Positions 1-64,000 of a DNA stretch of 64,000 nt are shown here, piece after piece. Both the position numbers and the translations under genes were made by a program. Numbering within the stretch: the first letter of the stretch is position 1; every line of letters begins with the position of its first letter. The notes under the pieces were generated by a model. The model was given only the letters and a program-made list of their open reading frames with translations, was not told the origin of the DNA and ran no database searches. The stretch is from Diplolepis rosae (lineage: Eukaryota; Arthropoda; Insecta; Hymenoptera; Diplolepididae): positions 1,674,001 through 1,738,000 of the forward strand of contig JAPYXD010000738.1 in NCBI GenBank assembly GCA_030998225.1, in the 5' to 3' direction.

Positions 1-1357
1 GCAACATTGCTCAGGACTGAATCATATCAAATAAAAAATGCAAAATTATTCTGTTGTTTTATTAGTTTTTCTAGTCCTTAATTGAAGGTTTTAGCAAACA
101 ATTTTTCTAGAGAGAATGGCATCTAGTGCAAGTTGAAACTTCGGTTTTTCTTTAAAAAATCGTTTCTTAATTTTTAATAGAAAAAAGGGTTCTAATGGAA
201 TTAGAAATCCTTGGATCAAGGACTACTTTTTTATATAAAAGTGAAGACAGTCAAGTATGAAATTTATAATTCCTGCTATTTTTGAGAAATGTTGCTCACC
301 GACTTTGAAAACGTCGTTTTAAGAAAAACGCATTTAAAATTTGAGATACTATTTACATACAAAAAAAATTTTAACATTCTGATCATAAATGAAAAGGTAT
401 TAGTTCCATGTGAAAAATGACTCCAAATTTCAATCAAATGTTTACGTTCGAAGAACCCCTGAGTCTGAAAACACGTTTTTTATGAAAGTGTCTGTCTGTA
501 TGTAGTAGTAATAATAGCAGTAGTAGGTCGTATACTCGATGACTCTCGATAAAATCGTCGGATTGAATTGAGCTTTTGCATTCTTTTTTGGAGCTGAGAA
601 AGTAAGGACAAGTTTGTTAACCAGCCACATCAGACCAAAATTGTGAAAATATAGTGCTAAAAAATTTAATAGGAACGAGGGTAATTGTAAGAAAATCGCT
701 GAATGATCCATGGATGAATGAACTAACACTGCACCCTTTAGAAACAACTCTTCCGTTCGTCAATGTACGCCGAGCCATCCAGAGTTTTTTCGTTGGTGGC
801 CATACAAACTATTAGCGATCCAGTTTCCAACTAGAAATTCTTCAAAGATTGGAACCATGACAAAATAATAAGCGTGCATTAATCGAGATTAGGGTTGTTT
901 TTAGAGGGTGTGGTGTGCGTATATTTCATCATGGAATGTTCAGGGTGTCTTTGGATTCGACAGAAATGAAAATCATAACTGAAAACTGATAAATTTCCTG
1001 TTCTCCTTACTTAGAATAACGGCCAAGTGCACTCACTTCGTACGTACGCAACCACTGACACGACTACGCCCAAAGAGGCACAGGGCTTCAAGGTCAAATA
1101 CGATTGAATTTGGATATATTGCGATCGAAAAGGGAAGTGACAAGCTTTAATTTTAGCAATTTTTTAAGATTCTAGGATTCCGGCTTTAGTGCCCACGGTT
1201 ATCCAAAAATGGCCAAAAATGTCTTTTTGGGGGGTTTCAACACCCATTCTCTCAACAACTATACGTGATGGACAACTTTTTAGCCCGTATTCGTGTGCAG
1301 CATGCGAAAATCTATCAAAAACATCTATTCACTTCCCATTAGCACAACCATTGTATA
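1..1357. other. AT-rich intergenic stretch, no gene seen
   Basis: I see no ORF with recognisable domains, no RNA gene and no transposon ends. The short open frame at 442-747 on the minus strand is dominated by a tyrosine run from a trinucleotide tract and looks like chance. Confidence 0.5.
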
Positions 1358-2640
1358 CTAGGTTGTTCAAAAAGTTTTGAAAGCGGAAATAAAGATACGT
1401 TTTTTTTTGGTGAAATCACTTTTATTGCTCAGTATAATCTCCCATAAGATTAATACATTTGGTCCAACGGTCTTCCAACTTGTTTATCCCATCATGGAAA
1501 TGACTTCTGCAAGGCCTGCAAAATACTCCTCTAAGACGGCTATAACCTCTTTGTTTGATGAAAAATGCTTCCCACGAAGGAATTTCTTGAGGTGTGGGAA
1601 CAGCCAGAAGTCAGAGGGAGCTAAATCAGGCGAATAAGGTGGATGCTGCAACAATTCGTACTTTAATTCGGTTATTTTAGTGATGGTTTTTTGAGCTGTG
1701 TGAGCGGGTGCATTGTCTTCATGAAAAAGAATTTTTTTCTTCTGCAAACCGGGTCTTTTTTCACGAATTTTTGCATCCAATTGATCCAAAAGGTTACAAT
1801 AATATTCAGAACTTATTTTTTTGCCAGTTTGGAGATAATCCACCAACAAAATCCCTTTTGCGTCCCAAAAAACTGATGCTAACACCTTCTTCGCCGATTT
1901 CTGGACACGAACTCGCTTCGGTGCCGAAGTGCCTGGTTCACACCACTCCTTAACCTCTTGTTTTGATTCAGGATCATGATGGAAGACCCAAGTCTCATCC
2001 ATAGTGATGAATCGACGCAAGAAATCCTTTCGAAAAAGCTCCAAATGCTGCTCAGAAAGTCGCATTCGAACGTGTTTTTGTTCCATTGTGAGCGAATGCG
2101 GCACCCACTGTGCACAGAGCTTTCTGAAACCCAAAACTTCACGTAAAATATGACTCACACTGCCTAATGAGATGTCTAGGGCCTCTGCAAAATCTCTCTC
2201 GGTCAATCGACGATCTTTCAAAACCATATCCTGTACTTTTGCTATGAATGCTGGTGTTGAAGCACTTTTTAGACGTCCTGAGCGTGGATCGTCTTCAACG
2301 CTTTTTCGACCACGTCTAAACTCTAAAACCCATCGATGCACAGTTGGAAATGAAGGAGCAGCTTCCTTTAACACTTTCACCATTTTTGTATGAATTTCCG
2401 TTGCTGATAAACCTTCCAAAACAAAGAATTTTATCACTGCACGATATTCGGTTTTTTTCATTGTACAAAAATACACTGACACGTCAACTTCAAATGGCTT
2501 GTAAACAAACAATGAATTGACAGAGTGGAATGACACTTTGGGTATGTTTATATGAAAGATGAAATCTTAAAATGGCGTAGAAATTTTGGTTCTTCTACTG
2601 CTCTATAGATGTTGCTTTCAAAACTTTTTAAACAACCTAG
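1358..2640 (-). mobile_element. mariner element, near full length
   Basis: The 1283-bp element has matching terminal inverted repeats: the left end from 1358 begins ctaggttgttcaaaaagt and the right end, read on the minus strand from 2640, begins ctaggttgtttaaaaagt. It is flanked by TA at 1356-1357 and 2641-2642, the mariner target duplication. It holds one transposase gene on the minus strand. Both ends and most of the ORF are preserved, so the insertion is young or the family was recently active. Confidence 0.93.
1484..2461 (-). CDS. mariner transposase, 3' end frameshifted
   Basis: This is the cut-and-paste transposase of the surrounding mariner. I chose the ATG at 2461 (protein begins MKKTEYRAVIKFF); the open frame runs upstream to 2536, but those 25 residues do not look like transposase. 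The N-terminal half carries the paired helix-turn-helix region (ending near SVSHILREVLG). The catalytic D,D34D triad is visible as TMDETWVFHH, FHEDNAPAHTA and YSPDLAPSDFWLFP. The protein stops after about 325 residues at AGLAEVISMMG. The adjacent frame downstream (about 1400-1510) would encode the usual mariner C-terminus, so a one-base deletion near 1510 has removed the last 25-30 residues. Activity is uncertain; family identity is not. Confidence 0.92.
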   Translation of the reverse strand: MKKTEYRAVIKFFVLEGLSATEIHTKMVKVLKEAAPSFPTVHRWVLEFRRGRKSVEDDPRSGRLKSASTPAFIAKVQDMVLKDRRLTERDFAEALDISLGSVSHILREVLGFRKLCAQWVPHSLTMEQKHVRMRLSEQHLELFRKDFLRRFITMDETWVFHHDPESKQEVKEWCEPGTSAPKRVRVQKSAKKVLASVFWDAKGILLVDYLQTGKKISSEYYCNLLDQLDAKIREKRPGLQKKKILFHEDNAPAHTAQKTITKITELKYELLQHPPYSPDLAPSDFWLFPHLKKFLRGKHFSSNKEVIAVLEEYFAGLAEVISMMG

Positions 2641-2642
2641 TA

Positions 2643-3365
2643 CTAGTGTTATCCTTATAATATCTTCCGATTAAACCAAAATTAAAAAATTTAAAGTAAC
2701 TTAACACGTGAAAAAAGTCATTAACTGAGTTCTGTTTTGCAGTTAAATTATACAAGATACCAATTCAAGTCGCAACATTTTTTTATAAGACGTATATCGT
2801 TCTTTTTAATTAAAAAAAATACTATTTAAAATCGAAAATTTAATTTTTTAATCATAATGTATTGAATACGAAAAAACGTAAAAATAAAAAATTGTTTACT
2901 TAAATAAGGTGTACAAATTTTTCCAGACACAGTTTATTAAAAATTCTATATTTTTCGCTTCATCCTCATGATACGTCTAAAAACATACCATGCAAAAATA
3001 TTATTTTAATAGTGATCAACGAACGTTGATCCCTTATTTCAGGTCAACGCCCACGCGCTATAACCTAGGAATCAGACCTTGATGATGTGGCGCGCCAAAC
3101 CCATAGACTGAAATTGAACCCGTTAATTTAAAATAAAGTGTGCTTCACCCAATTTTTTAAATAGAAGTTTCGTTAGGATTACCTTCCTAAAATCTGTTAC
3201 AAGAATGCATACATTTTCTAATCCAAGAACACCTGAGGCTGTACATTGAAAAGTGGTATATGATCGTACTGAAAACAGACTTGATTGACTCCCAACGTTA
3301 GAGTCAATTGTTAAATTAAAATTAACCGTTAAAATAACCAACGTGAATAAACATTTTGAGTGAAC
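2643..3365. other. AT-rich intergenic stretch, no gene seen
   Basis: The sequence is A/T homopolymer-rich up to 3000, then mixed. The short minus-strand frame 3123-3341 has no recognisable domain. Confidence 0.45.
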
Positions 3366-3705
3366 GATTCGAACCTACACGAAACTGATGGATGTTAAGC
3401 GTTTGGTTCGAATAAACGTTTAGTTAGATCGTAATTTTAAATGAGCAATTATAATTAACAATCTCAATCATTTATGTGAACAAACAATTTGATTAAACGA
3501 TTCGAACCTACATCAAACTGACGGATGTTGAGCATTTGGTTCGAATGAACTTTTAGGACAGATTGGATCAAAACTTTAAATGGACAATTATAATTAACAA
3601 TCTCAATAATCTATGTGAATAGACAATTTGATTAAACGATTGGAACCTACACCAAACTGATAGATGTTGAGCGTTTGGTTCGAATGAACGTTTAAAAAGG
3701 CTGGA
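3366..3705 (+). repeat. tandem minisatellite, unit about 133-139 bp, 2.3 copies
   Basis: The phrase gattcgaacctac followed by a near-identical 130-bp stretch starts at 3366, again at 3499 and, with gattggaacctac, at 3638. Units share an internal aattataattaacaatctcaat block and the phrase gcgtttggttcgaat. The third unit is partial. No coding capacity is evident. Confidence 0.85.
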
Positions 3706-4298
3706 TTGCAACTGAACTACTAAAATCGTTAAAGAAATGCAAAATTGGAAAATTCGTTTCAAATTCACAACATGTTATAACGGATGACTTCCGCTGAAAC
3801 GAAAAGAAAAAGAAAATATTTATCAAAGCGGACCCGAGGATTCTGAATTACCCTCAGCGTCACCAGCGTTATTTAGGCGGCTTCTAGGATGAGCGCCTGG
3901 CATCTCCCGATGCCATATTCATAAAATTAGAAACCCTGAAAATAAAAACTTAGCATGCAAACGAAAAGCAAAGCTAAGCAGGGATTCCGACTAGGGCTGG
4001 AATGGATTCGGCAGTTCGGATCAGGTAAGGTTTTTAGGTTAAGGAAGGAACTTAACCTGAAAGCATAGGAACTCTCAAATAAAGAAAAATTAAATAAATT
4101 AGCGTGTAAATCAACTAAAGCTACAATTTATTTGTTAATGGGCAAGTCCCTGGCTCAATATAAATTCAAAAAAAGAACGATACAAAAGATTAAAATATCG
4201 TGGCCAACAGTGGCACATGGCACCTGAGAAAGCCTGAGAGTCACGCGGTTTAAAGAAATAAATTTATTATGGCCCGGAATAAAGTCTCAAAGACTTAC
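3706..4298. other. non-coding, includes a possible intron on the minus strand
   Basis: On the minus strand there is a good splice acceptor (ttttattttcag) near 3937 and another near 3797, and a donor just to the right at 4298. Translation across the 3937 junction meets a stop within three codons, so I cannot build a gene. Confidence 0.25.
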
Positions 4299-4361
4299 CG
4301 GAGATCTGGCCACGATCTCGCGCCTCACTTCGTCCAGGTCGAAGTTAGTCATGGCGTCCAT
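4299..4361 (-). CDS. possible first coding exon, gene not identified
   Basis: A minus-strand ATG at 4361 opens 21 codons (MDAMTNFDLDEVRREIVARSP) that end exactly at a consensus donor, CCG|GTAAGT, after 4299. The surrounding 4300-4560 is richer in G+C than the rest of the window, as for a gene 5' end. Against a real gene, no downstream exon keeps the frame. It could be a 5' exon of a host gene, or a remnant captured in a transposon. Confidence 0.3.
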
Positions 4362-5242
4362 TAGGAATTAATCAAATTCAGCCGATTAATAAAATCAATG
4401 ACGCTTGGCTACCTGCCACTGTCCTGACAACGAAATAATGAAGCTGCGCGCCAAACGTGTCGCGCAGTTTTATTACATCAGCTGGAAAGGCTGTCGCATG
4501 TGCATCAAGCTCAGGTTTGCGCGGGCGACTCGTCTTGTGAGTACGACGGCGCCCGGCAACCAATAAGCTGAAGCGTCTATCGGTCAGTTTGCCCCATTGG
4601 CTTAAAACTTAGAAGGGTACGTTTAAACTACGTAGAGTTTGTACTGCACAACACAGCAGTTACAAACAGGCAATGCTACTATACAATATATAATGTAATT
4701 TATGATTATTCCAACTCGTTATGCCCTTTCTAGATTAATTGTAACAATAATGGTGCGACGGTGTTGGAAACTATGGGCTGCAGCACGTGGTCGTTTCAGA
4801 TGCCATGCCTGCCGGGTGATGCCCTCTGTGGATTACCTGTGAACCCCTCTGACGTGTGATGGCAACACAGCGATCTCTTTGGCGGCGCCTTTCAAGCTGG
4901 TGTTAATTATTGAACAAAAAAAAAGAAAACGGCCAGAAAAACAATCAAAAATAAAAGAATTTTACGAGCAGCCCTCAGACTTTCCTTAACACTATTAAGT
5001 TTCATAAAAGAAGGTGGTTTTGGGCTCGATCCTGTCGTTATCGGTCGAGGTAAACAGATGCAACATAATCTACCACGTTACAATGTGTTCGTAGTATAAA
5101 CTTGAATTTGTATTTTGGAATAAAATTAAATTCTGAATATTAAAATTTGAAGTTGAGATATTGATCTATGTATAAAATCATAAGAGAAAAATTGTACTCA
5201 CTTGTAAGATTTATTTGTGTTGTGGTGAAGATATATTATAAC
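4362..5242. other. non-coding, moderately G+C-rich then AT-rich
   Basis: The minus-strand frame 4378-4563 is Arg/Ala-rich without a domain and may be 5' leader of the exon at 4299-4361. The 4740-4910 stretch is also comparatively G+C-rich. I recognise nothing in it. Confidence 0.35.
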
Positions 5243-6015
5243 GTTCAAAGGTTAACAATACTGGAACTAGTCCTGTTCTGAAAATTAAAGTTAGTCAAAG
5301 GTAGTTTGAAGCTAGTTCTGATAGGAACTGAACTCCCTGATCTCGATTGACTATTGTGCTTTTCACACGGTATATATATGCTTTAGTCCCTATAAGGGCC
5401 GTGTGTAAGACAAAGAGAGCAAGAGGATAGATGATACTTGTACCGGGTGTCCTGTTATTCCCTTAGTCTTTAACAGTTCGATTAAGCTAGTTATTCGTGC
5501 ATGATTTGCTAATGCTACATAGATTAATTCATGTATTTATGTAGTATTTTTATATATGAATAAATAAAATTTTCTGTTTTCTTCTTATTTTCGCACCAAA
5601 GTATGGTATTCCAATATTAAGCGAGTAACTCACGATTCACCTGTTTATTCTTTATCGTAATTATCCGTTACTATGTGTGTAAATACACGTGTATATTAAT
5701 ATACATGTGCATATACATGTATATTATACATATGCTTAGATTTATTTGATAAAATTGCACATTTCGCATTTAAACATAAGTCTGGAATTTGAAAGTTTGA
5801 TTTTGTAATCATCATATTTTACCTTCAAATAATTTTGAAAGAATAGTATATTACGACCCTAGGCCAGAAAGTTTGATTTCCTGGCGTATGTGATATATTT
5901 TTTATGAGTAGAAAGTTTGAAATTTCGTGTTTTAAAATGTTTTTTCTTTATATACGGGGTAGTACAAAATTTTTATACCTGATGTGTTGTTTTTACACTC
6001 AAAAATTGTTTTGAA
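5243..6015 (+). repeat. dispersed direct repeat, copy 1 (uninterrupted)
   Basis: From acaatactggaactagtcc to the phrase gatgtgttgtttttacactc, this matches 10228-11925 in the same orientation. Shared landmarks include aagggccgtgtg, gagcaagaggatagatgatactt and ttgataaaattgcacatttcgc. This copy lacks the Tc1/mariner insertion found in copy 2 and so shows the empty site (ggtatatatatgctttag near 5370). The ends are not TG...CA and no PBS or polypurine tract borders it, so I do not call it an LTR. Confidence 0.8.
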
Positions 6016-7269
6016 TCCTTAAACTATGTCTAACACGTACTGGGTGTAACACCCCCACCCTTAAACGCATACCAGTAAATTTAATGTCTAGGAAGCGTAC
6101 GCTACGTAAATTAATCTGTTCTCGTGGTGATCGGCTTTTAATAAAAAAGAACCAAAACAATGCCATGGCTACACTTGACCACATGAATCCAGCTGTTAGG
6201 TGCTGTAAGAGAAAAACTTGATTGTTTGATGTAGTATCAATTTGTGTTGTACTTGAGGCTGTGTTAGGCAGTAGTTGTGCTTGTACGTCTATTTTCCCGA
6301 GTTCAATATCATTTTGCACTTTGTATCGTTTTGCCGGTGTAGGTTTAGTTATTCTTCTTCTAAGCTGAATAAGACATTGAATTAGCGAGTCTTAAACAGC
6401 TCCAACCATGTGGATTGACCATCCGTATACACGATGTAACAGAAATCCGTTGATAATAATATCTATTACTATTTTTATAACTTGAAGAATTATAATATTT
6501 GCTATAATTCCTGCGCTAGCTGTGCCAAACATCATGAATTTTCCCCAGAGCCTTGTTCCAGTTGATTCTACCATCTTGGCCATGGTGTTTTCGTTCAGTA
6601 GTTTGGAAAGTGTTCTCTCATTGTTAGTTGTGACATGAACGTGCATTTCTCGTGTCACATCCTTCAATAAAGAGGATTTCTCAACTGGGAACATGACTCG
6701 TTCTCTTAGGTCATCTAAATCCTTTTTTGTATAGATTTCGCTTGTCCGGTGCTTGTGTAGCAATAGCAAGTGCGATCTTCAATGGTCCCCTTTTTAAATT
6801 GCATTGTTATAGGAGGACTTCTCTGTATAAGTTCCTAGTTTGAGTTTGTGTTTTTTCACGTATACAAACTTGGATTTAACGTATGTGAATATGTCAAGGT
6901 TGTCTATACTAAGCTTATAATTGTCCGCGAATGATTCGCGCTTTACAGTTTCAAAAATAACTAGCTAAGGATGCTCAGTGAGTAATAAAGTATACCCGCA
7001 AACGTTTACTGCCTTCTTGGTCATTAATGAAAAAGTCGTTTCCTCTATAAAGTTATTTTCGAAGTACCCTGTAAAATCACAGATTCCCAATCTAAGAATT
7101 GGGATCTGAATAAGGATCTGTAAGGATCTGAATATGCTGCCCCGTCGCACCTTCCATCGTTACCTGAATAACCCGCATAAAGCATGGGGTGAGTAGTTGT
7201 GCGATTTATTTTAATTCCACTTATTACATGGTTATCAAATTGTAAGATTCCGGTAGTATGAATTTTCAT
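6000..7269 (-). pseudogene. decayed jingchuvirus-like glycoprotein gene
   Basis: Minus-strand pieces align in order with the intact glycoprotein at 61040-63052. Piece 7045-7269 carries a shared INRT glycosylation site and a GxCxGxxYSDP block and ends in a KITL match. Piece 6900-7060 matches the FTYxxSKFVY region. Piece 6392-6769 matches the stem (IYTKKDLDDLRERVMFPVEK), the SAGII...IKIVIDIIINGF membrane segment and the GWSIHMVGA tail. A central part of the ectodomain is missing (junction near 6785) and several frameshifts separate the pieces. The tail region 5999-6319 is only weakly similar. This is a relic of a retroelement envelope gene or of an endogenised viral gene; the family label is from recall. 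Confidence 0.75.
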
Positions 7270-7753
7270 ACAAGTTTCTCTACTTATATTGCATATGGGT
7301 CATTTCATGGGAGATTTACAGTCAACATTTTTTTTCGACGAAATATTTTTTTTTGCCTTTTTACTTCGAAAATAATTGACACGTTTTTTTTCAATGTGAT
7401 ACTTCAAAATTTCGAGATATATTTCTGACATTACGGAATTTGTATTAGCAATTTTTAGCTATCTTTAATTTTTTTGTTATTCCTAAGGAAGTTTTAGATA
7501 CTTTATCGAAGTTTCCTGTACTATTTTATGTAAATTTTCTCACCGTTTCTACATTTTTTCACGTTTCCAAATTAGGGCTCATGTGTGTAATATTTTATTT
7601 ATTGTGCTTAACATTTTAGAAATAAAGGTCATTAATAAGGACTCTGACCAGAGTCGGAACGTTTGAAATTATTCAACCTTTTGAGTTCTTATTTTTGGAT
7701 CCTAGAATCATTTATTAACAACATCGTATGAAATTCAAAATATTACTACTTAC
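7270..7753. other. AT-rich intergenic stretch, no gene seen
   Basis: T-rich sequence without open frames or repeats that I recognise. It contains the start of the minus-strand intron that follows the exon at 7754-7990. Confidence 0.4.
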
Positions 7754-7990
7754 GTGTGCAAATTGCACGCTACTTTCTCCAAAGCCTCGTATGCCTTCTC
7801 CAGGTTTTTCTATTTCGGGCATGAAAATTTCAAACTTTTCTGGGGAAGAAACAGCCGCCGGTTTTATGTTCACATCACTTTGACACGACATATCACTACC
7901 CGGCGGTAAATTTAACGTCGGAACAGCACCGTACTTTAAAAGTAAAGCACACATTTTTCTTCTGACCCCTTTTAGAGTTATACCCACGAA
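7754..7990 (-). CDS. exon piece with the C-terminal part of a THAP domain
   Basis: The minus-strand frame ends at a consensus donor (CAC|GTAAGT) after 7754. It contains the segment LLKYGAVPTLNLPPG, which has the AVPT box that closes THAP C2CH zinc fingers. The zinc-binding Cys/His residues would lie upstream; I cannot place that exon, and the frame just upstream of 8000 is interrupted or intronic. An acceptor-like ttcag lies at about 8006. The rest of the exon is Pro/Glu/Ser-rich linker. THAP proteins are DNA-binding and are often domesticated P-element transposases, so this may be a host gene or a P-like element. Only the motif and the donor are directly visible. Confidence 0.45.
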
Positions 7991-9040
7991 CAGCAAACTG
8001 AATTTCGAACTTCGTATTCATTATAAAGCGCAATCGCGTAACGAATTGTTGATACTTGTATACAACAATGGCGGTACTCATACGAAGCTGTTCCCCTTGC
8101 CGCATTCCATTTGCTTCCTACACGCAGCGCCGCGTACAGTACTATACATGAACTATCCTACGGGGACACCCAATACATTAGAGGTTGACCTGCCGTGGAA
8201 AACTGCAACACACAGTGCGGCCACTACCATGTATTTTAGGAGGGTACTTAAAAAAGTGAAAATGAGCATCAGCGCCGCCAACTTTTGATAGCAAGAACTA
8301 ATATCAATGCAAACACCCCCCCCCCATGTATTCTAAAGAGCGGGAAATTTTTAAATATATTCTATGAAATCCATTTCATAAATTTAAATGATTTAAAATT
8401 GAAAATAATTTGTGAAAGAATAAAAATACAAGAAGAATTTTTAAATATTAATCACAATGAACAGTTGAATACTGTACTATTACACGGAAAAAATAGTTAA
8501 AGTAATTTTACTAAACTCTATCGATTAAACATGGGACTCAAGGACATTTGAACATTTATTAAATCCTAGTCGGGTAAAATGAATTTGATAAATAGCTAAT
8601 TCACTTAAAGTGAATATCAATAAGCGTTGCATAGGAAATAGTAAGGTGAGTCAGTGGGTTAACCTGAAATGTATAAATATATCACCGACGCTTGAGGTGC
8701 TTCGAATGGTAGTTGAGTAAAATGAGCATCGGCTGTATTATTTCAACTGGCAATGATATGGTTGCTATGGTTAAAACAGTTTAAAAATAACATCGGTAGC
8801 GACAATAGCGCCACCACTTGTTGATAGCAAACATTATAATTCGTTCCCCTTTTCTCCTATATGAGTGGACCCACTGTGCTGCAAAAGGACCTTGTGTATC
8901 CCTACCTTTTAAGCACCTGAAAGACCCCAAGGTGACCCAATACAACCTAATTCGTTTCGGAGAAGCTAATAACCTCAAGAATATTCACTGTGGAACATTG
9001 TCTTTGAAAATAACTTATGCTGTCGTAACAGCCATTAAAC
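7991..9040. other. intergenic, no gene seen
   Basis: Short frames on both strands (8046-8288, 8285-8500, 8781-8978, 8818-9060) overlap one another and have no recognisable domains. A C-run lies near 8310. Confidence 0.4.
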
Positions 9041-9580
9041 TCACACAAATCCGTTTTTAAATTTATAGAATATGTTCCTTCTCTTTTTATATATAATATT
9101 TCCAAAAAATCTTTTATTTCCCTTACTACTTTCCGAGTGTAGAATCTCTACATTCTTCCAGTCAAAGTGATGAACAGCGTATTCCTTTCTGTGTTCAGAC
9201 GAAACATTATGATAATTACACTTTCTCCCAAGATTCTTTTCGTCTTCTACTCCAGTATTCAGAAGTCTGCCTGTTTGTCCCACATAAGTCACTTTACACC
9301 TTTTACAAATCAATTTGTATAACACACCACTTTTTTCTAATCTGTTCAAGACGTCTTTACTTAAGATTATAAGACCTTCCATCCCGAACGGTATTGTAAA
9401 AATTGTATGGATTTGAAATTTTTTTAACATAAATTGAATTGTTTTTGAAATTTGACCAAAATATGGAAGAACAATATTATCATTTTTATCAAGGATTTCA
9501 CATTGTGTATCCGTGTCCACGTTTCTACTCTTTCTACTTTTAGTTTGTTGAATTCTAATTTTTATATGTTTTCCAATCAA
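9041..9580 (-). pseudogene. GIY-YIG endonuclease domain of a Penelope-like element
   Basis: The fragment contains KSGVLYKLICKRC followed by VTYVGQTGRLL, the GIY-YIG pattern with the paired cysteine motif usual in this family, and a downstream HHFDW block. The endonuclease nicks the target DNA for insertion. The N-terminal part is the RT-to-endonuclease linker. It is separated from the RT frame by a stop, so it probably does not make protein. Confidence 0.85.
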
Positions 9581-9625
9581 ATCCTATGGGTAGTGATTAA
9601 AAAATAAAATTTTATTTACAACGTC

Positions 9626-10144
9626 TTAATTTTCTGAATGGGATGATTCATGAGACAAACAAAAAGCTCTGTCAACTAGATTTTTAATAATGACTTTATT
9701 TTGAAAGGAATCATTTGAGATAAAATCTAACACTTTACTAGAATATGTACTCTTTCTATACCAATTTGGCACTATTTTACCATTATCAAGTTTAATTATT
9801 TTCAAGTCTAAGAAACTAATTCTATTGTTTATTTTCATTTCATGGATAAATTGAATTCTTGGGTGATAGTCATTGAAAGGATCTATAACTGTTTGCAACT
9901 TTTCCAAAGGCACACACAATAAAGTATCATCCACATATCTAAAATAGAAGGGCACAACAAACTCCAACCTCTCAAAGACAGTCTTTTCCAAATCTTCCAT
10001 GACTATTTCAGCCAGCATTGGAGAAATAACAAAACGTATTGGAGTACCAAACTTTTGTTTATAGAATTTACCATTAAATATAAATTCAGGACAATTGATG
10101 TTTCGAAAGATCAATAATTTTTTTTTTTGTAAAAATTTCTGCAA
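9626..10144 (-). pseudogene. Penelope-like reverse transcriptase, C-terminal part
   Basis: The frame shows the catalytic box FYFRYVDDTLL and the downstream RISFLDLKI and NWYRKSTYSS motifs typical of Penelope-type RT (C-terminal palm and thumb). Upstream fingers are absent. It is continuous in order with the GIY-YIG piece at 9041-9580. Confidence 0.87.
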
Positions 10145-10349
10145 TTCGCTCCTTATTGTAAAAACTTTATTCTTTTAAAAATTAATATGATTAGAGATAT
10201 TCTTAATTTTCAAACTCAAAAGAAAATGTTTACAATACTGGAACTAGTCCAGTTCTGAAAATTAAAGTTAGTCAAAGGTAGTTTGGAGCTATTTCTGGTG
10301 AGAACTGAACTCCCTGATCTTGACTATTATTTTTTTTACGCGGTATATA

Positions 10350-11314
10350 CAGTTTGAGGCACATGCAGTCTTACAGAGTGATAGCACTCAAACTATTGAT
10401 TATATCCAGAAATGTTTCAGACAAAAGTTTCAGTGTTCGAGAAGGCAGTACATGCTCGGCGTATTCTTTCTTCCATGTCGTCAGGCGTGGTAGGTGCTAC
10501 CGCCATTACGCGTTCTTTGACAAAACCCCATAAAAAGTAATCTGGTGATGTGAGATCTGGCGAACGAGGTGGCAAAGCTGCAGGGCCGCCTCGCCCTGTC
10601 CACTTTTCGTCAAAAATCTCATTCATCCCTTATCTTGAACACAACGTATAATGGGGCGGTGCACCGTCGTGTTGCATCCATATGTTCATGAGAACATGCA
10701 AGGGCACGTTTTCCATTAATTGAGGCAGTACGTTTTGCAGAAAGTTTGCAAAAACTTGCCCAGTCAAGCGACCTTCAAAAAAATATGGACCAATGACGTG
10801 ATCGGCAACAATGCCGCACCAACAATTAACGGACCACGGATGTTGAAATGGTACAGTTCTCATCCATCGAGGATTCTCATTTTCCTAATAATGCACCATC
10901 AACATATCAGAATATTTTCTAAAATGGTTCATTCTCGCGTTCCGATGTACTCACATTAGAAGGTAATGCGTGACTAACTAATATGTCAACAGAAAACGCT
11001 TAATTTCTGCCGATGTCAACAATACCCTATCGATGTGTATGTGTATCGATTGCGTGACTAGAATGACCTCGTGTTGTAGGTCGCTGAATTCGTCTTAAAA
11101 TCGGTAATATGTTAGTGTCATCGAAAAAAATACATGGCCCATTAAAAAAAGTGGAGTTGACCTTAACGAAGCTTCAGCGCCTCCACCGATAAAAAAATAG
11201 AGTGGTCCAGTATGACGGCCTTCTCGAACACTGAATCTTTGATCTGAAACATTTTCGGATATGATCAATAGTTTGAGTGCTATCGCTCTGTAACACTTTA
11301 TGTGCCTCATCCTG
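10350..11314 (-). mobile_element. rearranged Tc1/mariner-superfamily element, copy 1
   Basis: The ends are near-identical inverted repeats about 70 bp long: left from 10350 (cag, then gaggcacatgcag and cactcaaactattgat), right read on the minus strand from 11314 (caggatgaggcacataaag). TA lies at 10348-10349 and 11315-11316, and the uninterrupted repeat at 5243 preserves the empty site. The right part (11050-11314) is an inverted version of the left subterminal region of the related copy at 38716, giving a fold-back arrangement. At 965 bp it is shorter than the 1228-bp relative. Confidence 0.85.
10417..10863 (-). pseudogene. Tc1/mariner-superfamily transposase, C-terminal half
   Basis: Two minus-strand frames carry NCWCGIVADHVIGPYFFEG, then WMQHDGAPPHY (second catalytic Asp), then PRSPDLTSPDYFLWG (third catalytic position). 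A stop or frameshift at about 10628 separates them. The N-terminal DNA-binding half and the first catalytic Asp are missing. Confidence 0.85.
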
Positions 11315-11925
11315 TATGTGCTTTAGTCCTTATAAGGGCCGTGTGCGAGACAAAGAGAGCAAGAGGATAGATGATACTTGTAACGGGTGTCCTGTTATTC
11401 TCTTAGTCTTCAACAGTTCGATTAAGCTACTCTTATTCGTGCATGATTTGCTGATGCTACATACATTAATTTATGTATGTATGTAGTATTTGTATATATA
11501 AATAAATACAATTTTCTATTTTGATCTTATTTTCGCACTTAAGTATGGTATTCCTATTTTAAGCAAGTAATTCACTATCCACCTATTTATTCGCTTTTAT
11601 AACTATCCGTTACTATGTATGTAAATGCACGTGTATATTATATGCTTAGATTTATTTGATAAAATTGCACATTTCGCATTTAAACATGTCTGGAATTTGA
11701 AAGTTTGATTTTGTAAACATGATATTTTCCCTCTGAACAATTTTGAACGTAATATAGATTCTGGACTCATCGAAAATAGAAATCTCACGGAATATCACTT
11801 ACACCGTCCTTTGCGCTTACCTTAACTATGTTAAAGGTTTTACCTTTATATTCTGGGTAGTACAAATTTTTTATACCTGATGTGTTGTTTTTACACTCAG
11901 AAAATGTTCTACCTTGTTGTGTCAA

Positions 11926-12775
11926 ATAAATTGATTTTTTCTTTTTTGCTTTATCGCAAAGATATACCTTCCAAGAATTCTCTAAAAAATATTTGAGTCG
12001 CAATCTGTAGAATTAGAGAAGTTATCGGCCACCGAACATAGTGCTGTAAGAATCTGTTCTATTCTTGTGTTTCAGATCATCTCTATTGTCAGGAGAAGTT
12101 CCGTAAATGGCACTATTCCTCGCAGACGCGTCACCATTTAGCGACCCCCCCCCCCCTCTTCAAATGTAGCTCGTGAAAAAATTAGTTCATACATTAATAC
12201 AATTACCTTAATACCTAGACAAAATTTCAAGTGTTTATCTGTTTAACTTTTCCTCCGAAAAATTCGACAAAATGGTATAGCTTTCTGACCCACCAAGGTA
12301 GAAACCCCCCTCAAGAATTCCATTTCTAAAACGAAATATGTGGTAGGAACAAGACGTTGAGATGGAAAATTATGTGCCTAGTAGGCTGTTAAAAAACTAT
12401 CTATCTTGAACAAAATTATAAAAGTTAAGAAAAATATTTAAAAAGTATCTAAAGATCTGCGATTTCATCAGAGCGGACAACTATCAAACCAAACTAACTT
12501 GTTATGATGTTAGGCAGCCGGAAAAGGTGCGTGGGTAAAAAATCCAAGTGACACAAATTTTTTCCTTTTTTTCCGTAGCAAACTGGAGGAATACATAATT
12601 GAACACACACCTGTCACTGAGACTTTAATTGCAATACTGAGGTACTTCTTCTTCTTGTTTCTGGCTTCTTGCTGGAACTAGAAAATAGCCATATCAACAC
12701 ACATTAATAACTTGTAGTATAAGTACAATACTGAGGTACATTTGGAATAAATTTGGGATAAACTGGGCAAAGGGT
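11926..12775. other. intergenic, no gene seen
   Basis: A C-homopolymer run lies near 12147-12157. The stretch 12640-12700 resembles 33475-33540 (both have cttcttcttgttt followed by ggcttcttgctg), so it belongs to an unclassified dispersed repeat. Confidence 0.4.
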
Positions 12776-13183
12776 TTGCAAGCTGAAATGTGGGATGAGG
12801 TTTCGTTTTTCCTTAAGGAGTTGTATTTGACGGAGAAGGAGAAAACAGAAAGATGTGCACAAGATGACCAGGATGCTGTGACAAAAGGGGCTATAAATTG
12901 GACACAGGTCATAAACAGTCTTACTGTGTATCAAGATATTGCGTTAGACAAAAATGCATTTTTGCATTTTTTAGAAAAACGCAATTGCAAGGGGGTTGAA
13001 GTTAATTGTTTAAGAGGGGGAGGTGAAAAACGGATAGGTTGTCTGTGTCTGTTCCTTGATTCACATTCACATAAATCGAATTTATGGTTTTGTTTCGAGG
13101 AGTATTTGGTTAATGCAGTCCATTTATCCGGGGGTATTTATTACGTGATTAATAAAATTGATCGGGTAATTGTTATTGAGTAA
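12776..13183 (+). CDS. hypothetical ORF, 135 codons, doubtful
   Basis: An open plus-strand frame has an acidic/basic N-terminal helix-like segment (EKEKTERCAQDDQD) and a hydrophobic C-terminus. I recognise no domain, splice site or promoter. It lies next to a Penelope fragment on the other strand and may be transposon-derived or chance. Confidence 0.15.
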   Translation: MQAEMWDEVSFFLKELYLTEKEKTERCAQDDQDAVTKGAINWTQVINSLTVYQDIALDKNAFLHFLEKRNCKGVEVNCLRGGGEKRIGCLCLFLDSHSHKSNLWFCFEEYLVNAVHLSGGIYYVINKIDRVIVIE

Positions 13184-13199
13184 GATAGTTTTTATTCTT

Positions 13200-13490
13200 T
13201 GGATGTTTTCTTTGTGGAACATTATGTGTGCCAAAATAATGCCTCTGTCGACCAGATTATTTATCACATTAGTTTTGTAATTTAGTGGGTGATGTGAAAA
13301 GAAGTTCAGAAGACGGCCGGAATAAGTTGGTTTTTATACCAGTTAGTCTTAATTTTTTTTCCCTCTCTGATAATAAGAACATCCAAAAACAAATTTTTCC
13401 ATCTGATTCCTTTTCTGTTGTAAATTGTATTTTGTGGTTATAGCTATTAAATGTGTTTTGTAAATTTAGTTTGGACCACATTTATAGTTT
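13200..13490 (-). pseudogene. second Penelope-like RT fragment
   Basis: The minus-strand frame 13269-13481 reads FNSYNHKIQFTTEKE, then a degenerate version of the SxxFLDV block, then a decayed thumb, with stops and frame changes continuing to 13200. The pattern parallels the RT at 9626-10144 (FNDYHPRIQFIHEMK). It is a short, inactive piece. Confidence 0.55.
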
Positions 13491-13654
13491 TCACATTTAC
13501 AATTCATTTATATCGTTTTACCACAATGTTTATCTGACACACGTGCTATTTTTCAAGTTTCTTTTCTTAGTATTTTTACAGAAAAAATTTCTGTACAGGT
13601 TTACTTTTTTGCAAATTTAGTTACTTGACAAATTTTATATTTTCATTCTGACAT

Positions 13655-14310
13655 CGCGCGGGACAACTTGGAAATGGTCAGTGATGATAAAAATGTCCTT
13701 AAGAAGGTTATTATTGTTGATGAATCATGGGTTTATGGTTACGATTCTGACACTCAACAACAATCCTCACAGTGGAAGCGTCCAGACGAGCCACGGCCGA
13801 AAAAGCACCTCAAAGTCGGAGCCATGTCAGTGAATGCTGATTATTTTTTTCGATTGTGAGGGTGTTGTGCACTAAGATTTTGGTCCAAGAAGTTGGACGA
13901 TCAACAAAGAGTATTACCTTGAACTTCTGAAAAGATTGCGTGATGCCGTGAAAAGAAAACGACCGCATTTCGGGTCAAGTGGTGACTGGCTTCTTCACCA
14001 CGATAACGCGCCGGCACATTAATCGAACCTTGTGCAGCAATTTTTGGCGAAACACAAGATTGTACATCTTCGCCAGCCTCCGTACAGTCCCGACATAGCT
14101 CCCTGCGACTTTTGGATGTTCCCAAAATTAAAAGTGGCGCTCAGAGCAAAGCGGTTCGACGACATCGAGACGATCCAGAGTAATGTGACGCGCGAGCTGA
14201 AGGCCATTCCAAAATCTGCGTTCGAGGGCTGGTTTAAGATGTGGAAGCACCGCTAGGAGCGTGTGATTCAATCAAATGGGAACTACTTCGAAAAAATAAT
14301 AGAGGATATC
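13655..14310 (+). pseudogene. 5'-truncated mariner transposase
   Basis: Frames 13668-13859 and 14032-14256 carry IIVDESWVYGYD (first catalytic Asp), SSQWKRPDEPRPKK, then, after a damaged stretch holding LLHHDNAPAH, the block PPYSPDIAPCDFWMFPKLK and an ETIQSNVTRELKAIPKSAF tail. Stops and frameshifts at about 13857 and 14020 break it, and the HTH half is absent. It is a different mariner lineage from 1358-2640. Confidence 0.88.
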
Positions 14311-14428
14311 ACGTCTGTTGAACCAATAAATCTTGGCAACATGGATAAAGTGTGCTTTACTGTCAGGCGTTGTCGCTCCGCTAAGAGACTGGACGCGCTC
14401 TTCATTATTGCAGTCACAAGGGTAAGGT

Positions 14429-14700
14429 ATGGTTCTGAAATTGAGTGATTGGCTGAGAGATCTGTTTCTTCTGCTGTATGGAACAGACGAAATTAACAGA
14501 AATTTTCGGCAGAACATTCGTGTTTATAACAATTTATTCGCGTTCGCTTCATTTAATTCAGCGAATAAAGATATTCCCAAATTTAACAGTGGCTTCTACT
14601 CCATGGGGGTAAAAGGACAAGCATCCATCAGAATTAATGGTGCACTTAAGTCCGAGGAGCCAACATACAGGCAAATATATATCTGGGATGATGGAGAAGT
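14429..14700 (+). pseudogene. Helitron Rep/helicase-protein fragment
   Basis: The frame contains FRQNIRVYNNLFAFASF and, 25 residues on, GFYSMGVKGQASIRI, which match the N-terminal helitron-like domain found ahead of the Rep and helicase domains of Helitrons. The replication-initiator HUH motif and the helicase are not present. The frame then runs into a G+C-rich repeat. Confidence 0.65.
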
Positions 14701-14756
14701 CATGCATTTCAGGTCAAAAAAAGTTAAACGTGACGAAGTTCTTCAAATTTTGCAAC

Positions 14757-15372
14757 CAACTAGGGGGCTTCGCCCCCTGCTAGCTTCACTCGCCGACCTC
14801 CCCGGGTCTCCATCAGGTGCAGGAACTGTTGGGGAGTGGAGCGAGTTCGCGCGAAGCGCGAACGAAGCGTAGCGGCACAGGGAGGTTGGCAAGCAAAGCG
14901 AACAGGGGACGAAATATAATGTAACAATTGAACTGCGCATCCACCTATTACGATACAGCGGAGCGTAATCTTCTTCTTTTCGTACAGCGTTGGCACCGTA
15001 CTGACAAAGCCTTGTACATTTGAACGGCGCATGCGTCTATTACAATACGCTACTACTACACAAGATCAAGAAAATCAAAATAGCCGGAAGTATTCGCGAA
15101 ATATCAATTGAGATGGGCGATAGTCACGACAATTTCGACCTTTTCAGATTGGATTCGAGTATACGCATAAAAATTCGTATATGCGCCTAAGTCACATAAA
15201 ATAGAATATCTGTCCATGCACACAATTCGGGTAATTACGAGACTCGCTTAAAATGCTCGCAGGACTGATCGCGTCTCGGCTTTGTCTCGGCTTCGATCTC
15301 CTGCGAACATTGTCGCTCGTCGCATAATAACCCTCATTATGCGCCTAGGCACATAATATACTATTATATAAG
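14757..15372 (+). repeat. dispersed repeat, copy 1, with G+C-rich hairpin
   Basis: It begins with a short perfect stem (gggggcttcgccccc) and contains clustered gcg-rich words. From about 14920, stretches such as aattgaactgcgcat, gggtaattacgagactcgctt and gaacattgtcgctcgtcgc recur at 51050-52235 in the same order. It ends at a shared taatatactattata. It may be the tail of a larger element; I cannot assign a class. Confidence 0.6.
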
Positions 15373-16299
15373 AAAGAGAAAAGGTTAATTTGTTGGAATA
15401 AACTAGTTTTTAAATTATAGAAAAATGAAAAAGATTATATATCAATTCTATGGAGGGTTGTGCTATATGGAAATCAATAAAGTAAATAGACATGATAGCT
15501 GGTGCCTTGGTGCATGCATAAGGTTTGAGAACATATGATGTGTAGTGATTCAGGAGGATTTGATAGTTCAGTAGAAAACCTGGTGACTGTGTCTAGCGTT
15601 ATTCGAAAACTGGTATTTATTCTTTTATTAGAAGAGATTTTCGAATGCGCTTATTAAAGATTCTAATTTTGATCAAAAAGTATAGTTTTGAAGTAATATT
15701 TAATGTTAAAATTATTGTTAATTTTCAAATATAAGAAATTTCATTCTGATATTTAAACTTCCTGTTTTGAGTTTCTAACTATTGAATCTTCTTTTAATGT
15801 AATCTCCAATACAGTGAATCTTTTTCTGAATATTTTTACAGGAATGGATAGCATTTTCATAAATGGTGATTAACTTATTTATAAAACTGAGTATTTCATA
15901 AATGTCTATGTAAGTCATGAAGTAACGTTTTTCCTCAAAAACTTTATTTTTTCAATATTTTCAAAGTAAAGCCCTTTCGAATTTTCAAATTTTCGAATTT
16001 TTTTTTAATTATATCCACTAAAGTTAGATTTGTAGGCAAAAAGTGAGAAGAAAGAATGATAAAATTGAAAAGAAATAATATTTTTCCATATATGTCACTT
16101 CTCTGCAGGTTATGTCCTAGAAAAAGAAAAATAGATTGTATTAGTATGTAACCTGAAAGAAAATTTATTTGTTAGATAGAATTCGTAGATGGAATTTGCT
16201 TATGTGTTAAGATTGGTAAATTTCCTATAAAGTGTTTTCTTATTAATTTTTGTTGTTTCCTTTGAAAAATTGTTTGAGAAGTGGTTCAAATTTTCAGCA
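15373..16299. other. AT-rich intergenic stretch, no gene seen
   Basis: No ORF of note, no repeat that I recognise and no transposon ends. Confidence 0.4.
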
Positions 16300-17130
16300 C
16301 TTTTTGCATGTAGGTACTAATTTGGCATGTTCCTGAGAATTCACTTTCGGATTTCTTTAGTTCTCCACCTCCCAGTAAAAATACACTATCTCCAATTTTT
16401 AAATTTTGTGGATTGATTTTTCTGTCGTATTATTCTTTTGATTTTTTTTAGCTGCTATTAAATTTTGTCTTGCTATTCCACGAATTTCATATAATTTTGT
16501 AATTAATTTTATCAAGTATATATCATAAGTTTCCATTTTTTCATGTTCTGGTAAAGGAAACTAGTAGTCTTAAATTGGCGTATTCGAAATCGCTTTACCA
16601 TTTTCCTCATTAAATTGGTTAGAAAATCTGCTCCTTTATCTGTTAGAACCGGTTACAAATAAATTTCTGCTGAAATTTGAATTTTTATTGAAATTTAAAT
16701 TTTGATTAAAATTTCGACTTTGATTATTCTGATTAGAATTGTGATAGATATTCTGATTATTGCAATTGAAGTTTTGAATCTATTTCTTCTGGAAAACTTA
16801 GGGTGGGATGGGAAACTACTCATATCTCTATAGTCTTTTCTATTTCCTTGTGGATTTCGGTTTTGCACCTGGTATCTCTATGAGGGTCTCCATTGAGTTC
16901 TCTGACCTAACCTATTGCCCTTGTATTGATTATTTTGTCTTTTTGAGTTATTTCTTGACTGATTACCTTGTTAGTTTTTATTTGTTGATTTTTGAACATA
17001 TTAAGAACAGGTTGCTGCTGTGTGACCTCTTTTCTGGCAGATTTGACATCTTATTTGTTCTTTTCGTGCTAAATTTATTTTATTTGCTTTTGCAAATTCT
17101 CGGGTATTATGTGACGATCTTTCAACTTCT
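16300..17130 (-). pseudogene. retroelement fragment D: gag joined to integrase C-terminus
   Basis: Read on the minus strand, 17130-16640 matches the zinc-knuckle and Asn/Phe-rich gag tail of copy A (24780-25400), including CQICxKxGHTAATC. From 16640 it switches directly to the end of pol (matching about 29690-30230 of copy A, with LIAAK and the FYWEVEN/FLLEGGE region). The whole of protease, RT and RNase H is deleted. The open plus-strand frame at 16808-17146 is only the antisense shadow of the Asn-rich gag tail. Confidence 0.8.
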
Positions 17131-17816
17131 TGGATTTGAAATTTGAGTTACTTCTATAGTGTTCAGGAGGCTTAACACTTGCGGTGACGGACTTGAAGAA
17201 GACTGACGAAAATCTCACGAAGAACTGAAGAAGTACTTTGCGAGGGAGAGTTACGAAGTTTAAGATAGTCTGACGGTAACTGAAAATTTGCGGATTCGCA
17301 GTCGCTTTTATGGGCAATTTTTCGATCGATAGTCGTCCTGGTCGCCATTTTCAATCGATACTGGTTTTTCCCCAGATACTTTTACCAGCCTCTGCTTAAT
17401 GCTCCCCCGACCTTGGCGCGTAGCCGATTTGCTTGGCTTTTCGTATGTTGAAGAAGAAAACAGGGGAAGAATATGTTCGAATAGCTTTTCTACTCTGGTT
17501 TCCCCGACGTTCCTTCTTTTTAGATCAACTACCTTTTTGATTTCTCTGTTTTGTTGCCCCGGTCGATATTTTTGTTTATTTAGCGCGTTCCGATAGGGTT
17601 CCCTCGTTGACACTTTTGTAAGGGTTTCGACGTTTCATTCATAAGCGTTGTCTATTTATAAACTTACTACTTCTCTCTCCCTATTACAATTTTACTACCG
17701 TCCATTTTATTTCGTATAATTAATACCTTCCGAAACATATCTTTTATGCATGTTTTATTGCGAAGAAAATTATAATATTATGAATAAATAAATGTTAATG
17801 GTCACAGGACGTGACA
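17130..17816 (-). repeat. 3' LTR of element copy B (U3 part)
   Basis: Read on the minus strand it starts TGTCACGTCCTGTGACC at 17816, directly after a polypurine tract (17817-17828), and matches 34130-34773 over its whole length. It includes a TATA-type box (atttata at 17654-17660 on the plus strand). It is cut off at about 17130, where fragment D begins; the same point (tttaagtcacttctat) is where similarity with the other LTR copy ends. Confidence 0.8.
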
Positions 17817-18289
17817 CTTCCCCCCTTAGTTTGGACATGGAGATGAAATGACCATGTACAAACTTTCGCGGATATTGAGTTTTGTTTTTCTTACAGAATT
17901 GTAATCCATTTCAATTATCATTGTTACTGTTCATGATCCATTTACTTGAGCCATCAAGGTATGGGACAATCTCTAAAGCATCTCGTAGAGACACTTGTTG
18001 ATTTGTAGGTAAATTTATCATTTCGATAGATTGTATTGGTAGGTTATTCGGTAAATTATTTGGTGAATTGTTTACTGAAACTTTTTTATCAGATTTCCTA
18101 GAGGTTGATAACGGGTGTCAAAATTTCAGCGAAGTAAGAGCTTGTTCAATATTTGCAGAATCGTCAAGCGTAATTTGATTGTTTTTATTTGGTAATTCCT
18201 CTTGAACTTGTTGCGATTCTAAATTTGGGTTAATGAATATAGTTGTTTGATTCAAGGATTCTGGAGTTCTATTTAACTGCGATTTAGTT

Positions 18290-18826
18290 GAAAATGGGTC
18301 TATGAATTCCTATCCTTCTTGAGGTAGGGCAGGAACTTGATTATTTGATATATCGCTAGAATTTTTCTGCGCGCACAATGTTCTATCGTATAAGGTAGAG
18401 TTTGCTGTAACGTTTTTAAATATTGATGATTGATATATTGTTATATCCCTTATGATATCTTCAAATTACTGGTTAATTTGTGGTGTATCGTTATAGTTAC
18501 CTCATGCAATAATGATGCTATTATTTGGTCTGATAAAAGTTTTCAATTTATCGAAAAATGGACTGTTTCGGGTTTTTCTTTCATTTGAAGTACTGATTTC
18601 GGGATCACAAATGCTTCCAACACTGATATTTAATAGATCACCTTGATTTAGAATATTTGAAGTTTCTGAATATGTGAATCCTTTCCAATATTTTCTTGAT
18701 TTTTTCGATTCGGTTTAAGTGGTAATTGGGAACTTTCTTCAACTTTTTTGCTAAACTTGTATTTTTTCTTGCTTGACTACGAGTTGCAGCGTCCTTTTTA
18801 CAGGTATCTCTTGGCGGAATCGACAT
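18290..18826 (-). pseudogene. gag N-terminal region of copy B
   Basis: It starts MSIPPRDTCKKDAATRSQA, matching the gag start in copy A (MSVPRQDASKKGTITRSQA at 23619). Frameshifts interrupt it after about 60 codons. Further matches to copy A continue leftwards (QLNRTPESLN near 18270). Confidence 0.75.
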
Positions 18827-19062
18827 TGGTATTTCGCATATTAATTATTTCTAGAAAATGGCTTCTTATTGTATTCTTATTACAGAACAATTTTCCTAAG
18901 TCTAAAACTCCTTAATCAATTTAACCTTATTTTTTCTAAACTACGAATGTCTGTTATTCTAGACAAGAAATTTTTATTATGGGCAAAAATAGGTTCCTTG
19001 GTCTCTGTTTCAGATCCTGAATCTGATGATATATCCAAAATTTCGATACTTGGAATAATACT

Positions 19063-19416
19063 TTAGCGAGAATTAGAAATTTTCTGATTTGTTTTGGGGT
19101 CAAGGTCTGAACTGCTATCTGATATTTCGGTTATTGGGGATAAATATTGGGTAGTTTTATTACTTGTTGATTCTGCCTCAGAATTTATTAACTGAGAACT
19201 TCCTGTTTCAGATTCGGTGGAAGTTTCTTTGATTTTTCTTTTTCCATATTTATGACAACATTTATTGGAAATAAATTTTTCTGTTTTTTCTAACAATTGT
19301 TCAAAGAATTCTGAGAATTTGATATCGTTATTAATCTCTTTAATTTCGATATCTTTTGACTTAAAATTTCTTGCTCGGGGGCGTTTGAAAGTATTTTTTC
19401 GTAATGGTAGAGGCAT
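19063..19416 (-). pseudogene. small pre-gag ORF, copy B
   Basis: It encodes a basic N-terminus (TFKRPRAR), a helical FFEQLLEKTEKFI block and a Ser/Glu-rich acidic C-terminus. It is homologous to 23011-23523 in copy A. The original end (KLIKxF then stop) is recognisable in another frame near 18880, so the ORF has since been shortened by a frameshift. Sharing it with copy A shows that it is a family gene. Confidence 0.7.
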
Positions 19417-19639
19417 TTATTATACAGTGCTTACAAAATATGACATAAAATTTTAAATACGAGTGACGACTCAATTTATATATATATCACGATTATATTT
19501 TTTTTTAAAGTTATTTACTTCAACAATTCTTATTTACAGGGATATAAAATAATGAAAATAAATTTTATTTTGAATATTCCTTTTTCCCATTTTTGTTTGT
19601 TTGTTTTATAGTTGTGTAGGATAAATTTCAATCCTGATT

Positions 19640-19920
19640 CAAAAAATTCTAATTTGAGGATGGCTGAGCGTGTTACCATTAGCCCTAGTTCAATATAACC
19701 CTCCTCGAGCGACTGGTTACGCTGTGAGGGGTTAAATCCTCAGACGAATTTTTTAAATTCCGGTAATTGAATTTTTTAGATGCAATTTATTAAATTAATC
19801 CCAAATTCACTTTCGAGACTGTAATTTGAGGGCGGCTGTGCGTTTTACCGTTGGCCCTTGTTCGATATAATCATCCTCGAGCGACTGGTTACGCTGTGAG
19901 GGATTATGACCTCTACAAAT
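19640..19920 (-). repeat. two leader modules of copy B
   Basis: Inverted versions of the modules in the leader of copy A (gcgtaaccagtcgctcgagg) lie at about 19645-19740 and 19830-19905. They mark this stretch as the 5' leader of B in minus orientation. Confidence 0.85.
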
Positions 19921-20525
19921 CTCAATCGCAGGGTTGAAATCAATTAAAATAAATTATATCCTTTTTGTTTGTGTGTTCAACAATTCGGTACTTCAGCAAT
20001 GAATAATTATTCAAGCTAAACTCAAGCATAGAATCTTGAGTAATCTTGTCATTTGGCACGTCCTGTGACCATCTGTATTACATAAATAATAATAATACTT
20101 TTTATATTAATCAATGAATCTACAATTGTAAAGCACGCGGAAGCATTAGATGCGTAATGTAAACAAGTTGTAAAGAGAAAGAGAGGAGTGAGAAACCATG
20201 AATGAACATAGTAAAGGTATTAGCTATTTTTGGAAGAGGAACTCCGTCTCACCGTGTTATGTCAACAAACCTCCCAGGCCTGTAGGCACAGGTAGAAGAT
20301 TAAGCGGGGGGTCTGCCGCTACGGAAAGAAGGAAAATCGGAGAAACCGAAGAGTAGGAGTACTGCTCTAGATCGTTTCCTAATATGGCAATTCTGACCAC
20401 CGGAAACGACAAGATTGGCACGCACCGAACTCAAAACCAGCATTTAACAAAACAATTCTTTGAAAACACGTGAACGCATTGTTCGTGACTCGTAATAGAG
20501 GGGATTTTCGCCCCAGATGAGGGCC

Positions 20526-20532
20526 TATAAAA
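20526..20532 (+). promoter_or_regulatory. TATA box of the 5' LTR
   Basis: TATAAAA in the context gggcctataaaactag, G+C-richer than its surroundings. A transcription start about 25-30 bases downstream, near 20555 (gttagtgtc), would put the repeat array 20558-20745 at the start of R. Confidence 0.6.
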
Positions 20533-20557
20533 CTAGCTGCTAATTGGCAAAAGTTAG

Positions 20558-20745
20558 TGTCTCTTCAATCATCGCCCCGCACTCGGCAGTTTCTTCTTCA
20601 ATCTTCGCCCGGCACTCGGCTACCAACAAGTTCTCCAGTGTCTCTTCAACCATCGCCCGGTACTCGGCAGTGTCTCTTCAATCATCGCCCGGCACTCGGC
20701 AGTGTCTTCTTCAATCTTCGACCAGTGCTCTTTGTCATCAAGTGT
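20558..20745 (+). repeat. about 33-bp tandem repeat in the LTR
   Basis: Five imperfect copies of a unit like tcttcaatcatcgcccggca, with small insertions. It lies just downstream of the predicted start site, so it would form part of the R/leader RNA. Confidence 0.8.
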
Positions 20746-21014
20746 CAACGACCCGTCTTCAGTATAAATTCTTCAAGTCCCAATTGTTCGGTTCGGCAAC
20801 TTTATAATACTCCCCAAGTATCTTCAAGTATCGAAGCATACCGGTCACAAGTTTGGTTTATCAGTGAGGACAAATTTCGGATTATCAGTGGTTCCTGAGA
20901 GGATTCTTCAACAAGTAAGTCCTTTTAATAACCAACAAGGAAGGAATTTGTATTCAGAAATCAGTCTCTCTCTCTCTCTCACGATTTATATTTAAATATG
21001 AAAAAGTCTCATTG

Positions 21015-21046
21015 AATAAAGTGGATCATTGTAAAATATTTGAGTA
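21015..21046 (+). terminator. polyadenylation signal of the LTR
   Basis: AATAAA at 21015-21020, followed 20 bases on by the position (gtaaaat) at which A's 3' LTR stops. The same AATAAA and flanks occur in the 3' LTR at 32511-32516. Confidence 0.6.
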
Positions 21047-21186
21047 ATTATTTGTTGTTGGCTTCCCTCACCCAGTTTCGGTTAAGAAATCCTCTGGATT
21101 TCTTTACCGTTCTAAACAAGGAAAACAAATTAAATATAATAATAAAGGGTGAGTGACCAAGACGTCACATACCCCTTTATTATTTT

Positions 21187-21203
21187 TGGTGCATCGGCCC
21201 GGG
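21187..21203 (+). other. primer-binding site, tRNA-Gly type
   Basis: tggtgcatcggcccggg is complementary to the CCA-tailed 3' end of insect tRNA-Gly, with one extra C. Copy B has the exact version at 33087-33102. Both lie 17 bases from the LTR end, further than the usual 0-10. Confidence 0.75.
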
Positions 21204-22099
21204 AAAGTTATAAGCCAACAACGAAAATTAAATCAAATTAAAAATTGAAATTGAATTAAAATTAAATTATATCAAAGTAATATAAATTGAATTGAATTGA
21301 ATTAAATTGGAATTGAATTAAATTAAAATTAAATTAAACTTTGAATTGAATCAAATTGAAATCAAATTGAAATTGAAATCGAATTAAAATAAAATTATTT
21401 GAATTGAAACTGAATTGAATTGAATTGTAATGGAATTAAGTTAAAATAAAATTATAATATTATAATATAAGAAATTATTGAAATTTTATAAAATTTAAAT
21501 AAATTCGATAATTTTTTTTTTTAATTAATATTAAGAGAGATTTTAGTGAAATAATTGAGCGAATATTCCTTCTATTATATTAATAGTACATACGACTAGT
21601 GATAAGAATATTACAAGTGTGACAAAATATCACAGGTGTGAATAAAGTGTATTCTCGCGTACAAATTAAAAATAAAAATAAATTATAATTTTCTTTTTAA
21701 TTTAAATTTTAAATAGAATAATATGTTATTGAAAATTTTTATTTTTTTTTGCTGTAAGGTCCACAAAATATTAATATTGAGAACCAACACAAGTTACACT
21801 ACCCTTAATTATTAAATTTAAAGATTTCAGATTAAATTTTTTTTTTAAGTTAAATTTATTAATTTTTTTTTTTATTTACAAAAACATACACATCCAACTT
21901 TGACGATTATCAGAGTTTTGTAAGTACCTGAATTAAGCAGGAAATTTGTTCTTGAGTCGAGCCTAATTAATTTGGTACCACAACAATTCTGATTTTCGAC
22001 TATCGTTACTTCTGTAAATGACAGAATTACTCAGGATTCTGTGCTTGAGTCTAGCTTGAGTAATTTTTCATTGCTGAAGTACCGAAGTGTTGAACATAC
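21204..22099 (+). other. AT-rich leader of copy A
   Basis: Untranslated leader. It includes short attgaatt/aattaaatt iterations (21230-21460) and A/T runs. The part 21525-22020 matches, in inverted orientation, 32537-32950, which is the leader of copy B. Confidence 0.7.
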
Positions 22100-22865
22100 A
22101 AACATAAAAGGATATAATTTATTTTTAATTGATTTCAACCCTGTGATTGAAATTTGTAGAGGACATAACCCCTCACAGCGTAACCAGTCGCTCGAGGAGC
22201 ATTTTATCGAACAAGGGCCAGCGGTAAAACGCACAGCCGTCCTCAAATTACAGTTTCGAAAGCAGATTTGGGATTAATTTGGTAAATTTCATCTTAAATA
22301 ATTCAATTACTGAAAATTGAAAAATTCGTTTGAGGATTTAACCCCTCATAGCGTAACCAGTCGCTCGAGGAGGGTTATATTGAACAGGGGCTAGCGGCAA
22401 CATGCTCAGCCATCCTCAGATTAGAATTTTTTGATTCAGGATTGAAATTTATCCTACACAACCATAAAACATAGACACGAACAAAAAGGATATAATTTAT
22501 TTTTAATTGCTTTCAACTCTGCGATTGAGATTTGTAGAGGACATAACCCCTCACAGCGTAACCAGTCGCTCGAGGAGGATTATATCGAACAAGGGCAAGC
22601 GGTAAAACGCACAGCCGTCCTCAAATTACAGTCTCAAAAGTGGATTTGGGATTAATTTAATAAATTTCATCTTAATTAATTCAATTATTGAAAATTGAAA
22701 AATTCGTTAGAGGACATAATCCCTCACAGCAGAACCAGTCGCTCGAGGAAGGTTATATTGAACAGGGTCTAGCGGTAACACGCTCAGCCATCCTCAAATT
22801 AGAATTTTTTGATTCAGGATTGAAATTTATCCTACACAACTATAAAACAAACAAAAAAGGGAATA
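22100..22865 (+). repeat. leader module array: four 90-bp motifs
   Basis: Four motifs start at 22157, 22332, 22536 and 22711. Each has a gcgtaaccagtcgctcgagg core (gcagaaccag in the last) followed by a gcggtaa..cgc..gccatcctca tail. Motifs 1 and 3 are almost identical, as are 2 and 4, so a unit of about 380 bp has been duplicated. Terminal gagga and tcctc words could pair to close each motif into a stem-loop. Copy B has two such motifs. Possible roles are RNA packaging or structure, translation control, or a DNA-level boundary array like the one in the gypsy leader; none is shown. Confidence 0.85.
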
Positions 22866-23010
22866 CTCAAAATAAAATTTATTTTCATTAGTCTATAACT
22901 AAGAATTGTTTAGGTAAATAACTTTCAAAAAAAATAATCGTATATATATAAATTGAGTCATCGCTCGTAATTGAAATTTTACGTCATATTTTGTAAGCAC
23001 TGTATAGCAA

Positions 23011-23523
23011 ATGCCTTTATCATCTCCAAAACGTACCTTCAAACGCCCTCGAGCAAGAAAAATTAAGCAAAAAACATTTGCACAAGAAATCAAAATTAAG
23101 GAAATTAAAAACGATATAGAATTTTCAAATTTTATCGAACAGTTGTTGGAAAAGACAGAGAAATTCATTTCAAAATCTGCCCATACGGTTGAAGAAACTT
23201 TAAACAAACCAGAAGCAGACAATTCTAAGTCAAAAAAAAATTCTGAACTTGAATTAATCAAAAATAATACTCCCCACCATTTAATCCCAATTATCGAATC
23301 TTTAAGTATTTACTCTGACTCAGAACTTGAAGGAAATTCGAAAAATCTTGTTTCCAATAAAGATCAAACATCGAATATCGAAATAATAACCCTATCTTCA
23401 GATTCAGGATCGGAAACAGAGACCCAAGAACCTATTTTCGTAACTAATAAAAACTTTTTACCCAAAATAACAAATATTTGCAGCTTAGGGAAAAATATAG
23501 TTAAATTAATTAAAGATTTTTGA
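23011..23523 (+). CDS. small ORF ahead of gag (pre-gag protein)
   Basis: 170 codons starting MPLSSPKRTFKRPRAR. The first 30 residues are strongly basic (nuclear localisation or RNA binding), followed by an amphipathic block (FIEQLLEKTEKFI), and the C-terminal half is Ser/Glu/Asp-rich (TLSSDSGSETETQEP) and looks like a casein-kinase-type acidic tract. It ends KLIKDF-stop. Copy B preserves the start, the blocks and the KLIK(D/E)F end, so this is a family gene separate from gag and not a mis-split gag. I know no homologue. It lies 95 bases upstream of the gag ATG. Confidence 0.6.
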   Translation: MPLSSPKRTFKRPRARKIKQKTFAQEIKIKEIKNDIEFSNFIEQLLEKTEKFISKSAHTVEETLNKPEADNSKSKKNSELELIKNNTPHHLIPIIESLSIYSDSELEGNSKNLVSNKDQTSNIEIITLSSDSGSETETQEPIFVTNKNFLPKITNICSLGKNIVKLIKDF

Positions 23524-23618
23524 AAAAAAATGGAAAAAATTGGTCCATTTTTGCAAAAAAAAGAGAAAAAAAGGGGGTAATATTAATAAATTATTTTCAA
23601 AAAATATGAGAAATATCA

Positions 23619-25451
23619 ATGTCGGTTCCACGCCAAGACGCCAGTAAAAAGGGTACTATAACTCGTAGCCAAGCAAAGAAAAATCCAACTTTAGCGGAAG
23701 AAATTAGAAAAACTTCGCAAGGTCTACTTAAACCAAAACGGAAATCCCGAGAAGATACAGATAAATTCTTGCAATATTCAGAAAAATCGAGTGCTTTAGA
23801 TCAAACTGATCTGTTATACATCAGCGTTGGGAGTGTTTCTGATCCCGATACCAGTGCTCAAAATAAATCAATAATTGAATCAAAAAACCCAAAGAGCCCA
23901 TTTCTTGATAAGTTAAAAACTTTCATCAGACCGAATAATAGCATCATTATTGCAGGAGATAAGTACAACGATACACCACAAATTAACCAGTCATTTGACG
24001 ATACCACAGGAGATATAACACTAAGAGAAGAATCAATATTTGAAAGCATCGCAGCAAATTCTACTTTGTATGATAAAACTGTATGCCCAGATCAATTTGG
24101 TGATATTTCAAACGATAAAATTTTTACCCTACCTCAGAAAATAAACAAATCAATAGATCTATTTGCAACAAAGTCGCAACTAAATAGGACTCCAGATTCC
24201 TTGAACAAATAAAGTACCATTAACAATTTTTATCGAAGCTTGTAAAGAAGCCAAAGAAATGGTCCCTAATGCAGAAGCAAATTTGGTAAAATTGTTAAGA
24301 AGTAAACTTACAGGAGAAGCAAGAAGATGTATCATCGGAAATTATTACAATAATTTAGATGACTTCATTTCAAAATTAAAAACATTTTTTGCGCCTTCAA
24401 AAACCGTATACCAACTACAAGGAGATTTAGGTAGAATATATATGTGGGAAAATGAAAGTGTTCTATCTTATGCAATACGCATACAGGAAATTGCAGCAGA
24501 AATCTTCGAATGTCATAAACAAAATAATAATGGTAAGGAAGCTGCTGAATTTGAAAGAAACCTGGAAAGAGATGCGATCGATTGTTTTCTCCGAGGTTTA
24601 AAACCAGAAATAGAAATTCGAATAGAACAGCCAGTAAATTTGACGAAATAGTAAAAAGAGCAATACGAGAAGAAAGAAATTTAACAGCCAGAAACGAACT
24701 ACGAAGAGGAAACAGACAACATTCATTATTTCAAGAACCTGAAAAATCGACATATAATAACCGAGAATTCGCGAAAACAAATAAAATTAACTTAGCGCGA
24801 GAAGAACCAATTAAATGTCAAATCTGTAAGAAAATAGGTCACACAGCAGCAACCTGTTTTCAATATATTCAAAAAATAACAAATAAAATCTTACAAGGGA
24901 ATCAGTCAGGAAATAACTTAAATAGAGAAAATAATCAATACGAGGGCAATAGGCAGGGTCAGGGAAATCAGTGGAGACCCTCACAGAGATATCAGATGCA
25001 AAACCCAAATCAACAAAGAGGTAGAAACGATTATAGAGACATAAATATTTTCCCAACCCACCCAAATTTTTCACAAGGAAATAGATTCAACCAAAACCCA
25101 AACTTTATTCGGAATAATCAAAATATGTATCGCAATCCTACTCAAAATATGTATCGCAATCCTACTCAAAATAATCAAAGTCGAAATTTTAACCAAAATT
25201 CGAATTTTAACAGAAATTTTAATCCAAATTCAAATTTCAATAGAAATTTTATTCAAGGTCAAAATTCCAATCAAAGTCAAAACTTCAATCAAGGTCAAAA
25301 TTTCAATCGAGGCAGGAATTTCAATCAAAACCCTTATTTCAACCAAAGACAAAATTATAACTACAATCAAAATAGAAATCAGAATCCAAAATTTGACAGG
25401 CAAACTCCAATGCCCTTCCCAGAACGGGTGCACAAAGGAGGGCTTAAATGA
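23619..25451 (+). pseudogene. gag of copy A, frameshifted
   Basis: Three overlapping frames make up one gag: 23619-24212 (N-terminal, starts MSVPRQDASKKG), 24259-24651 (capsid core, from VPLTIFIEACKEAKEMVPN through EIEIRIEQPVN) and 24582-25451 (nucleocapsid). The first break, at about 24208, also lacks the start of the capsid domain that copy B keeps. The second break, near 24640, is a small frameshift. The nucleocapsid part has one CCHC knuckle (CQICKKIGHTAATC, 24818-24859), then a long Asn/Phe/Gln/Arg-rich tail with NFNQN-type repeats. It ends at a TGA at 25449, 59 bases into the pol frame. As it stands it cannot give a full-length Gag. Confidence 0.85.
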
Positions 25452-28400
25452 ACAATTGAATGCACCTAACTTTATTGAAAATAAAACAGAAAAAGTCGAT
25501 TTAAGTACAAGCAATACAATTCCTCATATAATTTTATCAGCTGAAGGATTGAAAAATCCTATACACATGATGATAGATACAGGAGCCGGATCAAATTTAA
25601 TCAAACAACAAGCAGTCAAAACAAACGTAAAAATAAATAAATTTGAATGTCTAAAGCTAACAGGTATAAATGAACACCCTGTATTTACACTTGGCCAAAT
25701 AAAAATCAATATTTTTGGCTACTTGACTACCCTCAACATAATACCGAACGAAGTACCTATTGAACATGATGGTATATTAGGTACAAAGTTTTTCAGAAAC
25801 AATAACGCAAAAATTAATTATGCAGAAAAACAGCTTGAAATAAATGACAAAATTTACCCATTCGAAATGCAAGAAACTATATTGGTACGAGCAAGAACAA
25901 TTTCAGATTTTTATGTAAGAATTAAAAACAGTGAACAAAAACAGGGATTCATTCCACAGTTACATCTATGTAATGGAGTTTATTTAGGAAATGCAATTGT
26001 CTCTAATAACAACAATAAAGCGTACATGAAAATATTCAATACAAACACACAACCTCAAAAGTTAATCATACCAACTCTTGAACTAATTGATTTTGAAGAA
26101 GTATCAATACACGAAGAAAAGGAAACCAATACAAAAACAAATCAGCCTACATTTTCAAAACAATATAGATTCCCTCCAGTACATAAAGAAGAAATTTCAC
26201 GACAAGTAAATGAGCTGATCAATAATAAAATTATCAAACCTTCACAATCACCATATAACACACCTGTTTGGATAGTACCAAAGAAATTAGACTCACATGG
26301 AAATAGGAAATGGCGAATGGTACTCGATTTTCGCAAACTTAATGAAAAAACGATTGGAGATTCTTACCCTTTACCGAATATTATTGATATTTTAGACCAA
26401 TTAGGATCAGCACAATATTTTTCTGTATTTGATCTTGCTTCAGGATTTCATCAAATAAAAATGAGTCCAGAAGATTCTCATAAGACAGATTTTTCAACCC
26501 CCTATGGCCATTATGAATTCGACCGTATGCCATTTGGTTTGAAAAATGCACCAGCTACTTTTCAGCGATTAATGGATTTGGTTTTAACACGACTTCAAGG
26601 AACTGAATTATTTGTCTACCTAGATGACATCGTTATATATGTAAATTCCTTAGAAGAACTCGACGAAAAATTTAACAAACTGATGGAAAGACTGAGCGCA
26701 GCAAATCTTAAATTACAACCAGATAAATGTGGATTTTTACGTCCAGAAGTTGCATACTTAGGACATATAATAGACAAAGAAGGAGTACGCCCAGACCCTA
26801 AGAAAATAGAAGCAGTAAAAAGTTTTCCAACTCCCAAAAACCCTAAAAATATTAAACAATTTTTAGGACTAGTTGGATATTACAGAAGATTCATTGATGG
26901 ATTCTCTAAAATTGCAACACCTTTGAACCAACTTTTAAAGAAAGATGTAAATTTCAATTGGTCAGAAAAGCAACAACAAGCATTTGAACTTCTAAAGGAA
27001 AAATTGTGTGAAGTACCCCTTTTACAAAGACCAGACTTCTCACAACCTTTCATTTTAACAACTGATGCGTCGGGATTCGCTATAGGAGGAATACTTTCTC
27101 AAGGTAAAATAGGTAAAGATAAACCTATAGCTTACACTTCTAGATCATTGAATGATTGTGAAAGAAAATATGATACATATGAAAAAGAAGCATTAGCAAT
27201 TATTTATTGTGTAACATATTTTCGCCCTTACTTATATGGACGAAAATTTACCTTAGTCACAGACCATAAACCATTAGTATGGTTTCAAAACTCGAAAGAT
27301 CCTTGCTCACGAGTAACTAGGTGGAAACTAAAACTGGCAGAATATGATTTTGATGTTGTATACAAAGCAGATAAAACTAATGTGAATGCAGACGCTTTAT
27401 CTAGAAACCGTATTGATTTAGATGATATTGAAAATGATGATATAAATACTAAGGGTAATATTGAAAAAAATTTTATTGAACAAAGAAATGCAAAATGCAT
27501 AGCTGATCTTAAATGTAAGAAAAAGGTACCAGAAACAAATCTTACGTGCTATGAAAAAATAAATTATGATGTAATTGAAGGAAATATTGAAGAAAATAAT
27601 TTTAAGGAATCCAAACAATTTATGAATAGGAAGAATGTATCTAAAAATAAGAATAATCGAAGAAATTATGATGGATTAAAAAATAAGGCTATTGAAGACG
27701 AAGATCCTGATTATAGTTATTTAAGAGGAAACGAAGATATACTGATAAATGATGGAAATTTAATTAAGAATATGAAAAATACGGAACAAAACGATGACAT
27801 AAATAATGAAGATATTGAGAAACAAAAAATTTATGAAAATTATGAAGAAATTAACCAATTAAGCGAAGGAACGTTATTTGAAAATATTGATAAACGCTAT
27901 TATGATGACTTTAACGAAGAAAATATTGATGGAAACGACACGGAAGAAATTAAACAATTATTAAAAGAAGAATACTTATTGAAAAATGATGATGACAATG
28001 ATGGAAAAAGTTGTATTGAATTAGATTTTAAGAATACAAAAAAAGAAGCAATATATGAAAACAAAGAACAAACTACTGAACAATTGGACGAGGAATTTAA
28101 TATAATTAATAAAAGGTTGATTAATATAGTAATGAATAAAATGAAAAATAAGGAAAATGGAATCACTTTTTGCAAAACAATTAATGAAGAAATTATTTCG
28201 GAAACATTTGTTATACAATTTTTAAAATGCGTTATGGACTCGATTCGAACTTTACTAGAAAATAAAGAAGAATGTTATGCTATGCAAACAAGGGGTCAGT
28301 TGAAAAATTTGAGAAATATGAATATGGACAAAAATGAAGATGCTAATAAAAATAAACTACTAAGAAATGTTGAAATAATGAATAAGGTACAAAAGAAACG

Positions 28401-30345
28401 TGGAAAGCCACGAAAGATTATTCAAGAAGTAAAATTACATGAACCAATAAAAAAAAGAGGTAGACCCAGAAAAGTTATGAATAAATCACCTGAGAATGAT
28501 AGAAAACGTAAATTTATAGAATCAGAAGACGAATCTGATTCTGATGCAGATTATGATACCAAGAAAAAGCCTATAGCAAATAAGAAGAAAAAACATGTTA
28601 AAGAAGATGGAAAATATAAAGAAGGAAGTTATTTTAAATCAAATTCTGACTTATCAAGTGAAACCGAAGAAGAAACCCAGGAAAATTTTCAAACTGTAGA
28701 ACAAGGAAACGAAAACGAACAACCGGATATACTAGAAATAGAGAATTCTGGAAACTCTGAGGAAGACGATTTTACAGACGAAAGGCCACCCCTAGAGCCA
28801 CCCCCTGATCAACCTTCAACATCCGGACTGCCTAAAACACAGAAAAATATAGTTGAATACCGAGACCAATTAACAATGAGAAAAGATAATTATGCGTATT
28901 TTGTAAGCAATAAAGGAGAACCTCGCGATGTAGGCTCTAAACTTTTAGAAAAACGTGGAAAATTACCTAACTTTAAAAATTTACAGAAAGGAATAGTCCA
29001 AAAATTACGTAAGGGAAATCAATACCATTTTGTACTTCCAATAGAAGACAAATTTAAGGCAAGTCTAGGAGAAACGACTAAAGATGTTAAACTATCGATT
29101 TATTCTCTTCACTCCATGGTAAAAGAATTAAATATTAAATCAATTAGTATTGCGAAATCACCACACATTAACAATGTTTTGTGGAAAGAAATTTTGGCTA
29201 CATTAAAAATAGCATTTTTGGATTCTACGATTAAAATCATAATTTGTAATGGAATCACACAATACCCTACAAAAGAGCAGAGAAATCAATTAATTGAAGA
29301 AGCTCATTCATCTGCAATTGGAGGACATAAAGGAGTAACGAAAACTTATAATAGAATCAGACAAAGATACTATTGGGAAAATATGAAATTGGACATACAA
29401 AAATATATACAACTCTGTTTACAATGTCAACTTAAAAAACTTGTTCGGGTCAAAACAAAGAACCCTATGATAATTACCGATACCCCAGGAACAGCATTTG
29501 AGAAAATTTCAATGGATATTGTTGGAAAGTTACCAACAACTTCATCACAAAATCAATATATACTTACTATTCAAGATAATTTTACTAAATACTCTTTAGC
29601 AATCCCACTCCCAAATCACCAAGCTGGAACAATAGCAGACGCTTTTGTTAAAAAATTTATCTGCATATATGGATCACCAAAAGCGGTTTTAACAGACCAA
29701 GGAGCAGATTTTCTAAGCAATTTAATCAGAAAAATGGCAAAACGATATCGAATACGTCAGTTTAAGACTACTGCTTATCACCCCCAATCAAATGGATCCT
29801 TGGAAAGATCCCATCACGTTCTTAAAGAATATCTTAAACAATTTATCGAAAATAATACAGAATGGGATGACTGGATTGAATTAGCAATGTTTTCATATAA
29901 CACAAGTGTTCATGAAGGAACGAAATGCACACCTTATGCATTAGTTTTTGGAAAATTAGCACTTTTACCATCAGGCGATCCTTTACCATAACACGAAACA
30001 ATGGAAGCTTACGATATGTACTTGACAAAATTGATTAAAAAACTACATGAAATGCGTGGAATAGCAATAAAAAATTTAATAGCAGCTAAAGAAAAATAAA
30101 AGGAATATTACGACAGAAAAATTAATCCACAAAATTTTAAAATCAGATGTAGTGTATTTTTACTGGAAGGTGGAGAACTAAAGAAATTCGAAAATCAATA
30201 CTCAGGACCATACGAAGTACTTGAAATATTAGGCAAAGGAAACATAAAAATTTCAGTTAAAAATAAACCTAAAATCGTTAATATTAATAGACTCAGACTT
30301 TCATGTATAACCCGTCCAACAACATATCAGAGGAAAAATATTTAA
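25393..30345 (+). pseudogene. pol polyprotein of copy A, two nonsense codons near its end
   Basis: The open part runs 25393-29991 (1532 codons); the same frame goes on to 30345 but has TAA at 29989-29991 and again near 30097. Domains: aspartic protease (DTGAGS, residue about 62); reverse transcriptase (FVYLDDIVIY, Asp pair 411-412); RNase H (TTDASGFAIGG, about 558, ending ADALSRN); then about 560 residues of Asn/Glu/Asp/Lys-rich insertion with two AT-hook-like motifs (KRGKPRK and KKRGRPRK, about 1002-1026); then integrase with its zinc-binding EAHSSAIGGHKG...CLQCQ and D1375, D1435, E1471 (D,D35E). Integrase ends with NQYSGPYEV...NINRL. Pol is in the +1 frame relative to gag. Apart from the late stops it is remarkably intact. 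Confidence 0.92.
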
Positions 30346-30373
30346 AATTGAATAAAAATGATTGTAGATCACA

Positions 30374-30529
30374 ATGGAACAAAAACATCGCCAACGCATT
30401 GACTTATTGTGTGATTTAATCGTTCGCCAAGTTGATATACAGGCATTATGAGCTTTGTTAAGCGATTATGGAGATTTGGAAACACAAAGAATTTTTACGT
30501 CCAAAAATGATACCTTTATACAAAATATG
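30374..30529 (+). pseudogene. CARD-only gene remnant, copy A
   Basis: The ATG at 30374 lies 6 bases after a splice-acceptor-like attgtag and 29 bases after the pol frame. It opens MEQKHRQRIDLLCDLIVRQV and is clearly related to the CARD protein of copy C (HRKRIDKYCDLLV). After 25 codons there is a TGA where copy C has a conserved Trp. A short further stretch (ALLSDYG) is still recognisable, then the similarity decays. It occupies the same position, directly after pol, as in copy C. Confidence 0.8.
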
Positions 30530-31478
30530 TAAAAATCCAACTAATATCTCAAACAATTGTTCAAAGAAATCAACGAAAAAAAATTACAATTATCAGAAAA
30601 TTTTTTAACTTTTTCTCATAAACGAGGTTTGATCTGTAAACCTTTTTCCCATCTAACAAATAACTCTTCTTTCAGGTCAAATACTAATAGTCTTTGTTCT
30701 CTTTTCTAGGAAACAGTCATTCAAGAAGCATTTTGTCCGAAAGACATTTTATTCATTTCAGAATTAAAGTCCATTATTTGTCCCAAATTTTTTACAAGTC
30801 AATTTTTATGATTACCATATGAAAAAAAGAAATCAGATCATTTAACCAATATTTATTTCCAACCTTTGTAAAATTGAATTTTATTTTTGGGAGAAGCTAG
30901 TTATTCACTGTTTTTCGAGGATACTCGCAAAGTACTTAGTTTCCAAAGAACACTAATCGAAGGAAACTAAAATATTCATTAAAAAGTGAAATTTTATTGA
31001 TAAAGTATTACTAATAAAAAAAGCAAACAACAGATAAAATAAAAGATTATCTTTCTCCCTTAACAATACAAATATTTTGAACTTTCTTGGAGATTTATGG
31101 ATATTTTTCATGCACATAATTTACTCGCATTAAGAAAATTTTCTCGTGTACTATGATAATTATCAATAACGAAAATTTTCCTAAAAATTTTCTTAAGGTA
31201 ATATATTCCCTTCTGCTATGGAAATAAATGAATAATATGTAAAGAAAAAACACTTATTTAGATGTGCATTGAATGTATATATCAAGTTTTTACGTGAAAT
31301 GAATCTTATCAATGATATTCTAAAGCAGAGGGTCCTCTAAAATAATATATAAGGTATCTATTTCGGAGTTTGAATATAAAAAACAATGAATGTCATTAAC
31401 GACTTAAGCTGACGTTTTGATGATATAAAAAGTAAGCTTGAAACACGATTTTACGGGCTTAAATGTTCAAATTAATCA
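30530..31478. other. decayed region between CARD and dsRBD genes, copy A
   Basis: No open frames. In copy C the equivalent interval is about 7.4 kb and holds both envelope genes, the tandem dsRBD gene, the antisense gene and the Cys-rich pair, so this copy has lost nearly all of it. Confidence 0.6.
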
Positions 31479-31778
31479 ATGTGTAAATTTCCTAGTAATA
31501 TACTAACACTAATAGCTATATGTACTATAAGAATAAAAAAACAAAACAAAAGAGAAGCCAAGCATAATTCAGCACGAAAGCTATTAGAGTTTCTGTACAA
31601 GGACTATTTATTTAGTGAACAAAGAGAGCCCGAAAATAAATTTAAAAAACCTGTAGAAAACGACTCCGAAAAAATTAAACTATATAAATGGACAGGTACA
31701 TGCGAGGGTTGTTATCAAAGAGGTCACAAACCAGTAAAGTGTCATGGCCCAAAGCGTAATAAAAAGTTTGTAGAGTAA
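31479..31778 (+). pseudogene. dsRBD plus zinc-knuckle protein, copy A (5' part decayed)
   Basis: From about residue 25 the frame reads KREAKHNSARKLLEFLYKDY, the C-terminal helix of a dsRNA-binding domain, and then WTGTCEGCYQRGHKPVKC, a CCHC knuckle (C-x2-C-x4-H-x4-C). Both parts align with 55295-55723 in copy C, with the same spacing. The front of the dsRBD is lost or frameshifted upstream of 31479. It lies 160 bases upstream of the polypurine tract and is the last gene of the element, as in copy C. Confidence 0.8.
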
Positions 31779-31922
31779 ATTTTAAAGTTTCTGTAAAGAA
31801 AGATAATAAATTTTATTCAGATAGATATATGATTTTCACGCGATGTGACACATTTTTATTCATAAATTTAAGTAAAGTGGACAAGTAAGTTCGAACATGT
31901 TAATATCATCACCATGTTCAAA

Positions 31923-31936
31923 CAAAAGGGGGGAGG
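31923..31936 (+). other. polypurine tract, copy A
   Basis: An aaaaggggggagg run directly in front of the 3' LTR start tgtcacgtcc. This is the plus-strand primer site of reverse transcription; copies B and C have equivalents. Confidence 0.85.
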
Positions 31937-32138
31937 TGTCACGTCCCGTAACTATCACAAATACGATTGTGTTAACCAACTTTATACGAAAAATTGATAG
32001 AAGCAAAAATACAAAAACACAAAAATATATATATGTGTGTGTGTTTTGTATGTGTAATAGACATATAAAGAATAAAGCTATTTAATTATATGTGTTCTTT
32101 TTTCAAACAAATAATGTTAATTAAATATTTTGGAAAAT

Positions 32139-32190
<52 letters not shown>

Positions 32191-32414
32191 ATAAAATAAT
32201 ATCAATAAAGTAAAATACAAAATCATGAGAAATATATATATGTGTGTGTGTGTGTTGTGTATGTGTGATAAATATGTAAAGAATAAAATGTAATTGTATG
32301 TGTTCTTTTTAAACAAATAATGTTAATTAAATATTTTAAAAAATGAAATTATATATTTATATTATAAATTCTTCAAGTCCCAATTGTTCAGTTCGGCAAC
32401 TTAATAATACTCCC

Positions 32415-32479
<65 letters not shown>

Positions 32480-32536
32480 GATTTATATTTAAATATGAAA
32501 AAGTCTCATTGAATAAAGTGGATCATTGTAAAATTT
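31937..32536 (+). repeat. 3' LTR of copy A, atypical and short
   Basis: It starts tgtcacgtcccg after the polypurine tract. Its U3 does not resemble that of the 5' LTR. It contains a tandem duplication of about 200 bp (32020-32160 and 32215-32355, sharing acaaataatgttaattaaatattt), an AT microsatellite (32144-32187) and a CT microsatellite (32418-32476). The segment 32350-32532 matches the 5' LTR through AATAAA, but the copy stops 17 bases after that signal and lacks U5. Confidence 0.75.
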
Positions 32537-33086
32537 ACAGAAGTAAAGGTAGTCGAAAATCAAAATTGTTGTAGTACCAAATTAATTAGGCTCGACTTAA
32601 GCACAAATTTCCTGCTTAATACAGGTACTTACAAAATTCTGATAATCGTCAAAGTTGGATGTGTATTTTTTTGTAAAAAAAAAATTTAATATATTTAATT
32701 TATTCAACAAAAAAAAATTCAAAAACGTATCATTCTGTTTAAAATTAAAAACAAAAAGAAAATTTTTTTTTATTTTCAATTCATACGCGAGAATTTTTTA
32801 TGCACTTTAAAAACTCGTGATGTTTTGTATTACCTGTCATATTTTGTCGCACTTTTAATATGTGTACCACTTGTCTTTTATGCTATTACTATAAAAGAAG
32901 GAATATTCAGTTAGTTATTTCATGAAATCTCTCTTAATATTAATTTTATATAAAGAAAAAAATTATCAAATTCATTTTACTTTTCATAAAATTTCAATAA
33001 ATTATTATATTATATCATAATTTTATTTTAATTTAATTCAATTTTATTTTAATTAGATTTAATTTTTATTGCTGGCTTATAGTTTT
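32537..33086 (-). other. outer leader of copy B
   Basis: Read on the minus strand this matches A's leader (21190-22020) and joins, across the nested copy A, to 20053. It is untranslated. Confidence 0.8.
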
Positions 33087-33102
33087 CCCGGCCGATGCAC
33101 CA
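33087..33102 (-). other. primer-binding site of copy B, tRNA-Gly type
   Basis: On the plus strand the bases read cccggccgatgcacca, the expected CCA-tailed 3' end of tRNA-Gly, so the minus strand holds its exact complement. The LTR edge (tgtaacgtcc) follows 17 bases to the right. Confidence 0.8.
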
Positions 33103-33119
33103 AAAATAGTAAAAGGGTA

Positions 33120-33297
33120 TGTAACGTCCTAGTTACTCACCCTTCACTATTACAATTTATTTTCCCCGTTTTTTGTTCGGTTAAGAAATCGGAATGATTT
33201 CTCAATCAAAGCAAGGGTTAGTGATAGCCAAAAATAAATAATTAATCAACAAATTATACAATCATTAACCGTTTATTCATTAATTTTACGGAAAGGG

Positions 33298-33353
<56 letters not shown>

Positions 33354-34773
33354 TCCTTATTAAGCTTAAACTGACTTACTCCTTTTTGGAAATTCTATGA
33401 ATGTAACAAAGATCCGATTTAGAGAAACTGTGGTCTAATATTCCAGTCGGAGGCTGCTGGGATTTAATCCTGGATCCTTCTTCTTCTTCTTGTTTGTGGC
33501 TTCTTGCTGTTCAGCAAATAGCCGTAACTACCACACAATTGGAAACTTCCACAAATTAGTAACCTCAATTTTATAGAAACACCAGTATATGCCAATGAAA
33601 TTATAGTTACAAAGTAGTTGACGAATCAAGAACACATCAAGACACAACAGTACTAATTCGTCCAATCAGATTCAGTTCCATTGTCCACGAGTATGCGCAC
33701 ACTCAAAAATGGCGTTAAAAGACTGAAACACCTCGCACTGAAACAAGCAGTTTCAAAATAATTGCCGCACACACGGAGGAGACAAGCCTAACAGTTTCAG
33801 GGGCACAGACAAACTACCCTGTCAATATAAACAGTACTGAGAACCATATCGCAGTTAAACACTGATCAGAGTCCAACAGCGGCGCGCGAACAGGCCACGA
33901 ATAGAGCGACCTCTGGAGAGACGCGCCGGAATCCAAAAACCGCGGGATTCCCGAACCTGGAGGTCACAGCAGAACCATCACGAAAGCGTCAGAAAAAACG
34001 AAGGCGTGGAAAAGCACCACACCACGAACACAAACAGCAAAAAAAATGGTTGTAGGAAGTTTAACCACTGATATTCCAACACTATATGAATGCACCAATA
34101 ACAATCACTTGTAGGAACTTATAAATTTAAGTCACTTCTATAATGGTCAGGAGGGTAGACGTTCGTGGTGACGGACTTGAAGAAGTCTAAGGAAAAACTC
34201 GACGAAGACTGAAGAAGTACTTTTTGAGGAGGTGTACGAAGTTTAAGATGGTCTGACGGCAACTGAAAATTTGCGGATTCGCAGTCTCATAGTCCTGGTC
34301 GCTATTTTTCAATCGATACTGGTTTTGCCCTGGATAGTTTTACCAGCCTCTGATTGATGCTTCTCCGACCTTAGCACGTCGCAGATTCGCTTGGCTTTTC
34401 GTATATTGAAGAAGAAAAAGGGGAAGAATATATTAGAATAGTTTTTTTCCTCTGGTTTCCCCGACGTTCTTTCTTTTCAAATCAATTAGACTTTTAATTC
34501 CCCTGTTTTGCTGCCCCGGTCGATATTCTTGTTTACTTAGCACATTCCGATGGGGTTCCCTCGTTCACACCTTTGTAAGGGTTTCGAAGTTTCATTCACA
34601 AGCGTTGTCTATTTATAAACTTACTACTTCTCTCTCTCTATTACAATTTTACTACCGTATGTTTTATTTCGTATAATTAATACCTTCCAAAACATATCGT
34701 TTATGCATGTTTTATTGCGAAGAAAATTATAATATTATGAATAAATAAATGTTAATAGTTACAGGCCGTGATA
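33120..34773 (-). repeat. 5' LTR of copy B, with an internal unclassified insertion
   Basis: It runs from the U5 end at 33120 to the U3 start (tatcacggcctg on the minus strand) at 34773; the length of 1654 is close to C's 1766. The part 34130-34773 matches B's 3' LTR at 17130-17816. It includes a GA tract (33301-33349) and a TATA box (atttata at 34611-34617). The stretch 33475-34080 contains the cttcttcttgttt..ggcttcttgctg repeat also seen at 12640 and may be a later insertion. Confidence 0.7.
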
Positions 34774-35789
34774 ACAATTTCATTTTACGCTGTACGTCTT
34801 TAGTATAAAATAATAATATCTAACCTTTTTATAAAACCTCTTTCTGTCATTTGAATAATTAGACCGTCCTTTAATAAAACGCAACTATACGCCTGTGAAC
34901 GAGCCGCTCGAGCGAACGCTGCAGCTCGCGCAGCGCGACGCTAAACAATATTATTTATCATCAACTCGAAAAACGAGCACAAAAATGTTTAAACGTTTTT
35001 AGAATCTCTAACGTTTAGAGCTTCTTTTGATGTAAAAAATTTTGATTTATCGTGTGTAGAACAGGGTCAAATCAGCATTTGTTTATAAAACAACTAAAAA
35101 AAGTAGCAACGAATAACATTAGGACAATTTAAGGAATTTCATTGTTCATTGAATTGTTTTTTAACTATCTTTTCAAATTTTCATAAATTTTCCATGAATA
35201 GATAAGGAGAAAATTATTTTTTATTCGAAGGGTAGAAAAAATTTCAAACTTTTATTGTCAATATACAAATAAGGCCGTTTGAAATTTTTTCACGTGGCAA
35301 TTATCAACTACTGAGTAGATTATATTTCAGAGTTTTATTTTTATTCGTTTATTTAGGAATTTTCAGTTGAAAAATGAAGCAATTGACTTAGTTTAGAGTT
35401 AGATTAATTGATTAATTAATTCTAAATTATTTCCAATTAAATATTGCGCATTAATCTAGTTCAGTGCTTATCTATTCGTTTATTCCTAATTATTTCCAAT
35501 TGACTATTGAGCACCAATGTAGATCGGTGTTCACCTAATTTAATTTGATGAATTGAATACGAACAAAATAATGAAAAAAAGTCACTGAGGTATCCTTGAC
35601 CTTGAAAATCAAAAGTGAAGGTCATATTTCATTTTTTGCATAAACGAAAGTTGGAGACGGCTTTCCAGCGGCATTGTTGCGCTAAAAATGAAAAAAGCAG
35701 TGAAAAAAAACCTGGGTCATGCTGAGAGCGAATGTCAGGGTATTCCATTATATCTCCGAAGATGCGTCAGTAGCTCACTGCGTTTGTGG
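34774..35789. other. intergenic, partly diverged satellite
   Basis: No gene seen. From 35380 on, the words tagttcagtg and ttatttccaatt recur and foreshadow the satellite at 37160-37850. Confidence 0.4.
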
Positions 35790-36160
35790 TAGAAATGAAA
35801 TTTGACCTCCAAATAGACGTCCTACGTAACAAGAGTGCCTGCTAAATTTTCTAAATGTTTTTTGCGTATTCAGCGCATCAAACTACGTACGAAAACCTTC
35901 TCAAAACTCGGCTTGCACTAGAAATGAAATTTGACCTTGAAATAGAGATTTTAGAGGTCAAGGGTGTTTCCGGGAATTTTTTAATGATATTTACGTATTC
36001 AGCGCATCAAACTCCGTACAAAAACCTTCTTAAAACTCGGCTTATACAAGAAATGAAATTTGACCTTGAAATAGACGTTCTACATAACAAGAGTGCCTGC
36101 GAAATTTTCTAAATGTTTTTTACGTTTCCAGCGCATCAAACTAGATACGAAAACCTTCTA
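35790..36160 (+). repeat. satellite array, unit about 130 bp, three copies
   Basis: Three units share gaaatgaaatttgacct, cagcgcatcaaact and aaaaccttct. One unit has ggtcaagggtgtttccggg in place of the cctgctaaattttctaaatg of the others. A similar unit resumes at about 36885-36990, so the transposon between them inserted into the array. Confidence 0.8.
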
Positions 36161-36884
36161 AAGGGTTTTACAATAGGGACAAAACAATTTCGTATCTTTA
36201 TCTGAACGCACCTTTAAACTTTTTTAATGAACTCTCTATGTCAAAACGTTAGTTAAAGTCAACATTTTCATCATGGTAAAGTTCACGAACCAGCAACGTT
36301 TGGAAGTTATTCAAAATGACTACCGAAATTCTGAATCGGTGGTCGCAACTTTAAGAGCGCTCACTCCAATTTTCGGCCGTAATAATCCTCCTACCCAACA
36401 GGCTGTGCGTGCTACAGTGGATAAATTCGAGACCAAATTTACACTATTGGACGTTCCGGTGCCAAAAAGACGTCGTATTGCTCGAAGCGAAGAAATAATC
36501 GCAGCCGTAAGTGCATCGAGTCAAAATGAGCCAAATCAGTCAATTCCACGTCGTTATCAAGAATTGGGCATCGCTCAAACGACACTGTGGCGTATTATGC
36601 GAAAAGATCTTGGCCTACATGCTTTCAAGATTAAATTGACTCAAGAACTAAAGCCACTTGATCATTTGAAACGCCGAAACTTCTCCAATTGGGCTCTGGC
36701 AAAGCTTGAAGAAAATGAAGAATTTCATTGAAAAATCGTCTTCAGCGACAAAGCTCATTTGTGGCTCAATGGCTTTGTTAATAAGCAAAATATGCGTTAT
36801 TGGTCAGCAACAATCCCAATGTGCTTCTTGAGACACCGTTGCATCCGCAAAAAGTGACTGGCAATGTGAATTGGCGATTTTCAA
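36161..36884 (+). mobile_element. Tc1/mariner-superfamily element, 3'-truncated
   Basis: The left end aagggttttacaatagggac follows TA in the satellite, and a matching end is found in the relative at 49523-50315. The right end is missing; satellite sequence resumes at about 36885. Confidence 0.75.
36273..36880 (+). pseudogene. transposase with DUF4817-type HTH, truncated
   Basis: It starts MVKFTNQQRLEVIQNDYRNS, a helix-turn-helix domain of the kind annotated as DUF4817 in insect transposases. A second DNA-binding stretch follows (SIPRRYQELGIAQTTLWRIM). At 36729-36731 a TGA interrupts the frame (EEFH-stop), after which IVFSDKAHLWLNG, carrying the first catalytic Asp, is still readable. Further frameshifts and truncation remove the rest of the DDE core. 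Confidence 0.85.
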
Positions 36885-37159
36885 GTTCAGGGGTGTCTGC
36901 GGGAATTTTTTTACTATTTTTTTCATATTCATTGCGCGAAATCACATAGAAATGCCCTCTCAAACCTTCATGACAAATGAGACAAATTTTTTACATTGCA
37001 CTTTACCTTGCTTGCGGGGCTGGTCGATATATCGACGAGCAGTCAGGTCGGGGACTCTATCTGAGATATCCAGTGATTTTATGTATGTATTTTGCGTTTT
37101 ATAAGGGGTCAATTTGTACTGAAATTTCTTCCAGCTAAAAGGTTAATTCACTTTATTGT

Positions 37160-37850
37160 AAGGTCATTCACTTCGTATAAACCAAATTTATTCCCAATTG
37201 ATCATTGCACATCAATCTAGTTCAGCGTTTATTTTTTTATATTATTTACTTGTAAATAATCAAACGAAACATTAAGATATTAACTTAGTTCAGTGTTAGT
37301 TTGTTTAATTCTTTTACTCAACAATATATCCCATTAAATATTAAGCATAAATATATTTCACTGTTCAGCTATGTCAATTGTCTAGAGTTACATTTAGTTA
37401 AACGAAAAATTGAGCAATTAGTTTAGTCCAGTGATACTTTATTCAATTTGTTTACACCTAATTTATTTTCAATTGAACATTGTGCCTCAGTCTGAATCAG
37501 ATTTAATTTATTTAAATTATTTACTTGAAATTTTCAAACGAAACCTTGAGCAATTAATTTAGTTCAGTGCTAGTTTTTTCAATTTGTTTACTCCAAATTT
37601 ATTTTTAATTGAACATTGCGCATCAACCTAGTTCAGTGTTTATTTACATAAATTCTTTTCTTATAAGTTTTCAAACGAAACATTGAACAATTAACTTAGT
37701 TCAGTGCTAGTTTGTTTAATTTGTTTACTCAACAATATTTCCCATTGAATATTGAGCATATATATATTTCACTGTTCAGCTATTTCAATTGTCTACAGTT
37801 ACATTTAGTTAACCAAGAAATTGAGCAATTAGTTTAGACCAGTCGCTCGT
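37160..37850 (+). repeat. higher-order AT-rich satellite
   Basis: Diverged units share gagcaattagtttag, tagttcagtg and ttcaaacgaaac. A longer block (cccatt(a/g)aatatt(a/g)agcat to ttagttaa) recurs at about 37332 and 37741, a higher-order period near 410 bp. Confidence 0.75.
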
Positions 37851-37934
37851 CTGAAAATGATAACACCGACCACCTATATTTCCTTTTTTTATTCGACCTA
37901 CCGATCTCGCTTGCGTCTTTCTGCCCACTTCTAC

Positions 37935-37962
37935 CACACACACACAAACACACACACACACT
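37935..37962 (+). repeat. CA microsatellite
   Basis: An interrupted (CA)n run in an intergenic stretch. Confidence 0.9.
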
Positions 37963-38715
37963 ATGTCTCGCTCTCTCGTTTTCTTCCCGTCTGACAGAGG
38001 TGCCAACTATGGCACAAACTATTCAAAACAAAACTATGACACTATTGTTAACATAATTCAGTTAAATTTCAATTGTTTATATTAATTTTCATCATTTAAA
38101 TAAATTAAATTTGTCTTACTTTACTTATAATTGTGTCCTTTACTGACTTATCCTTATGCCTAAGCGAGAATAATTTTTTATCCTAACTGAAAACAAAAAA
38201 AATTCGATCAAAGTATTTAAGTCACCCTAATTAAAAGAAAAACTTTATTACCTTTTACATGGAGAATAATGGATATCTGAAAAATATGAATGATTAATAA
38301 AAACAAGGAACGACTATAGAGTAAGAAAGGAGAGTATGAAACAGTACAGAACTCATTCTGACTGCGTAACACTTTCTTTTCACACTTGCTGGTTATTCTT
38401 GGTTCTTAGAAACCCTTCATATTTTTCTCTGTGTATTTATTTAATTAGCTATTATAAAAATCAAGTCTCTTTTACAAAAGCTGAAACAATAGCTGGCGAA
38501 CATTTAATTGTCAATAAGTATTCATATAATAATTTCCATGCCTGTGTAAATGAAGGGTTTGATTATGAAAATAAATTATATCGACATTTGCGTACGAAAT
38601 TAGACCTTCATATTTTTCTGACATAAAGTAAAATTTAAATATATTTCTTCCAAATGAAATACTTCGGAAAAACTTTTAGAATACTTCAAATCCTTAACAT
38701 GGTAATTTTAATATA
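37963..38715. other. intergenic, no gene identified
   Basis: The plus-strand frame 38336-38626 has a hydrophobic middle but no recognisable domain. The stretch 38640-38700 resembles parts of 40050-40110 and 52950-53100 (aaatacttcg..aaaacgttt..atacgtaac), a MITE-like repeat. Confidence 0.35.
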
Positions 38716-39943
38716 CAACTGAGGCACATAAAGTGTTACAGAGCGATAGCACTCAAACTATTGATCATATCCAAAAATGTTTCAGACAAAATTTTTAGTC
38801 TTCTAGAAGGCCGTCATACTGGACCACGCTATTTTTTCATCGGTGGAGGCGCTGAAGCTACTTCAAGGTCAACTCCACTTTTTAAAATGGAACCATGTTT
38901 TTTTTCGATGACATTAATACCGATTTTAAGACAAATTCAGCGACCTGCAACACAAGGTTATTCTAGTCACGCAATGTGACAAAATAGTCAAGAAATAGAA
39001 ACATATCGGAATAATAATTTTGAAAGGATCCACTAACATTGGCTTGGGTCTACCTACAGAAGTTGCTCGAAGTGTTGACCCTCGACTTGTGAGCACTTGT
39101 TAATTCGCTGATGGAAAAACCGTTTAACTTCAGACAACATTTGTGGTGTAATTTCAGTACATGCTCGGCGTATTATTTCTTTCACGTTGTCAGGCGTGGT
39201 AGGTGCTACTGCCATTACGCGTTCTTTAACAAAACCCCATAATAAGTAATCTGGTGATGTTAGATCTGCAAACTTGTCCTGAACACAGAGCATAATGGGG
39301 TGGTACACCGTCGTGTTGCATCGACATGTTCATGCGAACATGCAAGGGTACGTCTTCCATTGAATGAGGCAGTACGTTTTGCAGAAAGTTTGGGTAAACT
39401 TGCGCAGTCAAGCATCCTTCAAAAAAATATGGACCAATGACGTGATCGCCGACAATGCCGCACCAACAATTAAGGGCCCACTGATGTTGAAATGGTACAT
39501 TTCTCATCCATCGAGAATTCTCATTTGCCCAATAATGCATATTATTCCTATTCATATTTCTCGTATTTGCGAAGTTAGCTTCATCAGAAAAAAGCACATG
39601 ACTCAAAAATGAGACATCTGTGCGCATTTTTCTACGAATCCAGTTACAGAAACTGACGCGTTTTAGAAAATCATTGCCATACAAATCCTGATGTAATGAC
39701 ATACGATTCGGATGGAACTTGTGTTGGTATAAGGTTCTTAATACAGATCGCTGAATAATTCCACTCGTTTCTTCCATTTGCCTGCTGCTCACATGTGGAT
39801 TGAGTGCAGCAAAAGCTAAGATAGCAGCTGCATTATTTTCATGACCAATTGGTCGACGTTTGAAATCTTTTTCTGCAATATTTTTGGATATGATCAATAG
39901 TTTGAGTGCTATCGCTCTGTAACACTTTATGTGCCTCACCCTG
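38716..39943 (-). mobile_element. Tc1/mariner-superfamily element, copy 2 (full length)
   Basis: The 1228-bp element has TA at 38714-38715 and 39944-39945. The inverted ends share gaggcacataaagtgttacagag and the following 40 bases. It holds a damaged transposase on the minus strand and is the fuller relative of 10350-11314. Confidence 0.87.
39054..39890 (-). pseudogene. transposase of the 38716 element, frameshifted
   Basis: The minus-strand frame within 39226-40053 gives the N-terminal region (NNAAAILAFAALNPHVSSRQ), then HVLFSDEANF (first Asp), NCWCGIVGDHVIGPYFFEG and MQHDGVPPHYALC (second Asp). A frameshift near 39285 moves the C-terminal part (LTSPDYLLWGFVKERVM) into the 39054-39308 frame. 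A short stretch between the second and third catalytic positions is also missing. Confidence 0.87.
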
Positions 39944-39945
39944 TA

Positions 39946-40571
39946 TAAGTATACATAAAAGCTTTGATTATTTTGAAATATATGTAAACTGTATGTATTG
40001 TTGCATACGAAGTTTCGCCTCAAGATTTCATTGGTATGCAGAAAAATTAACAAATACTGTAGTAATAAAATACTTTAAAACAACTTCTAAAATACGTAAC
40101 ATTTTTTGAAGACCTTTTTCAATATACACGTGTGAATAGAAGGTTTGATTAATGGGGAAGTAAAAAACCATATTTAATTTGTATTGGAAATTACACCTTG
40201 AAATTCATCAAGTATGAAGAAAAATCGATAAGAATTCCTTCGGTATAACACAACTTAAAAATACCTTTTAGTATAATTTTTATGGGTACAACTTTGCTTT
40301 CGCGGTTTTCGATATATGGCTACAGCGGTAAGTGCTGGTCGAAATAGACAAATCAAATATACCAAAAAGTAAGCTTGGACATCTGTAAATATTTTTAAGC
40401 ATATAGAAGTTCTTAAGTACTCAAAAAAGTTTTTTTAAAGTATTTTATTATTATAATATTTGTCATTTTACTTCATAAAAAAAATCTCAAGGTATAACTT
40501 TGTATGCAAATGTAGATGTAATCTAAGCTTTTTTAAATACTCAAACCTTTTGGTCAGGCATATACATTTTA
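39946..40571. other. intergenic with MITE-like fragments
   Basis: Words such as aaaatacttt..acttctaaaatacgtaac recur elsewhere in the window. No gene seen. Confidence 0.35.
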
Positions 40572-41404
40572 TCAAAAAAGTACCTCAATACTAACGTGGA
40601 GTTCGAGCGCGATCTGTCATTCAGTTTGTTCACAGTGCTCGATGTTGCCAGTTTATCTCAAGGGTGTTTCACGATTTTTCAAATGGATAAGAATATCGAA
40701 CAAAGAATTTGTCTTAAATTTTGCATTGCAAATGGAATTTCATGTGTGGAATCGCTGTGAATGTTACAGAAGGCTTACCTTAAAATGAGTTTATCAAAAA
40801 CACGTTCAAGTGAGTGGTACAGTGCATTAAAAAGCGGTCGGGATGTGGTAGAAGATTTGCCTCGCTCTGGTCGGCCATCAAAGTTTTTAACTGAAGTTAA
40901 CATCGCTAAAATGAAGGAAATGGTGATTGAAAATCGTCATTGAAGTTTAAGAGAGATAGCCGCTGAAATTTTACTGTGTCTCACGAATAAATTCGTACCA
41001 TTTTAAACGATTTTTTGGGCATGAAACGCGTTGCTTCTCGACTATTTCCGAAAGACCTGAATTTTTTTCAAAAAATCAATTGCGTAATGGCCAAAAACTC
41101 AACGAAGATTGTCGAAAAACCACCGTATTCACCTGATATGGCTCCGGCCGACTCTTTCCTCTTTTCAAAACTCAAATTACCACTTGAAGGCACCCATTTT
41201 TAGTCGATAGAAGACATGAAAAAAATTCACGGCGAGAACTGAAGTCGATTCCGGATAATGCGTTTAAAAAGGTTTTGACGATTTGATTATTCATTCTCAT
41301 ACGTGTATTATTTCGGGAGGGGCCTATTTTAAAGGCGATAAAATAAATTTGGATAAATAATAAATAGTTTGTGTTTTATTGACCAATTGGCGGTACTTTT
41401 TTGA
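40572..41404 (+). mobile_element. mariner deletion derivative
   Basis: Ends tcaaaaaagtacc (40572) and its complement ggtacttttttga (to 41404), with TA on the left and a decayed CA on the right. At 833 bp it is too short for a full transposase. Confidence 0.8.
40684..41290 (+). pseudogene. mariner transposase, core deleted
   Basis: The N-terminal part starts at about 40684 and includes SSEWYSALKSGRDVVEDLPRSG (HTH region). LRE and GMKRVASRLFPKDL follow, and the sequence then jumps to KPPYSPDMAPADSFLFSKLK. The first two catalytic Asp motifs are deleted. In-frame stops at 40757 and 40942 add to the damage. Confidence 0.87.
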
Positions 41405-43430
41405 CAAAATTTATATCGAAATTGTAAAAAGGTTACGTACTTTAAAAGCTTTTCAAAGTATTTTATTCAAACGTTTTATTTCTTGAATTTAAATCTTATC
41501 TTTTATTTTATCTTGATATAGAATATTCTCCACATAATGTTTTACTTAAAGAAGTTGAGTTACAAAGCTAAAAAATTTCAAAATCGGTATCTTTTTTTGA
41601 AACTTCAAGCATTTCATGAGGTTTGAATCATCCTGAAATTAAAAAAATCTTTTATCTATTCATTTTAGGTAAATTTTCTTCAATATATATAATAAAAGAA
41701 GGGCAACATCTTAAATTATATATTTTGCGCTTTCAAATTCGTCGTCTGCTTCACGGCTCTTTTAAATCTATCGAAGTGATAGAGATTTGGAAATTTTTGT
41801 CATATAGGGCGAACCAGTGTCAAATCTGGCCCCAACTAGACTATTAAGATGATGAAAAAAATTTTCTCCTGATAGTGATGATTTCTAATTTTGGGTAATT
41901 CCAAACATCCTGTTAATTTTTGTAAAATAGTGAAAAAGATTTAAGTCATCGATAGTTAGGTATTTTAATGTTATTGAAAGCTAGGTCTCACCAGATCTGG
42001 GCCAGTCCCAACATCAGATTGCCATGAAACTTTTAATATCTCAAAAGTTTATTAGAAATATTTGATTTTGATTACCTATACCGATTCCTCTTGCTGCGTT
42101 TTTGTTATAGTCCTGGGATTCTTTCATTTCTATTGGAAATTTTTTCAAAATTAAATTTCGTATAAAAAAATATTGTTCATTCACTTTGGAAAGTACTTAA
42201 AACTAGAGAGAAGGACTAATTAATCTTCAATGAATGAGCGATTCTACTTAACAAAAATAAGCGATTATGATGCTTAAGTTAAACTTCTTCTTATCTAACT
42301 TTGAGCTATTGTAATAAGAGGAATATTTCATATAATGTCTATTGTAATATTTATCCATTGCACTTATATTATGTTATGTGGTAAGTAAACTTTACTTTTA
42401 ATATAAATTTGACGTATAACAGGCGCGCATTTACGTTTCAAGTCAAACTCGACTCGTGGATTAATTTCTTTGGCTGCTGCAATTTCTTTTATATTAATTC
42501 CATATTCTAGACAAAACTCCGTTCAAGAATAAGAAATAATTTTGCCACATACAATTTTATGACATTTAAAAGGTTTAACGTCCGAACGAAATTCTTCATT
42601 AGAAAAGGGAGAAATGATCAACCTCGGACTATGTAGAATTGTACTCCAAATTTATTATTCTTGATAAAGTTTTGAAGACAATATGTCAACCTCTTCAGAT
42701 CATCATAATTAAGCACACTGATCAAATAAGGGCCTCTCCGCTCAAAAACGGGTAGAAGTATTGTCCACTTTCCAAATCGAGGCGAATATTTTTTTTTCTC
42801 AAAAAAACGTTAAAAGAAAAAACTGCGATGCTCAGCTCAATAAAGCGCATCTTTTTTGTTATATTAATTTTCTTCCCTGATAATTTGTTTATTCACTGTA
42901 CAATAAACAATAGGTTTTTTCATACCTTCGAAAATCAATGCCGTTTGGAACTAAAATTGCTGAAACTCAACTAATATTGAACCGATTTTGTTGAAATTTG
43001 GTTTGTGAATTCCCATGACGCTATACTCGGATCCGAAATCATAGAATTTTCGAAAAATATGATCTTATTATTATTATTAATTAATTTATCAGCAGTGGTT
43101 GGAAATCAATCAATTCGAGAAAAGTTGTGCAAAAGAAAGAGTAGAAAAATCTATGAAAATAGCGAAAACGACTGTTTTAAAAGATAATTCCGAAACAAAA
43201 CTGCGAAAGTTAAAGAGAAACAGTTTCTCTAAATTAAAAGAAACTAGTAAGGTAGATGTTAAGTTTTCAATGCGTAGATTATATTAAAAATAAAAGCGTG
43301 ATCTAGTGCAATTTTATTTTGTTATTTTGTTATTTAGTGCAATTTTTTTAGTGCATGCAAAGCTTTTAATGTCTTTTTTACCGTTCTTAGCCGTAATAAT
43401 GCGAGGCCATAGAACGGTCATAGAACAGTC
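41405..43430. other. intergenic, no gene seen
   Basis: The Lys-rich short frames at 43005-43287 have no domain. Nothing else is recognised in this 2-kb stretch. Confidence 0.4.
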
Positions 43431-43464
43431 AGAGAACGGTCAGAGTATTCTATGACCGTTCTCT
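43431..43464. repeat. perfect 12-bp inverted repeat with tandem half-sites
   Basis: agagaacggtca (43431-43442), ten bases, then tgaccgttctct (43453-43464). Two further direct copies of the half-site (agaacggtca, agaacagtca) lie just upstream at 43411-43432. It could be a hairpin or a clustered protein-binding site. Confidence 0.85.
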
Positions 43465-45445
43465 CACACGGGTCCGCTAGGGTTTACACTGGTAAACTGC
43501 ACGGTACAATTATCTCACGCTTAGAATCCTTTTTAGTGTTTAGAAATTTGCCGCACTTATATTCTGCTCACAAGACTAGTTTTACCCTTGGCGGCGAACC
43601 TTTTTATATTATATTTTTTAGTGACGTCAAGCATTGCGCAGTCTCCCGCTGTGTGTGACGCAGTTATACATCTCTTTTCAATAGGTGGTTTTCTCTCTAT
43701 TTTAGTAATTTCTCCAGATTTTTCTCTAGACCTAGCCTGTGCCTATAGTACATTCAAATACGTCGCGGGACGTGACAATACGTAACTCGAAATGATCATT
43801 GCAAAAATTTTCGCAAAAATTTTTTGCGAACCTAATTAAGAATGAAATGTGTATACAAATAGACCGTTTACCATTTTATGTGCCTTGAATTATTGTAGAT
43901 TGGAAATTTGAACGTAAAAGGCTGATTTTATATGTTTTTAATTTTTTTGACACCGTGAATTTTAATGCGAAAAAATCGCATGCAAAAAATTTTGCAATTT
44001 TTTTAACCGCGAATTTTGCATCTGAAAATTTGCAAAAAATTCATAATGATGTATAGTAATGACAAGTAGCAGTGTGAATTTTTTCAGAATTTTAGAATAA
44101 ATAGTTTGGCTGTAAAAGTCAAAAGACAAAAATTGCAATATTTATCATTCCTCATTAAATATGGGGGCTGCGGACCTGCAAATTTTTGAAAACTCATTTT
44201 TTTTCAAGTATTTTGATATGGTTAATGTAAAGCTTCATTTGGTTTGGGGGCACTTTCAACATGAAAACCCGGCTATGCCCTTTTGAAACATTATGGAAAG
44301 TTTCTGACTACGGTTTTATTTGACATCTTCGAAATTTTTGTGATGTATCTGTGAATGTTATGTTGTAATGACAGGTAATTTTGAAAAAATATTCATTTTT
44401 TGATCAACTTTATGTATTCATTAATTTTAACATTTTTATAAATCTATTTTTGGTTTATATAGAGTATGAAGTATGAAAATGAGCGAATTTCATCAGGCGC
44501 AGGAAATTGCCAACTACCGTTAACAAAGTTCATAAAGGTGATGTGTTAAGTGTTGTGGCAAAAATTTGTTCACTATTATTCAGAGGATCAATCGTATTTA
44601 TATATTGCTGCTCATACAAACAGTGCCCTGATCTTTTATGGTAATCATCAGCACATTAACACTACTTCTAACTGCGAAGAAAGTTTGGTCTGGACATGCT
44701 GAACATTAACATCTATTTGTAAGTCGACAATTTGTTTTACAGTATGATTCAGTAATCTATTGAGTCTTATTCTAGCTACAGTACCAGTTATAGATACGAG
44801 TTCCATTGGTGGTCTACATAGTTTTTTGGTAACTCTTACGTGTTGATACGCAGGAAAAGGATCTGCACCTTACTTTTTCACTTAACAACACATATATGTT
44901 TGATGTTGACGTGATTAAATGAACTCGATACAACGAGTCCAAGGATCTTTCAACTTTCCCATGCCTTCCAAATAATACGATTTGTTTAATCCTACAAAAT
45001 ACCTTTCTGTTTCCCATTCAACTTCTTCGTTCGACTAAAAGTGCCTACCACACAGCCATCTCTTGAGGTTTGGGAACAGATAATAGTTGCTGGGGCCCGG
45101 TCCTGGATTGGTTCCTTCGAAAGCCGATCAGGGGGCCTAAGAACGGGCAATCAGGCGCGTCCTCGGGTTGCGGATAGAGGGGCCCTGTACCGAGGGTTAT
45201 TGCCAAATAAGGATACATATATAAATAAGCAGTCGCGGACATTGTTCTAGGGATGTTCTTGAATGACTAACCCCCAAGCCAAGAAGTTAATTACTGTGCC
45301 GAACGTTGCGTGTCACCAAGGAGTGGTGTCTCACACGGTATCCCTAGAAAATCAGGCCACTTCCTAGAGTATTGAGGCCTTACCCTTGCATGCGGGGCTC
45401 TGCAGGGGCGAACCGAATACTACCATAGCTAATCGTGGGAACAAA
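43465..45445. other. intergenic, then probable 5' UTR of a non-LTR element
   Basis: 43465-45000 shows no gene. From about 45040 the base composition becomes G+C-richer and continues into the non-LTR ORF1 fragment, so 45040-45445 is likely its 5' UTR. Confidence 0.45.
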
Positions 45446-46620
45446 ATGGAGTGTAATAAACTAAATAAAGGTATGTGCAAGGAGATGTTTAGAGGGGAAA
45501 TGGATGTGGTGGAGGTGCCTGATGAACTCGACAACGAGAAATCTCAAGCCAGGCAGCATCGGGATTGGCTGCACGATCTGCACAAAAGAGATATGGAGAA
45601 GCTACGAAAGGTGATGTGCTTCAGACGCTGGTGATGCTGAAAACGGGCATGGAGAACCGAGATAACTACCTCGAGCATTTCGAGTACCACTTGAGGGCAA
45701 GGACGATCTCGAATATCAAGGAGGTGGGCTCTCATTAAAGCAAAGAAGTCGTAGATGAGGTTAGCCAAACCCTTCTACAACCGGATACGTCTTCTCCGGG
45801 CCCTCGTAACAGGCCAAGGGAGCCGAACGCGAGTCCATAGGACCCAACCAACAAAAATCGGAGGAAAAGAGGCCGAAAGCCTCTAATGAAGAGGAGGAGT
45901 GGGTGGAGATTTCGGTTAGGAAGAACCCCAGAAGAAGAAATTGAAGAAGAAAGACGCGAAAGCACTGGAAAAGCCTGGGCGTCCAGGCTCAGAAGCAATG
46001 CTCATAAAACCCGCAGAAGGAATCAGCTACGCTTCCATTCTGCGTGATCTTGAGAGGCGCGTCAACCCTGATGAACTGGGCGTCACAGTCCAGGGAATCA
46101 GGGAGAAGCGCTCTAAGGACCTGCTGGTGGAACTGAAGTGCCTCAAAGAAGGCAGATGGAGACTAGATTCTGCATTTCAAGAAGCCATTGGAATTAGTGG
46201 GACTGTCCTTCATCTCGTCACTAGGATCGAGGTAGAGACTACCGATCTAGACCCCAGCATTAAAGGAGAAGAAGTTGAGGAGGCTGTTAGGGAATTTTCC
46301 CAGCAAGGACCGGAGATGGAACTCAGGGTCGCTTTAAGAAAGAAACCTCACAGAGGGATCAGAAATTCGTATGTCATTCTGGAGGAGGTCAGGGCCTTAA
46401 AACCACTTAAGGCGGCCCACATCAAGATTGGGTGGGTCTTCTGCAGTGTCCGCAGGAAAGTTAAGACAAATAGGTGTTACAGCTGCCTTTGTTTTAGACA
46501 CAGCGGCGGACTGTCGGGCACCGGACAGAAGCAGGAACTGCTGGGAATGTGCCGAGGAAGGACACACCGCGGGGACCTGCACAAGGAGTCCGCGTTGTTC
46601 CGGGGTCATTGTCTAGCGAG
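45446..46620 (+). pseudogene. R1-like non-LTR retrotransposon ORF1 (gag) fragment
   Basis: An ATG at 45446 starts the frame; it breaks at 45634 and resumes in others. The best part, within 45941-46480, reads GISYASILRDLERRVNPDELGVTVQGIREKRSKDLLVELK, followed by a conserved LKAAHIKIGWVFCSVRRKV and CYSCLCFRH. The zinc-knuckle region then continues in another frame (CWECAEEGHTAGTC). This is the usual ORF1 layout of R1-type elements. No endonuclease/RT ORF follows; a run of A begins at 46689, so the copy was internally deleted or truncated. Its higher G+C content sets it apart from the neighbours. Confidence 0.8.
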
Positions 46621-46699
46621 GAAACAGGGAGGTTTTGAGTTTAGTGTGTCCCAAACAGCGTGCGTAAATGCATTCTCTTTTCTCCTCTAAAAAAAAAAA

Positions 46700-47570
46700 A
46701 TAGTTACTGGGGGCCAGGTTTAGAGAATACGGTGGAGGCGGGAGCAATTCGAAACCCAATTTATGCTTTTTTGCCTATACAATATTTGATGTGTGAGATA
46801 GTGCATTGTCATCATGTAAAAGGATGTTTTTATTCTTCAAATTTGGCCGTTTCTTCCCGATTCCTTCAACTAATCGATCCTATAATGCAGCATAATATTC
46901 TCAAGTTATCGTCCTTTATTCCTTAAGATAGTCGAAGAAGATTACTCCGTGTGCATCCCAAAAAACACTAGCCATAACTTTCCCAGATGACTGTTGCGTT
47001 TTCGGACGCTTTGGTGAACTTTCACCAGGTTTAAGACACTGTTTTCACCCTTCATGTAATTTCGGACTATTACGGTGGATCCATGTTTCATCCATTGTCA
47101 CAAATTGATGCAAAAATTCTTTCGGATTGCGGTTAAAATAGGCCAAATATTGCTGTGAAGTGGTCACATGAATGCGTTTTTGATCGATTGTGAGCAATCG
47201 CGGCACCTATCTTGCACAGTGATTTCTCATGCACAAATGTATATGCAAAATATTGACCACACGCTCAGTTAAGGTGAATACGATCTCAGCTATCTCATGC
47301 ACTTTTACTTGTGGATCAGTTTAAAAAAATATCATAGATTTTATTGATCATTTCTGGTGTAGTGATGTCATTTGGACGACCTGGACATGGAATGGTTTCT
47401 GTGTTCGTACAACCACAAAGAAATTCGCCATACCGCTTCTGAACCATTCCATACGTAGGATCAGAGTCCGAATAATATATATCGAGCATAGCCTTGATTT
47501 CTGAAAAGGTTGTTTACGCAAAAAGTAGTATTTAATCAACTCACAAAATCAACTTTTTTACATTTTTGCA
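46700..47570 (-). pseudogene. decayed mariner transposase
   Basis: Minus-strand pieces in several frames read HQFVTMDETWI (first Asp), SSGKVMASVFWDAHGVIFFDYL, KKRPNLKNKNILLHDDNA (second Asp) and LGFELLPPPYSLNLAPS (third position). The N-terminal HTH region is represented near 47270-47550. Many stops. It abuts the A-run that ends the non-LTR fragment. Confidence 0.8.
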
Positions 47571-48604
47571 AAAAATGCGGAGGTTGGTTACTTCCAGGAA
47601 CTATAACCTTAGCAACATTTTCCAACACACTTTGAAGAGGATTTATCACTTAACAAATTTTTAAAAAAATGCATCAATTCCTTGAATTTTGCACCTTAAC
47701 TAAAATTGTATGATCTTGGAAAGTTCTAGCAAAAACCTTAGATTTATACCACGTTATCACTAAACTTTCATCTTTAATTCACGCCAATGAAATGTAAAAA
47801 TCTTCCCATATTCCTATTCTTCCATAGCTTATCGCCTATGTAGGTTTAATACACGGATCTATGAAGAATACTATTTCAAATTCCTTATTGGAAAAGATAT
47901 AGGAAGTTATATTATGATCCTATGTGTTTTTTTAAAATATCTTATGCGATTTGCCGTACTACTTCCCCTGCCAGAAATTTTATTTTCTAAATGAAAGCTA
48001 TAACAGAAAATTTTTCTCTTAAAAATATTACTATCTTTTCTAAGATGTTAAATACTTTACCGTAAACTACAAGTATTTGAAGGAAAACTACCGTGTAGCC
48101 CTAAGTATGGGAGAAAACCACACCACAGACGTTTCACATTTTTCGTCCGCAAAATTTCTTGATGTGGGAATCAACACAGGAAATTACGTACGAACCCATA
48201 AGGAAATCTATATAGTAATCTAAGTAGATCCTATCCTATTGTATATAAAAATTCTTGTGAAAAATTCTTATATGTGTTAAAATAGGTTTCTGATTAGTTT
48301 ACGATATGGGCTGCTACATGAAGATCTAAGCAGGTTCCTATATGGGTTACTATAAAGAGATTTACAGTATGGGTAACTGTTTCCATTTAAAAATGTAATT
48401 TATTTACTTTTTAAATACTAATATTGAAATTCAAGATTAACTAAAATTGATGATTATAATAATATCCTTTATAAGAAAATCAAAAACTTTTATAAGTCAG
48501 GAAAATTGAGTACGTATATATTTGGGTAGGGACTGTACATATATTTGTTATACAAGATAAAAGAATAAGTAATTTTTGTGCTAGAAAAATGTTAATTTTT
48601 GCAG
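47571..48604. other. intergenic or intronic, no gene seen
   Basis: No recognised feature. It may be intron of the gene that includes the exon at 48605-48747. Confidence 0.35.
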
Positions 48605-48747
48605 GGCACAGGTTACAATTTTGACTTCAAATTATCCTACAAGTTTTTGAAGCATAGTGAAGCTCACTTGAGATACGGAAACAGCAGCATGGCCACTTTC
48701 CGTGGTGAGTTAGTCAACGGGACTTACTGCGATCGAGTCCTAACCAG
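48605..48747 (+). CDS. internal exon of a host gene, CUB-like
   Basis: A 143-base open stretch is bounded by a strong acceptor (gttaatttttgcag| at 48604) and a donor (ACCAG|GTAGGA after 48747). It encodes a segment with a GYNFDFKLSYKFL start and an FRGELVNGTYCDRVLTR end. The codon choice and the GTYCDRV pattern look like conserved extracellular protein; it reminds me of CUB-domain proteins, but that label is weak. The one N-linked site NGT and the single Cys fit an extracellular domain. No other exon of this gene is recognisable here; the frame after 48868 does not continue it convincingly. Confidence 0.5.
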
Positions 48748-49522
48748 GTAGGACATATATACCTAAAAACTGTATCACTGGTAATTTCTTTCCATGCCAA
48801 GTAATGAAAAAGGATAAGAAAGAATACATATCTCTATATATGGGGTATCCATTCATTACATAAGTTTTCTTGTTTGTTCCTAAATAAATTAATTTTTCTT
48901 GTAGGGTCGACAATTCAATATGGTAGTAGCAAGATGATGTCATTATCAAGTTGCTTAGCTTTCACTAGCGTGAAAGTTTATGATGAAAGAGAAACTTATC
49001 ATAGTTTCTCATTTTTTATTCAAAACCTTTACTGGCCGATAGGATACATAAGTCTAATCTACTTTGAAAAACGATAACTTATTTTATAAAATGAACATAT
49101 CGCCATCGTTTTGGTCTAATTGTGAAGGAAAAGGATAGATTTAAGTATGTAAAATTTGTTTGTTTCCATTGGAATTTCATTAACTTATTTCAAAACGATT
49201 TGAGAAATATGTGCAAGAAAGGTATGCAAAAAAACTGCGTTTGAATTTAATAACACGTCAAAAACCACCACTATCTGTGCGTTCGGGCTGTTTCGTGGTT
49301 GCGCCTCTTCCTGCTTGAGTGTTTTATGTTTCACCAAGCTGACTCTGCCCGAAGCGTGAGAGATTCACTAACACGAGAGTTCCACGATTGTGCTGGGAGT
49401 AGAGGCATAGCCTCAAAGGGACTCACTGCAGCAGCAAAATTCACGCGGAAGTGATACCCCAAAACTACCTAGAGAAATGAGAATAAACCTAAAAACAGAC
49501 CTTTGCTCATTTTTAGTTCATA
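48748..49522. other. intergenic or intronic, no gene seen
   Basis: The frame 48874-49077 lacks a domain. The stretch 49260-49450 is G+C-richer but unrecognised. Confidence 0.35.
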
Positions 49523-50315
49523 AAAGGTTTTCCAATAGGGACATAACAATTTTTTCTATTAATAAAACACAGAAATATTTGAGATATTGAGTTCAAATGT
49601 ATTGTGGGTGTATTGCAAGCATTACATTTTATGAATGAAATTCGATATCGGTATATGACCACCACGAGCCCGTTTACAGCGGTCGATTTTTTTGACACAA
49701 TTTTCCACCACTCTGGCACACATTTCGACGGAACGTTGGCAATTTCGCGTTGGATGTTGTCTTTGGGGTCGTCTAAAGGTGCCCAATTGGAGAAGTTTCG
49801 GCTTTTCGAATTATCAAGTGGCGTTAGTTCTTGAGTCAATTTAATCTTGAAAGCATGTAGGCCAAGATCTTTTTGCATAATACACCACAGTGTCGTTTGA
49901 GCGATGCCCAATTGTTGAAAACGACGTGGAATTGACAGATTTGGCTCAATTATAATCGATGCACTTACAGCTGCAATTATTTCTTCGCTTCGAGCAATAC
50001 GACGTCTTTTTGGCACCGGAACGTCCAATAGTGTAAATTTGGTCTCGCATTTATCCACTATAGCAGGCACAGCCTGTCGGGTGGGAGGATTATTACCGCC
50101 AAAAATTAGAGTAAGTGCTCTTAAAGTTGCGACCACCGACTCAGAATTTCGGTAGTAATTTTTAATAATTTCCAAACGTTACTGGTTCGTGAACTTTACC
50201 ATGACGAAAATGTTGACTTTAACTAACGTTTTGACATTGACTGTTCATTAAAAAAGTTTAAGGGTGCGTTCATTTAAGGAAACGAAATTGTTATGTCCCT
50301 ATTGGCAAATCCTTT
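49523..50315 (-). mobile_element. Tc1/mariner-superfamily deletion derivative
   Basis: The ends read aaaggttttccaataggg on the left and, on the minus strand from 50315, aaaggatttgccaataggg. TA flanks the element. It is a relative of 36161-36884. Confidence 0.82.
49600..50200 (-). pseudogene. DUF4817-type transposase with DDE core deleted
   Basis: The minus-strand frame keeps the HTH part (NYYRNSESVVATLRALTLIF, SIPRRFQQLGIAQTTLW), then passes within a few residues (NFSNWAPLDDPKDNIQREI) to the far C-terminus. The three catalytic Asp blocks are missing. The frame is open, so a short DNA-binding-only product is conceivable. Confidence 0.83.
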
Positions 50316-50339
50316 ATATATATTTTCAAACGACATCAA

Positions 50340-50690
50340 AATTCTGAAAAAATATTGAATAATAACGTAATCTACGAGGCCCTTAGCGTGTTATTTAAAA
50401 CAAAAGATTTAAAATAATATTGAGCAATGACCTAGTTGTACATGGCATTTAGCGCTGTGTTTAAACAAATGAACTCATGAAAATATTAAATATGAACTAG
50501 TTACGTGAGAAACTAAACACATTGTTTGAACAAAATATTTGAAAAAAGTAAAAAATAACCTAGTGGCCCATGGCTTTCATCGTATTGTTCAAACTAATAA
50601 ATTTTTTGAAATGTTTAAAGAGGAACCAGTTGCACATGTCACTTTGCGAATTTTTTAAACAAAGTTAGTTGTTAAATAAATTGTACTCAT
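50340..50690 (+). repeat. diverged tandem repeat, unit about 75-85 bp
   Basis: About four units each combine a cctagttg-like word, a catggc-like word and a gtttgaacaaa/tttaaacaaa word. They are strongly diverged. Confidence 0.5.
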
Positions 50691-51049
50691 CTCTAGGAGT
50701 TGGTGCTAGAAAGTTAGTTCTTTGTTTTCGCGGAATAGGTACCCGGTGCTGTATATTAAATTGATCCGTCTCTAATATTGGAATTTGAATAAAGTATACC
50801 AAAGTTAGAGTTCACAGCCGGGAAGATCAAGAGATAGGAAAGCGCAACCCACACGAACTTCATGCTGAAAATTTAGTTTGTTTTAATTCTCATTGGTAAT
50901 AAATTTCAGTCGATTTGCATGCACTATGTATTTATGTGTATTATGAACGATTTCGTAGTTTATTTGGTTAATCCTAATGTTGGCAAGTTTAACATTTTTT
51001 AATGTGACTCCGCCGCAATTGCGGGTTTTTATGCGACAGTTGAGAGTAG
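50691..51049. other. intergenic, no gene seen
   Basis: Nothing recognised. The small frames 50883-51383 on both strands overlap each other and a dispersed repeat. Confidence 0.35.
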
Positions 51050-52235
51050 CGTAATGTTGTGTATTACGATAGAGAGGAGCATAATGTAAAAATTGAACTG
51101 CGCATGCGCCTATTACGGTACAGCGGAGAATAATGTCCTCGCACAAAAATCGTGATAATAGTATATTGTGCACCGAGAGCGAAAGCGGGCTTTTGCGCGC
51201 CGTTTTCAACTTTATACAACGCACAAACGCCCGTTTTTGCTCGAGATTCACATACTATATTGTCCGGCATTAGAGCAAAAGCGAGTTTTCGCTTTTGAAA
51301 ATATACAAAGCGGCTTTGAAGTAACTGATGTTCTGTTGGTTGCTATACGTTATCTGTCATTTGTTAAAACTAAATTGCTCTAGAAATGATTATATAATTA
51401 AGTAATTTTTATATTTGAGAGTTTATAAATTCGGCCATATGTCATCCCCCTTTACAGGCGTGGAATCGCTTGGTTTAACTCCTCCCGCTGTCCGCTGCCG
51501 AACAAATTTTTTTTCGGTCATTCACAAAAACAAAAAGACCGTTTTCTAGGATTTGTCATGACGAATTTTTTATCTCCATGCAATTTTTATGCAGCCTCAA
51601 TAATTTTTTAGATAAAAATTAAAAACACTGAATTTTCCGTCATCAAAAATGATCGAAAATCAGTGTTTTTTAAAACATAAATTGCTATTACTTGATCAAT
51701 TTTGGACGAAATCGTTTGTTCTTTTATCATTAGACGTGGAATATATTAGCGGAGCCAATGTATCAAATGAAATATGTTGAGGCATTTTTCTTTAAATAAT
51801 ATTTTAACCCAAATAAAAAACCATGTATTTGTGGTTGTCCCGGTAGAAAGTCTTTAATAAATTTTCGATTTCGGAAAACTTCCAGCGTCAAAGTTGTTTC
51901 TTGACATGTATTGACTGCGTCTCGTGTCAACTGCGTTATTTTCTATTAGCGAAGATTCGATTGGAAGATTCTGATGCGTATACTAGATAGGATTCGAGTG
52001 TACGCACAAAAACTCGTAAATGCGCCGATGTCACATAAAATAGTATATGTGTCAATCCAAACAATTCGGGTAATTATGAGACTCGCTTAAAATTCTTGCA
52101 GGACTGATCTTGCCTCGGCTTTGTCTCGGCTTTGCTTCAGCTACGCCTCGACTACGCCTTGGTTTCGATCTCCTGCGAACATTGTCGCTCGTCGCGTAAT
52201 AACCCTCATTATGCGCCTCAGCACATAATATACTA
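51050..52235 (+). repeat. dispersed repeat, copy 2
   Basis: Matches 14920-15372 at both ends (aattgaactgcgcatgcgcc near 51096; gggtaattatgagactcgctt to taatatactattata at 52070-52235) with a longer middle. Iterated ctacgcctcg/cggctttg words near 52120-52170 expand a short motif. Confidence 0.6.
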
Positions 52236-52244
52236 TTATAAACG

Positions 52245-52440
52245 CGATCACGTCTCCTTCCATATTTTCCTAAAGTGTCATTTCCCCTAATCTTCGGATC
52301 ATTTTATTCTCTCCAAAGTGACCAGTGGCTACATTTCCATGCGCTTCTTGCAATAAACTCTGCTTTCTTTTTTCCCTCAATGCCTTATCCGGTCTTTCAT
52401 AAAGAAAGAATTCATGTTCGAATTTTGTTTTTAACAAGAA
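52245..52440 (-). pseudogene. retroelement integrase zinc-finger fragment
   Basis: On the minus strand the frame includes FFLYERPDKALREKRKQ, then LLQEAHGNVATGHFGENKM and IRRLG, the H-x-H half of the H2C2 zinc-binding domain that begins LTR-retroelement integrases. A stop follows, before the CxxC half. It differs from the integrase of copies A and C and marks another Ty3/gypsy lineage. Confidence 0.6.
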
Positions 52441-52454
52441 ATCCAACATACACC

Positions 52455-52625
52455 GTGTGTCCCAAAAATAACCGAACTTTTTGGATATAGAATAAGATAC
52501 ACATTATATAATCTTTGAAAGTTATTATTTATTGAAAATAGGTTCCATTAGACTCAATACAACGTTTGGAACGATCAACGAATACTTTTGAAAAAGTATT
52601 GCAATTCTTTAAAATTTGAATAAAT
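52455..52625 (-). mobile_element. terminal fragment of a Tc1/mariner element
   Basis: Starts tgtcccaaaaataaccgaac, a typical terminal repeat form, followed by a minus-strand remnant of the transposase C-terminus. The rest is absent. Confidence 0.45.
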
Positions 52626-52639
52626 AAATTACTTTCTAC

Positions 52640-52875
52640 ATCTGAAACAGTCAAAATCAACTGATTATTAGTGAAATTTGACTGATTTAAATAGCTAAAA
52701 AAGAGCTTACTGTGAATCAGTCAAATATTCACTGAATGGATCCGTGAAATTTGACTGGTTACTATACCTCTTTTTTAGCTTTTACAATACTGAAATTTTT
52801 TTAGATGAGTATTATAATTTATAAGTCAAATTTTCACTGATTAAATCAGTGGAATTTGACAGATTCAGATTCAGA
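52640..52875. repeat. palindromic MITE-like element
   Basis: The two halves are imperfect inverted copies: agctaaaaaagag (about 52700) pairs with ctcttttttagct (about 52770), and gaaatttgactg-type words recur inverted at both ends. Confidence 0.65.
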
Positions 52876-52899
52876 AAGTGTATCTAATCTTTCATACGA

Positions 52900-53130
52900 A
52901 TTAACACCTTGAGATTTCTATGGTATGAAGTAAAATTTTGACAAATATCATATTAATAAAATACTTCGAAAAAACGTTTAAAATACGTAACATATTTCAC
53001 ATGAAAATTTCAGTATGAAAATTGACCTGTATATTGAAATTAACATGCTAAAAGTGTTACGTATTTCAAAAACTTTTAGACGTATTTTACTAAAATGGGA
53101 TGTTTTTCGATGATTCCTTATATCGGAGAA
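52900..53130. repeat. second palindromic MITE-like element
   Basis: The block taaaatacttcg..aaaatacgtaaca (about 52960) pairs with tgttacgtatttc..gacgtatttta (about 53055). Related pieces lie at 38640 and 40070. Confidence 0.6.
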
Positions 53131-53312
53131 ACCCTACTGTATATATTATATCTTATATAATATATATTATAAAACTGACTTTAGTTATTTCTTGTAATTT
53201 AATACTAAAATTCTTGTCAATTTTCTAATAGTGTACATGTGAACTGAATTTTCTCAGTTACTAAATTTGTTTTTGATTACAAATAAAAAAAAAATTTAAT
53301 TTCTCAAAGCAG

Positions 53313-55078
53313 TGTGACGTCCTAAGTTTTAAATTAATATAAATATTTCCTACATAAAGTCTAGAGCCAATTACCCTAACTATGTTCCTCTGTTTATTGT
53401 TAAAATTAACAATTAACCGGGTAGAGGACAAGCCAAATGAATCAAATTACAAACTTTGTTAATAATAATTTATTATAAAAATACAAATTTTATTTTAACC
53501 CAAGCGACTTTTTAGTTGTTGGTTGCAGGCTGTTTTTCTTTGGTTGGTCGAGTCTGATTGGTCCAACCCTAAAGAAAAACACACCGTGAGTCTAAAGGGC
53601 TCAAAAGAAAAGAGAACTTTAATAAAAACAAGTTATTTGACTTACCGGTTGTTATTGATGAGGTGGCCTCTTGAAAGCGATAATCCTTTAAGCTCTGTGT
53701 ATCCTCTGCTAATCGGGTACCTCCCCTAATTATCTTTGTTCACCAACAGTGGCAGGTCAATCCTTAGTTTAACAGGTATCCTTATTTTGATGCCTCGATT
53801 ACAATGACACTAAATCCAGTTTTATTGAAACTCACTCCGTTCTTATTATATTGGTTTTCCCGAACACGTGGAAATTACGGCCACTTAGATTTATTGCGGT
53901 ACGGCGACGAAAACCGGTTCTAGCGATGCTGCTTGATTGTACGCTCCCTTAGACTCGCTTCGACTCAGACTCCGACGCGCTTAGACTTGTTTAGACTCAG
54001 ACTGATCTTTAGGCCTTGCAGCCTGGCTTATATTGTCGTCTGTAGTCTCAACTCGTAGGTAGAAAGTATGGGAATTTGAGTTCCATGGTTTCAATAGCTT
54101 TTTCGAAGTCCATTAGAATCTTAGGTGGCAGTGTGGTGAGTTGAGACTTCGGGCCAGTTTGCTGGTGTGCTGCGTTGGTGAGCTTAGGGACTCACACCGA
54201 TTTTCCAAGTCCGTGTGGGTCATGCTTTCATGGTGTGGGTGTACTCACATCTTCTCAAGGGCTGTGTAAACCCGTATCATCAGGTTTTTAGGTAAATTTA
54301 GTCGCAAGGGTCAATGACATTGTTTGTATACATAGGTAAGTAATACAGTAATTATAATACAATTGTTGTACATAAATGGTTATTGTTATTTGTTTTAATT
54401 CTATTAATCTTTATATTTAAACATTGTTTTTGTTTATAAAATAACATTAATAATAATAATAGTGATTTGAATAGTTCTTAAAAGAACGTATTTTATAATT
54501 AATTGCTGATTGTTGATTAACATCAAATAAGAATATTAACAATAATGATAATTATTATAAACATTATTATTAGAACATTTGAATTATTATAATATTTGTT
54601 GCAAATCTTAATAACAATATGAAATAATTATAATGAAAGTGATTGATAATTATTGCAAATCAAGAAATTGAAGTAACATTGTTATTATTTAATATTTGTT
54701 GCATTTTGACAATTAATGTTAATAACAATATTAAATATTAATAATAATAGAGATTAATAATAATTTTAAATATAAAGGTTGAAGTAATATTGTTGTTAAA
54801 TAACATTTGTTGCATTTCGTTAATTGTTATTTTTAACAATAGTAATAATAATAGTTAATAATAATAAAAGGCAATATTTGTTTTAATTAGTATTTTATCA
54901 ATAAAATCAATTGTTTATTGATATTTTAGTTAATAGTAATAGTGAAATTATTTATAAAAACTGTTACATGTATCTAGCAAAAATATTTATAGCAACAATA
55001 AAACGTGTTATATGATATAATAGCATAATAATTTTATATGATTATAATATATAATATAACTGTCATGGATACGTGACA
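53313..55078 (-). repeat. 3' LTR of copy C
   Basis: 1766 bp with TG...CA ends (tgtgacgtcc at 53313, acgtgaca to 55078), an imperfect inverted pair. On the minus strand it has a TATA-like AATATAAG near 54034 and AATAAA at 53474-53469. The middle is AT-rich (54300-55060). U5 runs from about 53450 to 53313. Confidence 0.85.
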
Positions 55079-55091
55079 CCTCCCCCCCTAA
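55079..55091 (-). other. polypurine tract, copy C
   Basis: On the minus strand a taggggggagg-type run stands directly in front of the LTR, as in copies A and B. Confidence 0.85.
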
Positions 55092-55294
55092 ATTCGATCG
55101 TGGAGGTGATAGAATAGAACTGTAACGATCGAATCCTCGGTAGAGGAAAAATTAAAATGAGTTCATTATTTCTCTGAAAAAATATTGTTATAGGATAAGA
55201 GGTGTCTCGCATATGATTCCTATCGAAATATTATTTATGAAAAGTTCATATGTATGCAGTCATAATTTATATAATAATGGAAATATATGATATT

Positions 55295-55723
55295 TTAATT
55301 AAGTCGCAGGTTTTTATTTCTCGTGGGTCCTTTACACGTATAAATCAAGTGACCTCTTCGATAGCACTTCTCGCAAGCCCCAGTCCATTTATATAACAAT
55401 TTACGATTTCCAAAACTGTTTGTTTTGATTTCTGAACCGTTTTGTTCGCTAAAGACATAATTTTCGTTTAACAATTCTAATAATTTTCTGGCTGCAGCGT
55501 GTTTTGCCTGTTTGATATTTGGAGCTTCGTCACTGCTACATGTATATTTAGAACAATCTTTAGTTAACGTACATTTTGCGATGAAAGTCGGAATATTAAA
55601 TAAATTGAAAGATGTTATTTCGTATTTTGGAGGTGTAAAATCGTATTCTACGCTTAATTCATTAATCAATTGCATAGGGCTAGCGACTGTGGCTGCATTT
55701 ATTGTTCTAAATGGAACTTCCAT
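55295..55723 (-). CDS. dsRNA-binding domain plus CCHC zinc-knuckle protein
   Basis: 142 residues from the ATG at 55723; the frame is open to 55738, but a splice acceptor (tatgtttcag|) ends at 55730, so the second ATG is the likely start. Residues about 9-85 form a dsRBD: SPMQLINELSVEY (helix 1), TPPKYEITS and FIAKCTL (strands), KQAKHAAARKLLELL (basic helix 2). A 25-residue linker leads to CEKCYRRGHLIYTC, a knuckle with the exact C-x2-C-x4-H-x4-C spacing of retroviral nucleocapsid. Binding of dsRNA or structured RNA is expected; suppression of RNAi or a packaging role is my inference. It is the last gene before the polypurine tract, and copy A has a decayed homologue in the same place. Confidence 0.88.
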   Translation of the reverse strand: MEVPFRTINAATVASPMQLINELSVEYDFTPPKYEITSFNLFNIPTFIAKCTLTKDCSKYTCSSDEAPNIKQAKHAAARKLLELLNENYVFSEQNGSEIKTNSFGNRKLLYKWTGACEKCYRRGHLIYTCKGPTRNKNLRLN

Positions 55724-55934
55724 TTTTTTCTGAAACATACAGAGAATACATTTTATAGAGAAAGACCAAAAGTTGCTAATTGATTAAGAATAGAATATCG
55801 TTCTATGGAGTATGAGTTGTTCTTAACATAAAATCTCGTAGTGAAAACTTACATTTATCGTTATTATAGTAGTATTAAAATTATAAAAGGGTGGCATGAT
55901 TTTGTTTGAATGTTAAATTTATTATTTTTCATTA

Positions 55935-56051
55935 TCAATTTTCGAAGATTATTGTTGAAGCTTCAGAATCATAATCGACCTCATTAGGTTCCGAATCCGA
56001 TTCTGAATCGGATTCTGTAAACGACTGCTGTACTACATGTGAATTTGGATC
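55935..56051 (-). pseudogene. acidic tail continuing the Cys-rich 2 frame past a stop
   Basis: Directly after the TAA that ends the ORF at 56052 the same frame continues for 38 codons with an acidic Ser/Glu/Asp stretch (FTESDSESDSEPNEVDYDSE) before a TGA at 55935. This looks like the original C-terminus, cut off by a recent nonsense change, or reached by readthrough. Confidence 0.55.
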
Positions 56052-56414
56052 TTATACACTTAGTTTGAAATCAATAAAAGCTCTACAATTCTCGCAATTA
56101 TCTGCTCTTTGTCTAAAAAAATATACTGGTTTGTCGCAAGCATGACAACTGGTATCTGATAAATTGCTGAATGCCGTACATCTGTCCGTAAGTTCACAAA
56201 TATTATCGCGTTCGTCGTCAGTTATTAAAAAATAGCAGTCAACGCATAACGGTCTTCCTAGTATTGGATTGAATAATACTTGTTTATCTGCGTGTATTTT
56301 AATGCAACAAAAATAATTCATGTATAAACTATGTAAGAATGTAGAATAAAAGCTCAATAGATTTGTTTTGTTTTTTCGTGCAATTTTGGGAGCAGTCGTC
56401 TCAGTTGGCAGCAT
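56052..56414 (-). CDS. Cys-rich accessory protein 2
   Basis: 120 residues from the ATG at 56414 (MLPTETTAPK), which lies 4 bases after an excellent acceptor (tttatatctcctcgcag|). The frame upstream to 56492 is a poly-Phe shadow of the pyrimidine tract. Three paired cysteines follow: LCVDCYFLITDDERDN, SCHACDK and NCENCRAF, preceded by CC in FCCIKI. The layout matches the neighbour at 56615-56983, so the two are duplicates. Small zinc-binding protein, function unknown. It ends at a TAA after FKLSV, with an acidic in-frame extension behind it. Confidence 0.65.
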   Translation of the reverse strand: MLPTETTAPKIARKNKTNLLSFYSTFLHSLYMNYFCCIKIHADKQVLFNPILGRPLCVDCYFLITDDERDNICELTDRCTAFSNLSDTSCHACDKPVYFFRQRADNCENCRAFIDFKLSV

Positions 56415-56614
56415 TTTCCTGCGAGGAGATATAAAAAAAAAAAAAAATTGTTTTATTTTTAATATTTTGGGCATACCAAAGTATGCTTTCAATAGTCATG
56501 CCATTAATAAGGAAAATCATCTGCGAATTATTTATTATTTGGATTCATGCGTGATACATATGACAAATAATTTTCCCCATTTCCCTTTTGCTATACATGC
56601 GTACTAAGATAGTA

Positions 56615-56983
56615 TCAAATTTCAATTTCTATTCCATTTTGTATGAGATTCATACATTGAGTACATTGAAAGGCTGTACAACAAATGGATATTATTTTGA
56701 TGTTACAAAAGAAACAGACTGTATTAAATCGGCGTATTTGTCCGATTAATTGCCAAGTGCTTCGACGTTCATAGCTTTCTTTTTCATAATCTGACAATTT
56801 GAGGAAACAATATTCACAGATACGCATTGCCGAGTGAGTTGATTTTACATAGATCAATGGTGTATTTTCGTCTAATTTGAAACATTTGGTGATGAATAGT
56901 ATGTCATAAGTTTCTGGGTGATGTTCTAAGCAAATACCGTCGAAAGATTTCTCGTTTTCAGGTATTTCTTGAGGAGGTTTCAT
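56615..56983 (-). CDS. Cys-rich accessory protein 1
   Basis: 122 residues from the ATG at 56983, 4 bases after a strong acceptor (tttctatcatttttag|). It shares with the following gene a KCF/FCC-IK block, then ICEYCFLKLSDYEKES (compare LCVDCYFLITDDERDN), VCFFCNIK and QCTQCMNL. The six paired cysteines suggest a zinc-stabilised fold. No signal peptide or membrane segment. I do not recognise the family. The open frame, good acceptor and paralogue support a real gene. Confidence 0.7.
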   Translation of the reverse strand: MKPPQEIPENEKSFDGICLEHHPETYDILFITKCFKLDENTPLIYVKSTHSAMRICEYCFLKLSDYEKESYERRSTWQLIGQIRRFNTVCFFCNIKIISICCTAFQCTQCMNLIQNGIEIEI

Positions 56984-57321
56984 GATTCTAAAAATGATAG
57001 AAAGAGAGAAAATTTTTGGTTATAGGCAAGTTACTAGTCTGAGTGAAAAAAGTTTACTGATTTATGATTTTACTGCTTCTAGGATTTATGACGTTGGTTG
57101 GGAGGCATCTTCTTTTTGAAAGTTATTCACAGTGTGATAATTGGAGTTTCTGAGGTTGTCGTTTTTTTGACAAAATTTTAGAAGGGTTTAAGTCAAGAGG
57201 TTTGTGTGTTTTTATGTATTAGAAGTAAAAATAGGGAAAGTTTTGGAGAAATGAAGCTCGAAAGGGTTAACTTTGAGAGTGAGAAGAGTGTTAGTCGAAG
57301 TTTAGATCCTTTGAGTAAAAC

Positions 57322-58394
57322 ATGGAATCGTTTCAGAAGGAAAATGTTGCAAATGAGTTTTCGGAATTTTTCGGAAACGAGTTTTTATCGTCGGATGATT
57401 TTAATTTTGATTCTTTGATTGATTTTGAGGTTCCAGAGTCTAGTTTGAGGTTTTGCGAAGGCGGGGAAAATAGTGAAGTGTGTGTAGATAGTGACTTTTG
57501 GGCTGATTTAGATCGAACGTTCTTTGGGGAGTCGGAAAAAGACGGCGAGACTCTTGATGAGTCAATACTTTTTAATCTGAATGAAGGACAAGAGAAAAGT
57601 GTAAGTGCTGTGCATATGGATGTTGATGAATCTATTAGTGAAAATAGAAATGCTGAGGTTAATGAAGTTGTTTCTCCAATTGAAGACTCTGTTGTTCAGA
57701 CGGAGAATATACGCGATTCATTTGAGGATGTGAATCAAATGCCTCGATATGAGTTGAGACAATGGTCTCATGATATATGGAAGGAAGTGACACATTTCAA
57801 CATTTTTATAATAAGGATTGTTGAAGGTGTAAACCATCATGGTCCCGGATGGTGGGCTGATTTTCCTTTGGCACAACAGGAAATGTTAAGAGCTCAAGTC
57901 ATTTCTGAGTACCATTCGCAACCGTCTGGTGTATTTAAAATAAGTGAAAGGTTTTGTCATTTTAATGAAGAGCGTCTTCTTTTGCTGGTAAGCATTTATA
58001 TATATATATATATTTATTAATTTTTTTTTATAAATATAGATGAAAGAATATATTTGAATTGTTTATTGCAGATTGATAGTGATCGCGTTAGGTATGACAA
58101 TGATGACAAACGAGTTTTATTGTCGCCTAAATTTTTGGTTTTAAACAATGGTATGCGTGTTCAATTGCCTTGGCTGTGGGCTGGCTTTGACCGTTCTTGG
58201 CGTTACCGTAGAGCAGCTGAGGTTAAAAAACAATTGGACGAAGGTAGAATGGAAGTGATAGTTAAGGTTGACAGAATGCGATTTAGAGTCGTAAATTCTG
58301 TACTTGAACAGGTAAATATAATCGAAAATAGAAATTGATTCATTTATGAATTTGTTTTTGAATTTTTATTATTTGTTTATAGTTTTTACCATGA
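57322..58394 (+). CDS. antisense three-exon gene within the retroelement
   Basis: Exons 57322-57987, 58072-58311 and 58383-58394 join in phase 0 to give 305 residues. Introns of 84 and 71 bases have canonical ends (CTG|GTAAGC...TTGCAG|ATT and CAG|GTAAAT...TATAG|TTT). The N-terminal 120 residues are very acidic with bulky hydrophobics (SSDDFNFDSLIDFEVPESS), like transcription activation domains. The C-terminal 180 residues look globular (ELRQWSHDIWKEV, GPGWWADFP, LPWLWAGFDRSWRYRRAAEV). I know no homologue. It runs against all other genes of copy C, between the F-type envelope and the Cys-rich pair. Introns antisense to the genomic RNA would survive retrotransposition. A regulatory protein, comparable in layout to antisense genes of some retroviruses, is an inference. 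Confidence 0.72.
57988..58071 (+). other. intron 1 of the antisense gene
   Basis: 84 bases, GTAAGC donor, TTTATTGCAG acceptor, with an AT microsatellite inside. Phase 0. Confidence 0.7.
58312..58382 (+). other. intron 2 of the antisense gene
   Basis: 71 bases, GTAAAT donor, TTGTTTATAG acceptor. Phase 0; the final exon adds only three codons and a TGA. Confidence 0.65.
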
Positions 58395-58489
58395 GGGGAA
58401 GAAGAAGACGAAGGAAAAAGTGAATGTGACAGTTAGTGACTGTGTTTTAAGTGAAAATATTTGTATATAAGTGAAAAACGAACGGATGA

Positions 58490-60361
58490 TTACACTAAAG
58501 TGTTCAGAAATTTTGGTTGTGAGTGTGTAGTTTTGAGCTGTTCAAGTTGGATTGGTTCGTTTTCCAGAAGGTTCAAATCTTGGTGAGTTACTGGAGGTTC
58601 CAGAGTTTTTAAATTTATCGCGTTTTTATGGATTTTTATGTATAGGCACAATCCGAATAGAATGAAGAGAAGTGAGATAATAATGAATACAATTGTTACT
58701 ATGAAAATGTAAAAAGATAATGTTTCAAAGTCCTTGCTGATTTCTGTTCTTTTATTATAAGACTTTTGAAACTGAAGAAATGTAAATAATTGTTGTTCAA
58801 GGGTAGATACTGAAATAATTTCATTATTATTCCAAGAACTGAATAAATTTTTGAGTAGTGGATTTGAGTTTAATGATAATTTGTAAAGATTAGGAGCAAT
58901 TTTATGTAGTGAAGTTGAATGGCCTGTAGTGGGGGTAATTTTTAGAAGAGATTTTGATTTTGTGTTAATCTGTGGCAAGACTAAATTATTTGCTTCAATG
59001 ATGCAATCGGATTGTGTTTGTAAAATACCAGCGTTATTGACAGTAATCTGAATGGAAATTTTTTGTGGACAATGGATTCGAATTTTTGTAGGAAAAGGAG
59101 TGGAGTATAACCATCCTCGATAAAATTTAAGTGGAGTCCATTGGATGTTATTAGTTATTTTTAGATAGAATTGGCACTATTATAGTTTATTTTCTGTAAG
59201 GAGTGCTGTTTCACAAATTTGGTTGTTTAATGTGCTCCATTCAGGGGGAGTGAAAGTACAAATTTTTCCAATTTGTGTTGAATGACAGGTATCATAGAGA
59301 TAATCGTCGAAGGTAAAATAAGTTTGTTTGTCATTTGAAAGTGCCAAATAGGAAATTTTAGATTTGATAAAAATGGATGTAGTCAAGTCTGAATTAAATG
59401 TGTGATAAATAGGGATTGAATAGGGTTTGAATATTTGATATTTCTTTTCTGATATAAATGGAAGAGAGAGTGAGATAACTAATTTCTTCTCATAAAAGAA
59501 AAGTTGGACTTTAGCAAATATTAGAAGTTCAGAAAGAGTGAGGTCGTTTGCAGTTTGGTATGGAGAACTTATGGATGCTAGATTCTTGATTGAATTGAAA
59601 GGGATTAAAGACAGTAGAGTAGGATGCCAATTACCATTAATTGCAAAAGCTAAATTAGTTGATAGCTGTTGTATACTGACAATATAATGGTGTGTAGCGT
59701 CTTTGATGTTAGTTATCCATGATACTTCGAACATTTCGTACAAGGAATCTGTTGAATTTGGAAACTTTAGATGCCAGTTTTTAAATCTAGCAATTGTGTT
59801 TTGGGCATGGATGATTTTTTTACAAGTATCTGTTAGAATAGAAGGAAAAATATAAATCTGTTTTTCGTACCAGTCAAAGGTAGAATTATCCGACTTTTGC
59901 AGTTTGATAAGTGCTGTTTTAAAATTTTGAAAATCATCTTTCAATGTGATGTCGACAGTATTTTCTAGAATTAAAGAAATTTCGTTTAAAACTGATTTTA
60001 TTTTTCTTTCTTTAATTATTATTTGTGCTGTTATTTCGTTGAGAATGCAGTTATTTTGACAATGGACAGTCAGTTCTTTGAAAGTGTCAAGTATTTCGTA
60101 TCCAGAATTCAAAAAGCTTAATATATTGATATAAGAAAGAAGATGCCAGCTGCCAGAGGTAAAAGTTATATTGTCTAATGGCTCGTAATAAATACTAGAA
60201 GCGTTTGAGATAGAAGTTATAATGAAATTGTCAGCTTCATAAGATTGTATAGGATTTAATAACACATATACCATGCTATTAAAAATTAAAACTAAAATAA
60301 GAGTTGCGTGCGTAAGAGATTCATGCTTATCGTCTAACAATTGTAATAAGGATTTGATGGT
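58490..60361 (-). pseudogene. F-type (errantivirus) envelope protein, split by two stops
   Basis: A single frame of about 620 codons is broken only by adjacent TAA and TAG at 59182-59177. An acceptor (gtgggtttag|) at 60362 enters the frame without an ATG for 29 codons, so the start codon is expected in an upstream exon, as with spliced errantivirus env. A signal-like stretch (ATLILVLIFNSMVYVLL) is followed by SIYYEPLDNITFTSGSWHL, the F-protein N-terminal signature, and later by KLVISLSLPFISEKKY..KPYSIPIYH. The C-terminal part has a long membrane segment (YIFIVTIVFIIISLLFILFG) and a cytoplasmic tail. I see no furin-type RxxR and no fusion peptide. It may be degenerate, or translated by readthrough of a double stop, which would be rare. 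Confidence 0.78.
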
Positions 60362-61026
60362 CTAAACCCACATTTCATGCACTTTTTATAGGAATTTGTA
60401 GGTGATTGGTTGTATGAGGTTGAAGGTTGAGGAATTGGGTGGATTGGTAAGTTATGTCTAATTCTTTTTTTGAAGGGCAGATTATTTATTTGTTTTATAT
60501 TAGAACGTCCATTTTTGTTTGATTGTGAAAGTGGATTGGTTTTTAAAGAATTGGATTCTAAATTTACAGTCAAATTTTGAAAGTCATTTTGAAGATTACT
60601 AGCTCTTTCTGTTTCTATTTTCTTAAGTATAGAATGAATGAGTTTACAAGCTGCCTGGTCTTTTGCTTGTTTTGGTGTGCTACCAATTCCACTTTCTTTC
60701 ATTTGATCAGTTGTACAAATGCTCATATAGGTTGAGGATGTATTTGAATATGTGATACGGAAAGTTAACATTTGTGGTTTTGAGATTCGGAATTTTTTAC
60801 AAGTATTTTGTAATTCTTTAAAGGCATTTAACTGGAAGGATTGATAGGAATTGGAGACTTGGGCTTCTATTTCTGGTATCATTTTCAATAATGTTTCAGT
60901 AACATGCTGCTTTGTTAGTTCAGGATCATATCCCAGCCCAGTTACTTTTTGTTTTTTATACTCTGCAGTGATTTCAAAAAATAATTCATTTTTCTTATCC
61001 TTTTTTAATTTATAAGAGTAGTTCAT
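60334..61026 (-). CDS. tandem dsRNA-binding-domain protein
   Basis: 230 residues from the ATG at 61026, 1 base after an acceptor-like aagtaatcag| and 13 bases after the glycoprotein stop. Residues about 1-50 (YSYKLKKDKKNELFFEITAE ... LTKQHVTETLLKMI) resemble a dsRBD lacking helix 1. Residues about 70-140 form a clearer dsRBD: LQNTCKKFRISKPQMLTFRI strands, GIGSTPKQAKDQAACKLI helix 2. The rest is a Ser/Asn/Pro-rich linker and a degenerate C-terminal knuckle (CMKCGFRP..C, without the His). Two dsRBDs are typical of R2D2/Loquacious-type RNAi cofactors and of viral suppressors of RNAi. Suppression is inferred, not shown. The end overlaps the envelope frame by 28 bases. Confidence 0.85.
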   Translation of the reverse strand: MNYSYKLKKDKKNELFFEITAEYKKQKVTGLGYDPELTKQHVTETLLKMIPEIEAQVSNSYQSFQLNAFKELQNTCKKFRISKPQMLTFRITYSNTSSTYMSICTTDQMKESGIGSTPKQAKDQAACKLIHSILKKIETERASNLQNDFQNLTVNLESNSLKTNPLSQSNKNGRSNIKQINNLPFKKRIRHNLPIHPIPQPSTSYNQSPTNSYKKCMKCGFRPSNPYYNC

Positions 61027-61039
61027 GCTGATTACTTTT

Positions 61040-63052
61040 TTAAAAGTGAAAAGTTTGAGGTATATTAGATAGTTCTGTTAGTTCACTGTGTGGATATAGA
61101 CTGGTGGTTTCGTTTTTCTTTTGTTTACCTGTTTTAAAGTTTTTTTCAAGTAAATGTGTAGATATATCGGGTGCTGAAGGATTCGTATCAAGTGGTTCTT
61201 GTTGTTGGTCCTGTGCCCTTTGGTTTTCTCTACCTAAATGTAATAAAAGGTTAGTTACGGAGTCCCAAATTGCTCCTATTAAGTGAAATGACCAGCCAAA
61301 AACAGTGTAAAGTGCATAACCGTGAATTATGGTATCAATTATTATTTTAATGCCTCTTATCATAATGATTACTCCTATAAATCCTGCGCTAACTGTGCCG
61401 AAATTCGAGAATACTGTCCATATTTTTGTCCAAGTTGAGTGAGCAATTTTTTCAATAGTTTCCTCATCTAAAAGATTCATTAACGAGATTCCTTGATTTA
61501 GAGTGGATTGACCCATGATTCCGCGGGCTAATGTGTTGAGAACCATCGGTTTTTCCGCGGGAAACATTATGTGATCGCGCAGTTTGTTTAAATCCGATTG
61601 AGAATATATTCCGCTTGTTGCAAGATGAGCCGGATTTGTATATCGCCATGTGGGTTTTGTCAAAGGTTTCATTATTTCTGGGGGTAAAGATTCGATTGGA
61701 TTTGGAATTAATTTATACCAAGCATTTCCCAAAAAATACATAATTGGAACAAAAGAGTTACAACTTGTTTGAGTGCCTTTGTTAGTTAAGATGTGAGTTC
61801 TTGGTGTAATAAAAGAAGTCTGATTTCCTCTATAGATTGGTAGGTGTAGATAACATTCTTCTGTTTTGCGATATTTAACCTCAATTGGAATGCATTTAAT
61901 TATATGCACAACTTCTCCTGCAATTATTGACATGTAACCTGGACCTTTCATTAAATGATAAGCAAATTCATCAGGAGCTTGAGTAGCTAAAATTAATGTA
62001 TTTTTAAAAACTTGTTGCTCTAATTTACATTTTTGAGTAAAAACATCATGATATAGTTTGTTCACTTCATTACGAATGTGTCGTTCAATATATACAAATT
62101 TTGAATTGATGTATGTAAATAAATCCATATTTTGGACAAGTGGTTTCTTGTTTAGAAGCGTTGAGGATCCTGGTATGATTTCAAGTATTAATAATTTTAG
62201 ATGTTCAGTTCTAATCATTAAAAGATTACAGACTGGATTTTTTGCTTTTTGTGTTAAAACGAAAGTTATGTCTTGAGTTGTAAGTGAATATAATTTGTTT
62301 GGGCTTTGTGTTTCATTATCTTGAGTTTTATTTGCGTAACCTTCATATAATATTTCATATTTATTAAAATTGCAAATGTCATCAGGCAGAGGATTCCAAA
62401 AAGTTTGTCCTCCTTCCATGTCGACACAATGGGATTCTGAAAGCGAACATGTTATTCCTGATCGTAAGTGTATTTTATCTGTATTTAAATTCACGTTAGC
62501 ATAGTATTCTTGAAGTGTGATTTTTAATACGCCTTGAACGATTGCGTTATTCCACGTTCCAAAAGGATCTGAATATTGAGTTCCAGAGCAATCTCCATTC
62601 ATAGCCAAAGATCCGGCTAGTAGTACGCTGTGATAAGATGTTCGATTAATTTTTAAATTTGAGATTTGTAGGTTTTGGCCCAAGGATATTGTACCTGATG
62701 AGTGTAGTGTATCACATTGTTGGTGCGAAATTTCATGTATATATTCACTTTGTCCATTAGTTACTGCTGAAATATGTGAATGCATTCCACAGTAAGATAT
62801 AGTACGTCTAATTTCGATCTTGCATTGTCTTACTTGGGTGAGTGTGAAATCACTTATTTGTAAAAGTTGAATGTAAGTTGTTTCTATGTGTAATTCAGGT
62901 TCAGGTATATCACATTCTCCTACCTCAAGAAGAGACAGTGTTGTTAAATTAAGTTGATTGGATCCACAGTCGTATCCGATGATTGCTTCTACAGTTGTTG
63001 TCATTAATATCAGCATGACTAAGGTTGTCAGTTTTTTCTTTCCGGACCCCAT
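61040..63052 (-). CDS. jingchuvirus-like envelope glycoprotein
   Basis: 670 residues, intact, starting 2 bases after an acceptor (ccttttctag|). A signal peptide (LTTLVMLILMTTTVEA) precedes IIGYDCGSNQLNLTTLSLLE, an N-terminal signature I associate with chuvirus/jingchuvirus glycoproteins and with their relatives captured by arthropod LTR elements. The ectodomain is rich in Cys and in N-x-S/T sites. A C-terminal membrane region (VSAGFIGVIIMIRGIKIIID, then GYALYTVFGWSFHLIGAIW) is followed by a Gln/Asn-rich tail. It should mediate receptor binding and fusion at the host membrane. A decayed relative lies at 6000-7269. The viral-family label is from recall and needs a profile search. Confidence 0.82.
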   Translation of the reverse strand: MGSGKKKLTTLVMLILMTTTVEAIIGYDCGSNQLNLTTLSLLEVGECDIPEPELHIETTYIQLLQISDFTLTQVRQCKIEIRRTISYCGMHSHISAVTNGQSEYIHEISHQQCDTLHSSGTISLGQNLQISNLKINRTSYHSVLLAGSLAMNGDCSGTQYSDPFGTWNNAIVQGVLKITLQEYYANVNLNTDKIHLRSGITCSLSESHCVDMEGGQTFWNPLPDDICNFNKYEILYEGYANKTQDNETQSPNKLYSLTTQDITFVLTQKAKNPVCNLLMIRTEHLKLLILEIIPGSSTLLNKKPLVQNMDLFTYINSKFVYIERHIRNEVNKLYHDVFTQKCKLEQQVFKNTLILATQAPDEFAYHLMKGPGYMSIIAGEVVHIIKCIPIEVKYRKTEECYLHLPIYRGNQTSFITPRTHILTNKGTQTSCNSFVPIMYFLGNAWYKLIPNPIESLPPEIMKPLTKPTWRYTNPAHLATSGIYSQSDLNKLRDHIMFPAEKPMVLNTLARGIMGQSTLNQGISLMNLLDEETIEKIAHSTWTKIWTVFSNFGTVSAGFIGVIIMIRGIKIIIDTIIHGYALYTVFGWSFHLIGAIWDSVTNLLLHLGRENQRAQDQQQEPLDTNPSAPDISTHLLEKNFKTGKQKKNETTSLYPHSELTELSNIPQTFHF

Positions 63053-63170
63053 GTCTAGAAAAGGATTTTTCTAGTTAACAAATTTTTATTCATTTTCAGG
63101 AATAAAATTTATTTGTTCACTGATTTGTTATTCTTATTTGTATTGGGTATAATAAATACTTTTTCAATAC

Positions 63171-63452
63171 TTATTCAATGAGATCCAAAATTTCTGCTAA
63201 TAATCCTTGTCCAGATTGTCGTAAACTTAGTATAAAATTGTGGTATGCAAGTGGACCACGAGTTTTTATTGCGAGTATTATGTCTTCTATAGTTGATGGA
63301 TTTGTTATATCATAAAGCCATAGTGGAATATTATGATCATCTCGGTTGAAGATTTTATTTCTTATTAGGAAAGGCCAAATTGTTACTATATCTATGTTGT
63401 TGACAAGAAGATCGCAATATTTATCTATTCTTTTTCGATGGATGGGATCCAT
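63171..63452 (-). CDS. CARD-only protein (Dronc-like CARD)
   Basis: 93 residues from the ATG at 63452, which lies 13 bases after a splice acceptor (aactactttcag|). The open frame starts upstream without an ATG. The whole protein is one caspase-recruitment domain: MDPIHRKRIDKYCDLLVNNI (helix 1), IVTIWPFLIRNKIF (helix 2), DDHNIPLW (helix 3), STIEDIILAIKTRGP (helix 4) and AYHNFILSLRQSGQGLLAEI (helices 5-6). The RGP-A-x4-F/I..LRxSG signature fits CARDs of initiator caspases, and the NIPxW and TRGP features remind me of insect Dronc. A lone CARD would be expected to act as a decoy in apoptosome assembly. Copy A has a broken homologue at the same place. Confidence 0.88.
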   Translation of the reverse strand: MDPIHRKRIDKYCDLLVNNIDIVTIWPFLIRNKIFNRDDHNIPLWLYDITNPSTIEDIILAIKTRGPLAYHNFILSLRQSGQGLLAEILDLIE

Positions 63453-63483
63453 TGAGGAACGATATCTGAAAGTAGTTTCCAAT

Positions 63484-64000
63484 TTAGTCTGCTTTATTTA
63501 ATCGAGCACGTTTTAGTCGATTAATATGTACTACTTTTGGCTTATTTTTAATTTGAATTTTAACATTGCCTTTTCCTAAAACTTCTAAAATTTTATAAGG
63601 ACCAGAATATTGATTTTCGAGTTTTTTAGGTTTTGGACCACTTAGTAAAAATACTTCTTCATCAACGTTGAAATTTTGTGGGCTTATATTTCTATCGTAG
63701 TACTTTTTTGATTTTTCTTTTGCTGCAATAAGATTATCTCTAGCAATTGCTCTTATTTCATGAAGTCGGGTTACTAATTTAATCAAGTAATCATCATATG
63801 TTTCTAGTTTTTCATGTTCTGGAAGGGGTTCGCTTGAAGGTTGTCTGGCTAATTTACCAAAAACTAATTCGTATGGACTGCAACGAGTTCCTTCATGAAT
63901 GCTTGTGTTGTAAGAAAATGTAGCTAGTTCTATCCAGTCATCCCATTCAGAATTTTTACTAACAAATTGTTTTAAATATTCAGCAAGTACATGATGAGAT
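63484..64000 (-). CDS. pol, integrase C-terminal part (partial)
   Basis: The minus-strand frame is open from the right edge to a stop at 63484. It begins just after the integrase catalytic Glu region (HHVLAEYLKQFV) and continues through the SYNTSIHEGT and SPYELVFGKLA block, LIAAKEKSKKYYDRN and the C-terminal NQYSGPYKILEVLG...VVHINRLKR. It is highly similar to the end of pol in copy A, but without A's two stop codons, so copy C probably has an intact pol. The CARD acceptor lies about 17 bases after the stop. Confidence 0.92.
   Translation of the reverse strand, partial: SHHVLAEYLKQFVSKNSEWDDWIELATFSYNTSIHEGTRCSPYELVFGKLARQPSSEPLPEHEKLETYDDYLIKLVTRLHEIRAIARDNLIAAKEKSKKYYDRNISPQNFNVDEEVFLLSGPKPKKLENQYSGPYKILEVLGKGNVKIQIKNKPKVVHINRLKRARLNKAD

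What the first reader, a model, noticed from the sequence alone, without database searches (positions are those of the whole stretch)
53313..64000. A complex insect endogenous retrovirus with at least eight genes beyond gag-pol
Downstream of an intact pol end there are seven sense ORFs and one antisense gene before a clear polypurine tract and LTR. Standard errantiviruses have gag, pol and env only. Directly seen: ORFs, domain signatures, splice sites, LTR. Known: CARD, dsRBD, F-type env and jingchuvirus glycoproteins as families. Inferred: one replicating unit with candidate host-defence antagonists. Sharing of pol, CARD, dsRBD-knuckle and LTR ends with copy A argues that the set is ancestral to the family.
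Basis: partly seen in the sequence, partly recalled or inferred. Interest (0 to 1): 0.96.

Follow-up and report, generated by a model that had tools for sequence, protein, structure and literature searches.

The report
Complex two-envelope endogenous retrovirus
A 19-kilobase virus-like jumping element, present in many copies in this genome, carries two unrelated cell-entry proteins, several likely host-defence blockers and a gene on its opposite strand, which makes it far more elaborate than the gag-pol-env elements usually described in insects.

Summary
The finding is real. The window holds the 3' 56% of a provirus; its other end, fetched from the same contig, shows it runs LTR to LTR over 19,208 bp, with 1,766-bp LTRs 99.2% identical and a 4-bp target duplication. 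Between pol and the 3' LTR lie seven sense genes (CARD, chuvirus-type fusion glycoprotein, dsRBD protein, F-type Env, two paralogous Cys-rich proteins, dsRBD plus zinc knuckle) and one intron-containing gene on the opposite strand. In 20 of 20 other glycoprotein-bearing stretches the pieces present are collinear and oriented alike; 12 of 20 show all ten pieces scored. A second subfamily has diverged strongly in env, zn1, zn2 and the antisense gene; a third, high-copy and nearly uniform, keeps counterparts of all seven sense genes (22-66% identity in the two copies read) but lacks the antisense gene. Pairwise dN/dS is below 1 wherever calculable. Functions are inferred from domains only. The window's copy is defective: env has two adjacent stops, pol's frame is broken. 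That the host is an insect was not tested. I rate it a new, unusually complex variant of env-carrying Ty3/gypsy elements.

The parts
63484..63999 (-). C-terminal end of pol (integrase); gag, the rest of pol and the 5' LTR lie beyond the window (L029)
   Evidence: PF22938 Integrase_p58_C 32.6 bits, cut-off 27; L029
63171..63452 (-). CARD gene, 93 aa
   Evidence: PF00619 20.9 bits, below cut-off 23.9; six relatives at 59-98% identity; profile matches only initiator-caspase CARDs in the PDB, 9 of 9
61040..63052 (-). Chuvirus-type (Monjiviricetes) fusion glycoprotein, 670 aa, open
   Evidence: PF24664 E 9.7e-251 over positions 3-649 of 653; 66 scored places in the genome
60334..61026 (-). dsRBD2, 230 aa, dsRNA-binding protein
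   Evidence: PF00035 16.6 bits, below cut-off 23; the third subfamily's counterpart 42.5 bits with two stretches
58490..60274 (-). Second envelope gene (F-type by descent), interrupted by two adjacent in-frame stops at 59177-59182; start taken at the ATG behind a 3' splice site
   Evidence: Unbroken relatives P0001, P0002; counterpart in L032 and L033 matches PF12259 Baculo_F, E 4.6e-23 and 2.9e-17
57322..57987 (+). Antisense gene, exon 1 (acidic N-terminal part plus start of a conserved domain)
   Evidence: P0004 96%, P0005 55%; 69 places in the genome
57988..58071 (+). Antisense gene, intron 1 (84 bp)
   Evidence: GT...AG ends conserved, length variable, in the 8 copies compared
58072..58311 (+). 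Antisense gene, exon 2 (a further donor follows at 58312; a possible short last exon from 58383 is read by eye only)
   Evidence: Codon-position differences against L021 16, 12, 38, p 1.4e-4; present in 16 of 20 stretches
56615..56983 (-). zn1, Cys-rich protein, 122 aa, behind the best-scoring 3' splice site
   Evidence: dN/dS 0.225 against L021; splice site
56052..56414 (-). zn2, Cys-rich paralogue of zn1, 120 aa
   Evidence: Profile comparison with zn1: probability 90, E 1.6e-6; splice site
55295..55723 (-). dsk: dsRBD plus CCHC-type knuckle, 142 aa
   Evidence: PF00035 25.5 bits, cut-off 23; nearest solved dsRBD Loquacious, E 0.0022
55079..55089 (-). Polypurine tract
   Evidence: Read directly
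53313..55078 (-). 3' LTR, 1,766 bp, TG...CA, followed by the 4-bp target duplication
   Evidence: 99.2% identical over 1,766 bp to the 5' LTR in L029 6755-8520

Best explanation
It is a complete, recently integrated (now defective) endogenous retrovirus of the Ty3/gypsy kind, built like a complex retrovirus. Shown: gag-pol plus eight further genes lie between one LTR pair, and the set recurs collinearly in many copies under purifying selection. Inferred: full-length RNA makes gag and pol; spliced subgenomic RNAs, using 3' splice sites just before several of the ATGs, make the sense accessory genes. Two unrelated fusion glycoproteins, one chuvirus-type and one baculovirus-F-type, serve as envelopes, perhaps for different target cells. 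The dsRBD proteins bind viral dsRNA and blunt Dicer-dependent RNAi, which matters because convergent sense and antisense transcription would make dsRNA. The CARD-only protein competes with initiator-caspase CARDs and delays cell death. The antisense gene, with an acidic N-terminal half and its own intron, regulates transcription from a promoter of its own, as HBZ does in HTLV-1 (recalled). zn1 and zn2 are probable zinc-binding adaptors with unknown targets. Likelihoods: single bounded unit 0.97; spliced expression 0.8; both glycoproteins used as envelopes 0.65; dsRBD proteins as RNAi suppressors 0.6; CARD as caspase inhibitor 0.45; antisense protein as transcription regulator 0.4.
For: LTR pair 14 differences in 1,766 bp, 4-bp target duplication. 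Collinear and equally oriented in 20 of 20 other stretches, all ten pieces in 12 of 20. dN/dS B against B2 0.05-0.47 in ten pieces; D against D 0.09-0.25 in eight of nine, the ninth (zn2) saturated. Unconstrained drift to the observed identities leaves no stop in 0 of 300 runs for env, 0 of 300 for antisense exon 1, 12 of 300 for CARD. Domains: PF24664, Baculo_F in D Envs, dsrm, caspase-type CARD profile. The two top-scoring 3' splice sites before 142 sense ATGs belong to zn1 and zn2. Antisense intron ends conserved in 8 copies.
Against: No expression data. CARD: only 1 of the 5 relatives scanned alone reaches Pfam's cut-off, and just so (P0011 23.9), and the profile weakens when third-subfamily sequences are added (best E 0.012, influenza PB2 chains among the matches). 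Splice sites before GP, CARD and all tested D genes except two in L033 are unremarkable by score, and none passes before dsRBD2 in the window. Codon-position bias is not significant for zn2 or for antisense exon 1 as a whole. Many copies carry stops or deletions. Window env and antisense protein match no Pfam family. The RT was not placed in a tree.
Confidence: 0.8

Rival explanations
1. Chance neighbours: the ORFs are separately captured or inserted fragments that happen to lie between a pol end and an LTR in this locus.
For: The window is full of nested mobile elements; copy A in the same window lacks most of the genes.
Against: Same order and orientation in 20 of 20 other stretches; one LTR pair with one target duplication; counterparts in the third subfamily.
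Confidence: 0.01
2. The element is one unit, but only one glycoprotein is a working envelope; the other is a passenger or acts otherwise (for example superinfection block or cell-to-cell fusion).
For: In B against B2 GP is far better conserved (dN/dS 0.083) than the second Env (0.186 and 0.207), so the two do not evolve alike. The Baculo_F match of the D Envs covers only the C-terminal half of the model, and an RXXR-type cleavage site is absent from the second Env of B2 (L021) and of D L033 and present at one place in D L032.
Against: Both are under purifying selection in both comparisons (D: 0.131 and 0.130); both keep a C-terminal-side membrane segment; 18 of 44 D GP places have an Env place 3.1-3.4 kb downstream, a lower bound from capped lists.
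Confidence: 0.3
3. The accessory proteins serve replication rather than defence blocking: dsRBD and knuckle proteins as RNA export, packaging or splicing regulators, CARD as a scaffold, zn1/zn2 as transactivators; the antisense frame is a minor product.
For: dsk joins a dsRBD with a gag-like zinc knuckle; a complex spliced genome would need RNA export help; codon-position bias of antisense exon 1 as a whole is not significant.
Against: dsk's dsRBD is nearest in the PDB to the Dicer partner Loquacious (E 0.0022) and the CARD profile to initiator caspases; antisense exon 2 and the C-terminal part of exon 1 show codon-position bias.
Confidence: 0.3

Closest known systems
Anakin: BEL/Pao elements with a chuvirus-type glycoprotein in mosquitoes (PMC7642597; passages seen)
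   Same: An LTR retroelement with a chuvirus-type glycoprotein downstream of pol
   Different: Anakin is BEL/Pao with gag, pol and one glycoprotein; here pol has the gypsy order and there are a second envelope and six further genes
Insect errantiviruses with F-type Env (PMC12992720; passages seen)
   Same: gag, pol and an F-type Env between LTRs
   Different: One env and no further genes in what I saw; here also a chuvirus-type glycoprotein, CARD, dsRBD, Cys-rich and antisense genes
Gypsy elements with type III fusion glycoproteins (PMC13172572; passages seen)
   Same: Gypsy-class pol with a type III glycoprotein
   Different: No additional genes are mentioned in the passages seen
Antisense ORFs between pol and 3' LTR in plant Retand/Grande elements (PMC11963269; passages seen), and HTLV-1 HBZ (recalled)
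   Same: A coding gene on the opposite strand between pol and the 3' LTR, proposed there to regulate transcription
   Different: The plant domain named there (TRP28) is not matched here, no bZIP is found, and this gene has an intron
Bdelloid rotifer LTR elements with captured ORF3s (PMC5408684; passages seen)
   Same: Gene capture downstream of pol, including a negative-strand-virus glycoprotein in one lineage; ORF3s expressed from spliced messages
   Different: One ORF3 per element in the passages seen, not a set of eight

Membership tests
Ty3/gypsy LTR retroelement (Metaviridae) | LTR pair with TG...CA ends, target duplication of 4-6 bp, polypurine tract | tested here: met
   1,766-bp LTRs, 4-bp duplication
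Ty3/gypsy LTR retroelement (Metaviridae) | pol order RT, RNase H, integrase, with GPF/Y-type motif at the integrase end | tested here: met
   Order in L030 and copy A; GPY read in the window ORF (motif name recalled; it also appears's paper as a gypsy hallmark)
Ty3/gypsy LTR retroelement (Metaviridae) | Position in an RT tree | not tested
   No reference RT set was at hand
Errantivirus | F-type (Baculo_F) Env | tested here: inconclusive
   Met for D Envs; no Pfam match for the window's own Env or its relatives P0001-P0003, which are 28-32% identical to D's
Errantivirus | Only gag, pol and env | tested here: not met
   Eight genes beyond gag-pol inside one LTR pair
Anakin (BEL/Pao with chuvirus glycoprotein) | Chuvirus-type glycoprotein | tested here: met
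   PF24664 E 9.7e-251, 8e-248 in L032
Anakin (BEL/Pao with chuvirus glycoprotein) | BEL/Pao pol | tested here: not met
   Pfam domains and GPY end of gypsy type; no tree made
CARD (death-fold domain) | Pfam PF00619 at or above its gathering score | tested here: inconclusive
   Window 20.9, P0008 16.6, P0009 no match, P0011 23.9, L032 15.5 against cut-off 23.9; profile against the PDB: 9 of 9 matches are initiator-caspase CARDs, best E 0.0041; with D added best E 0.012 and PB2 chains among 28 matches
dsRBD proteins | Pfam PF00035 above its gathering score (23 bits) | tested here: met
   dsk 25.5, D dsk 30.5, D dsRBD2 42.5; not reached by the window's dsRBD2 (16.6) or D's extra dsRBD ORF (21.0)
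HBZ-like antisense regulator | Opposite-strand gene between pol and 3' LTR with a splice | tested here: met
   transcription not testable here
HBZ-like antisense regulator | bZIP domain | tested here: not met
   No Pfam family at E 1 or below in window exon 1, P0004, P0005 or L021 exon 1; exon 2 was scanned only as part of P0006

The most novel reading that the evidence does not exclude
An animal lineage of Ty3/gypsy retroviruses independently evolved the organisation of complex retroviruses: two unrelated entry glycoproteins in one genome, a CARD decoy of the apoptosome, duplicated dsRBD suppressors of RNAi, a duplicated zinc-finger regulator pair and an intron-bearing antisense regulator, with genes exchanged as modules between co-resident subfamilies, one of which has expanded very recently.
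Probability: 0.45. Interest if true: 0.93.

Novelty: new variant of a known kind. Interest (0 to 1): 0.86.

Why it matters
Complex retroviral genomes with regulatory and defence-blocking genes are known from vertebrates (recalled); insect elements are described as gag-pol-env. A multi-copy family with two envelopes, CARD, dsRBD and antisense genes would show convergent evolution of retroviral complexity and give direct handles on how an invertebrate retrovirus meets RNAi and apoptosis. Several co-resident subfamilies, one nearly uniform in sequence, make selection and module exchange measurable. The antisense gene also shows how an intron can persist in a retroelement: being an intron only on the opposite strand, it is not removed from the genomic RNA.

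Tried and rejected
Peptide-pattern scans of viral contigs and genome contigs found no relative; plasmids by tblastn, Rfam at gathering threshold on 53000-64000 and ARAGORN found nothing. zn1 against zn2 as single sequences is not significant (445 of 2000 shuffles reach the score); only the profiles show it. The two halves of dsRBD2 against each other, and its second half against dsk, are weak (23 and 18 of 1000 shuffles). The codon statistics printed for antisense exon 2, and its translation, were in a wrong frame and are not used; the frame was set. Considered and rejected: Troyka (PMC12440569, parts 1 and 2 of 5 read: CG...CG ends, 3-bp duplication, no envelope); chance ORFs; separate insertions. 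Not resolved: host species, tRNA primer, RT clade, origin of the antisense gene (a 30% match with an open frame at C278 could not be read), how many elements copies A and C once were.
Full report
What was checked. On the minus strand from 63999 down to 53313 I find, in order: the integrase end of pol, a 93-aa CARD gene, a 670-aa glycoprotein (GP), a 230-aa dsRBD gene, an env gene split by two adjacent stops, a gene on the opposite strand, two Cys-rich genes (zn1, zn2), a dsRBD-knuckle gene (dsk), a polypurine tract and a 1,766-bp LTR. In 500 dinucleotide shuffles of the internal 8.9 kb the longest ORF was 193 aa; the region has five ORFs of 200 aa or more.

One bounded unit. The window is G000:C410:1674001-1738000 of a 757.7-Mb assembly. 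The stretch behind the window's right end (L029) holds the matching 5' LTR, aligned over all 1,766 bp with 14 differences; both outer flanks show the same 4 bp. From these coordinates the provirus spans 19,208 bp, of which 10,688 are in the window (my arithmetic). gag- and pol-like ORFs lie in L029, and pol's frame is broken there. Another copy (L030) has a pol frame open over 1,572 aa with RT, RNase H and integrase in gypsy order and the same sequence behind its 5' LTR. LTR pairs of two other copies, each compared over the part fetched: 98.6% over 1,371 aligned columns (5 mismatches and one gap) and, for a B2 copy, 95.5% over 1,150 (4 mismatches and one gap).

Copies. Of 2,315 first-look candidates, 66 GP places were scored: 22 at 75-100% identity (B-like, the window's included) and 44 at 65-67% (D); 14 of the 44 have one and the same score (grouping and count mine). 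I fetched 20 of the 21 other B-like places as stretches of about 10 kb (L009-L028) and the last one as L034. In L009-L028 the pieces present are collinear and oriented as in the window in 20 of 20, although five stretches keep six pieces or fewer or have lost env (L009, L023, L025, L027, L028); all ten pieces occur in 12 of 20. Presence, of 20: CARD 18, GP 20, dsRBD2 19, envA 17, envB 16, antisense exon 1 17, exon 2 16, zn1 17, zn2 16, dsk 17. At least 90% long in one alignment without a stop, of 20: 14, 10, 9, 7, 11, 10, 11, 14, 12, 11. L034 is much decayed but shows CARD, GP, dsRBD2, envA and antisense fragments in order. The antisense gene has 69 places in the genome; of these I compared 42 with the 22 B-like GP places, and 19 of the 22 have it downstream on the opposite strand within 9.5 kb.

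Subfamilies and mosaics. L021, L022 and L024 (B2) resemble the window in CARD (96% in the two that keep it), GP (87-88%) and dsRBD2 (77-79%), but have env at 60-76%, antisense exon 1 at 37-38%, exon 2 at 66-72%, zn1 at 59-61% and zn2 at 35-36%. Four B copies (L014, L017, L018, L020) carry a third zn2 type, 97-100% alike among themselves and 28-32% to the window's, and a dsk nearer to B2's (81-82%) than to the window's (69-77%): modules seem to be exchanged. The two D stretches read (L032, L033; 2 of 44) have CARD (50-53%), GP (65-66%), dsRBD2 (28-31%, with a stop in L033), env (28-32%), zn1 (25-31%), a zn2 counterpart (22-28% in the alignment; the window's zn2 itself gives no tblastn match there) and dsk (37-52%, frame-broken in L033). 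They show no match to the antisense gene, and have one more dsRBD-like ORF (21.0 bits, below cut-off) followed by a knuckle-like ORF. D-type Env has 77 scored places of 2,571 candidates, all at 96-100% identity, ten scoring as identical (the query's own place included), 62 of 77 without a stop (counts mine). 18 of the 44 D GP places have such an Env 3.1-3.4 kb downstream; both lists were capped, so this is a lower bound.

Selection. Pairwise dN/dS (Nei-Gojobori) of the window against L021 (integrase piece from L031): integrase 0.054, CARD 0.052, GP 0.083, dsRBD2 0.124, envA 0.186, envB 0.207, antisense exon 1 0.471, zn1 0.225, zn2 0.283, dsk 0.200 (one stop in L021's dsk, left out). L032 against L033: CARD 0.246, GP 0.131, dsRBD2 0.214, extra dsRBD ORF 0.093, knuckle ORF 0.242, env 0.130, zn1 0.140, dsk 0.139, zn2 saturated. 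Several dS values exceed 1 and are rough. Differences by codon position favour coding for CARD, dsRBD2, zn1, antisense exon 2 and the C-terminal part of antisense exon 1; they are not significant for zn2 (p 0.28) or antisense exon 1 as a whole (p 0.22). Simulated unconstrained drift to the identities of P0002, P0005 and P0011 left no stop in 0, 0 and 12 of 300 runs for env, antisense exon 1 and CARD.

Identity of the proteins. GP is a full-length Monjiviricetes fusion protein, and so is D's. The window's env has no Pfam match, but D's counterparts match Baculo_F over its C-terminal half, so the second envelope is F-type by descent. The CARD is weak alone: as a single sequence, 8 of its 10 PDB matches are initiator-caspase CARDs and 2 are light-harvesting chains; a profile of seven relatives matches caspase-9, CED-3 and Dronc CARDs only (9 of 9, best E 0.0041); with D sequences the best E is 0.012 and influenza PB2 chains appear among 28 matches. 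P0011 fits copy A's CARD relic at 88% over 25 residues, so a sister group has an intact CARD too. dsk's dsRBD is nearest to Loquacious (E 0.0022). zn1 and zn2 are paralogues by profile. The antisense protein has an acidic N-terminal half and a conserved domain split by an intron; the protein search gave three proteins of unstated context, and Pfam and the PDB gave nothing.

How it is read. By a simple pyrimidine score, the best and second-best 3' splice sites before 142 sense ATGs are those 4 nt before zn1 and zn2 (scores 15 and 14; the third, 13, is inside dsRBD2). dsk has one 6 nt before its ATG (12), env 1 nt (11), GP 2 nt (10), CARD 13 nt (8); none passes the filter for dsRBD2. L021 repeats the pattern; in L032 and L033 sites lie at similar places but most score 8-11. 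This fits separately spliced subgenomic RNAs but is not proof. The antisense intron has conserved ends and variable length in the 8 copies compared; being an intron only on the opposite strand, it would stay in the genomic RNA.

Interpretation and novelty. The anatomy is shown; the functions are inferred from domains and placement. In the listings and passages of ten paper searches I saw no LTR element with two fusion glycoproteins, a CARD gene or dsRBD genes; the survey of env-carrying metazoan elements that these papers cite (Chary and Hayashi 2025) was not held, so this is not proof of absence. Single pieces are known: chuvirus-type glycoprotein in Pao elements, type III glycoproteins and F-type Envs in gypsy elements, antisense ORFs in plant gypsy elements. 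One paper reports finding no clear capture of such glycoproteins by gypsy elements (PMC10084718, parts 2 and 3 of 5 read); the present element is such a case.

Noticed in passing
window 22899-31940 (copy A, + strand): A related element with gag ORFs, pol open over 1,532 aa up to 29991 and continuing in another frame, a CARD relic at 30374-30448, then dsRBD-knuckle (31386-31778), polypurine tract and LTR start; GP, env, zn1, zn2 and antisense gene are missing.
   Followed up: partly
window 16301-19416 and 6353-7296 (- strand): A decayed third copy: gag-like pieces, a pol end, and 9 kb further a relic of a chuvirus-type glycoprotein; whether these are one element is open.
   Followed up: no
window about 27350-29270 (pol of copy A); pol of L030: An unusually long stretch between RNase H and integrase: about 640 residues in copy A (rich in charged residues) and about 480 in L030, without a Pfam domain at the gathering score.
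   Followed up: no
window 23011-24212; L029 5239-5931: ORFs upstream of the capsid-like part of gag, shared between copies, without a convincing Pfam match; they could be further accessory genes or an N-terminal gag part.
   Followed up: no
   Followed up: no
window 1484-2536 (- strand): A mariner-type transposase open over 350 aa (PF01359, E 1.1e-21) with further relics in the window.
   Followed up: no
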